DNA from: a virus
DNA length: 63,364 nucleotides
IMG/VR virus record: IMGVR_UViG_3300020581_000085
Coordinates: 1-63,364 of that record
Reading direction: 5' to 3' (one strand)
Shown: in pieces, positions 1-63,364 of the stretch
How positions within the stretch are numbered: the stretch's first letter is position 1
How the letters are laid out: the number at the start of each line of letters is the position of its first letter
Translations under genes and position numbers: made by a program
Notes under the pieces: model-generated
What the model saw: the letters and a program-made list of their open reading frames with translations, nothing else
Told to the model about the DNA's origin: nothing
The model's database searches: none

Positions 1-139
1 TGAGAAAACCTAAGTGTTCCGGTTCGAGGAGAACATCGGTGCCATCAACCGTGGTGGTAAGGATGGAGCAGGACGTGGTGTGTGTATGGCGGTGGAGTGG
101 GCTATTAAAGGTGGATACGATTACGTAGCCATCACCGAG
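1..139. repeat. Window-end overlap, left copy
   Basis: These 139 bases match the last 139 bases of the window (63226-63364) with two differences: T at 11 versus G at 63236, and G at 128 versus T at 63353. The simplest reading is that the contig is circular or circularly permuted and was cut inside a gene. The reading frame is continuous across the join when the right copy is used. The T at 11 makes a TAA stop at 11-13 in this copy, so this copy carries a base error or a minority variant. A true short terminal repeat is less likely, because it would sit inside a coding gene. Confidence 0.9.
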
Positions 140-538
140 GCTGACTTCTTCTTTTGCGAGCCCGTACGCAAGATCATCAATCGAATGAATAAGTCCGGGG
201 TGAAGGTTGCCTCACCAGGATTTGCTGTGCCATTCTGGTTCCCGGAGTTTGGCATCTTCTTCCTCGACGTGGAGTACGCCAAGGAATTTGATTTCATCGG
301 GAAGTACGATTGGCAGAACACTCAGACCTATCCTCTCCTTGAGATCAAACTTGAGAATCTATTCGGTGATGACCTGTTCATGCTCGGCATCCGTGGACAG
401 CGCAACGACTATAACCAGGTCAATGTCGCTAACCTCGCAAACAACTATCCATACGGTAACTGCAAGTGGCTCACGCAAAACCGTGACCCGAATGTTTATC
501 TACGCCTACTAGAGGTCAATGGGATCGTACCGAAATGA
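14..538 (+). CDS. Putative GT-A-like glycosyltransferase, C-terminal part (gene crosses the window ends)
   Basis: This is the downstream part of the gene that begins at 63065; joined, they give 232 residues. The N-terminal part has a glycosyltransferase-like beta-alpha layout. An acidic EAD segment sits at the end of a hydrophobic strand (YDYVAITEAD), where GT-A enzymes place their metal-binding DxD. The rest is rich in aromatic residues. It is the first of a run of sugar genes (acetyltransferase, aminotransferase, epimerase), which supports a role in transferring or handling an unusual sugar. The in-frame TAA at 11-13 is absent from the other copy of the overlap. The fold assignment is an inference from pattern only. 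Confidence 0.6.
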   Translation: MFRFEENIGAINRGGKDGAGRGVCMAVEWAIKGGYDYVAITEADFFFCEPVRKIINRMNKSGVKVASPGFAVPFWFPEFGIFFLDVEYAKEFDFIGKYDWQNTQTYPLLEIKLENLFGDDLFMLGIRGQRNDYNQVNVANLANNYPYGNCKWLTQNRDPNVYLRLLEVNGIVPK

Positions 539-621
539 TAAAATCCATCCGACGTTGGATTGCTATTCTTCGAGAACTCAAGGCCATGCTCGACTACGCC
601 ACCAACAGGAATACCCCATGA
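535..621 (+). CDS. 28-residue coupled ORF
   Basis: A 28-codon ORF with a basic, amphipathic sequence starting MIKSIRRWIAILRELK. Its ATG overlaps the stop of the upstream glycosyltransferase (ATGA at 535-538) and its stop overlaps the start of the acetyltransferase (ATGA at 618-621). It may be a real small protein or simply carry ribosomes across the gap. No function is recognised. Confidence 0.4.
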   Translation: MIKSIRRWIAILRELKAMLDYATNRNTP

Positions 622-1205
622 TCATCGCTATCGTAGGGGCGGGAGGGCAGGGTAAAACCGTGGAGGACTGTCTATCGTCCTACGCCGATCCTTCGCATCG
701 GATATTCTTCGACGACAAGACTAATCTTCCGGTCAAGTCACTTTATAAGCAGGAAGGTTTCAAGCAATTCCTGACCGTTGTAGCCATCGGGGACAACGTA
801 ATACGAAGCCTCATATGCGAGCAGATTTTGATTCGTGGCGGGAATCTTCTCACTGTCCAGCATAAGGATTGCTTCGTTTCATCGTCTGCCAAGATCGGGG
901 TTGGATCGACTATCCATTTCGGGGTTCACGTCGGGGCAGGGGTGGTACTCGGAAAAGGCTGTATCATCAACAATGGCGCCAGCGTCGGCCATGGATGCAA
1001 GCTAGGAAACTACGTAAACGTTTGTGACGGTACCATGTTTGGTGGCGACGTTAAAGTCGGAGACGAGACGTTCATAGGATTGAATTGCACAATCCTTCCC
1101 AAGATCAAGATCGGTAAGTCATGTACGATCGGAGCTGGATCGGTAGTCATCCACAATGTACATGATGGGGCCAAGGTAGTCGGTAATCCCGCGAGGCCGA
1201 TATGA
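618..1205 (+). CDS. Sugar O/N-acetyltransferase, NeuD/PglD-like left-handed beta-helix family
   Basis: 195 residues. The N-terminus (IIAIVGAGGQGK) is the nucleotide-binding PglD/NeuD-type start. Residues from about 90 onward form hexapeptide repeats (SAKIGVGSTIHFG, GVVLGKGCIINNGASVGHG, KVGDETFIGLN), the left-handed beta-helix of acetyl-CoA-dependent sugar acetyltransferases. The SVGHGCKLG segment holds the likely catalytic His. It ends with VVGNPAR, the usual end of this family. The start at 618 was chosen over an upstream in-frame ATG because the family N-terminus begins there. It overlaps the aminotransferase by four bases, so the two probably act in sequence: amination, then acetylation of an NDP-sugar. 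Confidence 0.85.
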   Translation: MIIAIVGAGGQGKTVEDCLSSYADPSHRIFFDDKTNLPVKSLYKQEGFKQFLTVVAIGDNVIRSLICEQILIRGGNLLTVQHKDCFVSSSAKIGVGSTIHFGVHVGAGVVLGKGCIINNGASVGHGCKLGNYVNVCDGTMFGGDVKVGDETFIGLNCTILPKIKIGKSCTIGAGSVVIHNVHDGAKVVGNPARPI

Positions 1206-2314
1206 CTTTACCCATTGTCAGACCCCAGCATCCGAGGCTGTTCGATATCGATAGCTATTTCGATAAGGCTCTGGAGACCGGGAATGTCACTAATAATGGC
1301 GATCACGTCCAAGCATTCGAGGCCAAGCTAACCGAGCTACTCGGCGTACCAACGATTTGCTTAAATAGCGGTATGTCAGCATTAGTCGCCATGCTACGCG
1401 CTATCGACGTCGTGGACATGGACGTTATCGTTCCGTCGTTCACTTTCGCCGCGACTCCTCATGCGGTGATCCTGGCTGGCGGTCGCCCGGTATTCGCCGA
1501 CATTGATGAACAAACCCTGTGCCTTGATCCAATCGCCGCGGAGAGAGCCATTACCGGCCGCACCACGGCAATCATGGGTGTGGATGCCTACGGACTATGC
1601 TGGCAACCTCCTAAAGGTTGGAGCGCCGGTGGGCATATAGACGTGCTGATTGATTCGGCCCCGGCGTTCGGTTCGGAGATATCCGGAACTAACTCATATG
1701 CCAGAGCCAAGGCACAGGTCTATTCGTTCCATGCGACAAAGCCATTCTCGACGATGGAGGGAGGATGTCTGTGCTCAAGTGATCCAACCTTAATAGATCG
1801 CGCCAAGGCCATACGAAACTTCGGTATCGGTCAGGATGGCAAGGTTGAGCAGATTGGGATTAACGGAAAGATGATAGAGGTCTGTGCCATCATCGGGCTA
1901 AAGCAATTGGAAACTTGGCCCGAGCGGAGGTTGGCAAGATCGGTAGCGGAGGCCGCGCTGCATGACACTTTAGAAGAGATCAGGGGAATTAAACTTATTA
2001 AGCCACCTTCCAACCAGATGCCGATCTGGACGTACATGCCAATCCTCGTCACCGACAATTTCGGCGTACCGCGGGATATCGTGGTCAAGAAACTCCACGA
2101 GAAAGGCATCATGGTCCGCCAGTATTATGAACCGTGCCATCTAATGCCAGCCTACCAATACAATCCAAAATACCCGTCAGGTCACGTTAAGCTTGCCGTG
2201 ACCGAACATATTGCAGAGCAGGTGATAGCGCTTCCGGTCTATGGAGATATGAAGAAGAAGGAGATCAACGAGATTTCCGGGGCGCTCCGATCAATCCAGA
2301 AAGAATACGCATGA
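1202..2314 (+). CDS. DegT/DnrJ/EryC1-family PLP-dependent sugar aminotransferase
   Basis: 370 residues, normal for the family. Visible hallmarks are the N-terminal NNGDHVQAFE region, TFAATPHAVILAGG, the Asp-containing LIDSAPAFGSE that contacts the PLP ring nitrogen, and YSFHATKPF, with the lysine that forms the Schiff base. It continues to NFGIGQDGKVE, as in ArnB/PglE-type enzymes. It would transfer an amino group from glutamate to a keto-sugar nucleotide in the cytoplasm. Start overlaps the acetyltransferase stop, and its stop overlaps the epimerase start. I see no sugar 4,6-dehydratase in the window other than possibly the next gene, so the keto-sugar might come from the host. Confidence 0.88.
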   Translation: MTLPIVRPQHPRLFDIDSYFDKALETGNVTNNGDHVQAFEAKLTELLGVPTICLNSGMSALVAMLRAIDVVDMDVIVPSFTFAATPHAVILAGGRPVFADIDEQTLCLDPIAAERAITGRTTAIMGVDAYGLCWQPPKGWSAGGHIDVLIDSAPAFGSEISGTNSYARAKAQVYSFHATKPFSTMEGGCLCSSDPTLIDRAKAIRNFGIGQDGKVEQIGINGKMIEVCAIIGLKQLETWPERRLARSVAEAALHDTLEEIRGIKLIKPPSNQMPIWTYMPILVTDNFGVPRDIVVKKLHEKGIMVRQYYEPCHLMPAYQYNPKYPSGHVKLAVTEHIAEQVIALPVYGDMKKKEINEISGALRSIQKEYA

Positions 2315-3312
2315 GGATTTTGATCGCCGGGGCTGGCGGGTATATCGGGATTCCTCTTTACGAAGAACTGGCGAAGAGAGGCCATGAGGTCTGGGGTTTC
2401 GACCGGTGGTTCTTCGGTAAGAAACCAATGGGAATTGCTAGCGGTATTTACGCAGATATAAGAACCGTAGACCCTAGAAAGATGCCGCAGATGGATGCGG
2501 TTATCGACCTAGCCGGTCTCTCCAATGATGCCTCTGCCGATATTGATCCGGAGTTGACGACATCCATCAATCTCCACGGTGCCTGTAGACTGGCTACGCT
2601 GGCCAAGGATGCGGGTACGCGAAGGTATATCTACTCCAGCTCATGTTCGATTTACGGAGCTGGTGAACGCGCTGGGCTATCTGAGGGCGATGATCCGAAC
2701 CCTCTGACGGCATATGCAAGGTCCAAGGTTGGCGTCGAGGATCATCTTCGATCGATAGCATCTCCAGATTTCGACCCGATCATATTTCGCAATGCAACAG
2801 TGTTTGGCGCATCTCCCCGCATGAGATTTGACCTGGCCGTCAACATCATGACGCTCAGGGCATGGCGGGATAGACTGATTTATGTGATGGGATCTGGAAA
2901 GCAGTATCGTCCCTTTGTTCATGTGTTGGATGTGGTAAGGGCATTCGTGCTTGCGGTGGAGCGGAAGGAATATACTAACGATACGTTCAACGTCGGATGT
3001 GACAGCATGAATATGTCGATTGAGGAACTATCCTCTCGGGTAAAAAATGTTTTCCCGTCTGCGGACGTTCACAACATCCCGGACGATCCCGATAAGCGCA
3101 GTTACAACGTCTCGTTCCAGAAGATAAAATCAGCCATGCAATTCAAGGTGCACCATGACGTCACCATGGGAATTTGCGAAGTTAAAGACGCCTTGATCAA
3201 GGGGAAGATCAGCGGAGATGACCCTACCGCATACACTTTGAACTGGTATCGTTCGTTGATGGACTGGGACCGTAGACTTAGCGAGATACGGCTAGACGGC
3301 AGGATCCTATGA
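2311..3312 (+). CDS. NAD(P)-dependent NDP-sugar epimerase/dehydratase (extended SDR)
   Basis: 333 residues. N-terminal Rossmann motif GAGGYIG at residues 7-13; YSSSCSIYG strand; catalytic Y-x3-K as YARSK; RNATVFG substrate segment; and RPFVHVLDVVRAF, typical of extended short-chain dehydrogenases acting on nucleotide sugars. It could be a 4-epimerase or a dehydratase; the sequence alone does not decide. It closes the acetyltransferase-aminotransferase-epimerase trio with four-base overlaps, indicating a single translational unit. Confidence 0.85.
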   Translation: MRILIAGAGGYIGIPLYEELAKRGHEVWGFDRWFFGKKPMGIASGIYADIRTVDPRKMPQMDAVIDLAGLSNDASADIDPELTTSINLHGACRLATLAKDAGTRRYIYSSSCSIYGAGERAGLSEGDDPNPLTAYARSKVGVEDHLRSIASPDFDPIIFRNATVFGASPRMRFDLAVNIMTLRAWRDRLIYVMGSGKQYRPFVHVLDVVRAFVLAVERKEYTNDTFNVGCDSMNMSIEELSSRVKNVFPSADVHNIPDDPDKRSYNVSFQKIKSAMQFKVHHDVTMGICEVKDALIKGKISGDDPTAYTLNWYRSLMDWDRRLSEIRLDGRIL

Positions 3313-3554
3313 GCAAAGAAATAGCCGACAAATTCCGCGTCATGGCCGATCGTATAGAGAAGAACACTGGAGAGCCGTTCGGCGGCTGCGTCATGATCTT
3401 CCCGCCCGGAGATAACATCGAACCAATCGAGCTGCTTTGGCTTGATGCCAAGACCGATATCCCATCGTTCTGGGGTACGATTAGGGCCAAGTGCGATATC
3501 GCGGTAGCCGAACACGCCAACCAGTCTAGAATGGGGCAGGCTTTCCGAAGGTAA
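3309..3554 (+). CDS. Hypothetical protein, 81 residues
   Basis: ATGA overlap with the epimerase. A small mixed-charge protein with a helical N-terminus (EIADKFRVMADRIE) and a central FGGCVMIFPPGD strand. No family recognised. Position just before terminase suggests it belongs to the same transcript. Confidence 0.65.
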   Translation: MSKEIADKFRVMADRIEKNTGEPFGGCVMIFPPGDNIEPIELLWLDAKTDIPSFWGTIRAKCDIAVAEHANQSRMGQAFRR

Positions 3555-3576
3555 GATATTGTGATATTTCTCATCT

Positions 3577-5499
3577 ATGGCCCCGTGGAGCAGAAAAAAG
3601 CGCGTCGAATTCGAAGGGGCGTTCTATGACTTCCTTTCCGAATGCCGAGTAAACAGCAAGGATGACGGAGAGATCATCCTTGGTAATTGCCTTTACCGAG
3701 CACAGCGCATACTTTTCACCGCGATATTCGACGGTATGGAGCAGGACATCCATACGTTTGACGCTCTCAAATCCCGACAATTGGGCATCTCGACATCGGC
3801 CCGCGCCCTTAATGTATTCTGGAGCGGCATGCACGATGGCCTAGCAAGCGCGTGCGTGTTCGATACCGATACCAATAAACAGAACGCCCGTCGCGAGATA
3901 GAAACTATGGTTGAGGCTTTGCCTGATAGCCTCGGGTTTCCCAAGATCAAAGCAAATAACCGAAACGCAATCACCTTGGAAAACAACTCGACTATTACCT
4001 TCATGTCGGCCGGCGTTAAAAAGAGTAAGTCGTCCGGAACTCTAGGCCGGTCTTTAGGCCTAAGCGCGTATAATGCCTCCGAAATTTGCAGCTTTGATAA
4101 CGATGAGGGCTGGGAAGCATTCCAAAACTCGGTATCTGATAAGCATCCAAACCGACTTTATGTGAGAGAGTCCACTGCCCGCGGCTACAACTCTTGGCAT
4201 GAAATATGGGAGGAAGATAGATCCGACCCCACTCATGTTACGTGCGTCTTCTTAGGATGGTGGTCTAAGGATACTCAGGTAATCGAGCGTAACGAAGCTG
4301 ACTTCGAACTCTACGGCGTCCAGCCACCTACCGATATCGAGATTAAGAAAATAGAGTTGGTAAAGAAGCTATACGGCTGGCAGATAACTCCTGAGCAGTT
4401 GGCATGGGTGCGCCGTAAGAGCGATCCTACCGGAAAGAAAGAGGGAGATGCGCCCGCTGAATTCACTCCAAACGTAATCCGTCTTCAGGAGCAGCCGTGG
4501 GTCGAGGAGGACGCATGGCAGATGACCGGGAGTGTGTTCTTCACTCCGGAGAAACTAGCTGAGCAGGCCAACCGTAATGTCGCCAAGAACTTCTCAACTT
4601 ACTACTTCGCTCCCGGTATAGAATTCACTGATATGCGCGTCTATAAACCGCCGAATAATAAGTCGATCGAGCTGAAGATATGGGAACCGCCGCAGCAAGA
4701 ATCGGTATACGTGGTAGCTGCTGACCCAGCCTTTGGTTCCCATGAGGATAATGACCGGTCCAGCATTCAAGTTCTGAGATGCTACGCTGACGGGTGCGAT
4801 CAGGTCGCCGAATACGCATGGCCACTGATAGGGACTCGACCATTTGCTTGGGTAATTCTTGCCTTGGCTGGCTGGTACGCCAAGGAGATGAGCGACATTT
4901 ATCTGATCGTTGAACTCAATGGGCCCGGCAACGCGGTGTGGGATGAGATCGTGTCCACTCGCCAGCATATTAACGCCGGGTATCAGCCCCATGAAATGGA
5001 CGATAAGGGATTGGCTAACGTTTTCTGGAACGTAAAGAATTACGTCTATAGCCGCCCTGATTCGCTGGGTGCTGGGAAGGCTCAGCAATGGCGCACGTCA
5101 GGTGGTGCGGGCCCTACTGCAAAGGTTCGTCTGATGGAGCGTCTGAGGGATTTTACCGACAATGGAATGCTTCGTATCAGGTCTCAGGACTCCCTCGAGG
5201 AAATGAGATCCGTTACCCGTGAAGGTGATACGATAGCCGCTCAGGGCAAGAATAAGGACGACCGAGTGATGGCCTTGGCCTTGGGCATTCGATGCTGGGA
5301 GGAACGGGTCAGGCGTACGCTATCGGTCAGCCAAAGAACCAGGGAACGGGAGTTGTCCAAGCTTCGGTTGACACCGGAGGACCGATACAAGATGTTCACC
5401 TCCTACCAGTTTCAGCAATTTTTGGGCGAGAAGAAGATATTGAGGGAGCGGGAAATGCGAGCTCTCAAGGCCCATAATCGGAGGTTTGGACGTCGATGA
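3577..5499 (+). CDS. terL: Terminase large subunit (packaging ATPase/nuclease)
   Basis: 640 residues. The N-terminal ATPase part shows a degenerate Walker A, LKSRQLGISTS, of the kind seen in several podovirus terminases, and a later strand ending in ASEICSFDND. The C-terminal RNase-H-like nuclease shows VVAADPAFGSHEDNDRSS (first Asp), LIVELNGPGN (Glu) and KDDRVMALAL (Asp). These are the three metal-ligand positions of the headful/cos nuclease. The protein translocates DNA through the portal and cuts it. No small terminase subunit is obvious next to it; the 81-residue protein upstream is a weak candidate. Confidence 0.92.
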   Translation: MAPWSRKKRVEFEGAFYDFLSECRVNSKDDGEIILGNCLYRAQRILFTAIFDGMEQDIHTFDALKSRQLGISTSARALNVFWSGMHDGLASACVFDTDTNKQNARREIETMVEALPDSLGFPKIKANNRNAITLENNSTITFMSAGVKKSKSSGTLGRSLGLSAYNASEICSFDNDEGWEAFQNSVSDKHPNRLYVRESTARGYNSWHEIWEEDRSDPTHVTCVFLGWWSKDTQVIERNEADFELYGVQPPTDIEIKKIELVKKLYGWQITPEQLAWVRRKSDPTGKKEGDAPAEFTPNVIRLQEQPWVEEDAWQMTGSVFFTPEKLAEQANRNVAKNFSTYYFAPGIEFTDMRVYKPPNNKSIELKIWEPPQQESVYVVAADPAFGSHEDNDRSSIQVLRCYADGCDQVAEYAWPLIGTRPFAWVILALAGWYAKEMSDIYLIVELNGPGNAVWDEIVSTRQHINAGYQPHEMDDKGLANVFWNVKNYVYSRPDSLGAGKAQQWRTSGGAGPTAKVRLMERLRDFTDNGMLRIRSQDSLEEMRSVTREGDTIAAQGKNKDDRVMALALGIRCWEERVRRTLSVSQRTRERELSKLRLTPEDRYKMFTSYQFQQFLGEKKILREREMRALKAHNRRFGRR

Positions 5500-6008
5500 A
5501 GTACAAACTCCAGTGCAATTTCTGTAGCGAAACTTTCACCCATATTGGCAACTCTTTCCCTACGCACTGCCCGCTGTGCTTTGCCTACGTCGGGCTAGAT
5601 GGCAAGCCGGAGGTAAACCTCCCGTTCCTGTCCAAGGCGGTTAACAAGACACCGGATACCCTCAATAGACAAATGGAGTCAATGGCCAACGATAGACGGT
5701 ATCAAGCCGCGGAGATGACCGGAAATCCCGTATCAGACTTTGATTCGATGAAGCATACCAACATGAGGGATAGTCTCCATGAGGGTGACACTTCTTATGT
5801 CCCGACACGGCAGCCAGCCACCGATGATCTCAAGGTTCAATTCGGTGATGGGCAGGGAGGCAATATAGACCCGGCTATCCTGCAAGGAGTGAGAACCGGG
5901 GGCAACGCCAATATGGGGGCAAATCAGGTAATGCCGTCGATCAGAAGTCTACACCAAAGGAATGCCCACGCCATTGTTGCCAAGGGAAGCATTAAGGCAA
6001 AAGGCTGA
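5496..6008 (+). CDS. Zinc-ribbon protein, 170 residues
   Basis: ATGA overlap with terL. The N-terminus has CNFCSETF followed by HCPLC, two CxxC pairs spaced as in a small zinc ribbon. The rest is polar and probably disordered, with many Asn and Asp. It lies between terminase and portal, so a packaging or head-assembly role is possible, but function is unknown. Confidence 0.8.
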   Translation: MKYKLQCNFCSETFTHIGNSFPTHCPLCFAYVGLDGKPEVNLPFLSKAVNKTPDTLNRQMESMANDRRYQAAEMTGNPVSDFDSMKHTNMRDSLHEGDTSYVPTRQPATDDLKVQFGDGQGGNIDPAILQGVRTGGNANMGANQVMPSIRSLHQRNAHAIVAKGSIKAKG

Positions 6009-7741
6009 TGCTTCATATCCCGACACAGGAAACCGCTCTAGTACGCTTTATCAACGAGCATATTGAATTGTGTATGGAGACGGCTGCGGGGCGGGCTTCC
6101 GAGTGTCGTCTAATCAATGCGATCGTGGAAACCGGAAGGACCGATGGCGCTAAGTCCAAGATGAACATGCTCTACAATCATCTGGATCGTTTGACTGCCT
6201 ACCTCTATTCTCCCACCGACCTACGGTTCACGCTAGATTTTGAGAACGATTACCCGGAGAGAATTTATCAGCAGGCCGGAGTAGTAGCACGAAGTCTTAC
6301 GCGGGATTGGGAGCGAAATAATATTGACACGCTATTCGGCGCCGGAGTTTTTGAATCCCTCAAGTACGGATCATCTATCCTGAAACAATGGACAGAGACG
6401 ACCGACGATGAGGATGTCTCGTTCTGTAGTCGGCTAACAAACCAGTGGAACTTTGGAGTTTATACGGAAGACGAAAACGACCTGTCAAAGCAGGAAGTCC
6501 TCTGCGAGCGCATGTACCTCACGATGCCGGAGGTATGGCAGCGAATCTATCGTCTGCCAGGCGCTAAAGAATTGATGAAGCGTATCAAGTCTCATTCAAG
6601 ATCGGGAGAATCCGACTGGGGCGCGACGTCATTCTTCCATCAGGTTCTATCGGTTTCCGCTCTCAATACATCTCAGGTTAATCCAGTTCCGCCTCCCGGT
6701 GGCATCGTCGATCTAGCCAATAACCAGAACTACTCGATGATGTCGCCGACCATCGCGGCAAATCGAGTTTTGATGCACGAACTCTGGGTCAAGGACGAGC
6801 ACGATTACGTCACGTTACAGATGATTGAGCCAGATATAATCGTCGCCCCGTACCGAAAGGACGGGATTGTGATGAGGAAACAGAACCTCATGGTTCCTGG
6901 CGACATGAAAACCGGTCGCCATCCGTACACTCTGATCCAACCCAACCAGATGAGGGGATATATCTGGGGACGAACCGAAATATCAGATCTGGTCGAACCT
7001 CAGATGTTACTCTCTCAAGGCGCAGACGACGCTCAGAGATTGCTAGGTGTCCAAGTCGATAAGATCATTGGGTACACTGGCGTCGACGGAATGACCGATG
7101 AGAGATACGACGCCATGAGGGGAGCAGGATGGGTGTCAGCTCCACAGCAAGCTACAATGGCCGACCTCACCCCTAAATTTCCCAATGAGCTTCTGCCAAT
7201 GCTCAAGTTCTATATCGAGCAGTTGAATGTCATTGGGGGGTTCTCTGACCTTATGCAAGGACGAGGAGAATCAGGAGTTCGTGCTGGAACGCACGCCAAT
7301 ACCCTGATGAAAACAGGGTCTCCCAGACTTAGAGATCGGTCGTTACTTGTGGAGCGTCAATGCGCCACAGCGGCCGATCTCACTCTTTTGCTCAAGACGG
7401 CAAAGGACGGAGACCAGTTTTGGACAAAAGCCGAAACGCTAGAGGATATCAAAAACACCACATTCCGTCTGACAGACCTTCCTGACGATAGGAGAGTGGC
7501 AGTAGATAGCCACAGCTCTAGTCCGATATTTGCGGACGATCATCAGCAACTAACGGCGTTTGGTTTGAAGGCCGGATTCATTGATGGCGAGGAAGCGATC
7601 GAAGACCTTCCGTATCCTAACAAGGAACGGAAAAAGCAGAAATATCGGATGAAGCAGGTTGCTCAGCAGAAGAAGCTGGAAGAGTTGAAGCAGGCCGATC
7701 CGGAAGCTTATGCTAAGCTATTGAGCCACGGTAAAAAGTAG
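6008..7741 (+). CDS. Portal protein
   Basis: 577 residues, start overlapping the previous stop by one base. Size, gene order (after terL, before scaffold and coat), an alpha-helical N-terminus (YNHLDRLTAYLYSPTDLRF) and the late RLRDRSLLVERQCATAADLT helix match podovirus portal proteins. It forms the dodecameric ring at the capsid vertex through which DNA passes. The C-terminal tail is a charged helix (KQKYRMKQVAQQKKLEEL) like the barrel helix of P22-type portals. Confidence 0.85.
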   Translation: MLHIPTQETALVRFINEHIELCMETAAGRASECRLINAIVETGRTDGAKSKMNMLYNHLDRLTAYLYSPTDLRFTLDFENDYPERIYQQAGVVARSLTRDWERNNIDTLFGAGVFESLKYGSSILKQWTETTDDEDVSFCSRLTNQWNFGVYTEDENDLSKQEVLCERMYLTMPEVWQRIYRLPGAKELMKRIKSHSRSGESDWGATSFFHQVLSVSALNTSQVNPVPPPGGIVDLANNQNYSMMSPTIAANRVLMHELWVKDEHDYVTLQMIEPDIIVAPYRKDGIVMRKQNLMVPGDMKTGRHPYTLIQPNQMRGYIWGRTEISDLVEPQMLLSQGADDAQRLLGVQVDKIIGYTGVDGMTDERYDAMRGAGWVSAPQQATMADLTPKFPNELLPMLKFYIEQLNVIGGFSDLMQGRGESGVRAGTHANTLMKTGSPRLRDRSLLVERQCATAADLTLLLKTAKDGDQFWTKAETLEDIKNTTFRLTDLPDDRRVAVDSHSSSPIFADDHQQLTAFGLKAGFIDGEEAIEDLPYPNKERKKQKYRMKQVAQQKKLEELKQADPEAYAKLLSHGKK

Positions 7742-7742
7742 T

Positions 7743-7859
7743 TCACGTCCCGCTTTTCAAAAGCCATACCATCAGAATAATCACGGCACTGCAAAGCACA
7801 TATAGCGCGACCGTTTTCCACCGTTCTGGGCCGGGGCTTTGCCTAACGTATCGGGCCAA
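7743..7859 (-). CDS. Small single-span membrane protein (TTG start)
   Basis: A 38-codon ORF with a TTG start that overlaps the end of the upstream 82-residue membrane protein by 17 bases. One hydrophobic span (VALYVLCSAVIILMVWLL) sits at the C-terminus. It is the last gene of the minus-strand island between portal and scaffold. Support is the hydrophobic span and the tight coupling only. Confidence 0.4.
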   Translation of the reverse strand: MARYVRQSPGPERWKTVALYVLCSAVIILMVWLLKSGT

Positions 7860-8091
7860 TATGTAGTCCTCCGCCCATCCCAACTAGGCATCCCAATAAT
7901 CCGAACACGATCCAGATAATGAAAATCGCAACGATCGCCCACAGGACGATGTTGATGATGGCACCGATGGCTCCTCCGGCCGCTCCAATTAGGCTGAGCA
8001 AAAGCGGGACTAGTATTTTTATAATGGCAACGACGGCGAAGATGATAACTAGATCGATGCATAACTGCTGGACCCACCGATTGAGAAACAT
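7843..8091 (-). CDS. Membrane protein, 82 residues, glycine-rich spans
   Basis: Two or three hydrophobic segments, including LVIIFAVVAIIKILVPLLLS and IINIVLWAIVAIFIIWIVFG, separated by a Gly/Ala-rich linker. This topology fits a holin or a small inner-membrane moron protein. It is encoded against the surrounding virion operon. Function not known. Confidence 0.7.
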   Translation of the reverse strand: MFLNRWVQQLCIDLVIIFAVVAIIKILVPLLLSLIGAAGGAIGAIINIVLWAIVAIFIIWIVFGLLGCLVGMGGGLHIGPIR

Positions 8092-8160
8092 CCGCCCATG
8101 GTAAATCCCTCTGGGGGTTAATTCACAGAGGTCTAAGTCGCATAAGGGACAAAAGTTCCG

Positions 8161-8430
8161 TTAGGCGGTCTTCAGTGCCTCAAGCGCCGCGGTGTTGGTC
8201 GTGATCTGAGTGGTGTCAGCATCAACCCCAGCCTGATCGGTAGTACCTGACTGTAGCGTTGCGATGGTAGAAGCTTGTGTTGCGATCTCGGCTTTCAGCG
8301 AAGTGATGAGTGCCTGCATGTCAGTTACCGCCTGAGTATTAGCAGCTACGGCGGCATTCAAATTGGTTAAGTCGGCCATGATTTTCTCCAGTGCTTGAAG
8401 GACAAGCATTTGTAATTCACGTTCGTCCAT
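8161..8430 (-). CDS. Coiled-coil protein, 89 residues
   Basis: Begins at ATG 8430 (MDERELQMLVLQALEKI). From there to the end it is a heptad-patterned Ala/Thr/Gln-rich helix (NLNAAVAANTQAVTDMQALI), resembling the long helical stretches of phage fibre or whisker proteins. It lies directly downstream of the HTH gene with a short gap, so the two are probably co-transcribed. Confidence 0.65.
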   Translation of the reverse strand: MDERELQMLVLQALEKIMADLTNLNAAVAANTQAVTDMQALITSLKAEIATQASTIATLQSGTTDQAGVDADTTQITTNTAALEALKTA

Positions 8431-8446
8431 ATCAAACTTTCTGGGG

Positions 8447-8653
8447 TTACGCCACTTCGGCGCTTTCGCTCCATAAGATGAACTCGTAAGTCGGCAGTCG
8501 GTATACTCTGCCCCGCTTCCGATACGGTGGCCCACCGTCCCTTCCTAATCTATCGTAAATAAAGTCGGTGCAAACTCCAGCCAACTCGGCGGCCTCCTTG
8601 ACGGTCAGGTATCTCTTGCGCCTGACTAGCTGTTGTATCTCAACGGCCTGCAT
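8447..8653 (-). CDS. MerR/excisionase-type winged HTH DNA-binding protein
   Basis: 68 residues. The segment YLTVKEAAELAGVCTDFIYD is the standard HTH_17/excisionase helix-turn-helix, followed by a wing (GGPPYRKRGRVYRLP) and a tryptophan helix. Such proteins act as excisionases or local repressors. It leads the minus-strand island inside the plus-strand head operon and could control that island, or act as the directionality factor for the integrase at 34.2-35.2 kb. Both roles are inferred. Confidence 0.8.
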   Translation of the reverse strand: MQAVEIQQLVRRKRYLTVKEAAELAGVCTDFIYDRLGRDGGPPYRKRGRVYRLPTYEFILWSESAEVA

Positions 8654-8749
8654 GTTCCGCTAATTGTCCTGTTTGCCGACACTCACCAAATACATCCGTT
8701 CTAGTCCTAAAGCAACCGAATGGCGGTTAACCCGTCGCTCAACGGACAC

Positions 8750-8854
8750 ATGACGTGTAGCCATCCCGGCTATCCGCGAAACCTCGCAGACACACGGAGG
8801 ACCAACCCGATGATCACTCGTAATCGGCGCAAAGGTCGCAAGCACCGGAAGTAA
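8750..8854 (+). CDS. Possible small basic peptide, 34 residues
   Basis: A short ORF whose last 14 residues are very basic (MITRNRRKGRKHRK). An internal ATG at 8810 follows a GGAGG-type site and might be the real start. It fills the 207-base gap between the HTH gene and the next virion gene, where divergent promoters are expected. Evidence is weak. Confidence 0.25.
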   Translation: MTCSHPGYPRNLADTRRTNPMITRNRRKGRKHRK

Positions 8855-8860
8855 GCTTGC

Positions 8861-9277
8861 ATGGCACTACCTCCTTCTGTTTCTCCTCCGCCTACACCCG
8901 GACAACCTCCGGGAGGGGCACCAACTCAACCGCCGTTTGGTGGGTCGCCTGCCGTGACCCCTACCCCAAACAAGGGGTTCGAGATGGCGGGGAAGCAGAA
9001 GGTCGCCATGGCCGTTAAGGTTCTACAGGATGCTCTACCGATGTACGGGGCATCCTCTGACGAGGGGCAAGTCATTCTCGATTGCCTCAGGAAATTGGGG
9101 AAGATGGCCCAGCCAGGCGATGTCAGCCAGTCGGGCCAGGTCAACGGTCTTCAACAGCAGATGCTCAAGGCGTTGCAATCAGGTCAGACGCAGAAATCAA
9201 TGGCCGCTCCGCAAGCCGGGGCAGGCGCAGCGCCGGGGGGCGCACCTCCAACCCCGTCACCGGCAGCCGCCGCGTAA
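8861..9277 (+). CDS. Pro/Gly/Gln-rich head-region protein, 138 residues
   Basis: Both ends are low complexity (Pro-Pro-Thr-Pro and Ala-Gly-Pro repeats). The middle is a helical segment (KQKVAMAVKVLQDALPMYG). Similar disordered-helix-disordered small proteins often precede scaffold genes in podoviruses, but no specific function is recognised. Confidence 0.75.
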   Translation: MALPPSVSPPPTPGQPPGGAPTQPPFGGSPAVTPTPNKGFEMAGKQKVAMAVKVLQDALPMYGASSDEGQVILDCLRKLGKMAQPGDVSQSGQVNGLQQQMLKALQSGQTQKSMAAPQAGAGAAPGGAPPTPSPAAAA

Positions 9278-9287
9278 GGAGATCAAG

Positions 9288-9467
9288 ATGAGTCTATTCC
9301 AGAACTCTACCAAAACCCTCCCGAAGAAACCCGACGAACAGATCGTCCGAGTTGACATGGAAGAGGACCAGATTTCCGGTCGCAAGAGCCATCTTCCTAA
9401 GGGCGCTACCGGTACTGGTGGGATGACCATCCAGCACGTCGGGTCGTCCTCGGGGAGCATGAAGTAA
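9288..9467 (+). CDS. Small polar protein, 59 residues
   Basis: ATG at 9288 follows an AGGAG ribosome site at a normal distance. The sequence is polar and charged with a Gly/Ser-rich tail and is probably largely disordered. It lies between two head-assembly genes. No family recognised. Confidence 0.65.
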   Translation: MSLFQNSTKTLPKKPDEQIVRVDMEEDQISGRKSHLPKGATGTGGMTIQHVGSSSGSMK

Positions 9468-9468
9468 C

Positions 9469-10065
9469 ATGCCAGAGATCGACGAGACGAGGCTTGGAAG
9501 CTTGAACGCGGTCGCTCAGATCGCCGACGCGCTCCTGAAAAACCCCAAGACGCGCAAGAAGTATCTCGAGGCCGTCAAGGAAGCCCGTCCGGATCTCCCG
9601 ATCCCGGAGATTGATGCCGCGGCCCCGGTCGCTAGTGAGATCGCTGCCGTTCGCGAGGAATTTACGAAAGAGTTGAAGGCGATCCGCGAGGACCGGGAAA
9701 AAGATAAAAATGACCGCCTCCTCGGCTCCGTTCGCGAACAGTACAACAAGGGAAAGCAGGAATTGCTTGACCTTGGCTATACGACGGAAGGTGTGGCCGA
9801 CGTCGAGAAGTTCATGGAGGCCAACAACCTCACCGACTTCTCCCTAGCGCGCAAGGCATACGAATTCGATAACCCCCGTCCTGCTCCTGGCCGCCCGTCA
9901 AGAAACAATTTCTGGGATGCTCAGGAAGCCAAGGCCGCCGGCAGCGACGATTATATCAAGAAGCTTTTCGAGACAGGCGGACAGGACGAATCGGTTCTGG
10001 ACGCGCAGATCAGCACCGTGCTTGCCGAGGCCCGTCAGGGTTTAGGTGGAGCTAGGGCGAGGTAG
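9469..10065 (+). CDS. Capsid scaffold protein
   Basis: 198 residues, placed directly before the coat gene. The middle is a long charged coiled coil (EEFTKELKAIREDREKDKND) and the ends are helical and acidic. Length, charge pattern and position match podovirus scaffolding proteins, which guide coat assembly and leave or are cleaved before DNA entry. Confidence 0.75.
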   Translation: MPEIDETRLGSLNAVAQIADALLKNPKTRKKYLEAVKEARPDLPIPEIDAAAPVASEIAAVREEFTKELKAIREDREKDKNDRLLGSVREQYNKGKQELLDLGYTTEGVADVEKFMEANNLTDFSLARKAYEFDNPRPAPGRPSRNNFWDAQEAKAAGSDDYIKKLFETGGQDESVLDAQISTVLAEARQGLGGARAR

Positions 10066-10076
10066 GAGAGAGACAA

Positions 10077-11123
10077 ATGTCCGTTTCGCCCATTCAAGGT
10101 ATCGGCGTTGCTCCATCAGGCGCCCTCGGAAATGAACTGAACAGCACCGTCAGACGTGCTTTCGTGCCAAATTTATTTGTCCAGATATACTTCTCAAGCC
10201 CAAATCTATTTTATCTGATCGGCAACGCGAAGAAGGCGGCCGGCGGCTTCAACCAGATCACCATTCCACTGCAGGGGCAGTCGATGGTGCAGGGCGGATT
10301 TACCAACTACGGCGGATCGTTCGCTCAGCCTCAGGTGATTCCGGCGGTACAGAATGCCCAGTTCAACCTGGCGTACTGGACCGTTGGCATTCCTCTTCCG
10401 TTTGGCGAGTCGGTTATCCAGTCGACAGAGACCGTCATTCCGCTTTTGAAAGCGAGAATGAACGATGCGTATTCGGTGACTTGGCAGAATTTCGCGCAGT
10501 TGGTTTATACATCGGCGTCGACCACGAATGCGATTTTCCCGGATTCATATGTCAACGCATTCGATAACGGTACAAACTTCTCCAACTATGGCGGTGTTAA
10601 CCGGTTGCAGGCCGGTAACTCCTTCTTCAAGGGACAGTACATCAATCTCGGTGCCGCACCGTGGTCTCTCTCCGCCGGTTTTACCCGTGCTTCGATGTCC
10701 AGTTTCCTTACGAAGGTTACGGATACTGCGGGTGGTGAAGCTCCAACCTTTGTGGTGATGAACCCAGCCGATTGGGCTACCCTCAACAAGGACTTCATCG
10801 GGACGGAAACGCTTTTCCTCCGGATGGGCGTCAATGGCGGGATGGATACGGCCAGGAATTCGTCGTTCCCTAATCTTCTGGTCAACAATATCCCGATTTT
10901 CGCCGATCACTTCTGCCCGGTTGGTCAGGTCTTTGCCGTCAACACCAAGTACGTCTCGATGTATTTGAGTGAAGACGCGGCCTTCGACTTCTCTGGGTTC
11001 TATTCGCTCGTTCCGCTGAACCAGATGGCGCAACAGGGCGTCGTGGTTGCCGGGTACAATATCGTCTGTGCCAAGCCAGTGTCTTGCGCGATCGGGTATG
11101 GCCTCGGTGGCAACGCCTTCTGA
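10077..11123 (+). CDS. Major capsid protein (HK97-fold type)
   Basis: 348 residues, following the scaffold with a GGAGA ribosome site. The protein is beta-rich with few charges, as coat proteins are. It has an N-terminal arm (SVSPIQGIGVAPSG), a central helix (PLLKARMNDAYSVTWQNFAQ), the strand VVMNPADW and the strand NIPIFAD, typical of the P-domain region. Position in the operon supports the call strongly; family assignment below this level is not possible by eye. Confidence 0.85.
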   Translation: MSVSPIQGIGVAPSGALGNELNSTVRRAFVPNLFVQIYFSSPNLFYLIGNAKKAAGGFNQITIPLQGQSMVQGGFTNYGGSFAQPQVIPAVQNAQFNLAYWTVGIPLPFGESVIQSTETVIPLLKARMNDAYSVTWQNFAQLVYTSASTTNAIFPDSYVNAFDNGTNFSNYGGVNRLQAGNSFFKGQYINLGAAPWSLSAGFTRASMSSFLTKVTDTAGGEAPTFVVMNPADWATLNKDFIGTETLFLRMGVNGGMDTARNSSFPNLLVNNIPIFADHFCPVGQVFAVNTKYVSMYLSEDAAFDFSGFYSLVPLNQMAQQGVVVAGYNIVCAKPVSCAIGYGLGGNAF

Positions 11124-11135
11124 TAGGAGAATGCA

Positions 11136-12248
11136 ATGAGCCAAATTCAGGGAGGCGCGGGTCTTGGATTAAAGCCGCCTCAGTACGCCTACCCCTCGGA
11201 ACTTAACCAAGCGGCCCCGGACGTTGCATCGGCGTATATCGGTTTTGCGGCTGGTGACGCTCTCCCCGTTCCTGCCGGACAGCAGTTTATCGAGCCAGGA
11301 TCGTATATGTTTCTCCAATACCTTGACCCGATCAACGGGGCATGGAGGGGACACAATACCGCTCGTGGCGCTGACGGAGGAATGCTCTGGTCTGACGGCG
11401 TAAATTACCGAATTTCCAACCTGACCGGTTGTCCGGTGGCTGCGGTCGTTACCGCGGGCGGGTCCGGTTATGTACAGTCATCGACGACCTGCGCGGCTTC
11501 AACCGGTGGCTCTCTTTGGCAGCCGATCGTCGGCGGCATGGTGTCAATGAGCACCATTTCGGTGGCTGGATCGGGTTATGGCATCGCGCCGCTTCTGTTT
11601 ATCCAGGAACCTCCGTTCCCCGGCGTGCAGGCTACCGGTCATTGCGCTATCACGGGCGGGTCGGTTACCAGCGTCGTGCTAGACAATGTGGGAGCTGGCT
11701 ATATCACCGCTCCGTCCGCGGTAATTATCCCGTCCCCGTACGATCCGAACTTGCCGACGCTCCCGGTGCAGGCCGCCGCCACCCTTGCCTTGGTTGGGTC
11801 TGGGTCTATCTCGGCCGTCATCTGCACCAACAACGGAGCTCCAACGGGCGCTACCGCACCGACGCTCACGATCTCCGGTGCGGGGACCGGCGCTTCGATT
11901 ACCGCGGTACAGTGCCTCACCATTACCGCCGGATCGGTAGCTGCCGGAGGTGCCGGGTTTACCGGTGGTGGCGGTGCCGTTACGGTAGGCGGTATTACGA
12001 CTGCCGTTCCGCAGTGGGTTAACCCGGCCATTCAGTTGACCGGTGCCATACCTCGCCCTGCCCAGATCGGGTTCTTCGCCACGGGCGGGTCTCTGATTTC
12101 CGTCTCTACTATTTTCGATGGCGGGCTGTTCTTTGGTACCCCCACGGTTCTTGTCACGGCCGGCGCCGGCAATCTCCAAACGACCACGGGATCGGTGACC
12201 GTCACCCTCGGGTCGACCAACGATACAGCCCGCATCGTGCCAATGTAG
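11136..12248 (+). CDS. GxGY-repeat virion protein (decoration or fibre-like)
   Basis: 370 residues, Gly/Thr/Ala-rich and almost free of lysine in the second half. It contains repeats of a beta-motif with consensus G-x-G-Y-x3-P: GGSGYVQS, GSGYGIAPLLFI and GAGYITAPSAVII, each after a short GGxV/SxV strand. The same motif recurs in the 308-residue adaptor protein downstream. A position right after the coat suggests head decoration, but a head-fibre role is equally possible. Confidence 0.7.
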   Translation: MSQIQGGAGLGLKPPQYAYPSELNQAAPDVASAYIGFAAGDALPVPAGQQFIEPGSYMFLQYLDPINGAWRGHNTARGADGGMLWSDGVNYRISNLTGCPVAAVVTAGGSGYVQSSTTCAASTGGSLWQPIVGGMVSMSTISVAGSGYGIAPLLFIQEPPFPGVQATGHCAITGGSVTSVVLDNVGAGYITAPSAVIIPSPYDPNLPTLPVQAAATLALVGSGSISAVICTNNGAPTGATAPTLTISGAGTGASITAVQCLTITAGSVAAGGAGFTGGGGAVTVGGITTAVPQWVNPAIQLTGAIPRPAQIGFFATGGSLISVSTIFDGGLFFGTPTVLVTAGAGNLQTTTGSVTVTLGSTNDTARIVPM

Positions 12249-12253
12249 GATAT

Positions 12254-12280
12254 GGGGCGGCACTGACGGAGGCGCCGCCC
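12254..12280 (+). terminator. GC hairpin between coat-region and tail genes
   Basis: Stem GGGCGGC (12255-12261) with GCCGCCC (12274-12280), followed by a moderately T-rich stretch. It probably reduces readthrough from the head genes into the tail genes rather than stopping it completely, since no separate promoter is evident downstream. Confidence 0.4.
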
Positions 12281-12313
12281 TCGCTTATGCCTCCGATGTA
12301 ATAGGAGGCCGCT

Positions 12314-13039
12314 ATTCTCGTAACGTACGAAAACCGCACCAATCAATTACTTCAGTATCCAGTCGCTCCGGTCGACCCATTATATTCCACCGTTGATCTG
12401 GACAATTGGATAAATCAGGCTCGCACCCAGTGTGCCGGTGAGGGACAGTGCATCCGTGTATTGGGTACCATCGACACGGTAGCAGGCACCAACCTTTATC
12501 CATTCTCATCCATCACAGTTTCAGGGACGTCGGGGGTATCCGCCGCGCTCCATGTCAGGAGCATTCGGTACGCCGTAGGTAACGGCTACTCTCGTCTAAA
12601 GGTGAGAAATTACGAATGGATGGAGTCGTACGAACTAAATAATGCCGTTATCCCCTCCGGTCCACCTACGGTATGGGCACAGTACGGTCAGGGCGAGACG
12701 GGGAGTTTCTTCATCTCGCCTCTCCCCGACGACGTGTACATGATGACATGCGATTGTGTGTGCCTCCCCATCAATCTTGTGGACGACACGACGCCGGAAG
12801 CAATCCCTCCCCTATGGCAGGATGCCGTGGCCTATTTCGCAGCATACCTTGCTTTACTGTCGGCACAATCGGCACAAAGGCAATCTGACGCCGATCGGAT
12901 GTTTGCTCGTTACACCGAATTCGTAGATCGGGCCCGAAGATTCGCCACTCCTGACGTCAACAAGAACCTCTACCCACAGAACCAAGACCCGACAATCATC
13001 TCAAAGCTGGGTCTTACGCCTAAAGCGGGGGCCCAGTAA
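12314..13039 (+). CDS. Head-tail adaptor, first paralogue (apparent ATT start)
   Basis: 241 codons if translation begins at ATT 12314. A consensus AGGAGG (12303-12308) lies five bases before it, and the upstream frame is closed by TAG at 12302. The first in-frame ATG, at 12461, would delete about 50 residues that align with the N-terminus of the next gene (VDLDNWINQARTQCAGEGQ). The C-terminal half contains CLPINLVDDTTPEAIPPLW, nearly identical to the next protein. Its role is inferred as gatekeeper/adaptor between portal and tail hub, by position and paralogy. An assembly error at the start codon is the main alternative. Confidence 0.75.
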   Translation: MLVTYENRTNQLLQYPVAPVDPLYSTVDLDNWINQARTQCAGEGQCIRVLGTIDTVAGTNLYPFSSITVSGTSGVSAALHVRSIRYAVGNGYSRLKVRNYEWMESYELNNAVIPSGPPTVWAQYGQGETGSFFISPLPDDVYMMTCDCVCLPINLVDDTTPEAIPPLWQDAVAYFAAYLALLSAQSAQRQSDADRMFARYTEFVDRARRFATPDVNKNLYPQNQDPTIISKLGLTPKAGAQ

Positions 13040-13965
13040 TGCTGCACGAATATCTAAAGCAGACCCGCCGTTTTCTCCGTGACGCCAAGCAGGACATGCT
13101 CGAGGAGGAGGATGTCATTGAGCATATCAATGAGGCGCGTCGTGAAACCGCGATGCGAGCGCAGGCGATCCGGAGACTTACTCCGATCGCGGCCGGGCTA
13201 GTTTCTGCAAGCGTTACCTCGCCGGGCAGTGGATACACAAATCCAACCATAGTCATCTCTCCCCCGGATTTCCCCGATGGTCTTCCTGGATACCCAAATG
13301 GGCGTCAAGCAACGGCGCTTGCCACGCTACAAGGCGGACAAATATCCGCAGTAGACATTCAGGATGGCGGGGCGGGGTATCAAAACCCTCTCATGTCTAT
13401 CACTGACCCGACTGGCACCGGGGCTGTCGTGGTGCCCACGCCGGTCAAGTATAATCAGATAATTCAGGGGCAAGAAAAATATGACTGGGCAGACATAGAT
13501 ACGTCGATGTTTCCTGGGGTTGGCGCTGTGTTCTGGATCCAATCGGTTGGCGTTATCTATGCGAACTGGCGCTATGTACCTCAGTACTGCTCATTCACAA
13601 AGTACCAGGCAAAAATTCGCACCTACACTACAGCCTCGTACCAGTACGTGCCAGCTTTCTTCACTCAATACGGGCGTGGAGTGGACGGTTCTTTTTATAT
13701 GTATCCACCGCCGTCTCAGACATACCCAACTGAGTACGACTGCCTATGCCTGCCTATAAACTTAATCGACGACACGACTCCTGAGGCAATTCCTTCTCCG
13801 TGGACTGACGCGGTTAAATTCTACGCTGCGGCTATGTGTTACCTCGACCTGCAGAACGGAAATAAAGCGCGAGAGCACTTCGATCTGTATGATTCTTTCA
13901 TGCACAGGTATGGTGCCTACGCGATGCCCGGTCGTCAGATAAATCAGTATGGGCGTCCGTCGTAA
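13039..13965 (+). CDS. Head-tail adaptor, second paralogue with GxGY insert
   Basis: 308 residues. N-terminal helices (EEEDVIEHINEARRETAMRA) and the C-terminal block CLPINLIDDTTPEAIPSPW align with the previous protein. In between is an insert with two GxGY-type strands (PGSGYTNPTIVI and GGAGYQNPLMSI), resembling those in the 370-residue protein near the coat. It is the larger copy of a tandem adaptor pair. The insert could form a surface-exposed domain at the neck. Confidence 0.75.
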   Translation: MLHEYLKQTRRFLRDAKQDMLEEEDVIEHINEARRETAMRAQAIRRLTPIAAGLVSASVTSPGSGYTNPTIVISPPDFPDGLPGYPNGRQATALATLQGGQISAVDIQDGGAGYQNPLMSITDPTGTGAVVVPTPVKYNQIIQGQEKYDWADIDTSMFPGVGAVFWIQSVGVIYANWRYVPQYCSFTKYQAKIRTYTTASYQYVPAFFTQYGRGVDGSFYMYPPPSQTYPTEYDCLCLPINLIDDTTPEAIPSPWTDAVKFYAAAMCYLDLQNGNKAREHFDLYDSFMHRYGAYAMPGRQINQYGRPS

Positions 13966-15602
13966 TGGCTATCAAGGCCCAGCAGCCTGCCGCTCAAGGC
14001 GACCAGCCGTGGCAACCCACGATGCCTCCTCCGATGCTTATGGAGGAGTTTCAGGGTCTCTATACCTCCACGACTAGACCGGGAGTGAAGGACGAGGCGT
14101 GCTGGTGGATAGACGGCTATATCCCGCTCGGGCGTAATGATCTTCGCACGTTGCCGGGGACTGGTCCCGTAGTGTTCAGGGCGCCTACGGGGAAAACTAT
14201 TGCATTTTTTGATTTTACCAATATTGGACCCACGCCGTACTCGATTGTCATAGGAGCAACGGGAGAAATATACGCTGTTAACACCGATACCGGAGCGTTC
14301 TCAACGATTGCTCCTGCCGGGACAATTACGAACCCATCAAAGCAGAACGTGGGTATTTCCCAATACGGTAGTCAATATGTTCTCATCGTTGCAAAGCAAA
14401 CCAACGGATACTTTATCTGGGACGGGACTACGTTCTTTACGCCGGGTATGTCTTTCACCGGGGTTGGCGGCGGTACAATCCCAACCGGGATAGGCGGTAC
14501 TACCATCGAGACTTATGCTGGACGTATTTGGATCGGGAACGGAGCAACGATATTTTTTAGTGTCCCTGGATCTTTGACGGATTTCTCATCGGGAGATGGT
14601 GGTGGGAACTTCACCTCCAACGATAGCTTCTTGCGGGTTCAATATACGCAGCTAGTTCAAACCAACGGCTTCCTATATCTGATCGGAGATTCCTCGATCA
14701 ACTATATCTCCGGCGTTCAGACTTCTGCATCTCCTCCGGTCACGACGTTTACAAACCAGAATGCCGATCCTGAAGTTGGCACTCCATACTCTGCCTCTGT
14801 GACCGTAATTGGTAGAAATATTATCTTCGCAAACGCATGGGGAATTCACGTCAGCTACGGCGCGGCCGTAACCAAAATCAGCGAAGCTTGCGATGGGTTC
14901 TATACGTCAGTTCCTAATTTTGGCGGGCAGCAGTTAAGCGCAGCAAAATCCATCGTATACGGTAAGCGTCTTTGGTCTTTGCTATGTCCTGTGATTGATC
15001 AATTTACTGGCCAGCAGAGAAACAAGCTCATCACATGGAATAGCCAGTTGTGGTTTGTCTCGGAGCAGGATGTGGTTCTAACCTATATCCGGCATCAGGA
15101 AATCAACTCTGTGCTCACCGCATGGGGGACGGACGGGACCACGCTACGTAGGCTTTTCCAGAATCCGTCTACCGGGTTTACCAAGCGGGTGATGTCCAAG
15201 TTCTGGCGCAGCCAACTCGGCATTAACATGAAGGAAACCGCCAATCGGTTTTGGGCCTCCGCTCAGTATTATAATCTCTCCGATCCTAACGTTAACGTAT
15301 ACATCGAATCGGAGAATGCCGCTTCGTTTGGCGGCACAGCGCAAATCCAGCTCGTGCCAGGAACAACCAACGTGGAATGGACCACACTTGGTACGCAGGT
15401 GATGAACTGGACCACGATGGTTTTGGGAGTATCCACTCCTATGAAGTGGACAACCACAAATGCGGGCGGGATCGTGGTGTTTGATCCAAGATCGGTTGCC
15501 CAACAGGGGGTCTATTTAGGGTTTACGCTAGAGACCAACTCCGCTGACATGGCATGGATATCTGCTATGATAGGCAACGCTCTCTGGAATTATCGGGGAT
15601 AA
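13965..15602 (+). CDS. Tail hub/nozzle-like protein (beta-propeller type)
   Basis: 545 residues, start overlapping the adaptor stop. Long runs of regularly spaced short strands with aromatic and Gly residues (YGSQYVLIVAKQTNGYFIWD, TNGFLYLIGDSSINYISG) match the podovirus nozzle/tail-tubular-B class that sits below the adaptors. The early GLYTSTTRPGVKDEACWWID segment resembles that of gp10/gp12-type proteins. Order adaptor-adaptor-nozzle supports the call. Confidence 0.7.
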   Translation: MAIKAQQPAAQGDQPWQPTMPPPMLMEEFQGLYTSTTRPGVKDEACWWIDGYIPLGRNDLRTLPGTGPVVFRAPTGKTIAFFDFTNIGPTPYSIVIGATGEIYAVNTDTGAFSTIAPAGTITNPSKQNVGISQYGSQYVLIVAKQTNGYFIWDGTTFFTPGMSFTGVGGGTIPTGIGGTTIETYAGRIWIGNGATIFFSVPGSLTDFSSGDGGGNFTSNDSFLRVQYTQLVQTNGFLYLIGDSSINYISGVQTSASPPVTTFTNQNADPEVGTPYSASVTVIGRNIIFANAWGIHVSYGAAVTKISEACDGFYTSVPNFGGQQLSAAKSIVYGKRLWSLLCPVIDQFTGQQRNKLITWNSQLWFVSEQDVVLTYIRHQEINSVLTAWGTDGTTLRRLFQNPSTGFTKRVMSKFWRSQLGINMKETANRFWASAQYYNLSDPNVNVYIESENAASFGGTAQIQLVPGTTNVEWTTLGTQVMNWTTMVLGVSTPMKWTTTNAGGIVVFDPRSVAQQGVYLGFTLETNSADMAWISAMIGNALWNYRG

Positions 15603-15603
15603 C

Positions 15604-16263
15604 ATGGCTCTGCCTACCGCATTTACGGGGAACGTCGCTCCTACCGGAGAAGAACTAGACGCCGATCTTGCGGCGCTTGGTGCTCTTACGCCAATTCCCT
15701 GCACGATAGCGGGCACAAACACAATCACCCTGACGCCAAACGCAAATACGCCAACTGTCGTAGCATACGCTCCATATACCCAATTCACCGGCATAGCCGC
15801 TGGCACCAACACGGGTCCGGTTACAGCTCAGGTTGGTTCTCTGGCATCTCTCAATGTCTATAAGGACACCATCAACGGCCCGGTTCAATTAAGCGGTAGT
15901 GAGATCGTCCTAAATACCAAACTCATCCTGATGTACGACCCAACCCTTAATACAGGAGCGGGAGGTTTCCATCTAGTCGGTACGGTTGCCTCAACCACTA
16001 GAGACCACACTACTACGGCATCGATTTCAATTACGGCTATCCCGCCGTTCACAGGATCGACGGCCACGGTTCTTCTCGCCGGTTCATCTATTGGCGATAT
16101 CGTATCGCTTGGATTCCCGTCCCTTGCATCGATAGGATTGTCTTGGCAGGGCTATGTCAATAATGCGGGGACGATCACATTGAACGTGTTCAACCTGTTC
16201 TCGCTAGCTACCGTCACTCCCAACGTCGGTGTCTATACCATCAACACTAGGGGTTTCACTTAA
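15604..16263 (+). CDS. Beta-rich tail-region structural protein, 219 residues
   Basis: Thr/Ala/Gly-rich with regular beta-strands and few charges, like short fibre or tail appendage proteins. The N-terminal FTGNVAPTGEELDADLAALG is helical and may be the attachment point. Followed by a one-base overlap with the next gene. Specific role unknown. Confidence 0.7.
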   Translation: MALPTAFTGNVAPTGEELDADLAALGALTPIPCTIAGTNTITLTPNANTPTVVAYAPYTQFTGIAAGTNTGPVTAQVGSLASLNVYKDTINGPVQLSGSEIVLNTKLILMYDPTLNTGAGGFHLVGTVASTTRDHTTTASISITAIPPFTGSTATVLLAGSSIGDIVSLGFPSLASIGLSWQGYVNNAGTITLNVFNLFSLATVTPNVGVYTINTRGFT

Positions 16264-16604
16264 TGTCTGACGTAGCTGGCCTAGCGAACGTCCCAAACTC
16301 TCCGCAGGAATTAGCGGAATGGAGCTTCGCTCACGCCGCTCACCACGCCGATATTGTTCGCGTCATCTATCAGATTACCAAACTAGCATTGCCGATTTTC
16401 ATTCTTGATCCGATTGACGTAAATAATCCCCAAGTGTGGGCAGACCAGCATCAGATAATGCACTCGCAGATGGACGATGTTTTGGGGATTGCTGGGTATA
16501 ACCTCGATGATTGGGACTGGAAAAACCAAAGTACATTGGCGGGGAATATTTGGAATAACTTTCAAGACCACCTTCAAGCATCTGAAATTTTGGAGATAGG
16601 GTAG
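16263..16604 (+). CDS. Small virion-operon protein, 113 residues
   Basis: Rich in His, Trp and Asn (HAAHHADIVRVIYQIT, QHQIMHSQMDDVLG). Looks like a compact helical protein. It sits between a beta-rich structural protein and a 189-residue protein. No function recognised. Confidence 0.7.
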   Translation: MSDVAGLANVPNSPQELAEWSFAHAAHHADIVRVIYQITKLALPIFILDPIDVNNPQVWADQHQIMHSQMDDVLGIAGYNLDDWDWKNQSTLAGNIWNNFQDHLQASEILEIG

Positions 16605-16609
16605 GAAAC

Positions 16610-17179
16610 ATGGCAGACGCAGCACTCAAGATCGAACCGGAATACCATCCTTCTCGTCGCGTAGCTCGGTACGACCTCGTGGATTACGGGGCCTATCTCT
16701 GCAAGCGCATGAAGCAACATTGGCCTCACCTTCAGGACCGTCAAATCCTCGGGTATTTGCAGGGATGTTCGGATGGGCCTTCGTCGGGGGAATATCTGTT
16801 CATCCGCACCGATAGATCGTTTCTCCTCGCCCAATCGTTTCAGGAATTCCTTGAGCCCTATCCGTGGGTGAAAGAGATTTTCTGCTTTGCCTATTATGAA
16901 GACGCTAGGTATCCAGCCGAGGGCGATACGGTCGAAAAGTATCAGAAGGAAATGAAGGAGTCCGCCATCCTTCAGGCCGCGTCTCTATATGAAGATTTGA
17001 TCCGGTGGGCTCAGAAGATCGGGGCCAACGAGATCATCGTCGACAAGCTGACCGACGTCCCTGTCAAGGACGATAAAGACCCCAAGCATATGAGCACCAT
17101 CAAGGGCAGGATGGGCAAGCTTTACAAGTCGGAAGAGATTTTCGCCCGCATGGATCCGGACAAGATTAGGAAAGTCTAA
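16610..17179 (+). CDS. Hypothetical virion-operon protein, 189 residues
   Basis: A mixed alpha/beta soluble protein with a normal charged composition, unlike the neighbouring structural proteins (for example LIRWAQKIGANEIIVDKLTD). The segment SSGEYLFIRTDRSFLLAQSF resembles the central sheet of an acetyltransferase-like fold, and the next gene is GNAT-like, so this may be a diverged partner. That link is speculative. Confidence 0.65.
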   Translation: MADAALKIEPEYHPSRRVARYDLVDYGAYLCKRMKQHWPHLQDRQILGYLQGCSDGPSSGEYLFIRTDRSFLLAQSFQEFLEPYPWVKEIFCFAYYEDARYPAEGDTVEKYQKEMKESAILQAASLYEDLIRWAQKIGANEIIVDKLTDVPVKDDKDPKHMSTIKGRMGKLYKSEEIFARMDPDKIRKV

Positions 17180-17931
17180 TGATCGAAAGGCATCGCACGG
17201 CTCAAGCATTGAACGAGATCGTCAATGATCCGCATGTCAGGCCGTGGGTAGCCCCTGGTAGTCAGACCTTGGATCTGACGTTTCAGGTCGAGAACGAGAA
17301 TAACGTATGTCTTGTCGGGGAACATGGATGCTGTGTTTTCCTGAAGGCGCTCCCCGGTGTTTATGAGGTCCATACACAGGTAAAGCGTGAGGGCAGAGGT
17401 GCGTGGACCAATGCCCTCACAAGGGCTTGCGCTCATTGGATGTTCCTTAAGACCGACGCCTATGAGATCCTAACCCGCGTACCGCAAGGCCATATTGCGG
17501 CTAAGGCGGCGGCTCAAAATGCTGGGATGCGGTTTGATTTCACTCGGGAGAAAGAGTGTTTGTTCCGAGGACAGATGATTGACGTTCATATCTATTCATT
17601 TCGTTTGCAGGACTGGCTTTCATCAGACCCTAGCGGTTTGATTGAGGTGGGCCGGGAATTTCATGATTTGCTGCACAAAGAGGCAGAGCGCCTTGGAGTA
17701 AAAGACCCCTCCCACGGGGATGATGAAAACCATAACCTTTATGTCGGGGCGGCTGTGGAAATGGTTAGAGCCGGATTCCCGGTAAAGGCGGCGCTGACCT
17801 ATAATCGGTGGGCCATAGTTTCCCGCCATGAGCCGATCAGTCTCATGTCAGTTAGCCCCGTGGTAGCCAAAATTGACCACGGGCTGTATGTTACCTTCGA
17901 AGGCGACGACATCAAAGTGAGCCTACCATGA
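17179..17931 (+). CDS. GNAT-like N-acetyltransferase domain protein
   Basis: 250 residues. The core reads VCLVGEHGCCVF, then GVYEVHTQVKREGRGAWTNA, then AHWMFLKTDAYEILTRVP, then AAKAAAQNAGMRFDF. This is the beta4-alpha3-beta5 plan of GNAT enzymes, with RGAW in place of the Q/R-x-x-G-x-G/A acetyl-CoA loop. The C-terminal part (LHKEAERLGV, DENHNLYVGAAVEMV) is a separate helical region. It is encoded inside the virion operon, so it may modify a virion protein or be packaged. Activity is inferred only. Confidence 0.65.
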   Translation: MIERHRTAQALNEIVNDPHVRPWVAPGSQTLDLTFQVENENNVCLVGEHGCCVFLKALPGVYEVHTQVKREGRGAWTNALTRACAHWMFLKTDAYEILTRVPQGHIAAKAAAQNAGMRFDFTREKECLFRGQMIDVHIYSFRLQDWLSSDPSGLIEVGREFHDLLHKEAERLGVKDPSHGDDENHNLYVGAAVEMVRAGFPVKAALTYNRWAIVSRHEPISLMSVSPVVAKIDHGLYVTFEGDDIKVSLP

Positions 17932-19289
17932 AACACCGCATTGCTAGTGATAGCGCGATAACTTTCGAGATTTACGCTCGGCATATATGTCATTTCGGTA
18001 TTACGGAAGGGTTAGCGGCTCTGGCGGGTGGGGCCGATCTTGCGTCCCTGTTTGGGTTTGGCGCTACCGAAGCGGCCCCGGTTGTTGCTGGAGCTACTGA
18101 CGCCGGTATTGCTGGCACCGGTACTGGACTATTCGGTGGGGCTACCGGTCTCGCTGGTACGGCACTGGCGGGTGGAGCCGGAACGGATATAGCCGCCCTT
18201 ACCGCCACTCCAGGGCTCGGTGCATTCGGTACGGCGGCCGATTTCTTGGCTGCTCCAACTGCTATCGGAGGCGTTAGTACGGCTGGAGGTTTTGGCGCCG
18301 CCGCTGATGCCGCGGCTGGGAGCGCGGCTAATACTGGCCTTGCAAGCGGTCTCGGCGGTATTGATTCCCTATCTGGTCTATCTGCCCCGACTGGCGGGAT
18401 AACTCCATCGGTTGCCGCCGCATCTCCCGTTTCCCCTACCGGTGGAGCCATATCGAGCCCGTCGCTCACCCCGGCCGCCGCCGGTACATCGGTGGCCCCT
18501 ACTGGCGCGGGACCGACCGACCTAACCTCCATCACCGGAACTGGAACGGGTCTTCCTGGAGGCGCTACGGGTGTTCAAGGCACGAATTTAGCGACGGGGG
18601 GAACTCTTGCCGATCCTACTACGGCCGCCGCTAGTGGGGGCTCTCCCACCGCTGGGTCTGGGGCCAGTAGTGGTGCGGCCGCTAACGGAGGGGCCGCTTC
18701 TTCATCTGGATTTTCCTTTGATAACCTCGTGAGTAATGCCACGAAATCGATCACCAATAATCCTCTTTCGCTAGCTGGGCCTCTCGTTGGCGCTGGCGGC
18801 CTTGCCTACAATCTTCTGCAGAGCAAGAAAGAATTGCCCAACGAGACAAATCTTGAAAATGCGGCGGCTACTGCTACTGGCAACGCCAACCAATTATCGT
18901 CTTACCTGTTGAACGGGAATCTTCCTCCCGGATTGCAGACCGCCGTATCCAAGGCAACGCAGGATGCCAAGACAGCGGCTATCTCGAATGCCGCCAAGAA
19001 TGGTCAGCCGACCGATCCGTCTCAGAACTCTACGTTGGCCGCAGAACTAGCATCGATCGATCAGCAGTCCACTATCACTACGGCTACGGTTGGCCAGCAA
19101 TTACTCCAGACCGGGCTGTCAGAGGCTCAGCTTGCATCTACCGATTTTGCTACGCTTGTGAATGCTGATTTGCAGCAGCAGCAAATGATTGGAAACGCTA
19201 TAGGAAATTTTGCAAAATCTTTAGGAGGATTGGGCAGTTCGGGCCTCAAGTTGAACGTTGGCAGTAGCGGGACAACGGTAAGCACCTAA
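17928..19289 (+). CDS. Ala/Gly-rich internal virion (ejection) protein
   Basis: 453 residues. The first 270 are extremely Ala, Gly, Thr and Ser rich (low-complexity GATGLAGTALAGG-like repeats). A hydrophobic segment (NPLSLAGPLVGAGGLAYNLL) and a helical C-terminal domain rich in Gln and Ala follow. This plan, together with the next two genes, matches podovirus ejection proteins that leave the capsid with the DNA and form a channel across the envelope. ATGA overlap with the GNAT gene. Confidence 0.7.
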   Translation: MKHRIASDSAITFEIYARHICHFGITEGLAALAGGADLASLFGFGATEAAPVVAGATDAGIAGTGTGLFGGATGLAGTALAGGAGTDIAALTATPGLGAFGTAADFLAAPTAIGGVSTAGGFGAAADAAAGSAANTGLASGLGGIDSLSGLSAPTGGITPSVAAASPVSPTGGAISSPSLTPAAAGTSVAPTGAGPTDLTSITGTGTGLPGGATGVQGTNLATGGTLADPTTAAASGGSPTAGSGASSGAAANGGAASSSGFSFDNLVSNATKSITNNPLSLAGPLVGAGGLAYNLLQSKKELPNETNLENAAATATGNANQLSSYLLNGNLPPGLQTAVSKATQDAKTAAISNAAKNGQPTDPSQNSTLAAELASIDQQSTITTATVGQQLLQTGLSEAQLASTDFATLVNADLQQQQMIGNAIGNFAKSLGGLGSSGLKLNVGSSGTTVST

Positions 19290-21244
19290 TGGCCGACTCC
19301 GCTACCAGCGTAGCACCATCGACCTCCTCCGATATGTTCGGAGGATTGGACATGGACAAACTTGTCCGCCAATCCATGCCGTCCTCCAACGTAAACGAAC
19401 CTAAGATCATTGAGGGCATGAAAGCCGCGACGGCACAGGAAGCGCGCGATAAGGCCCCAGTCTATGACAAACTCATGCAGGCCGATAAGGAGAACCTTGA
19501 GCGGGTTCACAAGGCAGCGGACGGTATCCAGCCGGTCGAGTTGAAGGAATGGGATGCCAAGAAGGAATTAGCGAAAAACACTACCGACCCGATGGAAATA
19601 TTCGGATCGTTCGGGTTCATCGCTACGCAGTTGGCCTCCGCCTTCACCCGCATGCCGTTCGTGAACGGGCTTAACGCCGCGGCCGGTTTCATCAACGGAG
19701 TTCGTGAGCACGATCAGCAAGGGTATGAGAAAGCGTACGAGGCGTTCAAGACAAACACCGACATCGCAATCAAGCGCCACAACATCCAGCGCGAGGCTTA
19801 CGACGACGCCGCTAAGCGTTTCTCTACGGACCATAACGCATACGTTTCGGAATTGTCGGCCCTGAGCGACAAGTTCGGTGACAGGAGGACTCAGGTTCTA
19901 TTGGAAGGGGGGTACATCAAGGAACTGGAGGAGCTGCACCGGGCTAGAGAGAGTTCGGCGCGCGGCATGCTCCAGGCTATGCCTCAGATCGAGACGATGT
20001 ACGCCAAGAACCGCGCAGCGGATGAATTGCGCATCCAAGGCAAGAACGATATCGAGATTTACCACGAACTATATGCCCCGGCCTATTCTAACAACATCGG
20101 CAATTTCAAAGTCCAGATGATCAAGGAAAAGGCCAATGATATCGCCAAGTCTGAGGGGCGGGATTCCCCCAATAGCGATGACTGGAGCAAGGCTATCGCT
20201 AGTACAAATTCGTCCTTCAATCCTGGCAAAGGCAACAATGCAGCTGCCGCGGATGCTGATGAGGTAATCAAGAACCTCAATAGGGATGGCGTCAACCTTC
20301 CTCCTGAAATGAACGCCGTGATCCGCAATACCTTAGGGGATAAGGGCTCTAGCGCGGTATCCGGTGCTAGGAAATCAGCCCTTGTAAACGCCTTGGAGGA
20401 AATCCGCGCTCAGAAGGAAACCGGCGACAAGCCGATGGACAGCCAGAAGGCATCAAAGATCATCAACGATGCTTTGGAAGCCGCCAACTCGGGCAAGGTG
20501 AAGATAGACCAGGCGTTGGTCAACCAATTTCCCCAGTACGATGGGATGAATGCAAAGAAATTCGGCTATGTCGGGGTGAAGAACCAAGAGCGCATCATGA
20601 ATGCGATACAGAGTTCGGAGCAGATTGAGACTATCGCAAAGTATGCGGCCGAAAACCCCGAATCCATCGGCCTAGTCGCCGATGCGGCCAGAAAAATAAA
20701 CGTCGATGCGTATAAGGGGTTGATGACGAATCCAGCATCGTACATTACGAAAGTGACCACGGAACGGGATAGCGCGATTGATGCGGCAGCGAAGGAAAAG
20801 GGCCTGTCTCAGGATCAGGCCGCCAAGGCCAAGGTATTGAACAAGATGCTGGCTACGCAAGCCTTCGCCGACGCAGCTCAGGCTGGATCGCGAGGAGCAA
20901 CCATCTATCTCGACAAGGCATTCCGGGAGATTTACCAACAGGCATCGTCCCCGCCTGCGTTCTTCGACATTTTGCGGGTTCGCCAGCAGGATTCGGACAA
21001 TCTTCTGTCCAAATACGATATGTCACTCAAGGATCGTAAGGACGTGAAGGAAAAATTCCCGTTCTACCAAAGCCCCGAGTCGTTTCTGACCAAGGCCGTT
21101 ACGTCGAAGACTCCGGCTGTTCCGTCTGCGGCCCATCGGGAGGTCGGGAAGCCGTACAACACGTCCAAAGGCCAGTTGATTTGGGGCGGAAACGGAAATT
21201 GGTATACTGCGGAGGAATGGGCCCAACTTCACGGCGGTAACTGA
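19289..21244 (+). CDS. Large internal virion (ejection) protein, 651 residues
   Basis: Mostly alpha-helical, with coiled-coil-like stretches (IQREAYDDAAKRFSTDHNAY, EELHRARESSARGML) and a Gly-Ala-rich amphipathic segment (FGSFGFIATQLASAFTRMPF). The size, position after the nozzle and helical content fit the second ejection protein of a podovirus. It starts at the A of the previous TAATG overlap. Confidence 0.7.
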   Translation: MADSATSVAPSTSSDMFGGLDMDKLVRQSMPSSNVNEPKIIEGMKAATAQEARDKAPVYDKLMQADKENLERVHKAADGIQPVELKEWDAKKELAKNTTDPMEIFGSFGFIATQLASAFTRMPFVNGLNAAAGFINGVREHDQQGYEKAYEAFKTNTDIAIKRHNIQREAYDDAAKRFSTDHNAYVSELSALSDKFGDRRTQVLLEGGYIKELEELHRARESSARGMLQAMPQIETMYAKNRAADELRIQGKNDIEIYHELYAPAYSNNIGNFKVQMIKEKANDIAKSEGRDSPNSDDWSKAIASTNSSFNPGKGNNAAAADADEVIKNLNRDGVNLPPEMNAVIRNTLGDKGSSAVSGARKSALVNALEEIRAQKETGDKPMDSQKASKIINDALEAANSGKVKIDQALVNQFPQYDGMNAKKFGYVGVKNQERIMNAIQSSEQIETIAKYAAENPESIGLVADAARKINVDAYKGLMTNPASYITKVTTERDSAIDAAAKEKGLSQDQAAKAKVLNKMLATQAFADAAQAGSRGATIYLDKAFREIYQQASSPPAFFDILRVRQQDSDNLLSKYDMSLKDRKDVKEKFPFYQSPESFLTKAVTSKTPAVPSAAHREVGKPYNTSKGQLIWGGNGNWYTAEEWAQLHGGN

Positions 21245-22953
21245 TGCCAATTCCTGATTCCGAAGTTACCCAAGGTAGAGCCTCTGACGAGGCTGCGTTT
21301 ACGCCTCCGCCGTCCATGGCTCGCTCTGCTTCGGATTGGGCTACCTCGTTCATCCGAGGTCTTGCCAAGGGCACTGAGGGCATGGTTGGACTGCCAGGAG
21401 ACGCCGTTAATGCTCTGTCGCACGGCAGCAAGGTCGCATCTGACTATATCTCGGAAAAGATTGGGATTGATAAAGGTCCGGAGCCGTCAGGTCTGACTAT
21501 TCTCCCCAGTACCGAACAGGTTAACAAATTTGTCGGTGGAGATGAGAAACGACGGAATGCAATAGGCAAATTCACCGATGCCCAGCCTGAGACGCCGGGA
21601 GGAAAATACACTCAATCGATTGGCGAGATGGTCCCCGGAATGGTTGGTGGCCCCGGTGGATTGGTCCGTAAAGGCATTCAGGCTGTCGCTGGTGGTGTTG
21701 GAAGTGAGGCGGCTGGACAGGCCGCCAAAGAGTATATGCCCGACCACGAGACAGCGGCGCGAGTTCTAGGTGGCATTGCGGGGCAGGGTGTTCCTGGTGT
21801 TGTGCGAAAGGCCATCGCGCCGTCGAATATCAAGTCGGAACGGGAAGCGGCAGCCGAGTTCTTAAAGAAGGAAGGCGTAGACGTCACGGCTGGGGATCTG
21901 AGCGGTTCCAAGGTCACGAAGCATGCCGAGCATGCCTTGGGTACGTCTCCTGGGGCGGGCGGCGCGTATGACATCACCCGGGACAAGATCAACAAGCAGT
22001 TTACGTCGGCGGCTCTCAAGCATATTGGGGAGAAGGGCGAGGAATTATCGCCAGAGGTTCTTCGGGATGCTTCAAGGAAGATCGGTGGAGAATTTGACGG
22101 GTTAGCCGCTCGCAATTCGGTCAAACCGGATATGGCTTACGTCGCTGATGCCTTGAAGGCCCAGCAGAAATACGACGATTTGTTCCTGAATCCGCTGCAC
22201 AAGCCCTTGGTTGAGAAGATCGTCGAGCAGCAAATGAACAATGTTGCCAGAGGAGACATCAGCGGTAAGGCATATCAGGCCCAAGCATCGGCTTTGCGAG
22301 AAATCCAGAGGGGACATGGCGACCAGCGGGTCAGGGATTTTGCAGCCGACATGAAGGACGCGCTTGATGACGCGATGGAGCGCAGCATCAAGAAGAACAA
22401 TCCGGACGATCTTGGCAAATGGCAAGACGCGAGGAGAAAGTACCGCAATCTCTTGGTTCTCGAGCGGGTGGCGGCGGGTGGCGGGGAAGATGCTGCGGCG
22501 GGCGTCGTGTCAGCGCCGAGGCTAAGGCAGGCGATTGTCGCCGAGCAAGGTAGGCGTAGCTATGCTCGAGGTTATGGCGATTTTGATGAACTAGCACGTG
22601 CTGGAAACCTACTTTTGAGTAAACCCCCCACTTCCGGAACGTCGGAGAGGGCGTTTCTTCATGCTATCCCCGCGGCGATCGGAGGCGTTGCTGGTCATGC
22701 GCTAGAAGGTAATGTCGGTGGAGCCGCTGGAACTATGCTTGGCGTCATGGCCCCTGGTACTACCGGTAAGGCGCTTATGAACCCCGCCGTGCAGGGCTAT
22801 CTGAAGAACCAAATAGCGAAAAAACTTGGTGTGTCGGTTGAATATCTGGACAGCCTCAGGCCGGAGATGAGGGATAAGCTATTTCGCTCCACCCTTGCCG
22901 AGCACGGACGAGAGTCAACCGAACTTCCTCCGATCACGGTAGAGCCGGAATGA
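21244..22953 (+). CDS. Internal virion (ejection) protein, 569 residues
   Basis: Third of the large helical proteins. The N-terminal third has Gly-rich amphipathic stretches (SFIRGLAKGTEGMVGLPGDA, GSEAAGQAAKEYMPDHETAA). The middle is charged helical, and the C-terminal part again has Gly/Ala hydrophobic runs (AIPAAIGGVAGHALEG). No muramidase or transglycosylase motif is visible in any of the three. It ends with an ATGA overlap to the next gene. Confidence 0.7.
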   Translation: MPIPDSEVTQGRASDEAAFTPPPSMARSASDWATSFIRGLAKGTEGMVGLPGDAVNALSHGSKVASDYISEKIGIDKGPEPSGLTILPSTEQVNKFVGGDEKRRNAIGKFTDAQPETPGGKYTQSIGEMVPGMVGGPGGLVRKGIQAVAGGVGSEAAGQAAKEYMPDHETAARVLGGIAGQGVPGVVRKAIAPSNIKSEREAAAEFLKKEGVDVTAGDLSGSKVTKHAEHALGTSPGAGGAYDITRDKINKQFTSAALKHIGEKGEELSPEVLRDASRKIGGEFDGLAARNSVKPDMAYVADALKAQQKYDDLFLNPLHKPLVEKIVEQQMNNVARGDISGKAYQAQASALREIQRGHGDQRVRDFAADMKDALDDAMERSIKKNNPDDLGKWQDARRKYRNLLVLERVAAGGGEDAAAGVVSAPRLRQAIVAEQGRRSYARGYGDFDELARAGNLLLSKPPTSGTSERAFLHAIPAAIGGVAGHALEGNVGGAAGTMLGVMAPGTTGKALMNPAVQGYLKNQIAKKLGVSVEYLDSLRPEMRDKLFRSTLAEHGRESTELPPITVEPE

Positions 22954-23198
22954 GCCTAGAATCTACCCTGACCGATCTAGCCGATCATTTGGCGGCAAAA
23001 GCCAAGACGGACACCTGTGACATTCAGGATGCGGTCAAGATATTCAAGGAGTTGCGTGAGTTCTATGCTATCTTGACCAAAGACGACGAAAAAGGCGATA
23101 AGGTTCCCGGCAGGCGACCCACCACTATTTCAGCGATGCGAGAGCGGATCGCGCTCGTCAGTGGTGGAGATGAAGATGGCGGAGACGACCCAGCCTAG
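22950..23198 (+). CDS. Hypothetical protein, 82 residues
   Basis: A short acidic helical protein (LTDLADHLAAKAKTDTCDIQ) with an Asp-rich C-terminus. It is translationally coupled at both ends: ATGA with the ejection protein and a short out-of-frame overlap with the membrane protein that follows. Function unknown. Confidence 0.7.
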   Translation: MSLESTLTDLADHLAAKAKTDTCDIQDAVKIFKELREFYAILTKDDEKGDKVPGRRPTTISAMRERIALVSGGDEDGGDDPA

Positions 23199-23478
23199 TC
23201 CGTTATTTCGCGTTGTCGGTCAAGAGCCTGACACCCCCCAAGCCAACCCCCAGCAGTATGCTCAGGCGATTGCTCTGATTCAGGTCGGACTTTCGACCGT
23301 TTGGCAGCAGTTTATCATCAGCTTAGCGCACTGGTTCACGATGCTTTCGACGGGCACCGTGTTCATCCTGTGCCTTTGGACGCCTGACCCCAACACACGT
23401 CAACTAATCATGTTGGGGGGGTACTCGTTGTTTATTCTAGCCGCGAATTATCTCGTCATATCGAGCCGACGCAAATGA
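23170..23478 (+). CDS. Two-span membrane protein, holin-like
   Basis: 102 residues from ATG 23170; GTG 23161 and ATG 23176 are alternative starts. A polar N-terminus is followed by two hydrophobic segments (HWFTMLSTGTVFILCLWT and LIMLGGYSLFILAANYLVIS) and a basic tail (SSRRK), class II holin topology. It sits between the ejection proteins and the fibre genes. A membrane role in ejection is an alternative; the endolysin gene lies far away on the other strand. Confidence 0.65.
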   Translation: MKMAETTQPSPLFRVVGQEPDTPQANPQQYAQAIALIQVGLSTVWQQFIISLAHWFTMLSTGTVFILCLWTPDPNTRQLIMLGGYSLFILAANYLVISSRRK

Positions 23479-25982
23479 TGAAGAAGATCGCAGGGGCACT
23501 ATTCGCACTTCTCATCGGGGCGCCGGCCTATGGGCAACAGGTCCAGCAGAGCGGAACAATAACCGCGCGTCATTTGCCAGCGTGGGTAGCCCCGGGCGTA
23601 ATTGGTGACGCTGGTACATCCGCCGATAGCCCCATTTCATCCATCGGAGCTACCGGCCAGATTTGTTCGAATTCCGCTCGAGTATCAAGTGGCGCATGGG
23701 CCTCTTTGTGCCTTCAGGCCAATACCAATTCGCCTTCGACCATCAGTTTGCAGAATAACGGCGCCTCCCCCAACGAAACGCTCCAATTCATCGTCAACGG
23801 AACCACGTTTCCGTTCCCGGGATCTCTAGCCAATATCACGATCGGGACGACGCCGGTTGTCGGTGGAACTAACAGCCTATGTCTATTCGTATCCGGAGGT
23901 TTTGTAGGTCAGCAGACATGCACGTTGTCGGCTATCACGTCTTTAACGGGAGACGGAACGGCTACTGGACCGGGGGCCTCAATATTCACCCTATCCACGG
24001 TTAATAGCAACACGGGTACGTTTGGGTCAGGGGCCCTCGTACCGATCATCACGGTAAACGGTAAGGGGCTTATTACGTCGGTATCTACCGCGTCTGTCGG
24101 TCTGACGGTCGGCTCCAGCACGATATCTTCTGGCGCCACCAACTCGATTCTTTATCAGAACGGAACGGTTTTAGGCGAACTCACCGTAGTTGGTAACGCT
24201 GTACTTAGCACCAATGTCAGTGGCGTTCCTTCGCTGTCGACCACGCTTCCATCAGGTTTGACCGTCCCCTCTCCTACGTTCACCGGAACGGAGACATTTC
24301 CCGATTCCGCTACATGGACCAGCACGGGAATTAGCAAAGTCGCCGCTCTATCTGTTGGAAGCGCGACCCTTCCTTCTGGTGGAAACGTATCCATAAGCGG
24401 GCAGTATCAGGTTAACGGTACGCAAATCGCCGCTAGCAACCTGAGTGACGGTAAAACCGGAACCGGATCGCTTGTCGGCGCTGTATCTCCGGCTATTTCC
24501 GGGACATGGACCGGATCTCCAACATTCTCCGGCAATATTACGTTTAGTGGGCAGTTGATCGAGACAGGAACCTCGCCGCCGTCATCTGCCGGCGGGCAGA
24601 GTTATATGATGGGAACGGTTGCCTCGCCCACACTTACAAATACCGGACAGCTTTCTCTCTACAACACGTTGGTCAACGGCGGCATTATTCAAGGTGACGG
24701 ATCAACCAACGACGTCAGTATTTTCAATAAAGGTGGCACTCTCGTTATGGGTGTCCCAACGGGAACGACAAAATTAAACTTACCATCCCTGTCGGTTGGC
24801 ACTTGCTCTTCTGGGTTAGCCTTGGATTCCGGCAATAATACTGTTCTTACATCCTGCCCGGGGTCATCCGCATCAATACAAGTAGGTACGACAACCATAG
24901 CTAGCGGAACGTCGGGGCGTATAGAATTCAATAACGCTGGTGTTCTGGGTGAGCTTATTATCGGAAATGGGCTGAGCAACGCTTCCGGCACCTTGATCTC
25001 TTCTATCCTCACCGAGCCGCAAGGCCGGATTACCCTGCAAGCCAATACGCCGGTGATGACCACATCGCAGTCGGCCCAGACTACTCTTCGCTACGATTGT
25101 TATACCGGCGGTGGTCAGATCCCATATTTCAATGGCACGATTGACCAAATCGACACGATCACGTCATGCGAGGTGACCGATGCCATGGTATCGGCTGCTA
25201 GCGCAGGTCAAGTTGTTAGCGCAAACGTATATGACGTTTGGTGGGTTCACTCCGGGACCAACCGAATTTGTTTAGCCATGTCGGCAAGTACTGGCGGAGG
25301 CGGCGGGTGGTCGGCTGATACTGGCGGTAGCAATACGGCCAGAGGTACCGGATATTCGCAGCTTGATCGCACCACGCGGCCCTACACTACCAATAAGAAC
25401 GCTATCGCGAATTGCTTCAACGGCGCGACGAACTATGGGTCCGTTAGTGCAAATCAGGCAACCTATCTAGGAACGGTATTCGCCTCGGCCAACGGCCAGA
25501 TCAGCTACACGTTCGGCGCGGCCGCCTCGGGCGGCACGGCAGCGCTCCTCGGCGTCTGGAATATGTATAATCGGGTAACGGTAACGACGACGGTCACCGA
25601 CAACGGTACTAGTTATTCGTACTCATCCGCCACCGTCCGGCAGGCACGAGCAAGTGCAGGAAATCAGATACAGTTTGTTCTTGGTGTCCAAGAGGATGGG
25701 GTTCAGTTTTCCTATGCAGCTAAAATGTTGATGTCCGCCACATCCCAGGCGTCAGCTTCTTGGGGTGTTGGGTTCGACGTGACTAACGCCTTTTCCATAG
25801 CCGCATCAAACTTTCAGTCGGGGTCTGCTACACAAGTCTCAAATGCCAGTTCCAACGCGGGAGTTTGGAGTGTGGGGGTTGGTCTACACACTCTAGCGGC
25901 CACGGAGTCAAGCGACGGATCAAACGGAAACGGATTTGATAGCGGAAGTTTAAATTCACTGATGGCATCAATCAGAATGTAG
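23475..25982 (+). CDS. Fibre-like protein with N-terminal signal peptide, 835 residues
   Basis: The N-terminus MMKKIAGALFALLIGAPAYG, then QQ, is a textbook Sec signal peptide: basic n-region, hydrophobic core and small residues before the predicted cut. The rest is Ser/Thr/Gly-rich with repeated short strands, typical of trimeric tail fibres. The C-terminal domain (from about residue 510) is richer in aromatics and could be the receptor-binding part. A signal peptide on a virion fibre is unexpected because tails assemble in the cytoplasm. It is the first of five consecutive genes with such N-termini. Confidence 0.8.
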   Translation: MMKKIAGALFALLIGAPAYGQQVQQSGTITARHLPAWVAPGVIGDAGTSADSPISSIGATGQICSNSARVSSGAWASLCLQANTNSPSTISLQNNGASPNETLQFIVNGTTFPFPGSLANITIGTTPVVGGTNSLCLFVSGGFVGQQTCTLSAITSLTGDGTATGPGASIFTLSTVNSNTGTFGSGALVPIITVNGKGLITSVSTASVGLTVGSSTISSGATNSILYQNGTVLGELTVVGNAVLSTNVSGVPSLSTTLPSGLTVPSPTFTGTETFPDSATWTSTGISKVAALSVGSATLPSGGNVSISGQYQVNGTQIAASNLSDGKTGTGSLVGAVSPAISGTWTGSPTFSGNITFSGQLIETGTSPPSSAGGQSYMMGTVASPTLTNTGQLSLYNTLVNGGIIQGDGSTNDVSIFNKGGTLVMGVPTGTTKLNLPSLSVGTCSSGLALDSGNNTVLTSCPGSSASIQVGTTTIASGTSGRIEFNNAGVLGELIIGNGLSNASGTLISSILTEPQGRITLQANTPVMTTSQSAQTTLRYDCYTGGGQIPYFNGTIDQIDTITSCEVTDAMVSAASAGQVVSANVYDVWWVHSGTNRICLAMSASTGGGGGWSADTGGSNTARGTGYSQLDRTTRPYTTNKNAIANCFNGATNYGSVSANQATYLGTVFASANGQISYTFGAAASGGTAALLGVWNMYNRVTVTTTVTDNGTSYSYSSATVRQARASAGNQIQFVLGVQEDGVQFSYAAKMLMSATSQASASWGVGFDVTNAFSIAASNFQSGSATQVSNASSNAGVWSVGVGLHTLAATESSDGSNGNGFDSGSLNSLMASIRM

Positions 25983-25995
25983 AAAGATAGAGACG

Positions 25996-27975
25996 ATGAC
26001 AAAAAGCATAAAATATTTAGTTTTAGCGTTGGTCATCGCTATCTTTTTTGTACCAAAGCAGGCCAATGCTCAGGCGTCCGTAGCTCTATGGTGTTGGAAT
26101 CCATCCGGGTCACAAGCAACCAACAATCAATATACACCGTGCAACGCCTCTAATCCCCTCGTCGTTAGCGCGTCGGTCTCAGCATCAATCTCTGGCTTCC
26201 CTGGCGCGTCCCCAACGACTGGTACGCCTATCGCAGTAACTACTGGTGGGGTCACCGGCACCCTTCCAGCGGGATCTGTTGTGGTTGCCAGCAATGTGGG
26301 AACGACAAACACAGCGTATTGTAAGCTAGGTGCATCTGCCACAGTCAACGATCAACCCATATCTCCGAATGGAGGGTGGTTTGCATTCACCACGGGCGGG
26401 GCAACACAGTTAACCTGCATCACATCGACGTCTACCACTACCGTTAACATGGTTGGTGGTTCGGGTCTTCCAACTGGTTCTGGAGGCGGTGGAGGATCCG
26501 GCGGTGGAGGAGGAACTGTAACACAAGGACCAACGGGAACTAACGCGGCGGCATGGTGGGCACAAATTGGCGATACCACAAATGGTCCAGTAGCGGTAGG
26601 CACAGCAGGTGCTGATGCTGTTAGCAATACCCAAAATGGGCTGTCTACTTACAGCCGACTTGAATTGTATAATGGTACGACTTGGGATCGTTGGAAAGGA
26701 ACCAGCGGCGCTGCTAACATTGCTGGTACGGGAACAGCGGGCACAGCTGCCGGTGGAGTCTTGACCGTTCAAGGCGTAGCATCGATGACGCCTGTCCAAG
26801 TATCACAAGCAACAGCAGGTAATCTCAATGCGACTGTTGTTGGTACAGGCACATTTGTAACACAATCTGTTGTCACACAAGCGACAGGCACCAATTTGCA
26901 TGCTGTGCTTGATACGACATCAACTACAGCAGTTACACAAGCGACATCATCAAACCTGAAAGCCCAAGTTGATCCACTAACTGTTGCGACGTGGGGCCTT
27001 GCGGCGACAACTCAAAACGTAGCTGCCCCGACTAACGGCATGGTAGCTATGGGGCAGTTCAACACTAGCCCCACGACCATCACAACGGGGAACGTATCAC
27101 CCCTGCAAATGGATAATGCCGGCAACCTATTGGTGAACATTAAGGCTGGTGCTGGCTCTGGTGGTACGGCGATTGCCGACAATGCGGCATTCACGCAAAG
27201 CATAACGAACGAGACGCCGGTCGGCTGTCTGTTTATCACCTCTTATACCGCGGCAACCACCGGCCACTCGACAGTGATGCAGTGCGATTCGACCGGACAT
27301 CCTCTCGTCAATCCCGGCACGATCGGGTCATGGGGCCTGATGTCCGGTACGACTCCGGGGACCGCTCCAACCAATACACTAATTGCTGGGTTGATTTATA
27401 ACTCTGCGGCCCCGACGCCTTCCAGTGGACAAACTCTGCCATTTCAGGGCGATAGTTCTGGAAACCTAAAGGTGAACGTCCAAAGTGCTGTCGGGACCTC
27501 ACTTGGCACTGCCGTTTCTGGTATCACCGGATCGCCAATTCTTAATACCGCTTATAGCTCTGAGCCAACTAAATGCACCACGGCAGACACTTGCTGGACG
27601 ATGGTTGATCTTGTCGGCAAGACAGTCACGTCGCCTTACGCCAATCGCGAGAACTTCCTCAACTGCGCGGTGACGTTGACGGCCTCTACATCAGCAACAA
27701 CCTGCACAGGCATGGCCGCGCAAGGCGCCTCGGTCAAAATCTATGTCACCGATCTTCAGTGCATGAGAACTGATGCTGGCACTACGGCGTCAATCATGAC
27801 GTTGAACGATACGGCGACAACAATCCTCGTGCTGCCAAATAATGGTGGCGGCGGCGGGTTTGCCAAGACCTTCAACGTTCCCCTGCAAGTCGCAGCCAAT
27901 ACCGCATTCACGGTTCAATCCGGCACGTCTTTAACCAGCGTCTATTGCTCGGCATCTGGCTATAAGGGTTACTAA
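25996..27975 (+). CDS. Fibre-like protein with N-terminal signal peptide, 659 residues
   Basis: Starts MTKSIKYLVLALVIAIFFVP and has ANA before the predicted cut, again a Sec signal. A short Cys/Trp-containing stretch (SVALWCWNPSGSQA) follows, then Thr/Ala/Val beta repeats with a Gly-rich flexible linker near residue 160. The C-terminal part has two Cys pairs. Composition is that of an adhesin or tail fibre. Function by analogy only. Confidence 0.75.
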   Translation: MTKSIKYLVLALVIAIFFVPKQANAQASVALWCWNPSGSQATNNQYTPCNASNPLVVSASVSASISGFPGASPTTGTPIAVTTGGVTGTLPAGSVVVASNVGTTNTAYCKLGASATVNDQPISPNGGWFAFTTGGATQLTCITSTSTTTVNMVGGSGLPTGSGGGGGSGGGGGTVTQGPTGTNAAAWWAQIGDTTNGPVAVGTAGADAVSNTQNGLSTYSRLELYNGTTWDRWKGTSGAANIAGTGTAGTAAGGVLTVQGVASMTPVQVSQATAGNLNATVVGTGTFVTQSVVTQATGTNLHAVLDTTSTTAVTQATSSNLKAQVDPLTVATWGLAATTQNVAAPTNGMVAMGQFNTSPTTITTGNVSPLQMDNAGNLLVNIKAGAGSGGTAIADNAAFTQSITNETPVGCLFITSYTAATTGHSTVMQCDSTGHPLVNPGTIGSWGLMSGTTPGTAPTNTLIAGLIYNSAAPTPSSGQTLPFQGDSSGNLKVNVQSAVGTSLGTAVSGITGSPILNTAYSSEPTKCTTADTCWTMVDLVGKTVTSPYANRENFLNCAVTLTASTSATTCTGMAAQGASVKIYVTDLQCMRTDAGTTASIMTLNDTATTILVLPNNGGGGGFAKTFNVPLQVAANTAFTVQSGTSLTSVYCSASGYKGY

Positions 27976-27978
27976 GCC

Positions 27979-28227
27979 ATGAAGTTTTTCTTCATGTTAG
28001 CGCTTCTATTTTTGTGGAACGGCAGTATTCTAAGCTGCCCGACCGCAACGATATCTAACGTGCCTAGTTCGATTGTGTCGGGTCTGCCTGCCTGCAACGC
28101 ATCAAGCAATGGACTGATCTACGAAATTACCGATGGTCTGACGCCTACAATTGGCGTGTTGGTCGTGGGTGGTGGCGCAGTGGCGTTGCTTGTTCACTGT
28201 AACGGTACTCAGTTTGTGGCGGGGTAA
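27979..28227 (+). CDS. Small exported protein, 82 residues
   Basis: MKFFFMLALLFLWNGSILSC is a signal-like N-terminus ending at a Cys, so a lipoprotein is possible, although the -2 position (Leu) is not ideal for a lipobox. The mature part is short with two further Cys and a hydrophobic strand (GVLVVGGGAVALLVHCNG). It lies three bases after the preceding fibre gene. Confidence 0.65.
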   Translation: MKFFFMLALLFLWNGSILSCPTATISNVPSSIVSGLPACNASSNGLIYEITDGLTPTIGVLVVGGGAVALLVHCNGTQFVAG

Positions 28228-28228
28228 A

Positions 28229-29128
28229 ATGAAAAAGATATTTCCCCCCGCGATCCTCGCGTTGTTCCTGCTTGGGTGGTGTTCGTTTGCTATTGCGCCT
28301 GCTGCCTTCGCGCAGTCGAACATCGTCGGTGGAGGGATGTATGGGGATGTCAAGGCTAGTAGTGGCGGCGGCTGTTCACAGGCTACGACGCTTAACGCCA
28401 AGCTTGACGGCGGCCAAAATACCTCAGCGGTGACAACCGCTGTTTGCGGAATGGTCACGGATGGCGATTGGGCCAAGCTCGATTTTCTTTATGTCTTTGC
28501 CATCAATTCATCTGGCAACGCACTTCTGAATTGGGTCTCGACAAGCTTTAATGGAACGGTAGGCGGAACTGGCTGCACGTTCACTGCCAATGCAGGCTAT
28601 AATAATAGCAATTCTTCATGCTTTATTTCGACGGGATATATTCCATCTTCGTCTGGTGGCAACGCAACATTGAATAGTGCTACGGTTAGCGCGTGCCAGG
28701 AAACAAGCAATACAATAACCGCAGAGGGCTTCTATCTTGGAGCTGGCGATGCTTCAAATTCTACCTTACTAGGCCCTTTTTACGGCGGGATAACTCCTAC
28801 ATTCGCTGACATCAATGACGCCAACTTCACAAGCGCCGGAACTCCGACAAATGCGCAAGGAAGCTGGATATTAAGCCGAACTAGTTCATCGGCAACTACA
28901 CTATATCGAAACGGAACGTCGTTCTCTACCCCCGGGGGCACGAGCGGAGCATTGGTGACGGTTCAGCTTTATGTGATGGCACGAAACAATAACGGGACGG
29001 CGGACTCATTTACTCCAGCAGGGTCAATCTTTGGTTATGCCTTTGGGGGGTCTGGCAGCATCAATGCTGCGAATATCCGGGCAAGACTAAATACCTATAT
29101 GACGGCGGTGGGAGCGAGTGGGTGCTAA
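28229..29128 (+). CDS. Secreted fibre/tip-like protein with signal peptide, 299 residues
   Basis: ATG 28229 gives MKKIFPPAILALFLLGW and a small-residue site AAFA before QS, a good Sec signal. An in-frame upstream start would bury this signal and is rejected. The mature part is a Gly/Ser/Asn-rich beta protein with several Cys, ending with a helix (INAANIRARLNTYMTAVGAS). It resembles fibre tip or host-range proteins of tailed phages. Overlaps the next gene by seven bases. Confidence 0.7.
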   Translation: MKKIFPPAILALFLLGWCSFAIAPAAFAQSNIVGGGMYGDVKASSGGGCSQATTLNAKLDGGQNTSAVTTAVCGMVTDGDWAKLDFLYVFAINSSGNALLNWVSTSFNGTVGGTGCTFTANAGYNNSNSSCFISTGYIPSSSGGNATLNSATVSACQETSNTITAEGFYLGAGDASNSTLLGPFYGGITPTFADINDANFTSAGTPTNAQGSWILSRTSSSATTLYRNGTSFSTPGGTSGALVTVQLYVMARNNNGTADSFTPAGSIFGYAFGGSGSINAANIRARLNTYMTAVGASGC

Positions 29129-31482
29129 AGAGAACAATCCTCGCTCTTATGACTTTTATTGTTTTTTCACCGGCCAGTCTCGCGGCAGGGCTTGGAACTC
29201 TTCCGTATAGCGGTGCTTCGCAATCCGTCTCGAATAATTGGGTTCCTCAAAAGATCGGTGCGGGCGGGAAACTAACCAGCATCGATATCGCGCCGGATGG
29301 AACCAAAGTTGTCCGCGCTGATACTTACGGAGCGTGGTGGTTCAACCCAGCGACGACAAACTGCGGCAACGCCAATACGACGGGGTGCTGGCAGCAGCTA
29401 GTCACTCTCAACACGATGCCGTCATCCGATCTGACCATTGGCGGCGGCCTTGGCAGCGGCGTAAGTGCACAGGGCGTCCTCGAAATTGTAGTCGCGCCGA
29501 ATAATACGTCCGTCTTCTATATGCTGTTCAATGGCTACGTCTATGTAACCGCCAACCATGGAGCGTCGTGGACCAGGACCGGATTCACTCAAACATTGAG
29601 CGGCGGCAACCCGCCGCAAGCAAACGGCAGTGTTAATGGAAAGAAAAAATTCATTGCTGTTGATCCTAATAATTCCAACATCGTCTACGCCTCCACGATC
29701 TTCAACGAATTGAGAGTATCGACTAACGGCGGCACATCATTCTCAACCACACCCAACGTTGGAAATGCCGGATCAAGCTTTGGCCACGCTATCGCATTTG
29801 ACCCCAGCTCGTCCGTCGTTGGCTCTACGTGTTCCACGCCGGGAAACTGCACCACGCAGGGCATCTACGTTTTCACCTACGGCGCGCAGATGTGGCATTC
29901 CACCAATGGTGGCACGTCGTTCACGCAGACCTCGGGCGGACCTACGACGTTTCAGGACATGAGGGTTGGATCTGACGGGACCGTCTGGGTAGTTGATGGT
30001 CAAAGCACTGCAAGCAGTTTGTGGAAATTTTCGTCAGGGACATGGACGAATATTGCGTCTTTTAGTGGGATGCTCGGTCTTCAGTCTGTTGCAGTCGATC
30101 CGGCAAATTCATCTCGTATTTTTGTCACTGATTTCTGCGGCGACACTAGTCTATCTACCAACAAAGGAACTTCATGGTCGGCGACGGCTAGCCTTCCAGT
30201 TACCCGCACGGCGACGGATATGCCATGGTTAGCGTGGACCGATGAAGGAACGTCAAACGCATGCTTCACAACTGGCGCGGTCATGTTCGACCCAAACCAA
30301 AGTAATGTGGTCTACACTTCAGAGGGGGTCGGCGTCTGGTTCGCATCTCCTACCGGCTCAAGTCCTGTCAGCTATACATCACAATCAGCAGCTATCGAAC
30401 AACTGGTTACCAATCGGGTGATTGTACCGCCAAGCGGGACGCTGAACTATTTTGCTTGGGATCGCCCCGAGTTTTATCTCCCCAACAACACGACCTATGA
30501 TTCGACGCACAACCCGAATAATACGAACGGCATCGTTGGCGGTTGGGATGGCGACTGGTGTTCGTCATCAACCACTACACTAGTCGGTTTGATGACATCT
30601 AATGCGTCATCGGCAGATGTCTCCGGCTCATCGTCGAACGGTGGCCAGACGTGGACGGCATTCGGGACTTTCCCCGATATTAATGCTGGTGGCAGCATTG
30701 CTTGCTCGACCCCTTCCGACATCATCAGAGTTGCCGGGCTGACTACTAGCGCGGCATATTTTACATCTAATGGGGGATCGACGTGGACCAAGATTACCTT
30801 CCCGTCTCCCATCCCTACCACCGGCGATCTTGGTTGGAATAACGATTTCGGCTCACTCGGTAACAGCCACCGTTTCGCGGCTGATCGCGTTAATTCAACT
30901 ACCTTTTACGCTTATAATACCAGCACCGCAGGCGTTGGCCTTTACATAAGCACCGACGGTGGCTCTACATGGGCCCAACAATTTTCAGGGTCCATTACCG
31001 GCCTTGGCGAAAGTGCAGACCAGCAGGGGAAACTAGCAACTGTGCCGGGACAGGCTGGAAATCTATTCTGGAATAGTGTGATTAGCCCTTGTAACAGTGG
31101 AGACTGCTTTGTGCGGTCTACTAATTCGGGTGTTTCTTGGAGCGTCGTTAATACCGGATTCAGTTTGGTTTGTTCCTACGGCTTCGGCGCTATATTCTCT
31201 GGGCAATCCTATCCTTCCATTTTGGTGTTTGGTGTTCGATCAGGCGTCTATGGCATTTGGGAGTCGAAAGACGACGCTGTGACTTGGACAAACGTCACCG
31301 GTAATTATTACTCCGGGGATGTTCCGACCGATATTGATGGCGACAAATCAACGCCCGGTCTGTGGTACATTGGCCAGCAGGGTTCGGGGCTGATCAAGGG
31401 CCAAGTTAATTGGCTACTAAAGCGCGACCTCGATCCGGCATCTAACGACAACGATCCGTTATGGCTGGAGAAGGCGGCGTAG
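29122..31482 (+). CDS. BNR/Asp-box beta-propeller protein with signal peptide (possible glycan hydrolase)
   Basis: 786 residues from GTG 29122. The N-terminus MLKRTILALMTFIVFSPASL fits a Sec signal with AxA-like site. The remainder contains many S-x-D/N-G-G-x-S/T-W Asp boxes (STNGGTSF, SSNGGQTW, STDGGSTW, SNGGSTW), the mark of sialidase, sortilin and GH74 xyloglucanase propellers. An extracellular polysaccharide-binding or -degrading role is likely, perhaps a depolymerase acting on host capsule. Catalytic residues cannot be assigned by eye. Confidence 0.8.
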   Translation: MLKRTILALMTFIVFSPASLAAGLGTLPYSGASQSVSNNWVPQKIGAGGKLTSIDIAPDGTKVVRADTYGAWWFNPATTNCGNANTTGCWQQLVTLNTMPSSDLTIGGGLGSGVSAQGVLEIVVAPNNTSVFYMLFNGYVYVTANHGASWTRTGFTQTLSGGNPPQANGSVNGKKKFIAVDPNNSNIVYASTIFNELRVSTNGGTSFSTTPNVGNAGSSFGHAIAFDPSSSVVGSTCSTPGNCTTQGIYVFTYGAQMWHSTNGGTSFTQTSGGPTTFQDMRVGSDGTVWVVDGQSTASSLWKFSSGTWTNIASFSGMLGLQSVAVDPANSSRIFVTDFCGDTSLSTNKGTSWSATASLPVTRTATDMPWLAWTDEGTSNACFTTGAVMFDPNQSNVVYTSEGVGVWFASPTGSSPVSYTSQSAAIEQLVTNRVIVPPSGTLNYFAWDRPEFYLPNNTTYDSTHNPNNTNGIVGGWDGDWCSSSTTTLVGLMTSNASSADVSGSSSNGGQTWTAFGTFPDINAGGSIACSTPSDIIRVAGLTTSAAYFTSNGGSTWTKITFPSPIPTTGDLGWNNDFGSLGNSHRFAADRVNSTTFYAYNTSTAGVGLYISTDGGSTWAQQFSGSITGLGESADQQGKLATVPGQAGNLFWNSVISPCNSGDCFVRSTNSGVSWSVVNTGFSLVCSYGFGAIFSGQSYPSILVFGVRSGVYGIWESKDDAVTWTNVTGNYYSGDVPTDIDGDKSTPGLWYIGQQGSGLIKGQVNWLLKRDLDPASNDNDPLWLEKAA

Positions 31483-31551
31483 TCATTGGCCAGCACCAGA
31501 CTGGCGATCTGCGCTCTCTATGAGCCTTGCGTCAGGGGCGCGACCCCATCA

Positions 31552-31586
31552 CAGACCAAACCGTTCTTCGCTTAAGAACGTGTCTG
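31552..31586. terminator. Hairpin between convergent operons
   Basis: Nested inverted repeats lie where the plus-strand virion operon meets the minus-strand operon: CAGAC with GTCTG (31552-31556/31582-31586) enclosing CGTTCTT with AAGAACG (31562-31568/31574-31580). No long T-run follows on either strand, so it may be a weak or bidirectional terminator. It overlaps the end of the 19-codon ORF. Confidence 0.4.
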
Positions 31587-31631
31587 ACGGCGCTTGAGCC
31601 AATCCGCGATATCCTGGCCAAATATCGTCAT
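31572..31631 (-). CDS. 19-residue ORF duplicating part of the upstream protein
   Basis: Starts with an ATGA overlap at the stop of the 87-residue membrane protein. Its sequence, MTIFGQDIADWLKRRQTRS, repeats that protein's internal AIFGQDIADYLKRLST. The DNA is similar too, so this is a small tandem duplication. It may be a remnant or a real micro-protein. Confidence 0.4.
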   Translation of the reverse strand: MTIFGQDIADWLKRRQTRS

Positions 31632-31891
31632 GTTTCGCGCTTTCTCTTCATGTAAAGGCTTCCGACAGAGAACCGGCGAATAAATCGAGTGCGGACCAGC
31701 CAGATCCCGATCCTTTCCGCCCGCTCATGGGTTGATAGCCGCTTAAGGTAGTCGGCAATATCTTGGCCGAAGATCGCCATGGACCATCCTATCCAGAAAG
31801 CAGAAACCCACATCTGCTTCTCCGGCCAGTTGTTAATCACGATGACGGAAGCGGCTAGCCAGATGAATAGCCAGAATAGTGGGGTTCGCAT
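31628..31891 (-). CDS. Membrane protein, 87 residues
   Basis: Two hydrophobic spans (LFWLFIWLAASVIVIN, VSAFWIGWSMAIFG) followed by a basic cytoplasmic-looking tail (RFIRRFSVGSLYMKRKRET). Last full gene of the long minus-strand operon. Could be a holin-like or envelope-modifying protein; function not known. Confidence 0.65.
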   Translation of the reverse strand: MRTPLFWLFIWLAASVIVINNWPEKQMWVSAFWIGWSMAIFGQDIADYLKRLSTHERAERIGIWLVRTRFIRRFSVGSLYMKRKRET

Positions 31892-31909
31892 CTCAAACCT
31901 CGTCTTCGC

Positions 31910-32143
31910 TTAATGGGCCACGGCGCCCTGAGCACAGTAGGCGGCAACCACCTTTGGCTTCTGCCCCATCATCTCTTTTTCCCAACCGATGCCGCCCGTA
32001 TTGAGTTCCTCGCCTATCCTATGCGGGGCCTCGGCGGCGCAAGTCATTTGGTCCTTCTTAGCCTCGATTTGAGTGCCAGCGAAGTAAGGGCTGATAGGTG
32101 AGTATAACAGCACAAGGACATAGGTGATACCGACTGCTTCCAT
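31910..32143 (-). CDS. Small exported or membrane-anchored protein, 77 residues
   Basis: A good AAGGAG site precedes ATG 32143. The N-terminus is hydrophobic (VGITYVLVLLYSPISPYFAG) and the remainder polar with two Cys, as in an anchored periplasmic protein. No family recognised. Confidence 0.6.
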   Translation of the reverse strand: MEAVGITYVLVLLYSPISPYFAGTQIEAKKDQMTCAAEAPHRIGEELNTGGIGWEKEMMGQKPKVVAAYCAQGAVAH

Positions 32144-32167
32144 CGTTCGTCTCCTTAGTCTTACTTA

Positions 32168-32260
32168 TCAACCAGCCTCGCAGAGCGGCAGAAACCCAAC
32201 ATAGAACACGGGAAACTGTCCCCAATGGCTGATCGAATACATATAGCAACCTTCGATCAT
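32168..32260 (-). CDS. 30-residue coupled ORF
   Basis: Begins in a TGATG overlap with the stop of the 37-residue membrane peptide. Sequence is aromatic and hydrophobic (HWGQFPVFYVGFLPLCEAG). The coupling suggests translation, but no homology is recognised. Confidence 0.3.
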   Translation of the reverse strand: MIEGCYMYSISHWGQFPVFYVGFLPLCEAG

Positions 32261-32373
32261 CAACGGCCCATGGCCCTTAGCCACTTGCGGTGCTGAATGA
32301 ACGCTCCGAACGCCGCTCCAAAGCAAAAGCCTGTCGCAATCCCGAAGCAAACATCAATCCAATGGGGTGTCAT
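32260..32373 (-). CDS. 37-residue single-span membrane peptide
   Basis: ATG 32373 follows an AGAGAG ribosome site. Hydrophobic Gly/Phe-rich span (CFGIATGFCFGAAFGAFI) and a basic tail (QHRKWLRAMGR). Small envelope peptides like this are common in phage moron regions. Confidence 0.45.
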   Translation of the reverse strand: MTPHWIDVCFGIATGFCFGAAFGAFIQHRKWLRAMGR

Positions 32374-32387
32374 GGCTAGCTCTCTAT

Positions 32388-32582
32388 TTATAAACGAGCC
32401 GAAGGCTCATTAAGCCTCTCACAAATGAAATCCACGCTCGGATGATTGTAGATGATTCCGCACCTTTTCGGACCAGTGTCGGTTTGCTGCCATAGGTGGT
32501 ATACGCCCTCGCCGGCCCAAGTATAAAACCAGGTGCCTTCAGGCCGATTTGGTTGCTCATCCATGGCGGATTCTCTGCTCAT
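32388..32582 (-). CDS. Hypothetical protein, 64 residues
   Basis: Tryptophan- and tyrosine-rich soluble protein (GTWFYTWAGEGVYHLWQQTD) with Cys residues. Start at ATG 32582; a second ATG at 32561 is possible. It follows the nuclease-like gene with a short gap. Confidence 0.55.
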   Translation of the reverse strand: MSRESAMDEQPNRPEGTWFYTWAGEGVYHLWQQTDTGPKRCGIIYNHPSVDFICERLNEPSARL

Positions 32583-32590
32583 CACCGGGC

Positions 32591-33340
32591 CTAAGTTAAA
32601 ATCAATTGTGTAGCCGGTATATTAACCTTCGGCATCCACTTCGGTGCATCGGCCGCGATCTGTTCGTATACCTTCGGATGCTGCGCCTTGAAATCCGGCA
32701 TGTGACCGCGGACATAACGGCCATTTTCTACCACGAGCCAGCTATTCGGCTTCAACCAGCGGCGGTGATCAATCTTGAGGGCTTTGAAGTCCTCCCTGGT
32801 GACGTAGCCGCGCTGCTCTAGCGTGACCATGATCTTGATCGCGGCGATCTTCCATGAAGTCAGTTGGACCGGAGCCGATGATCCTGCGGCGACGTCGGGG
32901 ACATATTCAGGAAGCGTATGGCGCTTGGCTGGGCACCATTCGTGCCACTCCGAATGCATCCAATCCTCTTTCAGCTTTGGCAGATAGGGCGTGAATACAG
33001 GGCCAGAGATTCCCTTTTCGTATGGCGGCCGAACGCGGATGATCGTGATCCCGATATAATCCGCGATCCTATCAAAGCCAGCCTCGCCTTCTGGCACCAG
33101 TACAGCACGGCAATCCGGGCCTGCATGGTCAACCCAATATATCGAATCCTCGATTGCCTGATTGATGACATCCAAGTTTAGCTTCAGCTTCGCCTCAATG
33201 CCGATCTGAAAGCCGTCCTGATCTCGAACAAGAAGAATGTCCCAGCCCGAAGTCTCTGCGTAGGGCGTCCAGCCCTTTTCGAGCCCGGCAATGAAGCGGG
33301 CGCAGAGATCAACTTCGGTCGCAAATGGCTTCTTGGTCAT
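32591..33340 (-). CDS. Putative PD-(D/E)XK-fold nuclease
   Basis: 249 residues from ATG 33340. The segment WDILLVRDQDGFQIGIEAKLKL has the Asp, then Glu-x-Lys spacing of the PD-(D/E)XK core, preceded by a helix with E (ATEVDLCARFIAGLEKG). A helix (NQAIEDSIYWVDHAG) and a later strand (CRAVLVPEG) follow, consistent with the fold. The C-terminal part looks like a small DNA-binding winged domain (LTSWKIAAIKIMVTLEQRGY). It could be a restriction-like defence or superinfection nuclease; no methyltransferase partner is adjacent. Confidence 0.6.
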   Translation of the reverse strand: MTKKPFATEVDLCARFIAGLEKGWTPYAETSGWDILLVRDQDGFQIGIEAKLKLNLDVINQAIEDSIYWVDHAGPDCRAVLVPEGEAGFDRIADYIGITIIRVRPPYEKGISGPVFTPYLPKLKEDWMHSEWHEWCPAKRHTLPEYVPDVAAGSSAPVQLTSWKIAAIKIMVTLEQRGYVTREDFKALKIDHRRWLKPNSWLVVENGRYVRGHMPDFKAQHPKVYEQIAADAPKWMPKVNIPATQLILT

Positions 33341-33353
33341 GTTAGGTCTTCGG

Positions 33354-33524
33354 TCAAGAATGGGTAGCAACAAAGACGGCAGCAACGCCCACCCCGATCG
33401 CCGCGCCTATCACAATGTTGATGATCGGAAAGATACCGTGATCGACCAGATACAACCAACCAAAAAAGGTGAACGTCAAAAACCACGCGCCGAATAATGC
33501 CGCCGCAAAGTAGATCATGTTCAT
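33354..33524 (-). CDS. 56-residue two-span membrane protein, holin-like
   Basis: ATG 33524 follows GGAGA. Two hydrophobic spans (FAAALFGAWFLTFTFFGWLYLV and FPIINIVIGAAIGVGVAAVFVA) joined by a short polar turn (DHG). The longer out-of-frame ORF on the same strand here lacks protein-like composition. Small size and topology fit a holin or antiholin. It lies between the 142-residue exported protein and the nuclease-like gene. Confidence 0.6.
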   Translation of the reverse strand: MNMIYFAAALFGAWFLTFTFFGWLYLVDHGIFPIINIVIGAAIGVGVAAVFVATHS

Positions 33525-33542
33525 TCTCCATTCGAAACCGTA

Positions 33543-33971
33543 CTATCGATCTTTCGGATCAACCAAAACACACTTGGCGTATTTGATCTCGCGCACAGGA
33601 TCGTAAATCGAGCCATATCCCATCGTGGAATACGAATGGCGCGTGAACGAGACGGTCTTGGTATCGTCATCGACCATGCACGTCAGGTCATTTCCAGACC
33701 TAAAGCTTATGCTGCTTTTAGTGCCGTGGATGCACTTAGCGTTGTCATCAGCGGTAGCGGGTCGGGACGGGTGGGATGCAGCGAATTCCTGATCAAGCCG
33801 CGCTTCGCGGATCTTCTCAGCCTCTTCGGCTGATTTATTTTCCATGACCGTCATGCCGGTTTTGGCGATACTGATTGCATCCTCGCATAGTGTCTTGCTC
33901 GGATATCCGGTCGATATGTTCACGTTCGCAGTGCCCGTCACAATAATCAAAGCCCAGATCATACCTTCCAT
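33543..33971 (-). CDS. Exported protein, 142 residues
   Basis: Short signal-like start (MIWALIIVTGTANVN). The mature part has four Cys in pairs (KTLCEDA, AKCIHG, LTCMVDD, AKCVLVD), suggesting disulfides in the periplasm. Strongly protein-like composition. No family recognised; position after the integrase in the accessory block suggests a lysogenic-conversion type gene. Confidence 0.6.
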   Translation of the reverse strand: MEGMIWALIIVTGTANVNISTGYPSKTLCEDAISIAKTGMTVMENKSAEEAEKIREARLDQEFAASHPSRPATADDNAKCIHGTKSSISFRSGNDLTCMVDDDTKTVSFTRHSYSTMGYGSIYDPVREIKYAKCVLVDPKDR

Positions 33972-33996
33972 GGAAGTTCCCTGTTAAGTGTTGTGA

Positions 33997-34173
33997 CTAC
34001 TGATGACCATTCGGACATGCGACCGGATCACCCGCTTGCATGCCGAAAGAGCACAGAACTGCCGTTCGTCTTTCAAGCGATACTGTGTGGTTCCAAAAAA
34101 CCATCAGGAACGGGCCTACAACGCAGACCTGAAAGACCATTATTGCAACAAGTAGAATGTCTCTGAATCTCAT
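33997..34173 (-). CDS. 58-residue membrane-anchored protein
   Basis: ATG 34173 lies 22 bases after the integrase stop. One N-terminal hydrophobic segment (ILLVAIMVFQVCVVGPFLMV) followed by a short Cys-containing tail. Probably co-transcribed with the integrase. Confidence 0.5.
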   Translation of the reverse strand: MRFRDILLVAIMVFQVCVVGPFLMVFWNHTVSLERRTAVLCSFGMQAGDPVACPNGHQ

Positions 34174-34194
34174 GTCACCCTCGGTCTTCTGCGT

Positions 34195-35217
34195 TCACCT
34201 AACCGGCTTCCGCAATCCCATGCGAACAGCTTGGACGTTCGCGATCTTGTTCGCGACGTTGCGGTCATACTTCCGCGTTTGCGCGATGTCGCTGTGGGTT
34301 GCGGCTTCCCTAACGTGCTCGATCTCGGCGCCAGCGTCTCTCGCCTCGCTGATACCGCCGGCCCGCGAATCCTGGTTCCGTACGTTCTTTGGAACTCCGG
34401 CCATGTCAGCGAGAAGCCGCCATTTCCGGCGGAAGTCATCGGCGTGATACGGCAATCCGGTGGATTCGCTGATGACCAGCGGTCCAGATGCCGGAAGTAA
34501 TTCACGGTGAACCGTGACGACTTTCGTCTCGGTATCCTCGATGACCAGCGTTTCCCACCACCGCGGATCTAACTCTTCCAGCACCATGATAGCCATCTTC
34601 AGGTCGACCACCAATATTTTCTGTTTTTTGCTGGTGACGTGATGCAGCATCAGGTTTTCGTCGATCTCTTCCCACCGGAGCCCGCGTATCCACTTCTCTT
34701 TCTCGGTCACAACATCGGAGATGCCAGGTTCGGCATGCGGGATATACTCTCCAATTACGTCTTTCTGCCTGAGAATTAGTTCAAATTGCAGAGCTTGAGC
34801 CAAGGCTATGCTGTAGCGGAACTGACTTCTGGCGACCCGTCGAACGGCAATGGCATGTTCGGCGGTAATAACCGACGTCCGCGGCTCGCACTGTGGAACC
34901 TTCAGTTTGTTGAGAACTAAACAAAGCCGCTCGCATTCCTCATCCTCGAGGAGCGTAAGGCCGAACCCGGCCAAGGTCCGTAAGATACCAATCAGGGCAT
35001 GAGCAATGGCAACCTTATTCTCGGGGCCGAGCCAGTCCATGTGCCATTCTTTGGCGGTGACGTACCGGATGTCCTTAAGCTCGAAATGACCATAAAGCCG
35101 GTCGATCCTGGCGAGCATCGACGCCTGCCACTTGCGGTTATGATAGCGAAGCTTGTGGAACGACGAGACTTTGTGCGTCTGGTACGCCTCGATCAGGTCT
35201 TTGAGGGTTCTACTCAT
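34195..35217 (-). CDS. int: Tyrosine recombinase (phage integrase)
   Basis: 340 residues: an N-terminal core-binding-like helical half and a catalytic half. Visible catalytic positions are Arg in LILRQKDVIG, Lys in VTSKKQKILV, the box-II segment QDSRAGGISEARDAGAEIEHV, then HSDIAQTRKYDR with His and the nucleophile Tyr. In the usual HxxR the His is replaced here by Gln (QDSR), an unusual but tolerated change in some phage integrases. It would recombine an attP, not identified, with a host attB. It is the main evidence that the phage can lysogenise. Confidence 0.8.
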   Translation of the reverse strand: MSRTLKDLIEAYQTHKVSSFHKLRYHNRKWQASMLARIDRLYGHFELKDIRYVTAKEWHMDWLGPENKVAIAHALIGILRTLAGFGLTLLEDEECERLCLVLNKLKVPQCEPRTSVITAEHAIAVRRVARSQFRYSIALAQALQFELILRQKDVIGEYIPHAEPGISDVVTEKEKWIRGLRWEEIDENLMLHHVTSKKQKILVVDLKMAIMVLEELDPRWWETLVIEDTETKVVTVHRELLPASGPLVISESTGLPYHADDFRRKWRLLADMAGVPKNVRNQDSRAGGISEARDAGAEIEHVREAATHSDIAQTRKYDRNVANKIANVQAVRMGLRKPVR

Positions 35218-35218
35218 A

Positions 35219-35512
35219 CTATTTCACCGGCTTTATCTTCTGCTGGAGGCGAAGGGTAAACTGCCGATAGACCTTCATCGGGAGGTTTTCCAAGGCCTCG
35301 TTGAGGGTGGCTATATCGTTGGCGTCCAGCCCCTCGATATTCCATGCCGTAGGCTGGGCTGGCGCGGCCTGTGGTGCTGGCGGCGGAGGAGGGGTGGGTG
35401 TTGGGGCCGGAGCGGACTGAGCCTCACTGGCGGGCTTCTCTGCTTGCTGGGGGGCATCCTCGGCAAATGCCGGGGTGGCTAGTAGGACGGCGATAATAGC
35501 TAATTTCTTCAA
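35219..35512 (-). CDS. Periplasmic Pro-rich protein with signal peptide, 97 residues
   Basis: MKKLAIIAVLLATPAFAEDA is a clear Sec signal with AFA cleavage site. A Pro/Ala/Thr-rich linker follows, then a C-terminal helical segment (DIATLNEALENLPMKVYRQF). The layout resembles spanin-type or envelope-tethered proteins but has no lipobox. ATGA overlap with the upstream gene. Confidence 0.65.
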   Translation of the reverse strand: MKKLAIIAVLLATPAFAEDAPQQAEKPASEAQSAPAPTPTPPPPPAPQAAPAQPTAWNIEGLDANDIATLNEALENLPMKVYRQFTLRLQQKIKPVK

Positions 35513-35709
35513 GTTACGTCTCCTCGTTTGAAAGCTAGGCTGTTTTGGTAGGCGAGTTGGTTAGTCATAACCAAGAACCGAATGTCATCGGCATTGAGGT
35601 ATTTCCGGAGCGAGGCTTTGAAGACCTCCTCCGAAACCTCACCGCAAACATACCTGATGACGAGCGCTTGTACTTCTTCATCGGTTATTCTGCGGTTTCT
35701 TAGGACCAT
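35509..35709 (-). CDS. Hypothetical helical protein, 66 residues
   Basis: Charged helical protein (ITDEEVQALVIRYVCGEVSE). Its start lies inside the end of the HNH endonuclease gene (10-base overlap) and its stop is coupled to the signal-peptide protein. Function unknown. Confidence 0.6.
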   Translation of the reverse strand: MVLRNRRITDEEVQALVIRYVCGEVSEEVFKASLRKYLNADDIRFLVMTNQLAYQNSLAFKRGDVT

Positions 35710-36362
35710 TGGTTTCTCCTTGGATAAACCGTTATTTTGGGTGTCATTAACGCATCCTCCAAGGACATCCCACGCGCTATTCTATGGGTGACCGTACCGC
35801 TGTTAATTGCCGAACCTGACATTTCTATCGCTTCAGCCAGTGTCATGGTTGCCCCATGGTAATTGACTAGGCGATTTCTTCTTGTATTTCTTGATTGTTC
35901 TTTCTTAGTAGCCCAGGTGCAGTTCACCGGCTCGTAATTTCCGTCATTGTTCTTGCGTTCTATCGTATGTTTGGGAGTGGGTTTCGGGCCCATATCTTCG
36001 TAGAAGTCTTCGACGCTATTACGCCACCGCTCACAGACGATTATTCCCCGACCTCCGTAGTTTGGATAGTTAATGGACGATTCGTCGTGGCACCGCGCTA
36101 TCATCAGATTCCATGTGACATACTCTGGAGTACGACTGAGCCCATACTTGGCACTAGCCTCTCCGCGCTTGACCCCGGCTTCGCGTCTGAAACACCCGCA
36201 TGATATAGTTTTGCCGGATTTTAGGAGATGCCCAAAAACGCAGGTCTCCGCACCGCAATCACACTTGCAAAACCACTTGGTATTATAAGTTTTGCTAGGA
36301 GCTTGCCCGATAACAATTAATCTACCGTATCGGTTGCCGCTCAAATCTAAAACATTTGCCAT
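35700..36362 (-). CDS. HNH homing-type endonuclease with NUMOD-like C-terminus
   Basis: 220 residues. N-terminal zinc region typical of these phage enzymes (NRYGRLIVIG, CKCDCGAE, SCGCFRRE). Central HNH-type core with YPNYGGRGIIVCERW, MGPKPTPKHTIERKNNDGNY and NCTWATKKEQSRN. A C-terminal helix-turn-helix-like element (TMTLAEAIEMSG, GMSLEDALMTPK) follows. It is probably a selfish free-standing endonuclease that has entered the early operon next to GcrA; its start overlaps the gcrA end by 41 bases. Confidence 0.85.
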   Translation of the reverse strand: MANVLDLSGNRYGRLIVIGQAPSKTYNTKWFCKCDCGAETCVFGHLLKSGKTISCGCFRREAGVKRGEASAKYGLSRTPEYVTWNLMIARCHDESSINYPNYGGRGIIVCERWRNSVEDFYEDMGPKPTPKHTIERKNNDGNYEPVNCTWATKKEQSRNTRRNRLVNYHGATMTLAEAIEMSGSAINSGTVTHRIARGMSLEDALMTPKITVYPRRNQWS

Positions 36363-36801
36363 TCATGGGCCTCCCTTCCTCGCTAGCACGACGTCTCTCC
36401 TGTGGAGTTTCGTAGCAAACTTTCCGGTGCTTATGACACCAAGGATATCCATGTGAGCCGCAGTAACGATGGGATGAATGAAGCGCATCTCCGAAGATGT
36501 ACCGGCAGTCGTCGTCTGTAAGCTCCTCCAGCGTTACCATCCTCGGTAATTCGACAACGGTTTCTATTTTCATTGGCTTGGGTCTCTTGGGCTTATAAAT
36601 TCTCGGTGCTTTTGATGTATTTTGTCCGTCGCCGACCGGCCCACCCTTACCCCCGAATTGAAACCCTCTCCTGAATGCCAACCCGAGTATGCCGCTTCTG
36701 GTCATTCCCGGCATTAACAGCGCCACCTTGGCGGCGCTCAATCCCTGACTAGCCAATAATCTGATTTTCTCTACCAAATGCTCAGGAACGGGATACGGCA
36801 T
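36322..36801 (-). CDS. GcrA-family cell-cycle regulator homologue
   Basis: 159 residues. The N-terminal helix-turn-helix (LVEKIRLLASQGLSAAKVAL, MTRSGILGLAFRRG) and the C-terminal LTDDDCRYIFGD, YCGSHGYPWCHKHRKVCYE match the conserved parts of GcrA (its L-x-x-x-x-C-x-W/Y-P-x-G and C-x-H box). In Caulobacter and relatives GcrA binds RNA polymerase sigma70 and activates promoters carrying CcrM-methylated GANTC. A phage copy suggests it redirects or mimics host cell-cycle transcription. Family restriction to alphaproteobacteria is a main host clue. Confidence 0.8.
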   Translation of the reverse strand: MPYPVPEHLVEKIRLLASQGLSAAKVALLMPGMTRSGILGLAFRRGFQFGGKGGPVGDGQNTSKAPRIYKPKRPKPMKIETVVELPRMVTLEELTDDDCRYIFGDALHSSHRYCGSHGYPWCHKHRKVCYETPQERRRASEEGRPMNGKCFRFERQPIR

Positions 36802-36809
36802 TGGAACCC

Positions 36810-37082
36810 CTACGTTAAAGGTATCTCGATTGATCCAATAATTTCCCTTGCGAGGTCTTTCCAGCCCTCCATGCGGGAGACGACCGCCTCTAGTTTTTCA
36901 ATTCTATTTTCGGCGTCCTTACGCAGTCCGTCCGAAATATCCGCCTCCGCAAGTGCCACATCTCTCTTCTCGTTGAGTTCGAAGCATCGATCCGTCAGAA
37001 GTTTAACCTGCTTCTGAAGATTCGCGATCGTTACCTTTGGATCCTCGCCACGAGGAATCGGCGGCGGCTTAATCTTAGGCAT
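36810..37082 (-). CDS. Coiled-coil protein, 90 residues
   Basis: Start taken at ATG 37082, overlapping the upstream stop (TGATG). After a Pro-rich start (KIKPPPIPRGEDPKV) it is a single long coiled coil (VTIANLQKQVKLLTDRCFEL, AENRIEKLEAVVSRM). Part of the recombination operon; function unknown. Confidence 0.65.
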   Translation of the reverse strand: MPKIKPPPIPRGEDPKVTIANLQKQVKLLTDRCFELNEKRDVALAEADISDGLRKDAENRIEKLEAVVSRMEGWKDLAREIIGSIEIPLT

Positions 37083-37531
37083 CAACGTCTCTCCCGAATC
37101 ATCTTTTCGATCTCTACCTTGATCGCGCTGGCCGGCGTCCCCGGCAGGAACTTTTGCTCTACTGCGTACTTTGCCCGCTCTATCAATCGTACCCACTGAT
37201 CGGCGGTGAGGTTGCGAGTGGTCTTAGCCCTTATTTCCGTCTCCCCGCGCTTTCGATCATGGTGGTAAGTGACGTGCCGGCACTCCATCAAAACCTGCTC
37301 TTTAGCGAATTCGGCGTCTTCCTTTAGCCAGTCACACTGCTCTGCCAAAAGTCCGCATAGAGCTCGGAAATATCTCATGTACTTTAGTGTAGCTGGAACC
37401 GTGACGTCTGCCCTAACCTCTGCTCCTCGCGGTATGGAATTCCACTCAGGTTCGAATACATCGGTTTCCAGAAACAATCCTATCTCGCCCGCCTTACCCG
37501 GACGTTTACGAAAGTGAATTTCCTGGCTCAT
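37082..37531 (-). CDS. DUF1367-like phage protein
   Basis: 149 residues. The plan FEPEWNSIPRGAEVRADVTV, then TLKYMRYFRALCGLLAEQ, then a conserved Cys/His-bearing LMECRHV, then LTADQWVRLIERAKYAVEQK resembles DUF1367 proteins found next to recombination genes in lambdoid-type phages. It sits directly after the annealing protein with a four-base overlap. Molecular function is unknown for the family. Confidence 0.55.
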   Translation of the reverse strand: MSQEIHFRKRPGKAGEIGLFLETDVFEPEWNSIPRGAEVRADVTVPATLKYMRYFRALCGLLAEQCDWLKEDAEFAKEQVLMECRHVTYHHDRKRGETEIRAKTTRNLTADQWVRLIERAKYAVEQKFLPGTPASAIKVEIEKMIRERR

Positions 37532-38601
37532 GGTTCAAGGCGGGCCTGCGCTTCCCTCATCGCGGATTGGATCGATTCTTTGTCCGCCGGGAACAGATCG
37601 GCCCATTCCACGTCGACCACATGGGTAAAGAACGTATCGATCTCCTCCGCGACTTCCATCTTGGCGAATCGCTCAAGAACGAAAGCCACCCATCGGTCGT
37701 AGTCCTTCTTGATATCGGGGACGGCGCCCTTCTTTGGCTTCTTCGTCTCTGCCGGGGCGTCGTCGGACATGGCCCCAGGCTCAACCGGCTCCGTCTTGCG
37801 CAGAAAATTAATATGCTTTTCCGTTGCGGCCTTGCATCGCGCGGCATCATCGGGGCTGCCGTTCTTCAGCTTATCCAACTGCGGCTGATTGGCGTCGATC
37901 CATTTGAATACGACCGACACTTCGGATTCGTTCTGCACGGCAGCAATGAATTTGTCGGCCCATCCCTGATAGGTCCCACCCACAATCCTTTGAGGCCCGA
38001 CTTGTTGCACGATAGGGTCCGAATGTTGCACCGGATGGTGATCTTGTGGCTTTGGGGCGACGACTTGTTGCGTGACCACCGCCGCCTGGCGCGGGGGAGC
38101 GGCATCGCGGCTGACTTCCTGTTTGGCAGACGCGGGGATATCCTCCACCTCAGATTCGTCCAACATCCCTAGACCGCAGATTGATAGTGTGGCGCGCCGC
38201 TTGGCCTTGGTCTCAGCCTTCATCAAAGCGTTGGCGAGACCTTCGCCCTTCAAGCCAGCGATGTTGACCGCGCCGGTCGAAACGTCTGTCCGATTATTGA
38301 TGTTGCAGACCTTGGCCTTTACCACGAACACGCCTTCCCGTTCGCTCTCGGCGAGTTCAGTGACGGAAATGCCGTGGATAGAGCGGAGTTGGTCGGTACA
38401 ATCTTTGAGCGCGTAAAGGCGCATCTTGCCGTTAAGCACGATGTACTCAAATGGTTTCGTTAGCGGATTGAGACCAACTGACTTACAGACGGCCTGATAG
38501 TAGGAGTTACGCTCCTCGGACGTAAGCTTGGACAGATCGCCCTTAATTAGGACGTCCTCCATTAACTTATGGCCATCATCGGTTTTGGCTAATGCGTTCA
38601 T
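37528..38601 (-). CDS. Putative single-strand annealing protein (Rad52-superfamily-like)
   Basis: 357 residues. The first ~150 carry NSYYQAVCKSVGLNPLTKPF, LYALKDCTDQLRSIHGISV and AETKAKRRATLSICGLGMLD. The last, basic helix-rich motif recalls the core of Rad52/Sak-type phage annealing proteins. The second half is a disordered linker and a helical C-terminus. The operon context (DUF1367-like, HNH, RusA elsewhere) supports a recombination role. Assignment rests on pattern and context, not on a scored match. Confidence 0.5.
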   Translation of the reverse strand: MNALAKTDDGHKLMEDVLIKGDLSKLTSEERNSYYQAVCKSVGLNPLTKPFEYIVLNGKMRLYALKDCTDQLRSIHGISVTELAESEREGVFVVKAKVCNINNRTDVSTGAVNIAGLKGEGLANALMKAETKAKRRATLSICGLGMLDESEVEDIPASAKQEVSRDAAPPRQAAVVTQQVVAPKPQDHHPVQHSDPIVQQVGPQRIVGGTYQGWADKFIAAVQNESEVSVVFKWIDANQPQLDKLKNGSPDDAARCKAATEKHINFLRKTEPVEPGAMSDDAPAETKKPKKGAVPDIKKDYDRWVAFVLERFAKMEVAEEIDTFFTHVVDVEWADLFPADKESIQSAMREAQARLEP

Positions 38602-39518
38602 CGGATCCTGACCTTCATAACAATGGTTGCCCCGGGCACGGATATCCCCGCATTGACAGCTTCTTGGGCGATGTTGGACAGAAGTGAAATCAGCCTGTCG
38701 TCAGACTTAAACTGCGCAAACACCTTGTCGATATCGATTGTCTCGACAAACGGATAATCCTTGGCTGTTGCCGCCCTACCCATCCCGCCGCTGATCTTCG
38801 CCGCTGGCGCTGGCATATTCGGCTTGACGCCCGCTTGTTCTGCTGCAATCGCGGCCTTGCGCTTGGCTAGCTCCCAATCTTCAAGCGCCGTCCGGAGCTG
38901 GATAGACGACGATTCGGCATCATCCATAATCGGATTCCAGATGGCGCGGATGAACTTCTGCTCATCGAGGAGAGGGCGGTTCAAGGCATCATATGCCTTC
39001 TTAGCCTCACCCTTCAGCCCCGTCAGTGTGGATCGAAGGGATTGAGCCCGCGTAGCAGCTTCGTCGCTTTCGATTTTGAGATACTGCGGGACGGCGGCTT
39101 TGGCTTCCGCGATTTTCGCCGCAATTTGCTTTTCCGGCGGGATTTCAACTTTGACTGCGGCTGGTCTCCCGTCGTCGTGGATTGTAACCCCAGTGATGAC
39201 CGCTCCTTGTATCGTGGCATCAATGTCTCCCCACAAACCAGTGTCGCGGAATTGCCAAAACAAGGCTTCCGAAATTGGGGTCTTGCTTACATACGGCCAG
39301 CGCTCCCGCGCCTTCATATCGTCGACGTCGCGACCATTATCCTGATATCGTAGATCGCCCGTGAACGAATCGTACCAGATCGCAACGGCGCTCAATGTAC
39401 CGTCACGCGACTTCGCACGGTAATATCCTGCGCGAGGGTTGTCCGCGTCTATCGGGCCGCGGTCGCCCTTGAGAGCGGCGTAGTACCAATCCGTTGTGCG
39501 GTCGATATCGTCCATCAT
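38598..39518 (-). CDS. Hypothetical protein of the recombination operon, 306 residues
   Basis: The N-terminal half is a compact alpha/beta region with many Trp and Tyr (DWYYAALKGDRG, WYDSFTGDLRYQDN). The middle is a long charged helix (QIAAKIAEAKAAVPQYLKIE, RAIWNPIMDD), and the C-terminus is conserved-looking (YPFVETIDIDKVFAQFKSDD). It precedes the annealing protein with ATGA overlap and may be its partner. Function not known. Confidence 0.6.
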   Translation of the reverse strand: MMDDIDRTTDWYYAALKGDRGPIDADNPRAGYYRAKSRDGTLSAVAIWYDSFTGDLRYQDNGRDVDDMKARERWPYVSKTPISEALFWQFRDTGLWGDIDATIQGAVITGVTIHDDGRPAAVKVEIPPEKQIAAKIAEAKAAVPQYLKIESDEAATRAQSLRSTLTGLKGEAKKAYDALNRPLLDEQKFIRAIWNPIMDDAESSSIQLRTALEDWELAKRKAAIAAEQAGVKPNMPAPAAKISGGMGRAATAKDYPFVETIDIDKVFAQFKSDDRLISLLSNIAQEAVNAGISVPGATIVMKVRIR

Positions 39519-39655
39519 TGGGAGAGAATCCTTTTAATCCTGGCGTGCAGGAACTTGTGTCTGCTTTCCCATGAATACAGATGCTCAAACGCAAATAATA
39601 AAAATAGTCTGTGGACCAACGGCCCAGCCCAAAATGACCACAGCAACTTTCTCAT
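39515..39655 (-). CDS. 46-residue coupled ORF
   Basis: Both ends overlap neighbours by ATGA: start with the stop of the 70-residue gene, stop with the start of the 306-residue gene. Sequence has an aromatic hydrophobic stretch (LLWSFWAGPLVHRLFLLFAF) and a basic tail. Without it the two neighbours would be separated by 133 bases, so it is probably translated. Confidence 0.5.
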   Translation of the reverse strand: MRKLLWSFWAGPLVHRLFLLFAFEHLYSWESRHKFLHARIKRILSQ

Positions 39656-39864
39656 TCTTTCGCTCCGAAGATAGTCATGTCCGCTTGACGGACTAAATCC
39701 ATGATGGCGCTACGCAGGGGCCACTCTTGGTACCCGTCGGTAGATAACTTGCTGGCGATATGACGCCATTGTTTTACAGTCATCGTGACCGTCATGGTCG
39801 CCAGGATTTCCTCTACCTTCTCTAGGTGGAACGTAGCATTTATGCCCGGATAATTGCTGCTCAC
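39652..39864 (-). CDS. Hypothetical protein, 70 residues
   Basis: Small soluble protein with a repeated Met-Thr-Val strand (ATMTVTMTVKQWRHIASKLS) and a C-terminal helix. ATGA overlaps with the HNH gene upstream and the 46-codon ORF downstream. Function unknown. Confidence 0.6.
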   Translation of the reverse strand: MSSNYPGINATFHLEKVEEILATMTVTMTVKQWRHIASKLSTDGYQEWPLRSAIMDLVRQADMTIFGAKE

Positions 39865-40265
39865 TTGCCAAATCCCCTCTGTGATTTTGGGAACGGACGA
39901 CTCGGTATTGGCTTCGCCTCCCGCTTCTTTGTGCGCCCCTCAAGTCGACTGAACTTGCTCTTAAGCCAAATATCGCTTCCCTTGGTGGTGACCGTGGTAG
40001 ACGCCCCCGGCATCCTGCCAATCGTTCGCCTCAAATGACACGGCGTCTTATGTAGGGCGTCGATGAAATTGGGGTCATTCTGCGGAGGAAAATAGTCCGT
40101 ACCTTCCACGTTGACCGACCGCATAATTATGCTGGGGCGATGGTCGAACTCGATCTTGTCGTCCTCGGTGAAGATCGTCTTGCACTCGGCGCAATGAAAA
40201 TTCTGCCGGAGCAAAACCTCGGCCTTGACCTTCGGTGGGATGTTCTTGCGCTTTGGTCGGGTCAC
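39861..40265 (-). CDS. HNH-family nuclease
   Basis: 134 residues from GTG 40265. Core CAECKTIFTEDDKIEFDHRP, then NFIDALHKTPCHLRRTIG, gives the zinc Cys pairs, the central Asp-His and the final His of an HNH site. The C-terminal third is basic and disordered. Such small HNH proteins occur in packaging and recombination modules; here it heads the early minus-strand operon. Confidence 0.75.
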   Translation of the reverse strand: MTRPKRKNIPPKVKAEVLLRQNFHCAECKTIFTEDDKIEFDHRPSIIMRSVNVEGTDYFPPQNDPNFIDALHKTPCHLRRTIGRMPGASTTVTTKGSDIWLKSKFSRLEGRTKKREAKPIPSRPFPKSQRGFGK

Positions 40266-40435
40266 CGGCCGTCCTCAATCTTCCAAGCCTGAGACATTAG
40301 ACCATCGACATCAGACCGGAGTTGATTTATTTTCTCTCGGTCCTTTTCCATGCGGTCAAGTTTCGAATTCACCGTCGCGACGTCAATGATAATGATAACT
40401 ATTCCGGATATCGTCATCCATTCGAAGAAACTCAT
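40262..40435 (-). CDS. 57-residue membrane-anchored coiled-coil protein
   Basis: First gene of the leftward operon; ATG 40435 follows GGGGAA. One N-terminal hydrophobic segment (ISGIVIIIIDVATV) followed by a charged helix (KLDRMEKDREKINQLRSDVD), the layout of a small anchored regulator or inhibitor. Its stop overlaps the GTG start of the HNH gene. Confidence 0.6.
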   Translation of the reverse strand: MSFFEWMTISGIVIIIIDVATVNSKLDRMEKDREKINQLRSDVDGLMSQAWKIEDGR

Positions 40436-40457
40436 AGCAGTTCCCCTATTTTCGTAA

Positions 40458-40523
40458 ACACTACGTTGTCGCTTCCTGATTTGTCAATGGTCCCTTGTCA
40501 AATTAATTTTGATTGTGTATATC
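40458..40523. promoter_or_regulatory. Divergent early promoters with paired TTGTCAA sites (switch region)
   Basis: Leftward promoter: -35 TTGACA on the minus strand at 40487-40482, 18-base spacer, -10 TAGTGT at 40463-40458. Rightward promoter: -35 TTGTCA at 40495-40500, 17-base spacer, -10 TATATC at 40518-40523. This would start transcription at about the ATG of the HTH gene (40531), so that mRNA looks leaderless. The two TTGTCAA repeats (40481-40487 and 40495-40501), 14 bases apart, cover both -35 boxes and are good operator candidates. Confidence 0.65.
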
Positions 40524-40530
40524 GCAAATC

Positions 40531-40779
40531 ATGGCCGCTAAAACACATCCTGGAGACGCAGAAGGCTGGGCGAAGGTTATTCGCTCTCTCCGCGCCCAAG
40601 GTCATAAGTTTCCCCATGCCTTCATAGCTTCGAAAATCGGTATTTCGAGGCAGAGTGTAAGACTTTGGCAGGCCGTTCCAATCGAGCACCTAGCCAAGGT
40701 GGCCGAATTGAGTGGGATGCCGAGGGCTAGAATTCTCCCCGCGAAATTCAAACAAATGCAGGAGTTGATGGGATCATGA
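40531..40779 (+). CDS. Cro/YdaS-like HTH transcription regulator
   Basis: 82 residues from ATG 40531. The helix-turn-helix reads IASKIGISRQSVRLWQAVP followed by IEHLAKVAELSGMPRARILP, the standard Cro/YdaS form. It is the first gene of the rightward operon and lies directly beside its own probable operators. No ribosome site precedes the ATG, consistent with a leaderless message. Probably represses the switch promoters. Confidence 0.75.
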   Translation: MAAKTHPGDAEGWAKVIRSLRAQGHKFPHAFIASKIGISRQSVRLWQAVPIEHLAKVAELSGMPRARILPAKFKQMQELMGS

Positions 40780-41288
40780 AAAAGCCGAGGCTGCCAAAGA
40801 AGGCCAAGGAACCGAAGGCCGCCAACTCCAAATCCAACTCTGTGGATCCGGAAAAGCGCGCATTGTTCCTCGCTGACCGCGATGCTTATGCCAAAGCCGC
40901 GGAGAAGCTGAAAAAGGCCCAAGCCGCTGTCCGGACGCTCGGCAAGACAATCAAGGCGGACGGCTTCAGTTTGAGACAGGTAAAGCTTGCAATCCAGCTC
41001 GAGACGCCAGAGGGCGAGGCCGAATTCAAATCCTCCGTTGCAAACGATCTTCTAGCCGCCCAGTACGTCGGCGCCGCGATCGGATCTCAACTATCGATGT
41101 TCATGGAGCCGGATAGGACGCCGGCCGTGGATATCGCCGCGGATGAGGGGCAAAAGGATGCTCTTGAGCACAAAGCGGCAAAACCTAAGTACGATCCGTC
41201 CACGCCGCAGTTCCAGATCTACATGGAATCGTACTTGGCTGAGCAATCTCGCCAGGTCAAGGCAGGCATCGGCAAACTCGACAGTTAA
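40776..41288 (+). CDS. Hypothetical protein, 170 residues
   Basis: Lys/Ala-rich N-terminus (KKPRLPKKAKEPKAANSKSN), then a helical domain with coiled-coil character (KLKKAQAAVRTLGKTIKADG) and an Asp/Ala-rich second half. ATGA overlap with the HTH gene. A DNA-associated role is plausible from the basic N-terminus only. Confidence 0.65.
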   Translation: MKKPRLPKKAKEPKAANSKSNSVDPEKRALFLADRDAYAKAAEKLKKAQAAVRTLGKTIKADGFSLRQVKLAIQLETPEGEAEFKSSVANDLLAAQYVGAAIGSQLSMFMEPDRTPAVDIAADEGQKDALEHKAAKPKYDPSTPQFQIYMESYLAEQSRQVKAGIGKLDS

Positions 41289-41328
41289 CCAAATCCTCCG
41301 GTGGTTGACCCCCTCTCCGCCGGATGAT

Positions 41329-41376
41329 CGAAGGCCCGCCGTCCAATCAGCCCGGATAGGCGGGCCTTCGTATTTT
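41329..41376 (+). terminator. Strong intrinsic terminator / attenuator
   Basis: A perfect 12-base inverted repeat (41329-41340 and 41359-41370, core AAGGCCCGCC/GGCGGGCCTT), 18-base loop, followed by TATTTTA. It lies between the HTH-170 residue gene pair and the RusA gene, so it probably limits early transcription before replication genes. Confidence 0.75.
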
Positions 41377-41388
41377 AGGTTAGGATAT

Positions 41389-41820
41389 ATGGATAACCTA
41401 CCGATAATCATAGAGCTTCTTGGCCCACCTAGAGGTAAGGGGCGGCCCAGGTTCCGTGTTATGGGGAAGTTCGTGTCGACCTACACTGACGCTGAGACGA
41501 GAAAATATGAGGACAGGCTGAAGGGCGAGGCAACGTTGAAAATGCTCGGTATTCCTGCCCTAGATTGCGCGCTTTCGGTAAGGATAGAGGCTCACATGCC
41601 CATCCCTCAAAGTTGGAGCAAAAAAAATACCGAGGCCGCCATTGGTGGTCGTTTTATGCCAATCACGAAGCCTGATTCAGATAATATCGTCAAGATGTTG
41701 GATGCTTTAAATAAAGTAGTTTGGAAGGATGATTCTCAGATCGTAAGTCTGTTCGTGCTCAAGCGGTATAGCGATAACCCAAGGCTCAGGATTGTGGTTT
41801 GGAAGTGGTTTGATCAATAG
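41389..41820 (+). CDS. rusA: RusA-family Holliday-junction resolvase
   Basis: 143 residues from ATG 41389. N-terminal GPPRGKGRPRFRV and the catalytic block KPDSDNIVKMLDALNKVVWKDD place Asp residues as in RusA (two close Asp in PDxDN and one in KDD). The YTDAETRKYE region is also conserved. It cleaves four-way junctions as a homodimer during recombination and replication, clearing branched DNA before packaging. A longer upstream in-frame start would span the terminator hairpin and is rejected. Confidence 0.88.
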   Translation: MDNLPIIIELLGPPRGKGRPRFRVMGKFVSTYTDAETRKYEDRLKGEATLKMLGIPALDCALSVRIEAHMPIPQSWSKKNTEAAIGGRFMPITKPDSDNIVKMLDALNKVVWKDDSQIVSLFVLKRYSDNPRLRIVVWKWFDQ

Positions 41821-41885
41821 GTAGTTTACCTAACTGATTGATTCTAGCCATAGCGGTATTGACACATAGGCACGACTCAATCCAT

Positions 41886-41924
41886 AAAAAGGCGCGGCCC
41901 GCAGGGGACAAATCCTGCGGGCCG
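41886..41924 (-). terminator. Minus-strand intrinsic terminator
   Basis: Perfect stem GGCCCGCAGG (41896-41905) with CCTGCGGGCC (41914-41923); on the minus strand it is followed by CGCCTTTTT. It would end leftward transcripts entering from about 42.3 kb, and prevents convergent transcription into the RusA gene. Confidence 0.7.
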
Positions 41925-42006
41925 AATAGAAGTCCGATGCTCTTTGCGGGGCACCACCGGACGAGATTGACTTAGGACATATAGATTCCGACGTCAACCC
42001 TCGCCG

Positions 42007-42321
42007 TCAACCCCAGCAAATATCATCGGTTCCATAGGCCAGCCCGTCTAACGGGATAGGTCCTGCGAGCCTAGTCATGGTTGTTGCGGGATTACCTAGC
42101 CAAATCAATGAAACATTGGACGCTGGCGTTACGACGACCAGCACGAACGGCGCCTTAGCCTGATCTGGGGTGTTCGATCCGCCGCCGCATGGGTCTGTGA
42201 GTGTTCTGACAGAGCGACCCCAGAACAATACTCCTCGATCAGGTTCCGAAAACCGGAATCGCCTTCTGTTAGGCGGGTTTCCTCTGCCCGGTAGATTTTT
42301 CCCTTCGGGAAAAACTACCAT
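42007..42321 (-). CDS. Possible antisense-strand protein, 104 residues
   Basis: The only sizeable ORF in the 540-base gap between RusA and the next plus gene. The C-terminal half looks protein-like (APFVLVVVTPASNVSLIWLG, LAGPIPLDGLAYGTDD); the N-terminal part reads through a palindrome and is less convincing. A minus-strand terminator lies downstream, which supports transcription in this direction, but no ribosome site is visible. It may be a remnant. Confidence 0.35.
   Translation of the reverse strand: MVVFPEGKNLPGRGNPPNRRRFRFSEPDRGVLFWGRSVRTLTDPCGGGSNTPDQAKAPFVLVVVTPASNVSLIWLGNPATTMTRLAGPIPLDGLAYGTDDICWG
42290..42319. promoter_or_regulatory. 30-base near-perfect palindrome
   Basis: GGTAG-A-TTTTTCCC-TTC-GGGAAAAA-CTACC, symmetric except for one extra A. 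It lies about 40 bases before the replication-module gene at 42362. It could be an operator, an RNA hairpin on either strand or a replication-associated structure; no T-run follows on the plus strand. Confidence 0.5.
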
Positions 42322-42361
42322 AGTTAGAATAGTTTATCGATGTAAGTTAAGGGGACTTCCA

Positions 42362-42598
42362 ATGAACGGGATCGAGAGAATTGCATCTGTATCAAGGTTG
42401 AGTAGAGCCGCAAAGGAAGAGATGAAGAAATGGAAGGAGAAGTCTGGAATACGCGCGATAGTGCCAAAAACTCAAAACCAGAAGCTTGGGGCTAAGAGGC
42501 TTCGGCTCTTGGCTAGAAAGATGGACAGGCACGAGCGACGAAAAATATCCCTAGGACCAGCGAGCGAAGTGAGAATCATCAAGTCGTCTGGTGCCTAA
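42362..42598 (+). CDS. Small basic protein, 78 residues
   Basis: ATG 42362 follows AAGGGG. Very basic helical sequence (RAAKEEMKKWKEKSGIRAIV, RLRLLARKMDRHERRK), suggesting nucleic-acid binding. Its TAA overlaps the DnaB start (TAATG), so it is probably made together with the helicase. Confidence 0.6.
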   Translation: MNGIERIASVSRLSRAAKEEMKKWKEKSGIRAIVPKTQNQKLGAKRLRLLARKMDRHERRKISLGPASEVRIIKSSGA

Positions 42599-43989
42599 TG
42601 CACAACGTCGAGATTGAGCAAATCGTCTTAGGTTCCATTTTGATGGACAACCGGTTATTCCAGGTGGTGTCGGAGAAGATCAGCTCATTCGATTATTTCG
42701 AGCCGCTGCACGCCGAAATCCACGGGATAGCCGAAACCCTGATATCTATGGGTAAGCAGGCTTCACCTATTTCTGTGGTTACGTTCCTACCGTCAGATTT
42801 CAAAATATTAAACCTCACTGCACGGGAATACCTTGCTCGCCTCGCCGCGGCGTCGACAATCCCCACCGAAGTTCCCCAACTGGCCGATATGATCCGTGAC
42901 TTGTCCGACCGTCGCGCCCTAAACGGCGTCGCAACCGAGTTAGGAAGGGCAGGGAGTGGCGATCCGGGCCAGATGGCTACGGAGGCCATAGAGCGGCTGG
43001 ACGCGATCCTAGCAGCCCGTACGGTCTCTGGAGTGCCTTCCCTGAGTATGGAACAATCCATCGCCAGGGCGATGGATGCCGCGGCCAAGGCATATCAACG
43101 AGATGGCGCCATTTCGGGCCTATCCACAGGGCTGAAGGATTTAGACCGGAAACTTCTCGGCCTGCAGCGGGGCGAACTCGTAGTGATGGCCGGCCGGCCT
43201 GGTTCCGGTAAGACCGCAGTTTCCCTGTGTCTCGCCCGCAACATGGCAGAGAGGGGGCACAAGGGCATCTTCTATTCACTTGAGATGGGTGACGTGCAGT
43301 TATCCCAACGGATGCTGACTGACGAGGCCTATGACGCTGAGAAGATTGCCTATAGCTGGCTTAGATCGGGGCGGTTTAGGGAGAATCAGTTTTTGGCAAT
43401 CCGGGACGCCGGGTACCGTCTGCAATGTCTACCAGTGAGGATAGAACAACAACCTTCGATGACAATGGGGCAGGTAGCTACGCGAGCTCGGCAGCAAAAA
43501 CGCTCGAAAGGGCTGGATTTTTTCATCATCGATTATCTCGGACTGATGAAGCCCTCCGGCCGGTACGCCGGCAACAAAACAAATGAAATCGGGGAGCTCA
43601 CCGCGGGCATCAAGGCCCTGGCGAAGGAATTGGATTGTGTCGGTCTCCTATTGTGCCAACTTTCGCGCGGGGTTGAGGGGCGGGAAGACAAGCGCCCCAA
43701 CATGGGGGATCTTCGTGATTCGGGGAATATCGAGCAGGATGCGGACGTGATCGTCATGATTTACCGCGAAGCCTATTACCTTGAGCGGAAAGAGCCCCCC
43801 GCAGGGTCTGCCGAATATCTCGTTTGGTCTGACCGGATGCAGGCTTGTTACAACGAAATGCACCTTATCGTGGAAAAGCAGAGGTCGGGCCCGATCGGAA
43901 CCGTCAAGGTGTTCTGCGACGTCGCATCCAATGCGATCCGAGATCACGGCTACCAGCGAGCAGAAGATTTGAACCAAATGGCAATCTAA
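42598..43989 (+). CDS. dnaB: Replicative DNA helicase, DnaB family
   Basis: 463 residues, the usual length. The N-terminal domain starts VEIEQIVLGSILMDNRLFQV. The RecA-like core has Walker A AGRPGSGKTAVS, the H1a-type FYSLEMGDVQLSQRM, Walker B FFIIDYLGLM, the LLCQLSRGVEGREDKRPNMG loop, and a final KQRSGPIGTV arginine-finger region. It unwinds the phage origin in the 5'-3' direction. The next gene is the likely loader. Confidence 0.92.
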   Translation: MHNVEIEQIVLGSILMDNRLFQVVSEKISSFDYFEPLHAEIHGIAETLISMGKQASPISVVTFLPSDFKILNLTAREYLARLAAASTIPTEVPQLADMIRDLSDRRALNGVATELGRAGSGDPGQMATEAIERLDAILAARTVSGVPSLSMEQSIARAMDAAAKAYQRDGAISGLSTGLKDLDRKLLGLQRGELVVMAGRPGSGKTAVSLCLARNMAERGHKGIFYSLEMGDVQLSQRMLTDEAYDAEKIAYSWLRSGRFRENQFLAIRDAGYRLQCLPVRIEQQPSMTMGQVATRARQQKRSKGLDFFIIDYLGLMKPSGRYAGNKTNEIGELTAGIKALAKELDCVGLLLCQLSRGVEGREDKRPNMGDLRDSGNIEQDADVIVMIYREAYYLERKEPPAGSAEYLVWSDRMQACYNEMHLIVEKQRSGPIGTVKVFCDVASNAIRDHGYQRAEDLNQMAI

Positions 43990-44003
43990 CAACGGAGAAT
44001 TGC

Positions 44004-44417
44004 ATGACTGCCCAGCTATTCGCATTCCCTGAGACCATCCAATCTCCACCAAAGACGAAGGAAAAATATACTGAGGAATTCGAGACCTTCTGGCTGGCCT
44101 ACCCTCGGAAGATGAATTGCTCAAAGCTCATGGCATTCAGGGCGTGGAAGAAATTAGACCCGGGCGAACAGTTGCAGGCAGCCAGAGCACTAGTAACATT
44201 CTGCAACTCATGTCGGGGTAAGGAAGAACAGTATATCCCCCACGCCGCCACATGGCTCAACCAGCGCCGATTCGAGACCGTCCAGATACAGATCAAGCCG
44301 CAGCAAACAATAAATATCGACTGGCCCACCGTGCTTAAAATCTATTCCAAAACAAATAATTGGAACTACTCTTACGGTCCTGCCCCTGATGAAAAAGGTT
44401 ATCGGGGACCAAAATAA
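44004..44417 (+). CDS. Replication initiation / helicase-loader-like protein
   Basis: 137 residues from ATG 44004, after an ACGGAG site. The segment FETFWLAYPRKMNCSKLMAF, RAWKKLDPGEQLQAARALVT and YIPHAATWLNQRRFE is the C-terminal signature found in phage replisome organisers and DnaT/DnaD-like loaders. It immediately follows dnaB, so it probably loads that helicase. It lacks a long N-terminal origin-binding domain, so origin recognition may lie elsewhere. Confidence 0.7.
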   Translation: MTAQLFAFPETIQSPPKTKEKYTEEFETFWLAYPRKMNCSKLMAFRAWKKLDPGEQLQAARALVTFCNSCRGKEEQYIPHAATWLNQRRFETVQIQIKPQQTINIDWPTVLKIYSKTNNWNYSYGPAPDEKGYRGPK

Positions 44418-44418
44418 T

Positions 44419-44450
44419 TTGACAAGGTATCGTGACATTGATAACTTGTC
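44419..44450 (+). promoter_or_regulatory. Sigma70-type promoter overlapped by GACAAG dyad
   Basis: -35 TTGACA (44419-44424), 17-base spacer, -10 TAACTT (44442-44447). An inverted repeat GACAAG (44421-44426)/CTTGTC (44445-44450) overlaps both boxes. The 12-mer TGACAAGGTATC here is repeated exactly, inverted, at 55904-55915. It likely drives the small-gene operon starting at 44471. Confidence 0.6.
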
Positions 44451-44470
44451 GAAATCGAGAGGGGATTGCT

Positions 44471-44674
44471 ATGAGCAGAGAGAATATCGCTAGCAGGATA
44501 GCCGCCAAGTGTTCGGATGATGAACTCGCCATGTGCATCAAACTGGATCACTCGCTGGTAGACGCCACGTTCCGCAGTTTCCGCGTTCTCGAGGATGTTT
44601 ATGAGATCGGGACAGGCCCGGATCCGGTAGAAGTGTGGCCTCGCCTGACCACGGTAATCGGGAGGACCGAATGA
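44471..44674 (+). CDS. Hypothetical protein, 67 residues
   Basis: First gene after the GACAAG promoter, with an AGAGGGG ribosome site. Small acidic soluble protein (AAKCSDDELAMCIKLDHSLV). Function unknown. Confidence 0.65.
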   Translation: MSRENIASRIAAKCSDDELAMCIKLDHSLVDATFRSFRVLEDVYEIGTGPDPVEVWPRLTTVIGRTE

Positions 44675-44895
44675 TCCTCCGCTCCGACACGATCGGACCT
44701 CACGGCGAAATGCAGATGAAACTCGTCCATCGCCGCGGGTCGTATTTCGTCCAGGCCAAGCACGATTCGATGCCTACGCTGATTGGGTTTCGGCGGATTA
44801 TCTGCGACAACCCGGATCAGGCCGAAAGGCAGTATTGCCGTAGTGTCGAAGCGTCCAGCGCCGAGTTGGTTGCCGCGGATAGGGTATCGGCATGA
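44671..44895 (+). CDS. Hypothetical protein, 74 residues
   Basis: ATGA-coupled to the previous gene. Beta-rich start (GEMQMKLVHRRGSYFVQAKH) followed by a helix. No family recognised. Confidence 0.65.
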   Translation: MILRSDTIGPHGEMQMKLVHRRGSYFVQAKHDSMPTLIGFRRIICDNPDQAERQYCRSVEASSAELVAADRVSA

Positions 44896-45008
44896 TTGAT
44901 GGCGCTCCGGTCCCGGTATTCACGCAGGAAATGCTAACCGAACTTCTCGCATGGTTCGCTATTTTCCTTGGTTTCTCGGCAATCATAATCGCGGTGGTGA
45001 GAAAATGA
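44892..45008 (+). CDS. 38-residue single-span membrane peptide
   Basis: Coupled by ATGA at both ends. One hydrophobic span (LLAWFAIFLGFSAIIIAVV) and a basic end (RK). Probably inserted in the inner membrane; role unknown. Confidence 0.5.
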   Translation: MIDGAPVPVFTQEMLTELLAWFAIFLGFSAIIIAVVRK

Positions 45009-45043
45009 CCTCATCTTCCCCTGATACCGGGGCTCGCCAATGA
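45005..45043 (+). CDS. 12-residue coupling ORF
   Basis: A 12-codon ORF (MTSSSPDTGARQ) whose start overlaps the previous stop and whose stop overlaps the methyltransferase start, both as ATGA. It would keep ribosomes moving from the membrane peptide to the methyltransferase gene. Whether the peptide itself matters is unknown. Confidence 0.3.
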   Translation: MTSSSPDTGARQ

Positions 45044-45540
45044 CGCTCGGCAGCCACCAAACCACAATCGGCAAAACCCAGACGTGGATTACGCCAAAAT
45101 TCATCCTTGATGACCTCGGGCCGTTCGATCTTGACCCGGCTTCGTCTTGGGTCCGGCCATGGGATTGCGCGAAAACGAATTGGTGCGGCGGAACAACCGG
45201 CGACGGCCTGGAGCTAGAGTGGTTTGGTCAGGTTTGGCTAAATCCTCCGTTCCATCGCTATGAGGTTTCGCGCTGGATCGGGCGGCTGGCTGCTCACGGC
45301 AAGGGCATCGCACTCGTTCACGCGCGTACTGAGGCAAAATGGTTTGAGCCGATCTGGCAACACGCCAGCATGATCGGTTTCCTGAAAGACCGGCTCTATT
45401 TTCATTATCCTGATGGGCGCCGAGCAGAAGCTAACAGTGGAGCGCCCGCCGTGATTGCCGCCTTTGGGTTAGACGCCACTATGCGTCTTGCTGAATCCAA
45501 GATCCCGATGATCCGTATAACCGAATGGGAGCGGCCATGA
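45040..45540 (+). CDS. Phage DNA N6-adenine methyltransferase (Dam-like)
   Basis: 166 residues. TWITPKFILDDLGPFDLDPA, VWLNPPFHRYEVSRWIG (the NPPF catalytic motif), ALVHARTEAKWFEPIW and FLKDRLYFHYPDGRR match the phage-type DNA N-6-adenine-methyltransferase family. Recognition sequence cannot be told from sequence. It could protect phage DNA from host restriction or set methylation states read by GcrA-type regulators. No cognate nuclease is adjacent, so it is an orphan enzyme. Confidence 0.85.
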   Translation: MTLGSHQTTIGKTQTWITPKFILDDLGPFDLDPASSWVRPWDCAKTNWCGGTTGDGLELEWFGQVWLNPPFHRYEVSRWIGRLAAHGKGIALVHARTEAKWFEPIWQHASMIGFLKDRLYFHYPDGRRAEANSGAPAVIAAFGLDATMRLAESKIPMIRITEWERP

Positions 45541-46211
45541 CCGAGGATCTTGTCGAGCGACTACGCTGGGAGGGGAAATTCGGTTCCAGAAACCAGCTTA
45601 ACGATGAAGCCGCCAACGAGATCGAGCGCCTGCGTGGTGTTGCCCAATCACCTAGCGTGGATGCTATCGCGGCTGCAGTGCACGAAGGCCGCTTCTCCGA
45701 GGGCAAGGACCAAAGCAACTATTGCACGTTCGAAGATGAGTGCGAATCCGGCAAGATTTACTGCCGACGCATCGCCAGCTCGGTCATCGCCGCCCTAGCG
45801 CCCGGCAATGCTGGCGCGCCGTGGCCTGCCGATACGAACGAAGGACGAGAAGCCGTCGCGAGTTACATATATGACGCCTTCCCATTCGATGGACCGCCCC
45901 ACAAGACAAAACCAGCGTGGATTCCTCACGGCAACAGCGATTGGCAGGACAAGGCGAGAGAAACGGCAGACACGATCATCAACTTGCTCCGGCCCGGCAA
46001 TGCTGGCGCGGTGGAGGCGAACTACATTCGTCGCGTGGTTCTCGAAAACGCAGATCGTGCCGACGACATCGTTTTCGATACTGCAAGCCAGGAACAGAAC
46101 GGTGGCATATTGGGCATCAAGGCCGTTGCTGAACAAACGGCAGCTAGCTTACGCGCAGTCGCAGATCGGATCGCCGCCCCGCTTCCCGCAACTCAGGGAG
46201 ACTGGGAATGA
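45537..46211 (+). CDS. Hypothetical protein, 224 residues
   Basis: N-terminal segment EDLVERLRWEGKF, NQLNDEAANEIERLRG is a common start of small phage accessory proteins. Two repeats of the block RPGNAGA/APGNAGA (encoded by a 19-base identical stretch near 45.80 and 45.99 kb) separate domains, hinting at internal duplication. ATGA overlaps at both ends. Function unknown. Confidence 0.6.
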   Translation: MTEDLVERLRWEGKFGSRNQLNDEAANEIERLRGVAQSPSVDAIAAAVHEGRFSEGKDQSNYCTFEDECESGKIYCRRIASSVIAALAPGNAGAPWPADTNEGREAVASYIYDAFPFDGPPHKTKPAWIPHGNSDWQDKARETADTIINLLRPGNAGAVEANYIRRVVLENADRADDIVFDTASQEQNGGILGIKAVAEQTAASLRAVADRIAAPLPATQGDWE

Positions 46212-46411
46212 GCGAGAAAATGACGAATGATGAAATGGCTTGTGCACTTCGAAAGGCTGGCTGGTTAGTTGAAAGGCCGCTTTCGTCAAGCGCTAAGATA
46301 GCGGGCGCAATCTTCGTGGCCGCAAGCCTCTCGTTCTTGGGGTACTTCGCTTACATCGTTCACGGCCTGATGTCGCTTGGTCCGATTGAACACTACCACA
46401 TGTTTGGGTGA
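46208..46411 (+). CDS. Membrane-anchored protein, 67 residues
   Basis: A soluble N-terminus (DEMACALRKAGWLVERPLSS) and one C-terminal hydrophobic span (GAIFVAASLSFLGYFAYIVHGL). Coupled to the 224-residue gene. Function unknown. Confidence 0.6.
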   Translation: MSEKMTNDEMACALRKAGWLVERPLSSSAKIAGAIFVAASLSFLGYFAYIVHGLMSLGPIEHYHMFG

Positions 46412-46416
46412 CTGCC

Positions 46417-46746
46417 ATGACAGACGCAATGCAAGTGAAAGAGGCGCTGCAACTTCGCCACGACGAAATCTCGAAATGGCTCGGCGATAACGCGCCATAC
46501 GTCGTGGCTGATCAGAAGCATCTGGACGAAAACACGCCGGAGCGCGCCTATTGGCACTACGGCTACAAAGCCGCCCTGTCTGACGTGCTGGCGCTCGCCC
46601 CTTCCCCCGCCGCGCTGGACCCGGTGACGGTGGAGGCAATCGAGCGTCAGTATTTCTATACGGGCGAGCCGGGAGATCATGAGGCGATTAAGGCGGCCTT
46701 CCGCGCCCTGATCGGCCATCCCGCCCCCACCGGAGACGGCAAATGA
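46417..46746 (+). CDS. Hypothetical protein, 109 residues
   Basis: Starts at ATG 46417. Helical N-terminal half and an Ala/Pro-rich linker (LALAPSPAALDPVTVE) before a short C-terminal helix. This linker style recurs in the next gene. Accessory protein of unknown role. Confidence 0.55.
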   Translation: MTDAMQVKEALQLRHDEISKWLGDNAPYVVADQKHLDENTPERAYWHYGYKAALSDVLALAPSPAALDPVTVEAIERQYFYTGEPGDHEAIKAAFRALIGHPAPTGDGK

Positions 46747-47699
46747 AAATGCAAAATCCCTATTCTGTTATAGGTGATGCCTTTGTTGATTCCGTCGTCG
46801 CTGGCAATCGCGGCAAGATCGAAGGCAAGCAGGAAGGTCTGTCAGATCGCCTGCGGCAGTATGCCTATTATCTCACGGAAAACATGGTTGAAGCTGGAGA
46901 CGCGCTTTTCGTCAATGACCTGCTTGACGCAGCCAAACGTCTCAATCCGGCCCCCACCGGCAATGCGCCGGAGCCGGTGCAAAAGCCAGTCAATAAACGC
47001 GATGCTATGACGGTTTTACATGACAGTCTTCAAGAATGGAACACAGAAGAGTTTTGTAAGTCTGACTGGAACACGAAAGCAGCCCAACGAGCCATCAAGG
47101 ATTTAAACCGCGCCGGCTTTTTTATTGGTGCTAACGATGAGCTAGCGCTTCTCAAGGGATTTGTTTCTCCGCGTTCCTCTTGGGCAATCTACCGTGACGG
47201 GGAAATTGTGGAAGTGTGTTTCGAGCGTGGGGAAGCTCAAGCCATATTTGATGGGTTACAATTGGATGACGAGGATCAAAAGTACACTTGGTCTATGTGT
47301 CAAGTACGTAATAATATTGGTGTGGTAGTGGCATGGCGATGGAGACCAAAGAGCAGAAAGGCGGATTGGGATTATACGGCTAGCGCGGCATGGGTTGAGA
47401 AATACAAAACCACTATTGAAGCCGAACCGCTCTACGCCGCCCCGGCCAGCAATCCCCAAGAGGCTGGGCGCTGGCAACCCATCAACACGGCTCCACGCGA
47501 CGGCACAGTGATCGACCTGATGTTAACCGGCGGTTGTCGCATGACCGACCAATGGTGGGATGATGAGGACAAAAGCTGGTGCGGGCTTGAGGAGTCCATG
47601 TTTACACATTGGGCTCCCCTACCAGAACACCCAGTCTCATCGACAAAAGAGGCCGGGACCGAAGGCTTTAGCAATCCGGACGATGAGGACGAATTATAA
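46743..47699 (+). CDS. DUF551-domain protein, 318 residues
   Basis: The C-terminal part, GRWQPINTAPRDGTVIDLML followed by DQWWDDEDKSWCG and FTHWAPLPEHP, is the DUF551 signature common in phage accessory regions. The N-terminal part is a helical region and a central globular region (GFFIGANDELALLKGF). A Pro-rich linker joins them. Molecular function of DUF551 is unknown. Confidence 0.7.
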   Translation: MKMQNPYSVIGDAFVDSVVAGNRGKIEGKQEGLSDRLRQYAYYLTENMVEAGDALFVNDLLDAAKRLNPAPTGNAPEPVQKPVNKRDAMTVLHDSLQEWNTEEFCKSDWNTKAAQRAIKDLNRAGFFIGANDELALLKGFVSPRSSWAIYRDGEIVEVCFERGEAQAIFDGLQLDDEDQKYTWSMCQVRNNIGVVVAWRWRPKSRKADWDYTASAAWVEKYKTTIEAEPLYAAPASNPQEAGRWQPINTAPRDGTVIDLMLTGGCRMTDQWWDDEDKSWCGLEESMFTHWAPLPEHPVSSTKEAGTEGFSNPDDEDEL

Positions 47700-47911
47700 T
47701 GGCGACAGTCAAAACATACGATCCGCGCTGCTATGACCTCGCTGCAATCTTTCTTGGAGATGAGCCAGAGATTCACACGAAGGAACATATCCACGCACTC
47801 GCGCTCGAAATTCAGCAGTGCATCGAGGATGAAATGTATTTCATGCTGAATATTCCAGAACTCTATCCAACTCTAAGTAGAGTCACCTCTAAGAACGAGG
47901 TTTCGAAATGA
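47699..47911 (+). CDS. Hypothetical protein, 70 residues
   Basis: Acidic helical protein (HIHALALEIQQCIEDEMYFM). Coupled at both ends (TAATG then ATGA). No family recognised. Confidence 0.6.
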   Translation: MATVKTYDPRCYDLAAIFLGDEPEIHTKEHIHALALEIQQCIEDEMYFMLNIPELYPTLSRVTSKNEVSK

Positions 47912-48495
47912 AAGCTATTTCGCTCTGGCAGCCTTGGGCAACACTAATCGCATGCGGCGCTAAGCCGTTTGAGACGCGGAGCTGGGCACCCCCGCGCGAT
48001 CTGATCGGCCAGCATATTGCCATCCACGCGGCGAAAAAGATCGACAAGGGCGTGGCACAGTTCGCCGAGGAACTATCTTACGGCCAACACAAAGATGGCG
48101 GGTTCGATCTGGCTGACAAGATCGAAGCCTCAATGTCAGAAACGCCAGATGAATTGATGGGCCTGTTCGGAGAGGCGACGGCGATGCCCATCGGATGCAT
48201 TGTCGCGATTGCCAGACTCGACGCGGCATTCCAGTTGGGTGAGAAGTCCGAAGGAACAGCGTTCCCCGCCGCAAGCGTCGTGCGTCGTCTTATCAGCCGA
48301 CCAATGCCAGAATGTTTCACTATCCGTTACGACGACTTCGGTGACTACGCGCCGGGCCGATGGGCATGGCTGCTGAAGGACATCCAGCCGCTCAATCCCG
48401 CAATTGCGGCGAAGGGTGCACAGGGATTTTTCGAGTTGCCGCAAGGCTGGCTTGTGCCGGACTCGGTCGCTCTAAATCAGGGGGTGGAGAAATGA
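47908..48495 (+). CDS. ASCH-domain protein
   Basis: 195 residues. MKAISLWQPWATLIACGAKP, FETRSW and then GQHIAIHAAK is the ASCH/EVE-like start, with the conserved lysine-containing AAKK and the late DFGDYAPGRWAWLLKDI. ASCH proteins bind RNA or modified nucleotides, and some are RNases. In phages they occur beside methyltransferases and restriction-related genes, as here. The specific activity is not determined. Confidence 0.8.
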   Translation: MKAISLWQPWATLIACGAKPFETRSWAPPRDLIGQHIAIHAAKKIDKGVAQFAEELSYGQHKDGGFDLADKIEASMSETPDELMGLFGEATAMPIGCIVAIARLDAAFQLGEKSEGTAFPAASVVRRLISRPMPECFTIRYDDFGDYAPGRWAWLLKDIQPLNPAIAAKGAQGFFELPQGWLVPDSVALNQGVEK

Positions 48496-48689
48496 ATCTT
48501 GTTAGTTCTGACAGCCGCAACCAAACGGAACGTCTGCTCAACGCCGCGATGGATCACATTTGCGATACGCACGAGCAGCCGACAGATCCTCGCGCATGGG
48601 ATCATCTGTTGATCTACTGCCCGCGAGAGATTTTGGAGCGCCGTCTCGTATCTCTACATCAAAAGGTGCCCGATGCATCTAATGATTAA
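48492..48689 (+). CDS. Hypothetical protein, 65 residues
   Basis: Starts in an ATGA overlap with the ASCH gene. Helical, with aromatic and Cys residues (DHICDTHEQPTDPRAWDHLL). No family recognised. Confidence 0.55.
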   Translation: MNLVSSDSRNQTERLLNAAMDHICDTHEQPTDPRAWDHLLIYCPREILERRLVSLHQKVPDASND

Positions 48690-48840
48690 AAAGTCGTGGT
48701 TTAGAAATAGATGGAGCGTCTACGAGATGGGACATCTTGAGGGCGACTGGACTTGGCTCGCCACCTTTCAAAATTTCAATGACGCCCACGCTTGGATGAG
48801 CCTAGTGACGCGCCCACAACACGCCGGAGATTCCAAATGA
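48673..48840 (+). CDS. 55-residue Trp-rich protein
   Basis: Starts inside the end of the previous gene (17-base overlap) and is ATGA-coupled to the Lar-like gene. Very tryptophan-rich basic start (KKSWFRNRWSVYEMGHLEGD). ATG 48682 is an alternative start. Similar short Trp-rich proteins occur in alphaproteobacterial phages; function unknown. Confidence 0.5.
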   Translation: MHLMIKKSWFRNRWSVYEMGHLEGDWTWLATFQNFNDAHAWMSLVTRPQHAGDSK

Positions 48841-49268
48841 TGACGGACCTTTTGCCATGCCCGTTCTGCGGTTCGAAGAATATAGACCCGAAAGGATGGG
48901 CATCGACCGATCGCGCTGGTCCTGCGTGTGATGATTGCGCCGGTAGTGCTGATACCGTCGAAATCTGGAACACTCGACCAGGAGCCAAGCATATCGAGGT
49001 AGATATCGGGGCGGCCGCAGCTGCATTGCAATCCAGTCCCGAACTATGCGCCATGATGAACGAGATGGTCGGCGGACCGGCACTCGTCGAGGCCCAATCT
49101 CAGATCGAGAGACTTCAAGAAGCTCTCCGGTTCATTGGAGATTGGGTTGCTCGGCCTCCCTCGGCATTCTCGATGGGCGCGCTCGATGTTGTGTTTAAGA
49201 AAATCCGCAACAAAATCGACGAGACGCTGGGCGTGGTCTCTTCGCATGAACGGGTGAAGGAGGAATAG
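48837..49268 (+). CDS. Lar-like restriction alleviation protein with helical extension
   Basis: 143 residues. The first 50 have LLPCPFCGSKNI, ACDDCAG and VEIWNTRP, which is the zinc-finger Lar signature (CPFC...CxxC...VExWNxR). Lar proteins reduce host type I restriction. The remainder is a helical coiled-coil-like extension (EAQSQIERLQEALRFIGDWV). Together with the adenine methyltransferase it suggests anti-restriction, although some Lar-like proteins have no shown activity. Confidence 0.75.
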   Translation: MMTDLLPCPFCGSKNIDPKGWASTDRAGPACDDCAGSADTVEIWNTRPGAKHIEVDIGAAAAALQSSPELCAMMNEMVGGPALVEAQSQIERLQEALRFIGDWVARPPSAFSMGALDVVFKKIRNKIDETLGVVSSHERVKEE

Positions 49269-49439
49269 ATGGCAAAGTTAAAAAAGCGGGATGACCGAGT
49301 ATTCGACGTGACAGTTTGGAACTTGATGGATGGCGATATTGTCAAGAAGGGCTGGAGTCTTTCCCCGGCCGAGGTCGCCGAGATTGAGGAACAGTTTGAA
49401 GATGAGCCGATGTGTCAGGTTCAGATTGAAGAGGTTTGA
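49269..49439 (+). CDS. Acidic protein, 56 residues
   Basis: Begins at the base after the Lar-like stop. A basic start (AKLKKRDDRVFDVTVW) and a strongly acidic C-terminal helix (PAEVAEIEEQFEDEP). Small acidic proteins like this often bind host enzymes, but that is only a possibility here. Confidence 0.55.
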   Translation: MAKLKKRDDRVFDVTVWNLMDGDIVKKGWSLSPAEVAEIEEQFEDEPMCQVQIEEV

Positions 49440-49442
49440 GCG

Positions 49443-49664
49443 ATGCCTAAACGCATTCCAATAGCGACAGCCAAGGCGGTGGCCGAGAAACATGACCTGC
49501 GACAGGTCTTGCTGGTCGGATATGACGGCGAACTTGTCCATGTGGTCACATACGGCAAGACGAAGGCCGATTGTGAGCAAGCCGCCAAGGCGCAGGATTT
49601 TTGGACGGGAAAAATCCGAGAGTTTTCTTTTGAGGGCACTCGGTGTCCACAGGAGACCGAGTGA
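49443..49664 (+). CDS. Hypothetical protein, 73 residues
   Basis: Compact alpha/beta protein (LRQVLLVGYDGELVHVVTYG, KADCEQAAKAQDFW). Very similar proteins are frequent in Rhizobiales phages to my knowledge, without known function. Coupled to the following membrane peptide. Confidence 0.65.
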   Translation: MPKRIPIATAKAVAEKHDLRQVLLVGYDGELVHVVTYGKTKADCEQAAKAQDFWTGKIREFSFEGTRCPQETE

Positions 49665-49753
49665 TGTGTGGCCTTCTGCTTTTTGTTGGAATCATCGTCG
49701 GACTGATTTTGTGGATGCGTTACGAAGACAGCAAAATTAATACGGATTTTTGA
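49664..49753 (+). CDS. 29-residue membrane peptide
   Basis: Starts in the TGATG overlap of the previous stop. One hydrophobic span (LLLFVGIIVGLILWM) and a polar tail. Small but clearly membrane-like. Confidence 0.45.
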   Translation: MCGLLLFVGIIVGLILWMRYEDSKINTDF

Positions 49754-49755
49754 TC

Positions 49756-50115
49756 ATGAGTGAACACCATTTGCCGTGGGTTTATAGGCCGCGCCACTTC
49801 GATGATTGGGGCTGGATCAGGGACTTCGCGGGAAATATTGCCGCGATTGCCAGGGGCGATGACGGCAGCAAATCGCACGATCAGCACAGGTCGGACAAAA
49901 CCGATCCATATGGCGAATACGCCGCCTTCATCGTCAAGGCCGTCAACAACCACGATGCGCTTGTTTCGGCACTGAAGGAATGCGCTATCCGGCTGCGATA
50001 CGATGGTGACCTATTCCGCGATCAAGGCAATGAGATGCGCCGAGATGCTTCGTGGAAGGCGCAAGAAATGGCCGAAGCTGTACTCGTTCTTGTGGGAGGA
50101 CCGGGCCATGAGTGA
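49756..50115 (+). CDS. Hypothetical protein, 119 residues
   Basis: Start at ATG 49756. Aromatic N-terminus (HHLPWVYRPRHFDDWGWIRD) then a helical part with FIVKAVNNHDALVSALKECA, a sequence often seen in phage accessory proteins. Function unknown. Confidence 0.65.
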   Translation: MSEHHLPWVYRPRHFDDWGWIRDFAGNIAAIARGDDGSKSHDQHRSDKTDPYGEYAAFIVKAVNNHDALVSALKECAIRLRYDGDLFRDQGNEMRRDASWKAQEMAEAVLVLVGGPGHE

Positions 50116-50386
50116 AATGATAGATCGAGTCTACAAGGTTCTCGAAGAACACTTTTGGAGAGATGATAGCGAAGGCTCTGACTGTGGGCAGATGCTCTAT
50201 ATTCAAACGGCAGCGAGACTTGTTATTGAAGCGATGCGCGAGCCGACCGCGGAAATGCTGTTTGTTGGAAGCAACGACGAGGCGGGATTCACTGAACGTA
50301 ACTTGCTCCAAAGCTGGCATTTGATGATCGACGAGGCGCTTGCCGCTGTCACTCCGGCAAACCACACCAACAAAAAATCAACGTAA
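50108..50386 (+). CDS. Hypothetical protein, 92 residues
   Basis: Start chosen at ATG 50108, overlapping the previous gene. Contains AREPTAEMLFVG-like segment (EAMREPTAEMLFVGSNDEAG), which is widespread in phage small proteins of unknown role, then a helical end. Confidence 0.6.
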   Translation: MSEMIDRVYKVLEEHFWRDDSEGSDCGQMLYIQTAARLVIEAMREPTAEMLFVGSNDEAGFTERNLLQSWHLMIDEALAAVTPANHTNKKST

Positions 50387-50396
50387 AGGAGTTAAC

Positions 50397-50729
50397 GTGT
50401 CATCCATCACCAATGACGTTGCCGAGCTCGAATCCTTGGTCGAATCGCTTCAGGCCGAGAACCGGATCCTGCACAATACGAAGGTCCAGCATGAGTTTGA
50501 GCTTTTCGAACTCCGGCAGAACAACAAGAAGCTTCAATTAGAGCGGGACCAGGCAAGGGATGCCTGTACCACGATGAAGTTGATCCTGGATGAGGCTGGG
50601 GCCGCAATTATTCATGGAATGAAGAGGTTCCGGGAGATCAGCCGAGATCGCCAAGCCAAGGATTTGGAAAAGGGCGAGGGCTTGCCGCTATTTCTCGAAA
50701 AGGAAGCCCCAGAGCAAACGGTTCAATGA
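50397..50729 (+). CDS. Coiled-coil protein, 110 residues
   Basis: GTG 50397 preceded by AAAGGAG at the right distance. Long charged coiled coil (ELESLVESLQAENRILHNTK, NNKKLQLERDQARDACTTM). Last gene of the rightward operon; it overlaps the converging minus-strand gene by seven bases. Confidence 0.6.
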   Translation: MSSITNDVAELESLVESLQAENRILHNTKVQHEFELFELRQNNKKLQLERDQARDACTTMKLILDEAGAAIIHGMKRFREISRDRQAKDLEKGEGLPLFLEKEAPEQTVQ

Positions 50730-50920
50730 CCGTTTTGCCTGAGCGGCGCGGTCATTTCCTCGTTGGCCTCATAAATCGTTGTTATGTACGGGATATTGTT
50801 GCGGAATATCCATACGTCCCGCAGCAGACAGCGAACCGGATGGGGCGAGCTAGCGGCCTCTCTTAGCCTTTGGATTAACTCATCCGATTCGGCGATTGCC
50901 TGCTCATATTTGGACATCAC
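50723..50920 (-). CDS. Hypothetical protein, 65 residues
   Basis: Last gene of the leftward lysis operon. Helical N-terminus (KYEQAIAESDELIQRLREAA) and a C-terminal strand-like part. ATGA-coupled to the membrane protein upstream. Confidence 0.55.
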   Translation of the reverse strand: MMSKYEQAIAESDELIQRLREAASSPHPVRCLLRDVWIFRNNIPYITTIYEANEEMTAPLRQNGH

Positions 50921-51141
50921 GTCTTTCTTTCGGTGAACAGGAACGTCTTTAGTTCGGCCATTACGGTTAGAGCCCGGTCTGATAAATCCTCTAGCTTTTC
51001 GTCACGGGTTCTTACCTCTTGCAATAACCGGACCCGTTCGGCGTTGAGCCAGTAGACGGCCATCAATAGCATCGGCGCGCACCAAGCGCCGCCTTCCTTC
51101 ACATAGGCGATCCAATCAATCCCTGCTTCAACAGCACCCAC
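50917..51141 (-). CDS. Membrane-anchored coiled-coil protein, 74 residues (spanin- or holin-like)
   Basis: One hydrophobic segment (GAWCAPMLLMAVYWLNAERV) followed by a charged helix (RLLQEVRTRDEKLEDLSDRA). Layout resembles an Rz-type inner-membrane spanin or a regulator anchored in the membrane. Located in the lysis operon. Confidence 0.55.
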   Translation of the reverse strand: MGAVEAGIDWIAYVKEGGAWCAPMLLMAVYWLNAERVRLLQEVRTRDEKLEDLSDRALTVMAELKTFLFTERKT

Positions 51142-51163
51142 CCCTGAGCCTGCATTTCATTTT

Positions 51164-51313
51164 CTATTTTGCATTAACAACAGCTTTGGCCCCTTCCAAG
51201 GCCATCGCCTTCAAAACATCGTCAGAAATGGCAAACCCGTAGCCGCTTTTGTCGGCATCGGCTCGAAGGATGGCGAAAAGAGCATCAATCTGCGTTTGGG
51301 TGGGTTCGATCAT
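51164..51313 (-). CDS. 49-residue hypothetical protein
   Basis: ATG 51313 overlaps the stop of the upstream gene. Sequence is a compact helical protein (IEPTQTQIDALFAILRADAD, GFAISDDVLKAMALEGAKAV). Convincing composition despite small size. Function unknown. Confidence 0.55.
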   Translation of the reverse strand: MIEPTQTQIDALFAILRADADKSGYGFAISDDVLKAMALEGAKAVVNAK

Positions 51314-51531
51314 TCTTCGACTCCATCTTTTAAGTTCATTGATGATACTTCGCCAGCCTTCACCCCTCTAGCGTAGCTTTCCTTGTCGGTTGATTCTATC
51401 AGCCTATCGGTCAGGGAATTAGTAGCCTTATGAACTTGTTCAATCTTCTTGCCGTTCCGGTAGCTCTGGTAAAAATTCAATGCCAACACTAGAGCGGTTA
51501 TCAATTGTGCGATTTCCCCCAGTGTTGGCAT
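51310..51531 (-). CDS. Membrane-anchored protein, 73 residues
   Basis: Hydrophobic start (EIAQLITALVLALNFYQSYR) followed by a charged helix (KKIEQVHKATNSLTDRLIES). Typical of phage lysis-region proteins of i-spanin or antiholin style. ATGA-coupled downstream. Confidence 0.6.
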   Translation of the reverse strand: MPTLGEIAQLITALVLALNFYQSYRNGKKIEQVHKATNSLTDRLIESTDKESYARGVKAGEVSSMNLKDGVEE

Positions 51532-51541
51532 TGTTTCATCC

Positions 51542-52240
51542 TCAGTATTTTAGGGAAACACCGATCCGGGCCATGTTGCCCGGCTTTACGCAGTTGGATC
51601 CGAAACAAATTGAGTTGGTGGCATTCATCTGCCAACCAGCCCAAGTATCGACGACCATATTGTTAGAATATCGGGTCAGAAGACCGATTCCTATAATCGG
51701 CGCCACAACCCAGTTGTGAGCGGACGGATTGTTTCCGATTTGAGCCCCGAAGTCCTGCTCCACGAGGCCAGCGAAGCCGTATGAGGCCGGGGCACCTGGT
51801 GTAGCGCCCGGCGTTGATGGCAAGGCAGGGACCGCAGGCAGATTCAAGTTCGGCAGAATGCCAGAAAGGTACTGCTGGATTGGCGATCCAACGCCAACGC
51901 GCTCAATGAATACGCCTGGCCCAGAGAGAGCCAATCCATTGGTCCCGCCGTTGAGGTTGGAGAAACCGCCTTGGACTTCAACAAACCCAAACGCATTACC
52001 CGCGAATGGGCAGGTATAACCTAGTATGGCGTCAAGATCGCCTTGGACAATTTGAGTGCCCACAGGCCCGCCCGAGACCGCGCCGGCATTCCCGCCAGTT
52101 CCGACACCGTAGTAGAAACCACATCGGGTAGGATAGCCTGACGTCAGAGCCTTATTGATTGCGCCGAGGCCCGCCAGGTCCGCAGCATTAGCCGCACTAG
52201 ACAAAAGCCCAAGGGCAAGAACGATACTTCGAATCTTCAT
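51542..52240 (-). CDS. Outer-membrane-protein-like exported protein
   Basis: 232 residues. MKIRSIVLALGLLSSAANA is a clean Sec signal. The mature part is Gly/Asn-rich with alternating strands, a Pro/Ala loop in the middle (PNLNLPAVPALPSTPGA), four Cys, and a C-terminal strand ending in aromatic Tyr (GVSLKY), as beta-barrel outer membrane proteins have. It sits between lysis-type genes. It could mask a receptor after infection, or be a periplasmic protein. Beta-barrel assignment is inferred. Confidence 0.65.
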   Translation of the reverse strand: MKIRSIVLALGLLSSAANAADLAGLGAINKALTSGYPTRCGFYYGVGTGGNAGAVSGGPVGTQIVQGDLDAILGYTCPFAGNAFGFVEVQGGFSNLNGGTNGLALSGPGVFIERVGVGSPIQQYLSGILPNLNLPAVPALPSTPGATPGAPASYGFAGLVEQDFGAQIGNNPSAHNWVVAPIIGIGLLTRYSNNMVVDTWAGWQMNATNSICFGSNCVKPGNMARIGVSLKY

Positions 52241-52316
52241 TTTTCATTCCCCATGTTCGAGTTGAAGAGGCCCGAACATACTCCCGAAGACATTCGTTAA
52301 CTGTTGCCTAAATGTC

Positions 52317-52664
52317 TCACGACGCGGCTTTTGCAACCAAGGCTGGCCTGATATCAGGTGTCGCTGGACCAACCTTTGTCTGTGCTGGGTCGACGGCGAC
52401 AGACGCGGCTGCTGGTGACGCATTTTCGTTGATGCTGATTCGCTCGACGCCGGGCATAGCGGCTACGTCCTGTATCTGCGCGGTTTGGGTTGTCAGCGCC
52501 ACGGTTATCCCTTGGAGGACCATATTCAGAAGGCCGGCAACGGTTACAATTGTCTTTGCGAGCGGCGCTCCAAGAAGATCGGTCAACTGCGCGGAACTAA
52601 CCATCAAAACGCTAATAATCACTCCAATAATTTGAATTATCTGCTTACCGTTAAGATTCAACAT
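52317..52664 (-). CDS. Holin-like membrane protein, 115 residues
   Basis: Start at ATG 52664. Hydrophobic segments IIQIIGVIISVLMVSSAQLT and LAKTIVTVAGLLNMVLQGIT near the N-terminus, then a polar Ala/Pro-rich tail. It lies two genes after the endolysin in the same operon, a usual place for a holin. Its tail is longer than usual. Confidence 0.65.
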   Translation of the reverse strand: MLNLNGKQIIQIIGVIISVLMVSSAQLTDLLGAPLAKTIVTVAGLLNMVLQGITVALTTQTAQIQDVAAMPGVERISINENASPAAASVAVDPAQTKVGPATPDIRPALVAKAAS

Positions 52665-52675
52665 CTTAATCCCTT

Positions 52676-52870
52676 TCATTCAACTAGTTTGTCTGTGATG
52701 ATTTTAGCCGCGCCGTCGTAAGCTTTTACCAATGAACCAAAGCCGTTACCAAACTTGTCTAAGGCTTGTGGGTCTCGAGCGGTGATATTCCCCGCCATGA
52801 CGCGAATCAGCAGGCCCATCTCGTCGTCTAAGGCATTGTCTAGGGCTTTGAGGGCGGTTTCTCGCTTCAT
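52676..52870 (-). CDS. Hypothetical lysis-operon protein, 64 residues
   Basis: Starts in the ATGA overlap with the endolysin stop. Charged helical protein (KRETALKALDNALDDEMGLL). Might be an endolysin or holin regulator; function unknown. Confidence 0.55.
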   Translation of the reverse strand: MKRETALKALDNALDDEMGLLIRVMAGNITARDPQALDKFGNGFGSLVKAYDGAAKIITDKLVE

Positions 52871-53742
52871 ACGTCGAGCCGCTTGGCGAGAGTTTTGAGG
52901 GTTTCCAATCTGGCGATCCCATCTTCCGCCAATCCATTCGCCGCTTGGAACCGCTTGACGGCGGCTATCGTGCCCGGGCCATATTGGCCATCGACCGATA
53001 TTTGCTCGTCGGAGATTGCGTTCAAACTCGCCTGTACCCATGCCACGCTGAATTTCGGGTGAATCGGTGCCGGGACTGGAGACGGTGGGGCCTCGGGCGC
53101 AGGAACGGGGACAGGGTCAACAGAAACGGCCACTGGCGCGGGTTCCGCTATGGGCTCTCTCAGGCCCTTCTCGAATAGATCGGCCTCTTGGCGGCGCCTA
53201 GACTGCAATCCAGGCACGTTCGGCCATAGACGTTGCATTGATCGGATATTGCCGGGGATGGCCGCGAAGTTCTTATCCGCCATGTTGGCGTGGATCTCGC
53301 GCATTTCGAGGTAGCGGTCGCCCGCCCCGTTGAATGACGCGCCGCGGTTATAGGCGAGGGAAACGAGGGAACCGAACGAATCGCCCGACAGCAAATCGCA
53401 GTTCGGCAAAGCCTTCTCGACCAAAGCTTCCCATTTTGGCATGTCGTGGTTCTGGAACACGGCCATTGCGGCTGTCCAAGACACAGAGACGGCATTGCGG
53501 ATTTTGTGGGTTTCGACTTGAGCCCTAGCGCCAGTCATACCGGCCGCCGCGCCAAGTTTGCTAATCATGTCAGCGGTTAGATACTGGCCCCAATCCGAGG
53601 CGATTTGCGCCGCGGTCTCAAACCCGCAATCGTACCCTATGCCGATCGTCACTCCAGAGGCGCCGCCCGGCCAAGTTGGCGGACGATAGAGTTTATTATA
53701 CGTTTCTTCCGAGCTCACCTCGAAAAAAACGATCATAGACAT
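52867..53742 (-). CDS. Endolysin: lysozyme-like domain plus peptidoglycan-binding domain
   Basis: 291 residues from ATG 53742. N-terminal catalytic part begins with FFEVSSEETYNKLYRPPTWP and GGASGVTIGIGYDCG, the E...TIGxGY layout of T4-lysozyme/pesticin-like muramidases; AYNRGASFNG is the later conserved loop. A Pro/Ala/Val linker follows, then a C-terminal PG_binding_1-like repeat (AWVQASLNAI, VDGQYGPGTIAAVKRFQAAN). No signal peptide, so a holin is required for release. Confidence 0.8.
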   Translation of the reverse strand: MSMIVFFEVSSEETYNKLYRPPTWPGGASGVTIGIGYDCGFETAAQIASDWGQYLTADMISKLGAAAGMTGARAQVETHKIRNAVSVSWTAAMAVFQNHDMPKWEALVEKALPNCDLLSGDSFGSLVSLAYNRGASFNGAGDRYLEMREIHANMADKNFAAIPGNIRSMQRLWPNVPGLQSRRRQEADLFEKGLREPIAEPAPVAVSVDPVPVPAPEAPPSPVPAPIHPKFSVAWVQASLNAISDEQISVDGQYGPGTIAAVKRFQAANGLAEDGIARLETLKTLAKRLDV

Positions 53743-53764
53743 TGCGGCAGGGGATGATCTCACG

Positions 53765-53796
53765 AAAAACGGCCCACCTTAGGGTTAAGGTGAGCC
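53765..53796 (-). terminator. Intrinsic terminator just before the endolysin gene
   Basis: On the minus strand GGCTCACCTTA, ACCC loop, TAAGGTGGGCC, then GTTTTTC. It lies between the small-gene operon (to 53837) and the endolysin start (53742). Either the lysis genes have a promoter inside the leader, or antitermination controls lysis timing. Confidence 0.75.
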
Positions 53797-53836
53797 GCCT
53801 GCCGTGAACAGTTATGCGACGGATTGCCACAATTCG

Positions 53837-54022
53837 TCAAGGTTGCGGGTCTTGAACTACTTTCGCGGCATAGATGTAAGGGTACGGAGACGTGATAATA
53901 ATTCGGCAAATCGCGCCGTTTTCATCAATGATAGCGGTGCATTTACTAGTTTGCCTTCCCCATTGGTCAACGGGAAATGGTTTGGCGTCGCGTTCCGCCT
54001 CTTGCTCTGTGATCGTTTTCAT
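53837..54022 (-). CDS. Hypothetical protein, 61 residues
   Basis: Small alpha/beta protein (EQEAERDAKPFPVDQWGRQT, GAICRIIITSPYPYIYAA). Coupled to the HTH-like protein upstream. Last gene before the terminator. Function unknown. Confidence 0.6.
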   Translation of the reverse strand: MKTITEQEAERDAKPFPVDQWGRQTSKCTAIIDENGAICRIIITSPYPYIYAAKVVQDPQP

Positions 54023-54282
54023 CAGATTTCCTCAACTATCTTGCGAAGGGGCCGTTTTTTCTCTCTCACGGGTGGAATTTCGGGGAAACGAGAGGCTTGG
54101 CCAAGTGTTTTGGTCCACAGTTGTTTGACGTAAGCCTCTCGCGACGCGGCAAAATCCAACCCCCAATGGCGGCATATTTGCCTAGATCGGCCGGACGCTT
54201 TGGCGATCTCAAAAGGGGTTGCCAGCCCCTTCCGCATTAACGAAATAGCGGCGTGACGGATATGATCGTTACGGGCGGCCAT
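54022..54282 (-). CDS. HTH-like small protein, 86 residues
   Basis: From ATG 54282. ARNDHIRHAAISLMRKGLAT followed by PFEIAKASGRSRQICRHWGL reads as a helix-turn-helix of Cro or homeodomain type. A basic C-terminus follows. Regulatory role is likely but its target is unknown. Confidence 0.6.
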   Translation of the reverse strand: MAARNDHIRHAAISLMRKGLATPFEIAKASGRSRQICRHWGLDFAASREAYVKQLWTKTLGQASRFPEIPPVREKKRPLRKIVEEI

Positions 54283-54478
54283 GTTGACGCTCTTTGAACG
54301 TCGCAGGCTGTATCCATTGAATGTTGAATGACGGGCCAAACGTGCCGCGACCATAGGTGATTTGCTTGGCCTTCGGGTATTGCTCGATTGCTGCAGCGAT
54401 AGCTTCCTCCTCCGAATCGAAAGGGCCGACCATTTGCTTAATCTTGCCGATCGGATGCGCCCAATATTGAGCCGACAT
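54269..54478 (-). CDS. Hypothetical protein, 69 residues
   Basis: From ATG 54478. AHPIGKIKQMVGPFDSEEEA, then a helix, then YGRGTFGPSFNIQWIQPATF. Small alpha/beta protein; overlaps the next start by 14 bases. Function unknown. Confidence 0.55.
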   Translation of the reverse strand: MSAQYWAHPIGKIKQMVGPFDSEEEAIAAAIEQYPKAKQITYGRGTFGPSFNIQWIQPATFKERQHGRP

Positions 54479-54480
54479 GG

Positions 54481-54690
54481 CTATTCCTCCGTTTGCTCCG
54501 TAAACCAAGAAACTAAATCGAGCTGATCCGCCTCATCTGAGAAAAGGCCAATGTCGCAAGGTCTCTGCGGCTTTGACGGCCGCAACGGTTGCCTAGCCTT
54601 CAGCCTCGCAAGCGATATTTGCTCCGCGCCAGGAATGACGCCTTGCGGCTTTCCATCGGCGCCGACCTCAAAATGGAATTGTGTCTCCAT
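54481..54690 (-). CDS. Hypothetical protein, 69 residues
   Basis: Starts METQFHFEVGADGKPQGVIP; the C-terminal half is acidic with a helix. Start overlaps the end of the upstream gene by 23 bases and follows an AGAGGGG site. Function unknown. Confidence 0.6.
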   Translation of the reverse strand: METQFHFEVGADGKPQGVIPGAEQISLARLKARQPLRPSKPQRPCDIGLFSDEADQLDLVSWFTEQTEE

Positions 54691-54940
54691 AATAAAACCC
54701 CTCTTTGCTGGTTAGGATATCAAGTGCATAGTGTGATCGGGCTATCTCGCATTGCTGCCGATAGCGGTGAAGCATTTCGATACAAGCCTGTTGGAACGGG
54801 CTCATTTCCTTGAAGCCGCGAGCGTCGTAGTAGGCTTGGCTGGTCATATAGACCTTGTGCGCTCCGCCTCCGCCGTTTCGCTGATAGCGGTCGGCGGAGA
54901 CGTGACGCAGCTCCGCCATTGCGTTGGAATCGAATGCCAT
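54668..54940 (-). CDS. Hypothetical protein, 90 residues
   Basis: Aromatic, Gly-rich middle (RNGGGGAHKVYMTSQAYYDA) and a helical C-terminus (FQQACIEMLHRYRQQCEIAR). Second in its transcript. No family recognised. Confidence 0.6.
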   Translation of the reverse strand: MAFDSNAMAELRHVSADRYQRNGGGGAHKVYMTSQAYYDARGFKEMSPFQQACIEMLHRYRQQCEIARSHYALDILTSKEGFYYGDTIPF

Positions 54941-54943
54941 GGT

Positions 54944-55459
54944 TCAAGCCGCTACTTTCGGACGATCAAGCTGGAATTGCTCGATTACGGCGTTGGCCTC
55001 TGCCAACCATCGCGGCCTTTGCTTTTCCACCCACGCAGCAAGCTTAGCCTTAGCTTTCGTGGCTTCGCCGCTCGAAAGGAAACCGGCGTGAACGGAAAAA
55101 CTATCCCCGAAAAGGTCTGCTACCAACCACTTAGCTTCGTCTTCTGTGATCCGGAAATGGCGCGCGGCTACGTCGAATTGTGGCCGTTGCCAATGAGTCC
55201 CTCCGAGATGGTAGAAGCCATTTTCCAGCGCGTGCATTGGAATGCCGTCGATATCTGACAAGTGCAAATCGGCAAGCGGCTGTAAATCTGGCCAATGCTT
55301 CAAAATTTCGTCATGGCAGCATCCGCCGAATTTGGATCCGCGATCTTTTCCATCTGCGGTTAGCGAGAAGTATGGCTTTGCGTTACCTCTGTGCCAAGAA
55401 AGCGCGGCGGTTGCCGTGATGTAGTAGCGGTTTTCTCTGTCAATAAATTTACGGATCAT
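54944..55459 (-). CDS. Hypothetical protein, 171 residues
   Basis: From ATG 55459, after CAGAGGGGAATAC. N-terminus MIRKFIDRENRYYITATAAL and the central HLGGTHWQRPQFDVAARHFR suggest a globular enzyme-like or regulatory fold with many His and Asp. The C-terminal helix is Lys/Ala-rich. A longer in-frame upstream start is rejected because it lacks a ribosome site. Function not recognised. Confidence 0.65.
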   Translation of the reverse strand: MIRKFIDRENRYYITATAALSWHRGNAKPYFSLTADGKDRGSKFGGCCHDEILKHWPDLQPLADLHLSDIDGIPMHALENGFYHLGGTHWQRPQFDVAARHFRITEDEAKWLVADLFGDSFSVHAGFLSSGEATKAKAKLAAWVEKQRPRWLAEANAVIEQFQLDRPKVAA

Positions 55460-55476
55460 AGTCGTATTCCCCTCTG

Positions 55477-55569
55477 TTAGATGATTGTCAGGAAGTGAAG
55501 AACGTGGACGGCCGAAACGAAGCAGCAAATCGCCAATGGCCAGATGACGAGATGTTCTAGGGCGGTCAT
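55477..55569 (-). CDS. 30-residue membrane peptide
   Basis: ATGA-coupled to the 103-residue gene upstream. One hydrophobic span (LVIWPLAICCFVSAVHVLHF). It ends just before the next gene's ribosome site. Confidence 0.45.
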   Translation of the reverse strand: MTALEHLVIWPLAICCFVSAVHVLHFLTII

Positions 55570-55877
55570 TGGTTAACCGCATTCGAATAATCAAGGCCGG
55601 GATAGGCAGGCATTGATCGGGTCACGCGATCCAGAAATGGATCATGCGGCCGGTTGGCGATTGAAACGCCGCGCGCCCCATGCTCGATAGATGCAGCGGC
55701 ACAATTCGGCTTTGTGACCCTAGCTAAGGCCTCGTCTAGCCTCTCGATGAGCCATTTCTGATCTTCGCAACCAGCCACGGCATAAGCGGCCGCTTGGAAA
55801 GCCCTTGTTGCGGTTTCTGCTTCGAAATAGGCCGGACGATATTGACCCAAGAAATAGATTGACGCGGTATAAGCCAT
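55566..55877 (-). CDS. Hypothetical protein, 103 residues
   Basis: First gene of this leftward operon. Start at ATG 55877 after CAGAGGGGATACC; an in-frame earlier start has no ribosome site. Aromatic start (YTASIYFLGQYRPAYFEAET) then helices. Function unknown. Confidence 0.6.
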   Translation of the reverse strand: MAYTASIYFLGQYRPAYFEAETATRAFQAAAYAVAGCEDQKWLIERLDEALARVTKPNCAAASIEHGARGVSIANRPHDPFLDRVTRSMPAYPGLDYSNAVNQ

Positions 55878-55903
55878 TTCGGTATCCCCTCTGTTTCGGT
55901 AAG

Positions 55904-55915
55904 GATACCTTGTCA
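55904..55915 (-). promoter_or_regulatory. Copy of the TGACAAGGTATC element
   Basis: On the minus strand TGACAAGGTATC, identical to 44420-44431 and close to the TTGACAAGGGACC site at the 40.5-kb switch. It lies 27 bases before the first gene of the leftward operon, so it is a candidate operator or part of a promoter. Confidence 0.5.
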
Positions 55916-56042
55916 GATGATTTGATATTTGTCCATAGGCAAAAACGAAAAATCTCAAAACTATTTTAGTTCTGATGTGATTTCAGATATTTGAGGCTCA
56001 GGAATTTGGGCGCAATTCGTCCCCGTTTCTGCCTCCTCCTCT

Positions 56043-56062
56043 AAAAAGCCCTTGCTGGCTTT
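56043..56062 (-). terminator. Minus-strand hairpin with T-run
   Basis: On the minus strand AAAGCC, AGCAAG loop, GGCTTT followed by TT. Flanking CTCCTC/GAGGAG extends the symmetry. It would end leftward transcripts coming from inside the structured region. Confidence 0.45.
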
Positions 56063-56499
56063 GAGGAGTGACCCGGCAGGCCACCATTTCATCCCCGTAT
56101 TCCGCGCTATCCTTTTATCGGTGGACCAAGCCGGCCTCCCTAGACCGAGACCCTGCGAGCAAGGCCCTGGACTAGGGAGCTATTCTAGCTCCAAGCTACG
56201 CTTTCCCATTTGGCCTGCCGTCCAAGCGGTTTTGAGCGTAAGGCGAGCAATATTCGACGTAGAATCACTCTCGCCTGCGTTTGTCTCTCAGGGCGGTGTG
56301 CAGCCCATTCGAGCCGTCGGGGATAGCTTTCGCTATGAGGGTCCCGGCGGGGAAATCCGTCTTGAGGAAGGTGGCTTGCGCTCTGTCGGAACTAGGTCCG
56401 GGCTGCGGGCTTTGCGGTTGACCGAGGCGGGATGCGTGCCATATAAGGCTTGGGCGCCGCGCTCTTTTCCAAACTGCCCCATCAAGCCAGTTTGGGCCG

Positions 56500-56536
56500 A
56501 ACCCGTCCTGCTCAACCAGGGCGGGTTTCGTGTTTC
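56500..56536 (+). terminator. Plus-strand intrinsic terminator
   Basis: Stem AACCCG-T-CCTG (56500-56510) with CAGG-G-CGGGTT (56517-56527), CTCAAC loop, followed by TCGTGTTTC. It implies a rightward transcript in the structured region upstream. Confidence 0.6.
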
Positions 56537-56719
56537 TAGCCCTATTTCATTGCAAAATCAACGCCCCGTGCTATGATCGCAAATCAACCCGTGGCGGGGT
56601 CATTCGGTTGGATAGCAGGGGATTCGGCCGCCGCGATGAAAGATTGCTTGCCGCTCGCTAACGGGAAGGCACGTGGTATTCCGGTTCAAAGCAATCGTCC
56701 CCTGCAAAAAGGCTTCGCA

Positions 56720-56920
56720 ATGAGGGATAAACCCTATCCAGCTTGCGCACCTGGTCTCGGTGGTATCTGCACGATATGCGGCCACGGGCCCTGCACAAAG
56801 ACGGATTTGGCCAATGACGTGATTCTTCCGGCGATCGGCGCCGCGGCTCTATTCGCGGCTTGGTATTACGACTATCTGCCGTGGAAAGTCATAAAGGCGA
56901 TTTTGACGGAGGCGGTATGA
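56720..56920 (+). CDS. Small membrane protein with Cys pair, 66 residues
   Basis: From ATG 56720 after AAGG; an in-frame ATG at 56573 would add 49 residues of poor composition. CAPGLGGICTICGHGPC gives four Cys suited to metal binding, then a hydrophobic span (VILPAIGAAALFAAWYYDYL). Coupled to the next gene by ATGA. Confidence 0.55.
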   Translation: MRDKPYPACAPGLGGICTICGHGPCTKTDLANDVILPAIGAAALFAAWYYDYLPWKVIKAILTEAV

Positions 56921-57171
56921 GTGAAACGCTTTACGTTTATCGCTGGGATCGCCAAGGCCGCAAAAACGAGATTTGCCGCATTCTGGCCAGAGGCAAGATG
57001 AATAGCTGTCTCGCCGAGTTTGAGGATGGCTACCAGATGATAACCAGCCGAAACGCATTCCGCCGGCTCAAACCTCTTTCGCCCGCTTCCTCCCCACCTT
57101 CGGCCTCCCGCTCAATCCCGTCTCAGGATCTATCGCTCGAAAGCCAACCGCCGGCCTCTTCGGTGGATTAG
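56917..57171 (+). CDS. Hypothetical protein, 84 residues
   Basis: SETLYVYRWDRQGRKNEICR, ILARGKMNSCLAEFEDGYQM and TSRNAFRRLK form a compact beta protein type that I associate with Rhizobiales phages and prophages. The Ser/Pro-rich C-terminus overlaps the converging minus-strand gene by about 100 bases. Function unknown. Confidence 0.65.
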   Translation: MSETLYVYRWDRQGRKNEICRILARGKMNSCLAEFEDGYQMITSRNAFRRLKPLSPASSPPSASRSIPSQDLSLESQPPASSVD

Positions 57172-57529
57172 CCAAGGCATAGGCTTCCAGCTCCGCTATC
57201 AGCCTATCCCCAGCCTCACAGCGCGCCCTGATAGCCTCAGACAGCATCAAGGCCGCCGCTGCAGGCATCACCTGTTTCCCCTTCCACCACCCCCTCATCG
57301 TCTCTAACGCATACCGACCACCAAACAATTCTACAGCGCCCTTCTGTAGTCCTGGATAATCGTCAATATTCCAAGGCAATACCCACCGCGTACCTCGCAC
57401 CGCAATAGGCTTAGCCCCATGCGCTATATATTTTGGGCTTAGTGAACGCGGACGTTTGCGGACATATGATCGAAGGCCGTGTTTATCTGCGATTTCAAGG
57501 GGTTTTTGAGCTGTTTCGGCCTCGCGCAT
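57068..57529 (-). CDS. Hypothetical, possibly regulatory protein, 153 residues
   Basis: Central segment VELFGGRYALETMRGWWKGK followed by AAAALMLSEAIRARCEAGDR resembles a HTH-like module with a following helix. The ends are basic and Pro-rich (KRPAVGFRAIDPETGLSGRP). It converges on the plus-strand gene and overlaps its 3' end. It is the only minus gene between the two plus blocks and might repress the adjacent promoter region at 57.8 kb; that is speculation. Confidence 0.55.
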   Translation of the reverse strand: MREAETAQKPLEIADKHGLRSYVRKRPRSLSPKYIAHGAKPIAVRGTRWVLPWNIDDYPGLQKGAVELFGGRYALETMRGWWKGKQVMPAAAALMLSEAIRARCEAGDRLIAELEAYALANPPKRPAVGFRAIDPETGLSGRPKVGRKRAKEV

Positions 57530-57794
57530 AGGGCATTCGTAAGGCTATCAGGCGGGGTCGGCAAGCGATCCTAGCTGTATTGTCAGCCATGCGATGCGAT
57601 GTTCTCATATTCACCACCTAACCCATTGATATATAACGGCACCGTCTCGTTGGTCCGGTGTTGGGGAATGACTGATGCGGCGAGAAACCGCAGCCAGGTG
57701 ACGAATCAGGGGCTATTTTTCTTGGCGTCGGCCCACGAGCGAGTGGCGAAGCGGGGTGGCGCCCGTCTTCGCCCCGCATAGAAAAAATAAACAT

Positions 57795-57839
57795 GCGTTA
57801 CCTCTTGACGTAACGCCGTTACCCGGTTCTAGGTAACGC
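57795..57839. promoter_or_regulatory. GTTACG operator-like array upstream of the packaging/glycan operon
   Basis: An outer perfect inverted repeat GCGTTACCT (57795-57803)/AGGTAACGC (57831-57839) encloses an inner one, GTAACG-C-CGTTAC (57810-57822), giving four copies of the same half-site in 45 bases. A -35-like TTGACG lies at 57805-57810. It directly precedes ATG 57842, the start of the long rightward operon. The rest of the 57530-57841 gap shows GC-rich inverted repeats but no gene. Confidence 0.6.
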
Positions 57840-57841
57840 TA

Positions 57842-58111
57842 ATGGATATGGAGTTGATGCAAGCTATATCGCGTGTCCGGCGGTCTACGACGAACCGGGA
57901 TGTTCTGTTTGTTTGCGATGAGTGTGAGAGGTTGCTGTCTCGTAGCTCAGTGGTAGAGCAGGGCGCTGTTAACGCTCAGGTCGCAGGTTCGATGCCTACC
58001 GTGACAGTCAGGGCTAAGTTGAGCCGAGCGGAGATACAGAAGAACTATCGGGTGAGGAAGAAGGCTGAGGCTTCAGAAGCGAGGAAACGGCGTATGACGA
58101 ACCAGAACTAG
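57842..58111 (+). CDS. ORF containing the tRNA gene, 89 residues
   Basis: Opens at ATG 57842 after the operator array. The N-terminus (MDMELMQAISRVRRSTTNRD, VLFVCDECERLL) and C-terminus (KLSRAEIQKNYRVRKKAEAS) look like normal protein, but the middle 24 codons are the tRNA-Asn read as protein (SSVVEQGAVNAQVAGS-like). The tRNA is 72 bases, a multiple of three, and contains no stop in this frame. The ORF may be a gene into which a tRNA was inserted, or chance. Confidence 0.45.
   Translation: MDMELMQAISRVRRSTTNRDVLFVCDECERLLSRSSVVEQGAVNAQVAGSMPTVTVRAKLSRAEIQKNYRVRKKAEASEARKRRMTNQN
57936..58007 (+). tRNA. tRNA-Asn (anticodon GTT)
   Basis: Acceptor TGTCTCG pairs with CGTGACA (one mismatch); D arm GCTC-AGTGGTA-GAGC; anticodon arm GGGCG-CTGTTAA-CGCTC with GTT in the loop; variable AGGTC; T arm GCAGG-TTCGATG-CCTAC with one mismatch; discriminator G. 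No encoded CCA. Two stem mismatches suggest slight decay or divergence, but invariant positions (TAGCTCAG, GGTTCGA) are kept. Confidence 0.85.
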
Positions 58112-58128
58112 AAACAGGACATGGACGA

Positions 58129-58302
58129 ATGAGTGTACGCAGATGGCATAGGCAATCGAAGTGGCCGACGATCAAGGCATCGGCTCAGAAGGGCCAACCA
58201 GGAACACCCATGCGTCGGATCGAGATGCGGGCGTATCCTACCACAAAGGGATTTCGGCTTCGAGGTTTTCATCCAACCAAGGGATGGAGAATGTTCGCAT
58301 GA
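58129..58302 (+). CDS. 57-residue basic protein
   Basis: Very basic (SVRRWHRQSKWPTIKASAQK, PTTKGFRLRGFHPTKGWRMF). Starts after AGGACATGGACGA and is coupled to the next gene by ATGA. Likely nucleic-acid binding; unknown otherwise. Confidence 0.5.
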   Translation: MSVRRWHRQSKWPTIKASAQKGQPGTPMRRIEMRAYPTTKGFRLRGFHPTKGWRMFA

Positions 58303-58481
58303 ATCGCCCCGGCCGTCCTCGTCGTATCGATCCGACGCCGTGGGAAAAGTTAGGATATTCGCGTCGCACATATTATCGACGCAAGAAACTTGGTCTGTTT
58401 CCAAAGATACAGAAGTTCTGGTCTCCGATGAATTGCGAGTCTGCCCCGCAAATCCAGCCCAATGGCACGGTGAAGATATGA
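58299..58481 (+). CDS. 60-residue DNA-binding-like protein
   Basis: ATGA overlap with the previous gene. GRPRRIDPTPWEKLGYSRRT, YYRRKKLGLF is the style of a small HTH protein with an AT-hook-like start (GRPRR). Regulatory role possible. Confidence 0.5.
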   Translation: MNRPGRPRRIDPTPWEKLGYSRRTYYRRKKLGLFPKIQKFWSPMNCESAPQIQPNGTVKI

Positions 58482-58564
58482 ACTGGTATGATTATCTCGG
58501 GTTAGCAGGGTTTGTGGTGGAGAGTTCGGTCATACTCGGGTTTGCATTTCGGAGGATGGGGTGA
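58478..58564 (+). CDS. 28-residue membrane peptide
   Basis: ATGA-coupled at the start and GTGA-coupled at the end. One hydrophobic stretch (YLGLAGFVVESSVILGFAF) followed by RRMG. Confidence 0.4.
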   Translation: MNWYDYLGLAGFVVESSVILGFAFRRMG

Positions 58565-58740
58565 TTGCCCTCGCCTGTATCCTTGCGTTCTTTCTGGGGA
58601 TGGCATTCCGTCAATGGCTCACGTGGCTAGATTATCCTCATATAACGCCGTGGGGAGAATCTACCCAGATGTGGTCACAGACCGATTGGGATTGGTACCG
58701 GGAAACAGGAGGCCGGCATGTACGGCGGGATGATCCATAG
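58561..58740 (+). CDS. 59-residue membrane-anchored protein (GTG start)
   Basis: GTG 58561 in the GTGA overlap. N-terminal hydrophobic anchor (ALACILAFFLGMAFRQWLTW) followed by a Trp-rich polar tail (TQMWSQTDWDWYRETG). Unknown role. Confidence 0.5.
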   Translation: MIALACILAFFLGMAFRQWLTWLDYPHITPWGESTQMWSQTDWDWYRETGGRHVRRDDP

Positions 58741-58981
58741 GAGATTTCTGACGATAGCCTCGCTGTTGTCGGTCGCGTTTCTCGTCATGTGTTACTTTCT
58801 CTCCCAAGCATTGGCGGCTGACATGAAGATACCGCCGAAGGAAAATCCTGCCGTCAGGGCATGGATATGCGGATACTCGGCCGGGTTCGAGGACGGTATC
58901 CGAAAGCTGGACGATCCCCGTCAACCGGAGTCACCGCAATGCGAGAAGTACAAGGCCCAGGCAAAGTCGGGCGCACGGTAG
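58718..58981 (+). CDS. Exported protein with signal peptide, 87 residues
   Basis: HRRFLTIASLLSVAFLVMCY then SQALAADM is a signal peptide with an ALA cleavage site; the internal ATG five codons in is an alternative start. The mature part (VRAWICGYSAGFEDGIRKLD, SPQCEKYKAQ) has a Cys pair. Periplasmic location likely; function unknown. Confidence 0.6.
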   Translation: MYGGMIHRRFLTIASLLSVAFLVMCYFLSQALAADMKIPPKENPAVRAWICGYSAGFEDGIRKLDDPRQPESPQCEKYKAQAKSGAR

Positions 58982-59064
58982 GGTTCGCCGACGTCATCAT
59001 TATCAACTCCGCACTGATCGTCTGCATCGCGATTGTTGTCCTGAAATGCCTTGGCGTCGTCTGA
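58939..59064 (+). CDS. 41-residue membrane peptide
   Basis: Begins inside the previous gene and ends inside the next. Hydrophobic span (FADVIIINSALIVCIAIVVL). Supported by the strong transmembrane pattern and by its fit between neighbours. Confidence 0.4.
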   Translation: MREVQGPGKVGRTVGFADVIIINSALIVCIAIVVLKCLGVV

Positions 59065-59474
59065 TAGGGAAGTGGATCGATAAATTGTCCCTGCCATCCA
59101 AAGCATATAGCGGAATGCCGGAGTGCCCGTTCGCCAGGATGGCGGACATCAGGTTTCATATAGCCAGAACCGAACTTCTTCTGACCTCGCTTCGTCTGTC
59201 CAGGGACCTCAAGCCAAAGCAGGTTATCGTTCTAAACTTCGATCCAGATAAATTCTCCCTTGGCCGTGTTGAGGATGACGTCGACCGCCTTAACCTGCTT
59301 CTCAGATCGAAGGACAGGATCATCCTGTTCACCCATCCCGATAGTGACGAACCTTCCCATCCGGAACTTGGGATAGTGTTCATCCAGCACAGGTCGGACA
59401 TGATATCCTCGGTAAATATCCTTCGCCGGACCTCGTATTACGATAGCAAGTCTTTGCCGGAGTGGTACGAATGA
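59046..59474 (+). CDS. Hypothetical protein, 142 residues
   Basis: Compact protein with CPFARMADIRFHIARTELLL, PKQVIVLNFDPDKFSLGRVE and GIVFIQHRSDMISSV. A Rossmann-like alternation of strands and helices is visible but no catalytic motif. Coupled to the next gene by ATGA. Confidence 0.6.
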   Translation: MPWRRLIGKWIDKLSLPSKAYSGMPECPFARMADIRFHIARTELLLTSLRLSRDLKPKQVIVLNFDPDKFSLGRVEDDVDRLNLLLRSKDRIILFTHPDSDEPSHPELGIVFIQHRSDMISSVNILRRTSYYDSKSLPEWYE

Positions 59475-59731
59475 CCGAAGTCGTATCGATCGTCAGGAAG
59501 AAAACGGTAGACGAGGAGATCAAGTCTCGCGTCATCGAGATGCTGAAGACCACTTTGGCGGAGGCGGAAGCTGGAGATATCGGAGCGATTTTTATGATCG
59601 TGGAACGCCCCGACGAAATGTGGACCGAGCGTTGGGACGGTACGGCCAAGCTATCCGAGATGATCGGTCGTATAGAGATCATCAAGCACAAGATTATCCA
59701 TCAATATTTCGAATCCGAGGGGGAGTTATGA
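59471..59731 (+). CDS. Hypothetical protein, 86 residues
   Basis: Helical protein (EEIKSRVIEMLKTTLAEAEA, WDGTAKLSEMIGRIEIIKHK). To my knowledge similar proteins occur in alphaproteobacterial phages without assigned function. ATGA-coupled at both ends. Confidence 0.6.
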   Translation: MTEVVSIVRKKTVDEEIKSRVIEMLKTTLAEAEAGDIGAIFMIVERPDEMWTERWDGTAKLSEMIGRIEIIKHKIIHQYFESEGEL

Positions 59732-60036
59732 CCGAACTCTCACGTCGCTCCCTGATCACCGGCCTAGTATCGCTTGTCGCCGCTCCTGCGATTGTCCGTG
59801 CCACGTCGCTAATGCCGGTGAAGACGATTGATCCTGAGTTGGTATATTTCGAGTGGGCTGGGAACTCGATTCGTGCTGAGGCTCACATTGTTGAATTGCT
59901 CAAGCGGCGTATTGCGAATGCCGAGCGAGTGATGATCGAGAATATTAATACCTGTATATTTGGCGGTCGTGTCTACGGAATATCTGGATCGTCAAATTAT
60001 ATATACTATAGCGATCCTCTTGGTTCGGTATCATGA
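59728..60036 (+). CDS. Protein with twin-arginine (Tat)-type signal, 102 residues
   Basis: TELSRRSLITGLVSLVAAPA then IVRA carries an SRRSLI twin-arginine motif, a moderately hydrophobic core and an AxA-like site. The mature part is about 80 residues with a helix (AHIVELLKRRIANAERVMIE). Tat export moves folded proteins, so this would reach the periplasm folded. Its role is unknown. Confidence 0.65.
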   Translation: MTELSRRSLITGLVSLVAAPAIVRATSLMPVKTIDPELVYFEWAGNSIRAEAHIVELLKRRIANAERVMIENINTCIFGGRVYGISGSSNYIYYSDPLGSVS

Positions 60037-60248
60037 CCGAACCTCCATATGGATACCGTGAATTCAACGGAGGGATGGTTCCTAACGAACTGGAGCAAAG
60101 CACGCTGTTCTGGATCAAGTCAGTCAGGAATAAGTTTCCATCCGACAAAGCATTGGCCGATGCTCTTAACCAGATGACGATGTTGCGTAGGGGGGAGAAT
60201 TGGACAGCGGAGAGTATCGCCGAGGTCACCAGGATAAATCGTCCATGA
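60033..60248 (+). CDS. Recombinase-C-terminus-like small protein, 71 residues
   Basis: PPYGYREFNGGMVPNELEQS, SVRNKFPSDKALADALNQM and RGENWTAESIAEVTR resemble the C-terminal HTH region of large serine recombinases (PYGYR...EQ...I...LN...G..W...I). No catalytic domain is present, so it is a free-standing DNA-binding module. ATGA-coupled. Confidence 0.55.
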   Translation: MTEPPYGYREFNGGMVPNELEQSTLFWIKSVRNKFPSDKALADALNQMTMLRRGENWTAESIAEVTRINRP

Positions 60249-60442
60249 CATTCCCTTCCAGTCCATACAAGTTCAATTCATTCGAGGACGCCCTTGATGA
60301 TTTGATCGAGGACTGGGCCGGAGAGGAAAGCGAGCAGGAAATCGTCAACGCGATGCAGGCCAAGATCGAGGAAATGCAGATGGTGCCTGAAACCAAGGTA
60401 TCGGAGGAAAAGCCAAATGCCGAAGAAGAAGATCAAGGGTAG
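60245..60442 (+). CDS. Acidic protein, 65 residues
   Basis: Starts with FPSSPYKFNSFEDALDDLIE and ends in a Glu-rich tail. Highly acidic small proteins of this kind can mimic DNA, but no specific match is seen. Overlaps the next basic gene by 26 bases. Confidence 0.55.
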   Translation: MTFPSSPYKFNSFEDALDDLIEDWAGEESEQEIVNAMQAKIEEMQMVPETKVSEEKPNAEEEDQG

Positions 60443-60545
60443 TGTCACCACAGCGACGAAGAGACTTGCGTCCTACGGTGAGCAGCCGCGCTCTCCATAC
60501 GCTCCCAGCAAGATCCGCGCGCCACTCAAGGGGAAGAAGAAGTAA
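60417..60545 (+). CDS. 42-residue very basic protein
   Basis: PKKKIKGSVTTATKRLASYG and APLKGKKK: lysine-rich at both ends, probably nucleic-acid binding or virion-associated. TAATG overlap with the next gene. Confidence 0.5.
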   Translation: MPKKKIKGSVTTATKRLASYGEQPRSPYAPSKIRAPLKGKKK

Positions 60546-60751
60546 TGCCGCTTACTCCTGATGAATTTGAATCTGCGGTCAACGGAACTTGCAAGCACTG
60601 CGCTTCAGGTAATGAGCCAAGGTGGCGGCCGGAGACCTCGGAATACTGCCACGACTTCGTTGTGGATCGCGGGACTTCAAAAGTTCAATCACACTCATTC
60701 TGTCTCGCCACCGGCTTGAGGAAATTCTACCAGAAGCAGAACAATGAGTAG
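60545..60751 (+). CDS. Cys/His-rich protein, 68 residues
   Basis: GTCKHCASGNEPRW, EYCHDFVVDR and HSFCLATGLR place four Cys and two His in a zinc-finger-like arrangement. ATGA-type overlap with the 57-residue gene. Function unknown. Confidence 0.6.
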   Translation: MPLTPDEFESAVNGTCKHCASGNEPRWRPETSEYCHDFVVDRGTSKVQSHSFCLATGLRKFYQKQNNE

Positions 60752-60917
60752 CTTCTTCGGAGAATCCCTTATTGTCACTAAGCTACCAGATGGTGGCTAC
60801 GTCGTGTCAGACGTTCCTCAGTACAATGGTATAACCACTTTCCTATACGCCGCCTCGTCTATCACCGAAGTGCTGAATTACGTCCGACAGAAAATGGAAG
60901 AAAAAAATAATGGGTGA
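60744..60917 (+). CDS. 57-residue hypothetical protein
   Basis: Overlaps both neighbours by eight bases. Beta-rich (SLIVTKLPDGGYVVSDVPQY) then a helix (SSITEVLNYVRQKMEEK). Good protein-like composition. Unknown role. Confidence 0.55.
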   Translation: MSSFFGESLIVTKLPDGGYVVSDVPQYNGITTFLYAASSITEVLNYVRQKMEEKNNG

Positions 60918-62307
60918 TCGAAAGGCCGCGATACTCCAGTTCAATTCGGCGATCTCTCCATCTCAGGCTGCTAGAGAAGGCAGGGCTGACTGGCAACTTC
61001 CCTATCAGTTCTATTCCTCAGCCTGCATGAACGATGACACGATGTCATTAGCCTGGCATGAGTTGGGTAACACCCTTTGCGACATGAGCCTCACGCCGGC
61101 CGCGCTCGCCGCCCATCGCATAGCCGTTGAATGTCCGGATGGAGAATTACCGGGAGATATCCGCGCGAAGGATCGCGGCAAGTCCATGGTGCAGATCGCG
61201 TATCGCCTCAACACGATGGGAAGGCTCGAAGAAGCCGACGAGGCTATTGAGAAGGCATTGAACATGGATGGTACCGCGCAAGCATGGCTTGTCCGGTCGC
61301 TGATATCATCCGCTAAATGCAATCATGCCGATGCCGTGGTAGCCGGACGCCGCGCTCTTGACCTTGAACCAGATAATGCCACGATCGAAACCGCTCTCGG
61401 TCTCACCCTCATGTTCAAGGGGGATCTATCGAAAGGTCTAAAGCATTTCGATGCTAGGTTCCGGTATAAACTTAAGCATTTCCTGACATTCCCTTATCCT
61501 CAATGGCACGGTGAACAAGGTAAGACCGTTTTTCTGGTCGCCGACCAGGGTCTAGGCGATACGATATCATTCGCCAGATTTCTCCCCGAGTCTGCCAAGC
61601 GATGCAAGTTCATGTATGTCGGAGCTCAGAAAGAGCTTGTCAGGCTGTTCAAGGCTTCGTTCCAGCACATACCCAATATCGAGATCATCCCGCCGATGGC
61701 AACCGGATGGCCGCCGTGCGAATCGTGGACTACGTTCGTTAGCCTGCCTACCGCGCTAGGTCTCAACGATCATGAGATCAAGGAAACACGCGGTATTGCT
61801 ATTCCACAGTTCACAGTGCCGATGTCTTGGAAGTCCCCGGATCGCAAGTATCATATCGGTGTCGCTTGGTCTGGTTCTCCTATTGGAGATATCAACCACC
61901 ATAAATCCTTTCCGGTTGAGAACCTGCTGCGGCTGTATGAAATCCCAGGTGTTCAACTGTACTCATTGCAGATCGACGCCAAATCTGCGGACCTTCACGC
62001 CGCCGGGTGCGCCGCGCTCATCCGAGACCTAAGTCCTTTCGTAAATGACGTGGCGGACACCACGGCAATCATTAGGAATCTCGACCTGATAGTCACCGTC
62101 GAGAGCGCGTTGGGGCATGTCGCCGGGGCATGCGGTAAGCGAACGATCATTCCGTATAGCGCAAATGGCCACGACTACCGTTTGGGTCGTGATGGCGAGA
62201 ACATTATCTGGTACCCGCGGCACAGCATCGTGAAACAAAAAAGGTATGAACCTTGGTCGCTCACGTTTGACAGAGTAGTAGAGGCGGTGAGGGGGGAGTT
62301 GAGGTGA
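60910..62307 (+). CDS. TPR-repeat glycosyltransferase-like protein
   Basis: 465 residues. The N-terminal ~200 are TPR helices (MGRLEEADEAIEKALNMDGT, VAGRRALDLEPDNATIETAL). The C-terminal ~250 have FLVADQGLGDTISFARFLPE, HIGVAWSGSPIGDINHHKSF and IVTVESALGHVAGACGKRT, the GT-B fold features of bacterial TPR-fused glycosyltransferases (GT9/GT41-like). Such enzymes glycosylate proteins or cell-surface glycans. It lies about 0.75 kb before the GT-A-like gene and the sugar-synthesis trio, so all may make and attach one unusual sugar. Confidence 0.8.
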   Translation: MGDRKAAILQFNSAISPSQAAREGRADWQLPYQFYSSACMNDDTMSLAWHELGNTLCDMSLTPAALAAHRIAVECPDGELPGDIRAKDRGKSMVQIAYRLNTMGRLEEADEAIEKALNMDGTAQAWLVRSLISSAKCNHADAVVAGRRALDLEPDNATIETALGLTLMFKGDLSKGLKHFDARFRYKLKHFLTFPYPQWHGEQGKTVFLVADQGLGDTISFARFLPESAKRCKFMYVGAQKELVRLFKASFQHIPNIEIIPPMATGWPPCESWTTFVSLPTALGLNDHEIKETRGIAIPQFTVPMSWKSPDRKYHIGVAWSGSPIGDINHHKSFPVENLLRLYEIPGVQLYSLQIDAKSADLHAAGCAALIRDLSPFVNDVADTTAIIRNLDLIVTVESALGHVAGACGKRTIIPYSANGHDYRLGRDGENIIWYPRHSIVKQKRYEPWSLTFDRVVEAVRGELR

Positions 62308-62528
62308 GTTTTAGAACTACCGTAGATTTTCAAGGTCGTGGATTAACAATCCAATGGCCAATGTCGGAGTCTATTATAGATATCTACGTCAGAACATTTA
62401 CCTGTAAGAGGTGGCCTGACCGATTATCTGACTGCAAGATTAACGGAAAGTTAGTTAGTCCAATCATTTACGCTATTTCCAAAGACAATCCTCCTAGCGC
62501 GAAGAATATTTCTAGGAAGAAGAAATGA
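62304..62528 (+). CDS. Hypothetical protein, 74 residues
   Basis: Small beta protein (FRTTVDFQGRGLTIQWPMSE, IDIYVRTFTCKRWPDRLSD) with a basic tail. ATGA overlap with the glycosyltransferase. Function unknown. Confidence 0.6.
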   Translation: MSFRTTVDFQGRGLTIQWPMSESIIDIYVRTFTCKRWPDRLSDCKINGKLVSPIIYAISKDNPPSAKNISRKKK

Positions 62529-62854
62529 GTGCCCAAGACCTCCGACCGACCAAAGCAGATTTACAATTCTTCTCGGATCACCCAGACCGCAAGGCGCGTA
62601 TCCGCATAGTTGAGGATCGTGAGAACATTGGGGAGTTTTGGTCACTCGGGGCGCATGACGCATCTAGGCGACGTATGCTGTTATGGAGGGTACCAGACAG
62701 TCATCCTCTGAAGCGGGCGTACCCCTTCCTTAAAATACCTTTCCTGGCGTTTGCCGACGAATCGATTGAGGATACGGACAAGGTTCTTCTGCCGTTGATT
62801 GACCAAATCATGAATGACGCCAGATCCAAGCCGAGTATGAAAAATGGAAGATGA
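62525..62854 (+). CDS. Hypothetical protein, 109 residues
   Basis: DRKARIRIVEDRENIGEFWS, MLLWRVPDSHPLKRAYPFLK and a C-terminal helix (DKVLLPLIDQIMNDARSK). Compact alpha/beta protein, no family recognised. ATGA coupled to the gene before, and its end overlaps the KTSC gene. Confidence 0.6.
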   Translation: MSAQDLRPTKADLQFFSDHPDRKARIRIVEDRENIGEFWSLGAHDASRRRMLLWRVPDSHPLKRAYPFLKIPFLAFADESIEDTDKVLLPLIDQIMNDARSKPSMKNGR

Positions 62855-63068
62855 TATTACGTGGACGGAGGTACTTTCCTCTCGTGTCACCAAGGTTGGC
62901 TATTCTCCATCTTCTCAGCATTTGTATGTGGTTTGGGCACGAGGGGGTAAGACCAGCATGTATTCTGACGTACCTGCAGATATTGCCGATCAGTTTGCTA
63001 AGAGTTGGTCGGTCGGTAGCAGGGTCAACACGATGCTCAATGGCTATCCAATGGAATATGTCGCATGA
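62844..63068 (+). CDS. KTSC-domain protein
   Basis: 74 residues. SRVTKVGYSPSSQHLYVVWA, then YSDVPADIADQFAKSWSVGS, is the KTSC pattern (L-x-V-x-F, Y-x-V-P, then a helix with a xSxG motif). KTSC domains occur in phages and lysyl-tRNA synthetase fusions; their function is unknown. Here it directly precedes the GT-A-like gene. Confidence 0.7.
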   Translation: MEDDITWTEVLSSRVTKVGYSPSSQHLYVVWARGGKTSMYSDVPADIADQFAKSWSVGSRVNTMLNGYPMEYVA

Positions 63069-63364
63069 CGCCACGCATTCTGATCGCTGGGACGAGTCAT
63101 GTTCATGACGAGTACACTAGAGAACTCTGCAAGCTATGGTATCGCGTTGTAAAGACGCTTAACCCTGAGGATGACTTCATTCTGATCGATTGCGGCAGCC
63201 CGTTTGATCCTCGTCAATTTCTGCCTGAGAAAACCGAAGTGTTCCGGTTCGAGGAGAACATCGGTGCCATCAACCGTGGTGGTAAGGATGGAGCAGGACG
63301 TGGTGTGTGTATGGCGGTGGAGTGGGCTATTAAAGGTGGATACGATTACGTATCCATCACCGAG
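63065..63364 (+). CDS. Putative GT-A-like glycosyltransferase, N-terminal part (continues at 140-538)
   Basis: Begins at ATG 63065 (ATGA overlap with the KTSC gene). The first 100 residues, TPRILIAGTSHVHDEYTREL then DDFILIDCGSPF, show the alternating strands of a nucleotide-sugar-binding half. Exactly 300 bases are present, and the frame continues without a break into 140-538 when the ends are joined, giving 232 residues. See the entry at 14-538 for the rest. Confidence 0.7.
   Translation, partial: MTPRILIAGTSHVHDEYTRELCKLWYRVVKTLNPEDDFILIDCGSPFDPRQFLPEKTEVFRFEENIGAINRGGKDGAGRGVCMAVEWAIKGGYDYVSITE
63226..63364. repeat. Window-end overlap, right copy
   Basis: Second copy of bases 1-139, differing at 63236 (G, keeps the gene open) and 63353 (T, Ser instead of Ala). 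This copy is likely the biologically correct one because it preserves the reading frame. Confidence 0.9.

Follow-up and report, generated by a model that had tools for sequence, protein, structure and literature searches.

In the 63,364-base IMG/VR virus record IMGVR_UViG_3300020581_000085, analysed here over its full length and referred to as the window, five open reading frames lie head to tail on a single strand, straight after the ejection-protein genes. The virion gene block preceding them ends with a DNA ejection protein of PHROG 26400 (21244-22953, + strand; E=3.4e-29), which is 35% identical to a protein of the Bradyrhizobium phage ppBeUSDA76-2, a prophage of Bradyrhizobium elkanii, and has further homologues in Phyllobacterium and Rhizobium. 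Just before it, a 651-residue protein (19289-21244, +) lacks a signal peptide and cysteines and gave no family match; from its position it is probably an internal or ejection protein. A 105-residue protein with hydrophobic segments (23161-23478, +), for which the family search returned no match and which may be a membrane protein judging from the open reading frame list and the sequence, precedes the five genes, and the 3′ end of its frame shares four bases with the start of the first of them. At the same locus, ppBeUSDA76-2 has a lysozyme and a fibre of the ordinary, unsignalled kind.

At 3577-5499, 6008-7741 and 10077-11123, the window matches two Manatee Spring phages in their terminase (32-34% identity), portal (27-28%) and major capsid protein (33%), with the genes in this order. 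The window most likely derives from a phage of podovirus type with a Rhizobiales host, the podovirus type being indicated by the lack of a tape-measure or sheath gene among the window proteins scanned. Deposited phages include no DNA-level relative of the window, and exact-peptide searches of IMG/VR with the 786-residue, the ejection or the full-length 835-residue protein yielded no direct relatives.

Elsewhere in the window, three sugar-nucleotide genes (519-3312, +), encoding a hexapeptide acyltransferase with a PglD-like N terminus, a DegT/DnrJ aminotransferase and an NAD-dependent epimerase, possibly serve phage glycan modification. A weak integrase-like match covers 34195-35217, and an HNH endonuclease (35700-36362, -) shares 37% identity with a Pam5 protein, Pam5 being also among the phages with the knob domain described below. 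The likely lysis region is on the minus strand (51542-53763) and comprises an endolysin (52867-53763) with a peptidoglycan-binding domain, a hydrophobic protein of small size (52317-52679) and a 232-residue signal-bearing protein (51542-52240), similar by eye to a protein encoded downstream of the fibre module of locus L013. From an inner ATG, a frame at 59620-60036 (+) starts with a twin-arginine-like signal (MTELSRRSLITGLVSLVAAPAIVRA); it has no family match.

Signal peptides of the five encoded proteins

The first of the five genes encodes an 835-residue tail-fibre-like protein (23475-25982, +; ATG start) whose predicted signal peptide, MMKKIAGALFALLIGAPAYG, is followed by QQ and whose mature chain contains 10 cysteines. 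It is followed by a 659-residue fibre-like protein (25996-27975, +; ATG) with the predicted site PKQANA↓QA and 12 mature cysteines, an 82-residue protein (27979-28227, +; ATG) with three, a 299-residue protein (28229-29128, +; ATG, an upstream TTG giving a 325-residue frame) with the site APAAFA↓QS and six, and a 786-residue GH74-like β-propeller protein (29122-31482, +; GTG) with the site SPASLAA↓GL and 11. Two junctions within this same-strand block overlap by a few bases, the start of the 786-residue gene running into the end of the 299-residue gene. Pooled over the five mature proteins, cysteine amounts to 1.65 per 100 residues compared with 0.81 in 18 proteins of the preceding block.

Signals were scored with a home-made rule that demands a basic n-region, an uncharged hydrophobic core and a small-x-small site, with a cut-off of 11. 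The 835-, 659-, 299- and 786-residue proteins scored 12.4, 12.4, 13.8 and 12.8, and thus display the n-region, h-region and A-x-A-type site of signal peptidase I substrates, while the 82-residue protein, in which an asparagine breaks the hydrophobic core, fell below the cut-off at 10.5. Its ILS↓C sequence with cysteine at +1 reads by eye like a lipobox, and the protein may be lipid-anchored. The original prediction, that all five proteins begin with export signals and that such signals are unusual on fibre- or propeller-like proteins, is thereby borne out, with the 82-residue protein as the weakest case: only 6 of the 95 remaining greedy open reading frames of the window pass the cut-off, as do 8.1% of the frames in related loci and 0.75% of shuffled N termini. 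Given these low background rates, a run of four consecutive large genes with strong signals and one small gene with a weak signal is far above chance.

The five proteins matched no Pfam fibre domain, and PDB sequence searches with the 659- and 299-residue proteins gave no credible match. The 299-residue protein does match PHROGs 26223 and 18498, a domain of large phage proteins, and has a 41% identical homologue without a signal in L130. Relatives of the 659-residue protein in viral contigs are short only, so that the description of the run as fibre- or propeller-like holds for the 835-, 299- and 786-residue proteins, whereas the 659-residue protein can be called fibre-like only from its composition and from short matches. 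A 1594-residue signal-bearing protein with 46 cysteines (L132, 11227-16011) is encoded on a contig that also holds a weak relative of the 659-residue protein. Other arrangements came to light as well: four similar-sized proteins of about 240 residues in tandem on a virus contig (L134, 7764-10675), no fewer than three of them with a predicted signal, and a 497-residue protein with a Tat-like signal adjoining a 713-residue signal-bearing protein with 16 cysteines (L131, 2237-5882).

Knob domain and GH74-like propeller

The C-terminal domain of the 835-residue protein (24963-25979, +) is predicted by AlphaFold2 to be a TNF/C1q-like jelly roll (mean pLDDT 86, pTM 0.86). Foldseek aligned about 140 residues of this predicted knob with the TNF/C1q-like trimeric lectins BC2L-C (N-terminal domain) and PLTL and, more weakly, with the binding domain of the short tail fibre of cyanophage A-1(L). 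Sequence identity to BC2L-C and PLTL is however only 10-14%, and glycan binding is a candidate function of the modelled knob. Homology to an annotated tail protein comes from the Pam5 tail spike, which matches the last ~330 residues of the 835-residue protein (E=2e-17).

The 786-residue protein matches the GH74 structure 6p2m_A over residues 116-760 (phmmer, E=9.1e-33). This similarity to GH74 xyloglucanases (PDB 6p2m, 5fkq) spans nearly the whole propeller; two aspartates, D67 and D447, align with Asp-containing motifs of GH74-like homologues and may correspond to the GH74 catalytic Asp pair, yet the relationship is distant and the phage-borne copy a putative enzyme. Its nearest Bradyrhizobium homologue (41%) adjoins genes that by eye resemble sugar-epimerase and acyltransferase genes, which makes exopolysaccharide a plausible substrate.

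Relatives with and without a signal peptide

A profile of the knob domain retrieved 213 relatives from IMG/VR, 80 of which were kept; removal of near-copies and of proteins cut at the 5′ end left 67 non-redundant proteins, 23 with a signal peptide and 44 without. Two of the 23 (L034, L037) fail the rule because of a charge close to the cleavage site and were scored as signal-bearing by eye. The residue at position -1 is small in all 23, and the site is mostly A-x-A↓Q. In a tree of the knob domain alone, the signal label changes nine times, at least four of them on well-supported branches; one clade of 14 members, the window among them, is signal-bearing throughout. The knob has therefore moved repeatedly between the two kinds of protein, gain being indistinguishable from loss. 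Proteins with related domains in Agrobacterium phage Rivra, Sinorhizobium phiM12 and Microcystis Mwe-JY13 carry no signals. A survey of Tail Collar proteins in Bradyrhizobium and Rhizobium genomes was dropped, since the matches listed were mostly open frames of ~170-210 residues and uninformative for signals.

Signal-bearing knob proteins are rich in cysteine, with a median of 1.47 per 100 mature residues (n=23) versus 0.52 in unsignalled ones (n=44; p=9e-8), although the sequences are related and the association is phylogenetically clustered. The number of cysteines is even in 19/23 and 24/44, respectively. The excess is also found in the shaft alone and is weaker outside the main clade (p=0.02), and an independent-pairs test pointed in the expected direction but, with four pairs (p=0.5), was far underpowered. 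Cysteines 542, 565, 599 and 647 of the 835-residue protein's knob are present in all 14 aligned rows of the clade and complete in 1 of 21 other rows of the alignment, the signal-bearing L049 located elsewhere in the tree; the remaining 20 rows never have them jointly. Such a pattern is the trace that disulphides formed outside the cytoplasm would be expected to leave.

Comparison with unsignalled homologues places the predicted cleavage sites close to the first residue of ordinary fibres. For the collar-type fibres of L034 and L033, predicted cleavage falls exactly at Met1 of the homologues in Pseudomonas phage Orisa01, Acetobacter phage phiAO1 and L030 (offset 0), and at -3 relative to a Helicobacter prophage homologue. 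Offsets of 0 were likewise obtained for L059 against Pam5 gp16 and for the esterase adjoining L089 against L112, an offset of -1 for L031 against L055, L066 and L099, and one of -3 for the 299-residue window protein against L130; larger offsets in the comparison reflect domains shared deeper in the chain or ambiguous cleavage sites. Because predicted cleavage coincides with the unsignalled Met1, the mature proteins would keep the N-terminal region that presumably attaches ordinary fibres to the tail.

Signals also extend to the surrounding genes. Within two places of the fibre, they occur in 14/70 genes near signal-bearing and in 5/139 near unsignalled fibres (p=2e-4), and among the carbohydrate-esterase-like genes located after the fibre (PF03629) in 2/2 and 0/4 cases, respectively. 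Exported-type genes of this kind, sialic-acid-esterase-like, accompany the fibres of L089 and L141. L036 has three consecutive signal-bearing fibre-like genes at a place like that in the window, followed by an endolysin; the neighbour fibre of L030, in a mixed module, is devoid of a signal. Signal-bearing relatives contain the Phage Tail Collar domain (E=6e-24) and match tail-fibre PHROGs, a Pfam fibre domain being present in L034 and L031. As signal-bearing modules co-occur with a tail sheath gene (L037) and with baseplate-wedge and tape-measure genes (L033, L012), the trait is tied to no single tail type, nor is it peculiar to the window genome; Bradyrhizobium genomes also hold signal-bearing copies or homologous modules.

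Proposed maturation in the periplasm and its alternatives

Conventional tail fibres (Phage Tail Collar PF07484, PHROGs 12796 and 8763, the Pam5 tail spike and the fibre-type proteins of Orisa01 and phiAO1) share N-terminal, collar or knob domains with the signal-bearing fibres and occupy the same genome place after the virion genes. The latter differ in their added Sec-type signal, with predicted cleavage at the conventional Met1, and in about three times more cysteines, mostly in even counts. The data support the view that the cleavable-type Sec signals are real and that these proteins have evolved in an oxidising compartment. Fibre export itself is well supported, actual export and cleavage being deduced from sequence. 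On balance, we lean towards the run being a receptor-binding module whose fibres pass through Sec, undergo processing, acquire disulphide bonds in the periplasm and dock on virions around lysis. The fibres and one GH74-like glycan enzyme would leave the cytoplasm via Sec, and signal peptidase would remove the signal and thereby create the N terminus that ordinary cytoplasmic fibres have. The fibres would then fold, trimerise and probably form disulphides in the oxidising periplasm, and wait there until they dock on particles when the inner membrane is breached in lysis, or just after release.

The main rival, which we consider less likely but a serious candidate, is that the proteins are exported and processed yet never join the virion, and that as free adhesins and glycan-active enzymes they serve to loosen the exopolysaccharide of the host or to block the receptors of cell debris or of infected cells. 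The GH74-like protein, whose nearest Bradyrhizobium homologue adjoins sugar- and polysaccharide-type genes, and the signal-bearing esterase-like genes of L089 and L141 speak for such a role. It fits less well with predicted mature N termini that retain the N-terminal domains of ordinary virion fibres, with Tail Collar and tail-fibre families among the signal-bearing relatives, and with a location in the late virion block, where ppBeUSDA76-2 has its ordinary fibre. The secreted adhesin or glycan-degrading set originally envisaged gains from the GH74-like enzyme and loses from the many relatives that are virion-type fibres with a prefixed signal peptide. Because of these relatives, a virion role after periplasmic maturation appears no less likely than free secretion, although enzyme members of the module may well act free.

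Three further readings have less to recommend them. The original prediction also held that the hydrophobic N termini might be anchors; in this reading they stay uncleaved and hold the proteins in the inner membrane or the particle. All five proteins do have a hydrophobic N-terminal segment, and the 82-residue protein is perhaps lipid-anchored; but the small -1 residue throughout the 23 signal-bearing knob proteins, mostly in A-x-A↓Q sites, the coincidence of predicted cleavage with the unsignalled Met1 and the enrichment of even cysteine numbers in the mature proteins make anchoring improbable. We give still less credence to ordinary fibres that acquired accidental hydrophobic extensions by start-site drift and are not exported. 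Simple prefixing would likewise yield offsets near zero, but hardly the A-x-A sites and overall signal-peptide grammar seen in several lineages (at least four changes on well-supported branches), a gain in cysteines together with their evenness, or signals in the neighbouring genes. Equally improbable are lysogenic-conversion (moron) proteins of a prophage that coat the host or exclude other phages: the weak integrase-like match and the homologous modules in Bradyrhizobium genomes agree with this, yet the five genes form a same-strand block directly after the virion genes, with two overlapping junctions, so that late expression is to be expected.

Phages do encode proteins with signals that function in the envelope or outside it, among them Lom, Cor and Llp types, spanins and SAR endolysins. 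These are outer-membrane, lipoprotein or lysis proteins, whereas those of the window are large fibre and knob proteins in a receptor-binding block. The pIII protein of filamentous phages is a receptor-binding virion protein with a cleavable signal peptide and disulphides, but belongs to membrane-extruded inoviruses, in contrast to the tailed dsDNA phages considered here, the assembly of which is taught to be wholly cytoplasmic until lysis. A literature search for cleavable signal peptides on tailed-phage fibres found no report, which is weak evidence of absence as subscription papers were mostly outside its scope; the passages found in papers on phiCbK, 7-7-1, Atu_ph07, rumen phages and Bradyrhizobium phages report no signal-peptide fibres. 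The new element is the export route; the proteins themselves are of known kinds.

On the basis of these results, we tentatively suggest that tailed phages of a widespread but so far unrecognised class, with podo-, myo- and possibly sipho-like members, build their receptor-binding module in the host periplasm, such that Sec-exported, processed and disulphide-locked fibres meet the particle only at lysis and assembly spans two compartments. Should the fibres belong to the virion, the last steps of assembly would take place outside the cytoplasm and require Sec, signal peptidase and disulphide-forming enzymes of the host; this would constitute new host dependencies and explain the cysteine-rich fibres. 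If the proteins are free, phages would release a dedicated set of exported adhesins and enzymes. In both cases, most proteins of this kind currently carry the annotation hypothetical, and receptor-binding modules go unnoticed.

Follow-up and report, generated by a model that had tools for sequence, protein, structure and literature searches.

The virus genome analysed here encodes a divergent member of the GcrA family that carries both GcrA domains. In the reading we favour, with somewhat better than even confidence, this is a phage whose strongly diverged gcrA would act in GcrA-like fashion mainly on host promoters, alongside a separate Dam-like enzyme that would protect phage DNA. Family membership and the two domains come directly from computation; from homology, the predicted domain structure and conserved residues we infer a role as a GcrA-type sigma70 cofactor, with its sigma70 binding, its activation and its host targets. 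The window, meaning the whole stretch of DNA that was analysed, is an entire virus record of 63,364 bases. Its first and last 139 nt (1-139 and 63226-63364) agree at all but 2 positions, so that the record probably represents a complete, permuted genome. No megablast-level match to its 30-46 kb part was found in the annotated phage collection. Family scans covered part of its ORFs, and the relevant features are collected in Table 1.

Table 1. Features of the window around gcrA, the divergent region and the methyltransferase gene.
Feature	Position	Strand	Evidence or remark
Integrase-like ORF downstream of gcrA	34195..35217	-	phrog_1 2.7e-9; PF00589 18.5 bits, below cut-off
HNH endonuclease-like ORF	35700..36362	-	phrog_374 5.9e-66; 5' end overlaps gcrA 3' end by 41 nt
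GcrA-family protein, 159 aa	36322..36801	-	PF07750 48.7 bits; phmmer 7ye1 1.2e-7; model matches 5yiv, 5yix_B
Pair of small codirectional ORFs upstream of gcrA	37082-37531 and 36810-37082	-	37082-37531: no family match
Weakly exonuclease/Gp157-like ORF, same leftward operon as gcrA	38598..39518	-	phrog_10477 3e-5; PF05565 17.4 bits, below cut-off
Divergent intergenic region between leftward and rightward operons	40266..40530		no GANTC, no GATC
Intergenic region upstream of dnaB operon	41821..42169		3/13 intergenic GANTC sites: 41840, 41874, 41984
DnaB-type replicative helicase	42598..43989	+	PF03796 4.8e-73; best matches phages of Caulobacter, 'Synechococcus' (GcrA-bearing), Sinorhizobium
Small adenine-methyltransferase-like protein, 166 aa, T1-Dam-like	45040..45540	+	phrog_111 1.5e-28; PF05869 27.4 bits (below cut-off)

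The first-pass annotation had recognised a GcrA homologue in this open frame, and the assignment is borne out. The ORF scores well above the Pfam GcrA cut-off (E 1.4e-12; cut-off 26.9 bits), is the single GcrA match in a six-frame search of the whole record, and is matched by phmmer to the PDB chain 7ye1 of Caulobacter GcrA. An N-terminal helix-turn-helix DNA-binding domain (residues ~1-47) is followed by a linker and a C-terminal sigma70-interacting domain (~86-131). In an AlphaFold2 model built on 32 aligned GcrA proteins (mean pLDDT 77.7), confidence is high for the DNA-binding domain (block means 84-96), fair for the sigma-binding domain and low for the linker. Among 110 chains compared with the model, the top match to the N-terminal domain is 5yiv_A, in which the DNA-binding domain of GcrA sits on methylated DNA (Z 6.5, 1.4 A, 45 residues), and the top match to the C-terminal domain is 5yix_B, the sigma-interacting domain of GcrA in complex with sigma70 domain 2 (Z 5.6, 1.9 A, 46 residues). 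These Z values are modest, as small domains lead one to expect, and because GcrA relatives were present in the input alignment the matches serve as a consistency check rather than an independent discovery. Both domains that characterise the family are thus found, the N-terminal one through its match to 5yiv_A and the C-terminal one through its match to 5yix_B together with the residues it retains.

A broad GcrA alignment drew on 41 of 57 GcrA loci (16 Thalassospira near-copies omitted) and on four further loci (L005, L006, L007 and L009), and a smaller one comprised 32 rows. The window protein keeps 9 of the 12 columns that are invariant in 31 other GcrA proteins, and seven of the nine lie in the sigma-binding domain (C99, R100, G104, D105, C114, C122 and H125). 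Conservation at C-R-x-x-x-G-D is partly built in, because the relatives were gathered by a search seeded on C-R-[WY]-[PI]-x-G-D that missed GcrAs without this pattern. The three invariant columns lost are I26V, A37G and P102I; at the looser threshold of at least 90% conservation 12 of 18 columns are kept, and the six substitutions are W5V, L13I, I26V, A37G, P102I and Y121W. The recognition helix of the window protein has S36, G37, L41 and F43. At position 41, 25 of the 31 other GcrAs have K and the rest have R, M or Q, and S36 and F43 occur in 4 and 3 of the 31, respectively. In a GcrA tree of 32 rows, from which short and near-identical rows had been removed, the window protein sits on a very long branch joining L017, also long-branched, and has no firm position; this placement, one long branch meeting a second, was rejected as evidence. 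With invariant residues lost, the helix changed and the branch very long, specific DNA binding by the protein could, from its sequence, be changed or lost.

GcrA proteins borne by phages have been in print since 2012 (PMC3556154, in the portion available). The accessible text of PMC3556154 and PMC6630229 describes GcrA in the phiCbK group (gp222) and in Agrobacterium phage Atu_ph08 (gp5), with a proposed role in raising host replication functions. The window protein is a new, very divergent addition to this known set: it is 24% identical to phiCbK gp222 in an alignment of five, a single-protein scan of viral contigs and phages returned no close relatives, and the phiCbK group and Atu_ph08 have no DNA-level phage relation to the window. 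Caulobacter crescentus GcrA (PF07750; 5yiv, 5yix, 7ye1) has the same two-domain layout, to which the window model fits at the distances given above, with 26-30% identity over structurally aligned residues; relative to it, the recognition helix (A37G, K41L) and the N-terminal Trp are changed in the window protein.

The surroundings of gcrA suggest that it belongs to an early operon, a placement drawn from layout, namely the exonuclease/Gp157-like and HNH neighbours and the divergent region at ~40.3-40.5 kb. A Cro-like helix-turn-helix ORF (40531-40779, read by eye) stands opposite 39861-40265(-), and the two could form a lysogeny switch. The longest GATC-free stretch of the record (1641 nt, 35191-36832) spans the HNH gene and gcrA and may be a segment of other origin. 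On the minus strand, a G+C-rich strong hairpin followed by T lies at 41895-41924, between rusA and the dnaB operon. Farther away, aminotransferase-like, nucleotide-sugar epimerase-like and TPR/GT9-like genes at 1202-3312 and 60910-62307 are possible phage glycan genes. The ORFs scanned included no recognisable terminase; a 577-aa ORF without a family match (6008-7741) is, by its position, a candidate terminase or portal.

The methyltransferase at 45040-45540(+) carries an NPPF motif and is a member of PHROG 111 ('DNA methyltransferase'). Its match to Pfam Dam PF05869 (E 3.1e-6) misses the cut-off of 28.1 bits by 0.7 bits, and it is homologous to R6L gp67 and DMCA_061c, both of which lie above that cut-off. 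In a comparison of 12 methyltransferases it is 51% identical to BritBrat gp70, 47% to R6L gp67 and 35% to DMCA_061c, and it groups weakly with T1 Dam (E 2e-5). Relatives occur in 232 of 50,697 phage records, Gordonia phages at the top, and the best matches (45-51% identity) come from phages of Gordonia, Mycobacterium and Erythrobacter; R6L, BritBrat and Ochi17 are phages with a Dam-like enzyme that, unlike the window, have no GcrA. Among the ORFs scanned for families no restriction partner was recognised, in keeping with the earlier description of an orphan adenine methyltransferase, and its location in an operon opposite that of gcrA is also confirmed, the two genes lying on opposite strands with ~8.2 kb between them. 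T1 Dam methylates GATC, and for this reason GATC is our best guess, by analogy, for the target of the window enzyme. The R6L authors likewise guessed a GATC target for gp67 (PMC5463345, accessible text).

Specificity of this enzyme for GANTC, as the first-pass annotation would have it, was considered and rejected as the leading interpretation. Published NPPF enzymes had first seemed favourable: the available part of Decewicz et al. (PMC5537653) reports GANTC methylation by a number of phage enzymes that carry an NPPF/Y/W motif, some of which are small and coded close to replication genes, and AmM1_62 is the Aurantimonas member of an enzyme group said, in the text available, to target GANTC (PMC6536676). 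The window enzyme shares the motif and the site near replication genes with phiLM21_p027 and its family phrog_799, but no similarity could be detected to that verified enzyme (E 0.54 and E 6.9 in two comparisons) or to its relative AmM1_62 (E 10). The phrog_799 profile, that of GANTC-specific phage enzymes, has 0 matches in the window and matches phiLM21 at 3.0e-65 and AmM-1 at 3.5e-60, and a six-frame search of the record for the CcrM-class PF01555 likewise gave 0 matches. The protein resembles the T1 Dam and phrog_111 types and is best taken as a Dam-like enzyme of a kind common in phages, separate from GcrA, whose probable function is to shield phage DNA from restriction.

Whether gcrA and a methyltransferase travel together was examined across 23 GcrA-bearing records, which count the window in and include three phiCbK-like and two near-identical 'Synechococcus' phages. 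A PF05869 match is present in 4 of the 23 and a PF01555 match in 2, which does not sustain the earlier description of the two genes as an associated pair; several of the viral records are fragments, and enzyme absence there is weak evidence. Caulobacter phage DMCA (PQ480021), tested apart from the 23, has both kinds of match. In the five records with GcrA and a Dam-like gene, the two genes are ~7 to 19 kb apart. In the window, then, gcrA and the methyltransferase reside in one genome, and no result of the analysis shows a circuit between them.

The phage genome is poor in GANTC. The window holds 143 sites against 224 expected from its parts, a ratio of 0.64 that is the lowest among the 16 gapped palindromes compared. 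GATC is present 400 times against 437 expected, which points neither towards nor away from methylation of GATC by the enzyme. The following counts for gaps and starts use a gene model compiled manually from the listed ORFs, with 30 start windows picked by eye. Between genes lie 13 of the 143 GANTC sites (16.5 expected), and the start windows contain 17 (20.4 expected); for GATC the start windows contain 48 against 57 expected. Phage gene starts show no GANTC or GATC signal, the divergent region contains neither motif, and the sites at phage promoters that the earlier proposal called for were not found in excess. The only group of note, at 41840/41874/41984, was set aside as within chance, since 4 triples within 150 bp are seen against 6.5 expected in the window and equally tight triples occur elsewhere. 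The extended motif YGAKTCK is in mild excess (47 sites against a shuffled mean of 36.7), not at gene starts. Alphaproteobacterial genomes are reported to over-represent intergenic GANTC at least 1.5-fold (PMC7987155 citing Gonzalez 2014, in the part accessible), and the available text of PMC9437464 reports no asymmetry of GcrA sites in alphaproteobacterial phages.

The depletion is also seen beyond the window. Observed/expected ratios for GANTC run from 0.39 to 0.82 in 17 of 17 GcrA-bearing IMG/VR loci, in 8 of which no other of the 16 palindromes is lower, and from 0.32 to 0.67 in eight alphaproteobacterial phages (phiCbK 0.43, CcrRogue 0.32, CcrBL10 0.42, DMCA 0.38, phiLM21 0.33, R6L 0.58, Pkon1 0.67, AmM-1 0.45); the ratio is 0.48 in 40 pooled GcrA-encoding bacterial genome loci. 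A small control set, made up of one phage of unknown host and five whose named hosts lie outside the alphaproteobacteria, gave BritBrat 0.82, Ochi17 0.93, QHHSV-1 0.94, T1 1.04, ctz7E20 1.14 and P1 1.20; the GcrA locus L024 and the Gordonia phage are both at 0.82. Depletion was rejected as a sign of a phage GcrA because phiLM21, AmM-1, R6L and Pkon1 are depleted and have no GcrA, and its likeliest meaning is that the phages live in hosts with CcrM. An alphaproteobacterial host is probable from the GANTC depletion, an indirect, compositional argument, and from DnaB, whose closest relatives by tblastn are in phages of Caulobacter and Sinorhizobium and in the GcrA-bearing 'Synechococcus' phages; the Caulobacter-type setting assumed in the first-pass annotation is in this respect supported. 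The head protein of the window had no match in 385 alphaproteobacterial genomes, in a search run without a positive control. Two phages labelled Synechococcus, Ssp-JY42 (L009) and Yong-M4-211 (L010), carry GcrA and are GANTC-depleted; they may actually infect an alphaproteobacterium present in the culture. A spring-water phage of 27,272 bases (L068, MW202753), with a capsid protein 33% identical to that of the window, has 0 GATC sites against 72.5 expected.

In the favoured reading, the C-terminal domain of the phage GcrA would hold domain 2 of host sigma70 and the N-terminal domain would steer the polymerase, shifting host transcription, including replication and cell-cycle genes, to a state that favours phage replication. 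Its main targets would be host promoters rather than phage ones, the likelier choice because phage GANTC is scarce, is not enriched between genes or at starts and is absent from the divergent region. The Dam-like enzyme would act beside it as an independent orphan guarding phage DNA from restriction.

This arrangement must be weighed against a looser use of the same protein. The phage GcrA might be a sigma70 binder without methylation-guided DNA binding, competing with host GcrA or recruiting polymerase broadly, as the concentration of retained invariant columns in the sigma-binding domain, the drift of the recognition helix at four positions and the lack of a motif signal at phage gene starts would suggest; the confident prediction of the DNA-binding domain, its match to the methylated-DNA complex and the occurrence of S36 and F43 in a few other GcrAs weigh on the other side, and we regard this possibility as doubtful. 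It is improbable that gcrA is a passenger in decay that no longer has a function. Such a gene could have the very long branch, the three altered invariant residues, the overlap of its 3' end with the HNH gene and, as a recent insertion might show, the GATC-free 1641 nt, but its frame stays open across the two domains, each of which is predicted to fold, and it retains most of the invariant residues.

The original proposal, that GcrA and the methyltransferase form a pair that reads and rewrites host GANTC methylation to time phage transcription, now seems very unlikely. Both genes are present, the enzyme begins ~1 kb past dnaB and has NPPF, as do alphaproteobacterial phage enzymes that are coded near replication genes and were shown to methylate GANTC, and the dnaB operon is preceded by three GANTC sites. 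Against it stand the lack of detectable similarity to the phiLM21 and AmM-1 enzymes, the absence of both phrog_799 and PF01555, and the intergenic and gene-start counts, which fall below expectation where alphaproteobacterial genomes are said to be enriched. The phage may still read the host code; for rewriting no evidence was found. A private switch, in which the diverged recognition helix would have retuned phage GcrA to the mark of the phage's own Dam-like enzyme instead of host GANTC and some phage promoters would turn on only after methylation, is scarcely credible. The lack of GATC enrichment at gene starts speaks against it, as do the GcrAs of other Dam-bearing records (L011, L020, L023 and DMCA), which retain the usual helix lysine.

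The favoured combination of a host-directed GcrA and a separate Dam-like enzyme has partial parallels. DMCA encodes GcrA (gp084), a Dam-like enzyme (gp061c) and a CcrM-class PF01555 enzyme (gp087). Like the window, it carries a PF05869-type enzyme alongside GcrA, and its DnaB is 37.7% identical to that of the window; it differs in that its gcrA lies inside the dnaB operon with the Dam-like gene in the opposite one, and in having the CcrM-class enzyme. A location of gcrA near replication genes is found in DMCA, Ssp-JY42, Yong-M4-211 and phiCbK. According to the accessible text, Atu_ph08 is a published phage with GcrA and some methyltransferase (PMC6630229), and Brucella phage Y17, like the window, combines GcrA-like proteins (ORF4/ORF5) with DNA methyltransferases (ORF40/ORF41) in one genome (PMC11836647). 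A literature search found no paper on DMCA, and the literature examined, available in part, gave no report of an experimental test of a phage GcrA.

Phage GcrA proteins are more varied than the phiCbK group, as the 17 further IMG/VR records that encode them indicate, and phages that carry such host cell-cycle regulators could reset the host programme. DMCA may be the more useful outcome of the analysis: with GcrA and two methyltransferase classes in one phage, it makes the idea testable in a model host.
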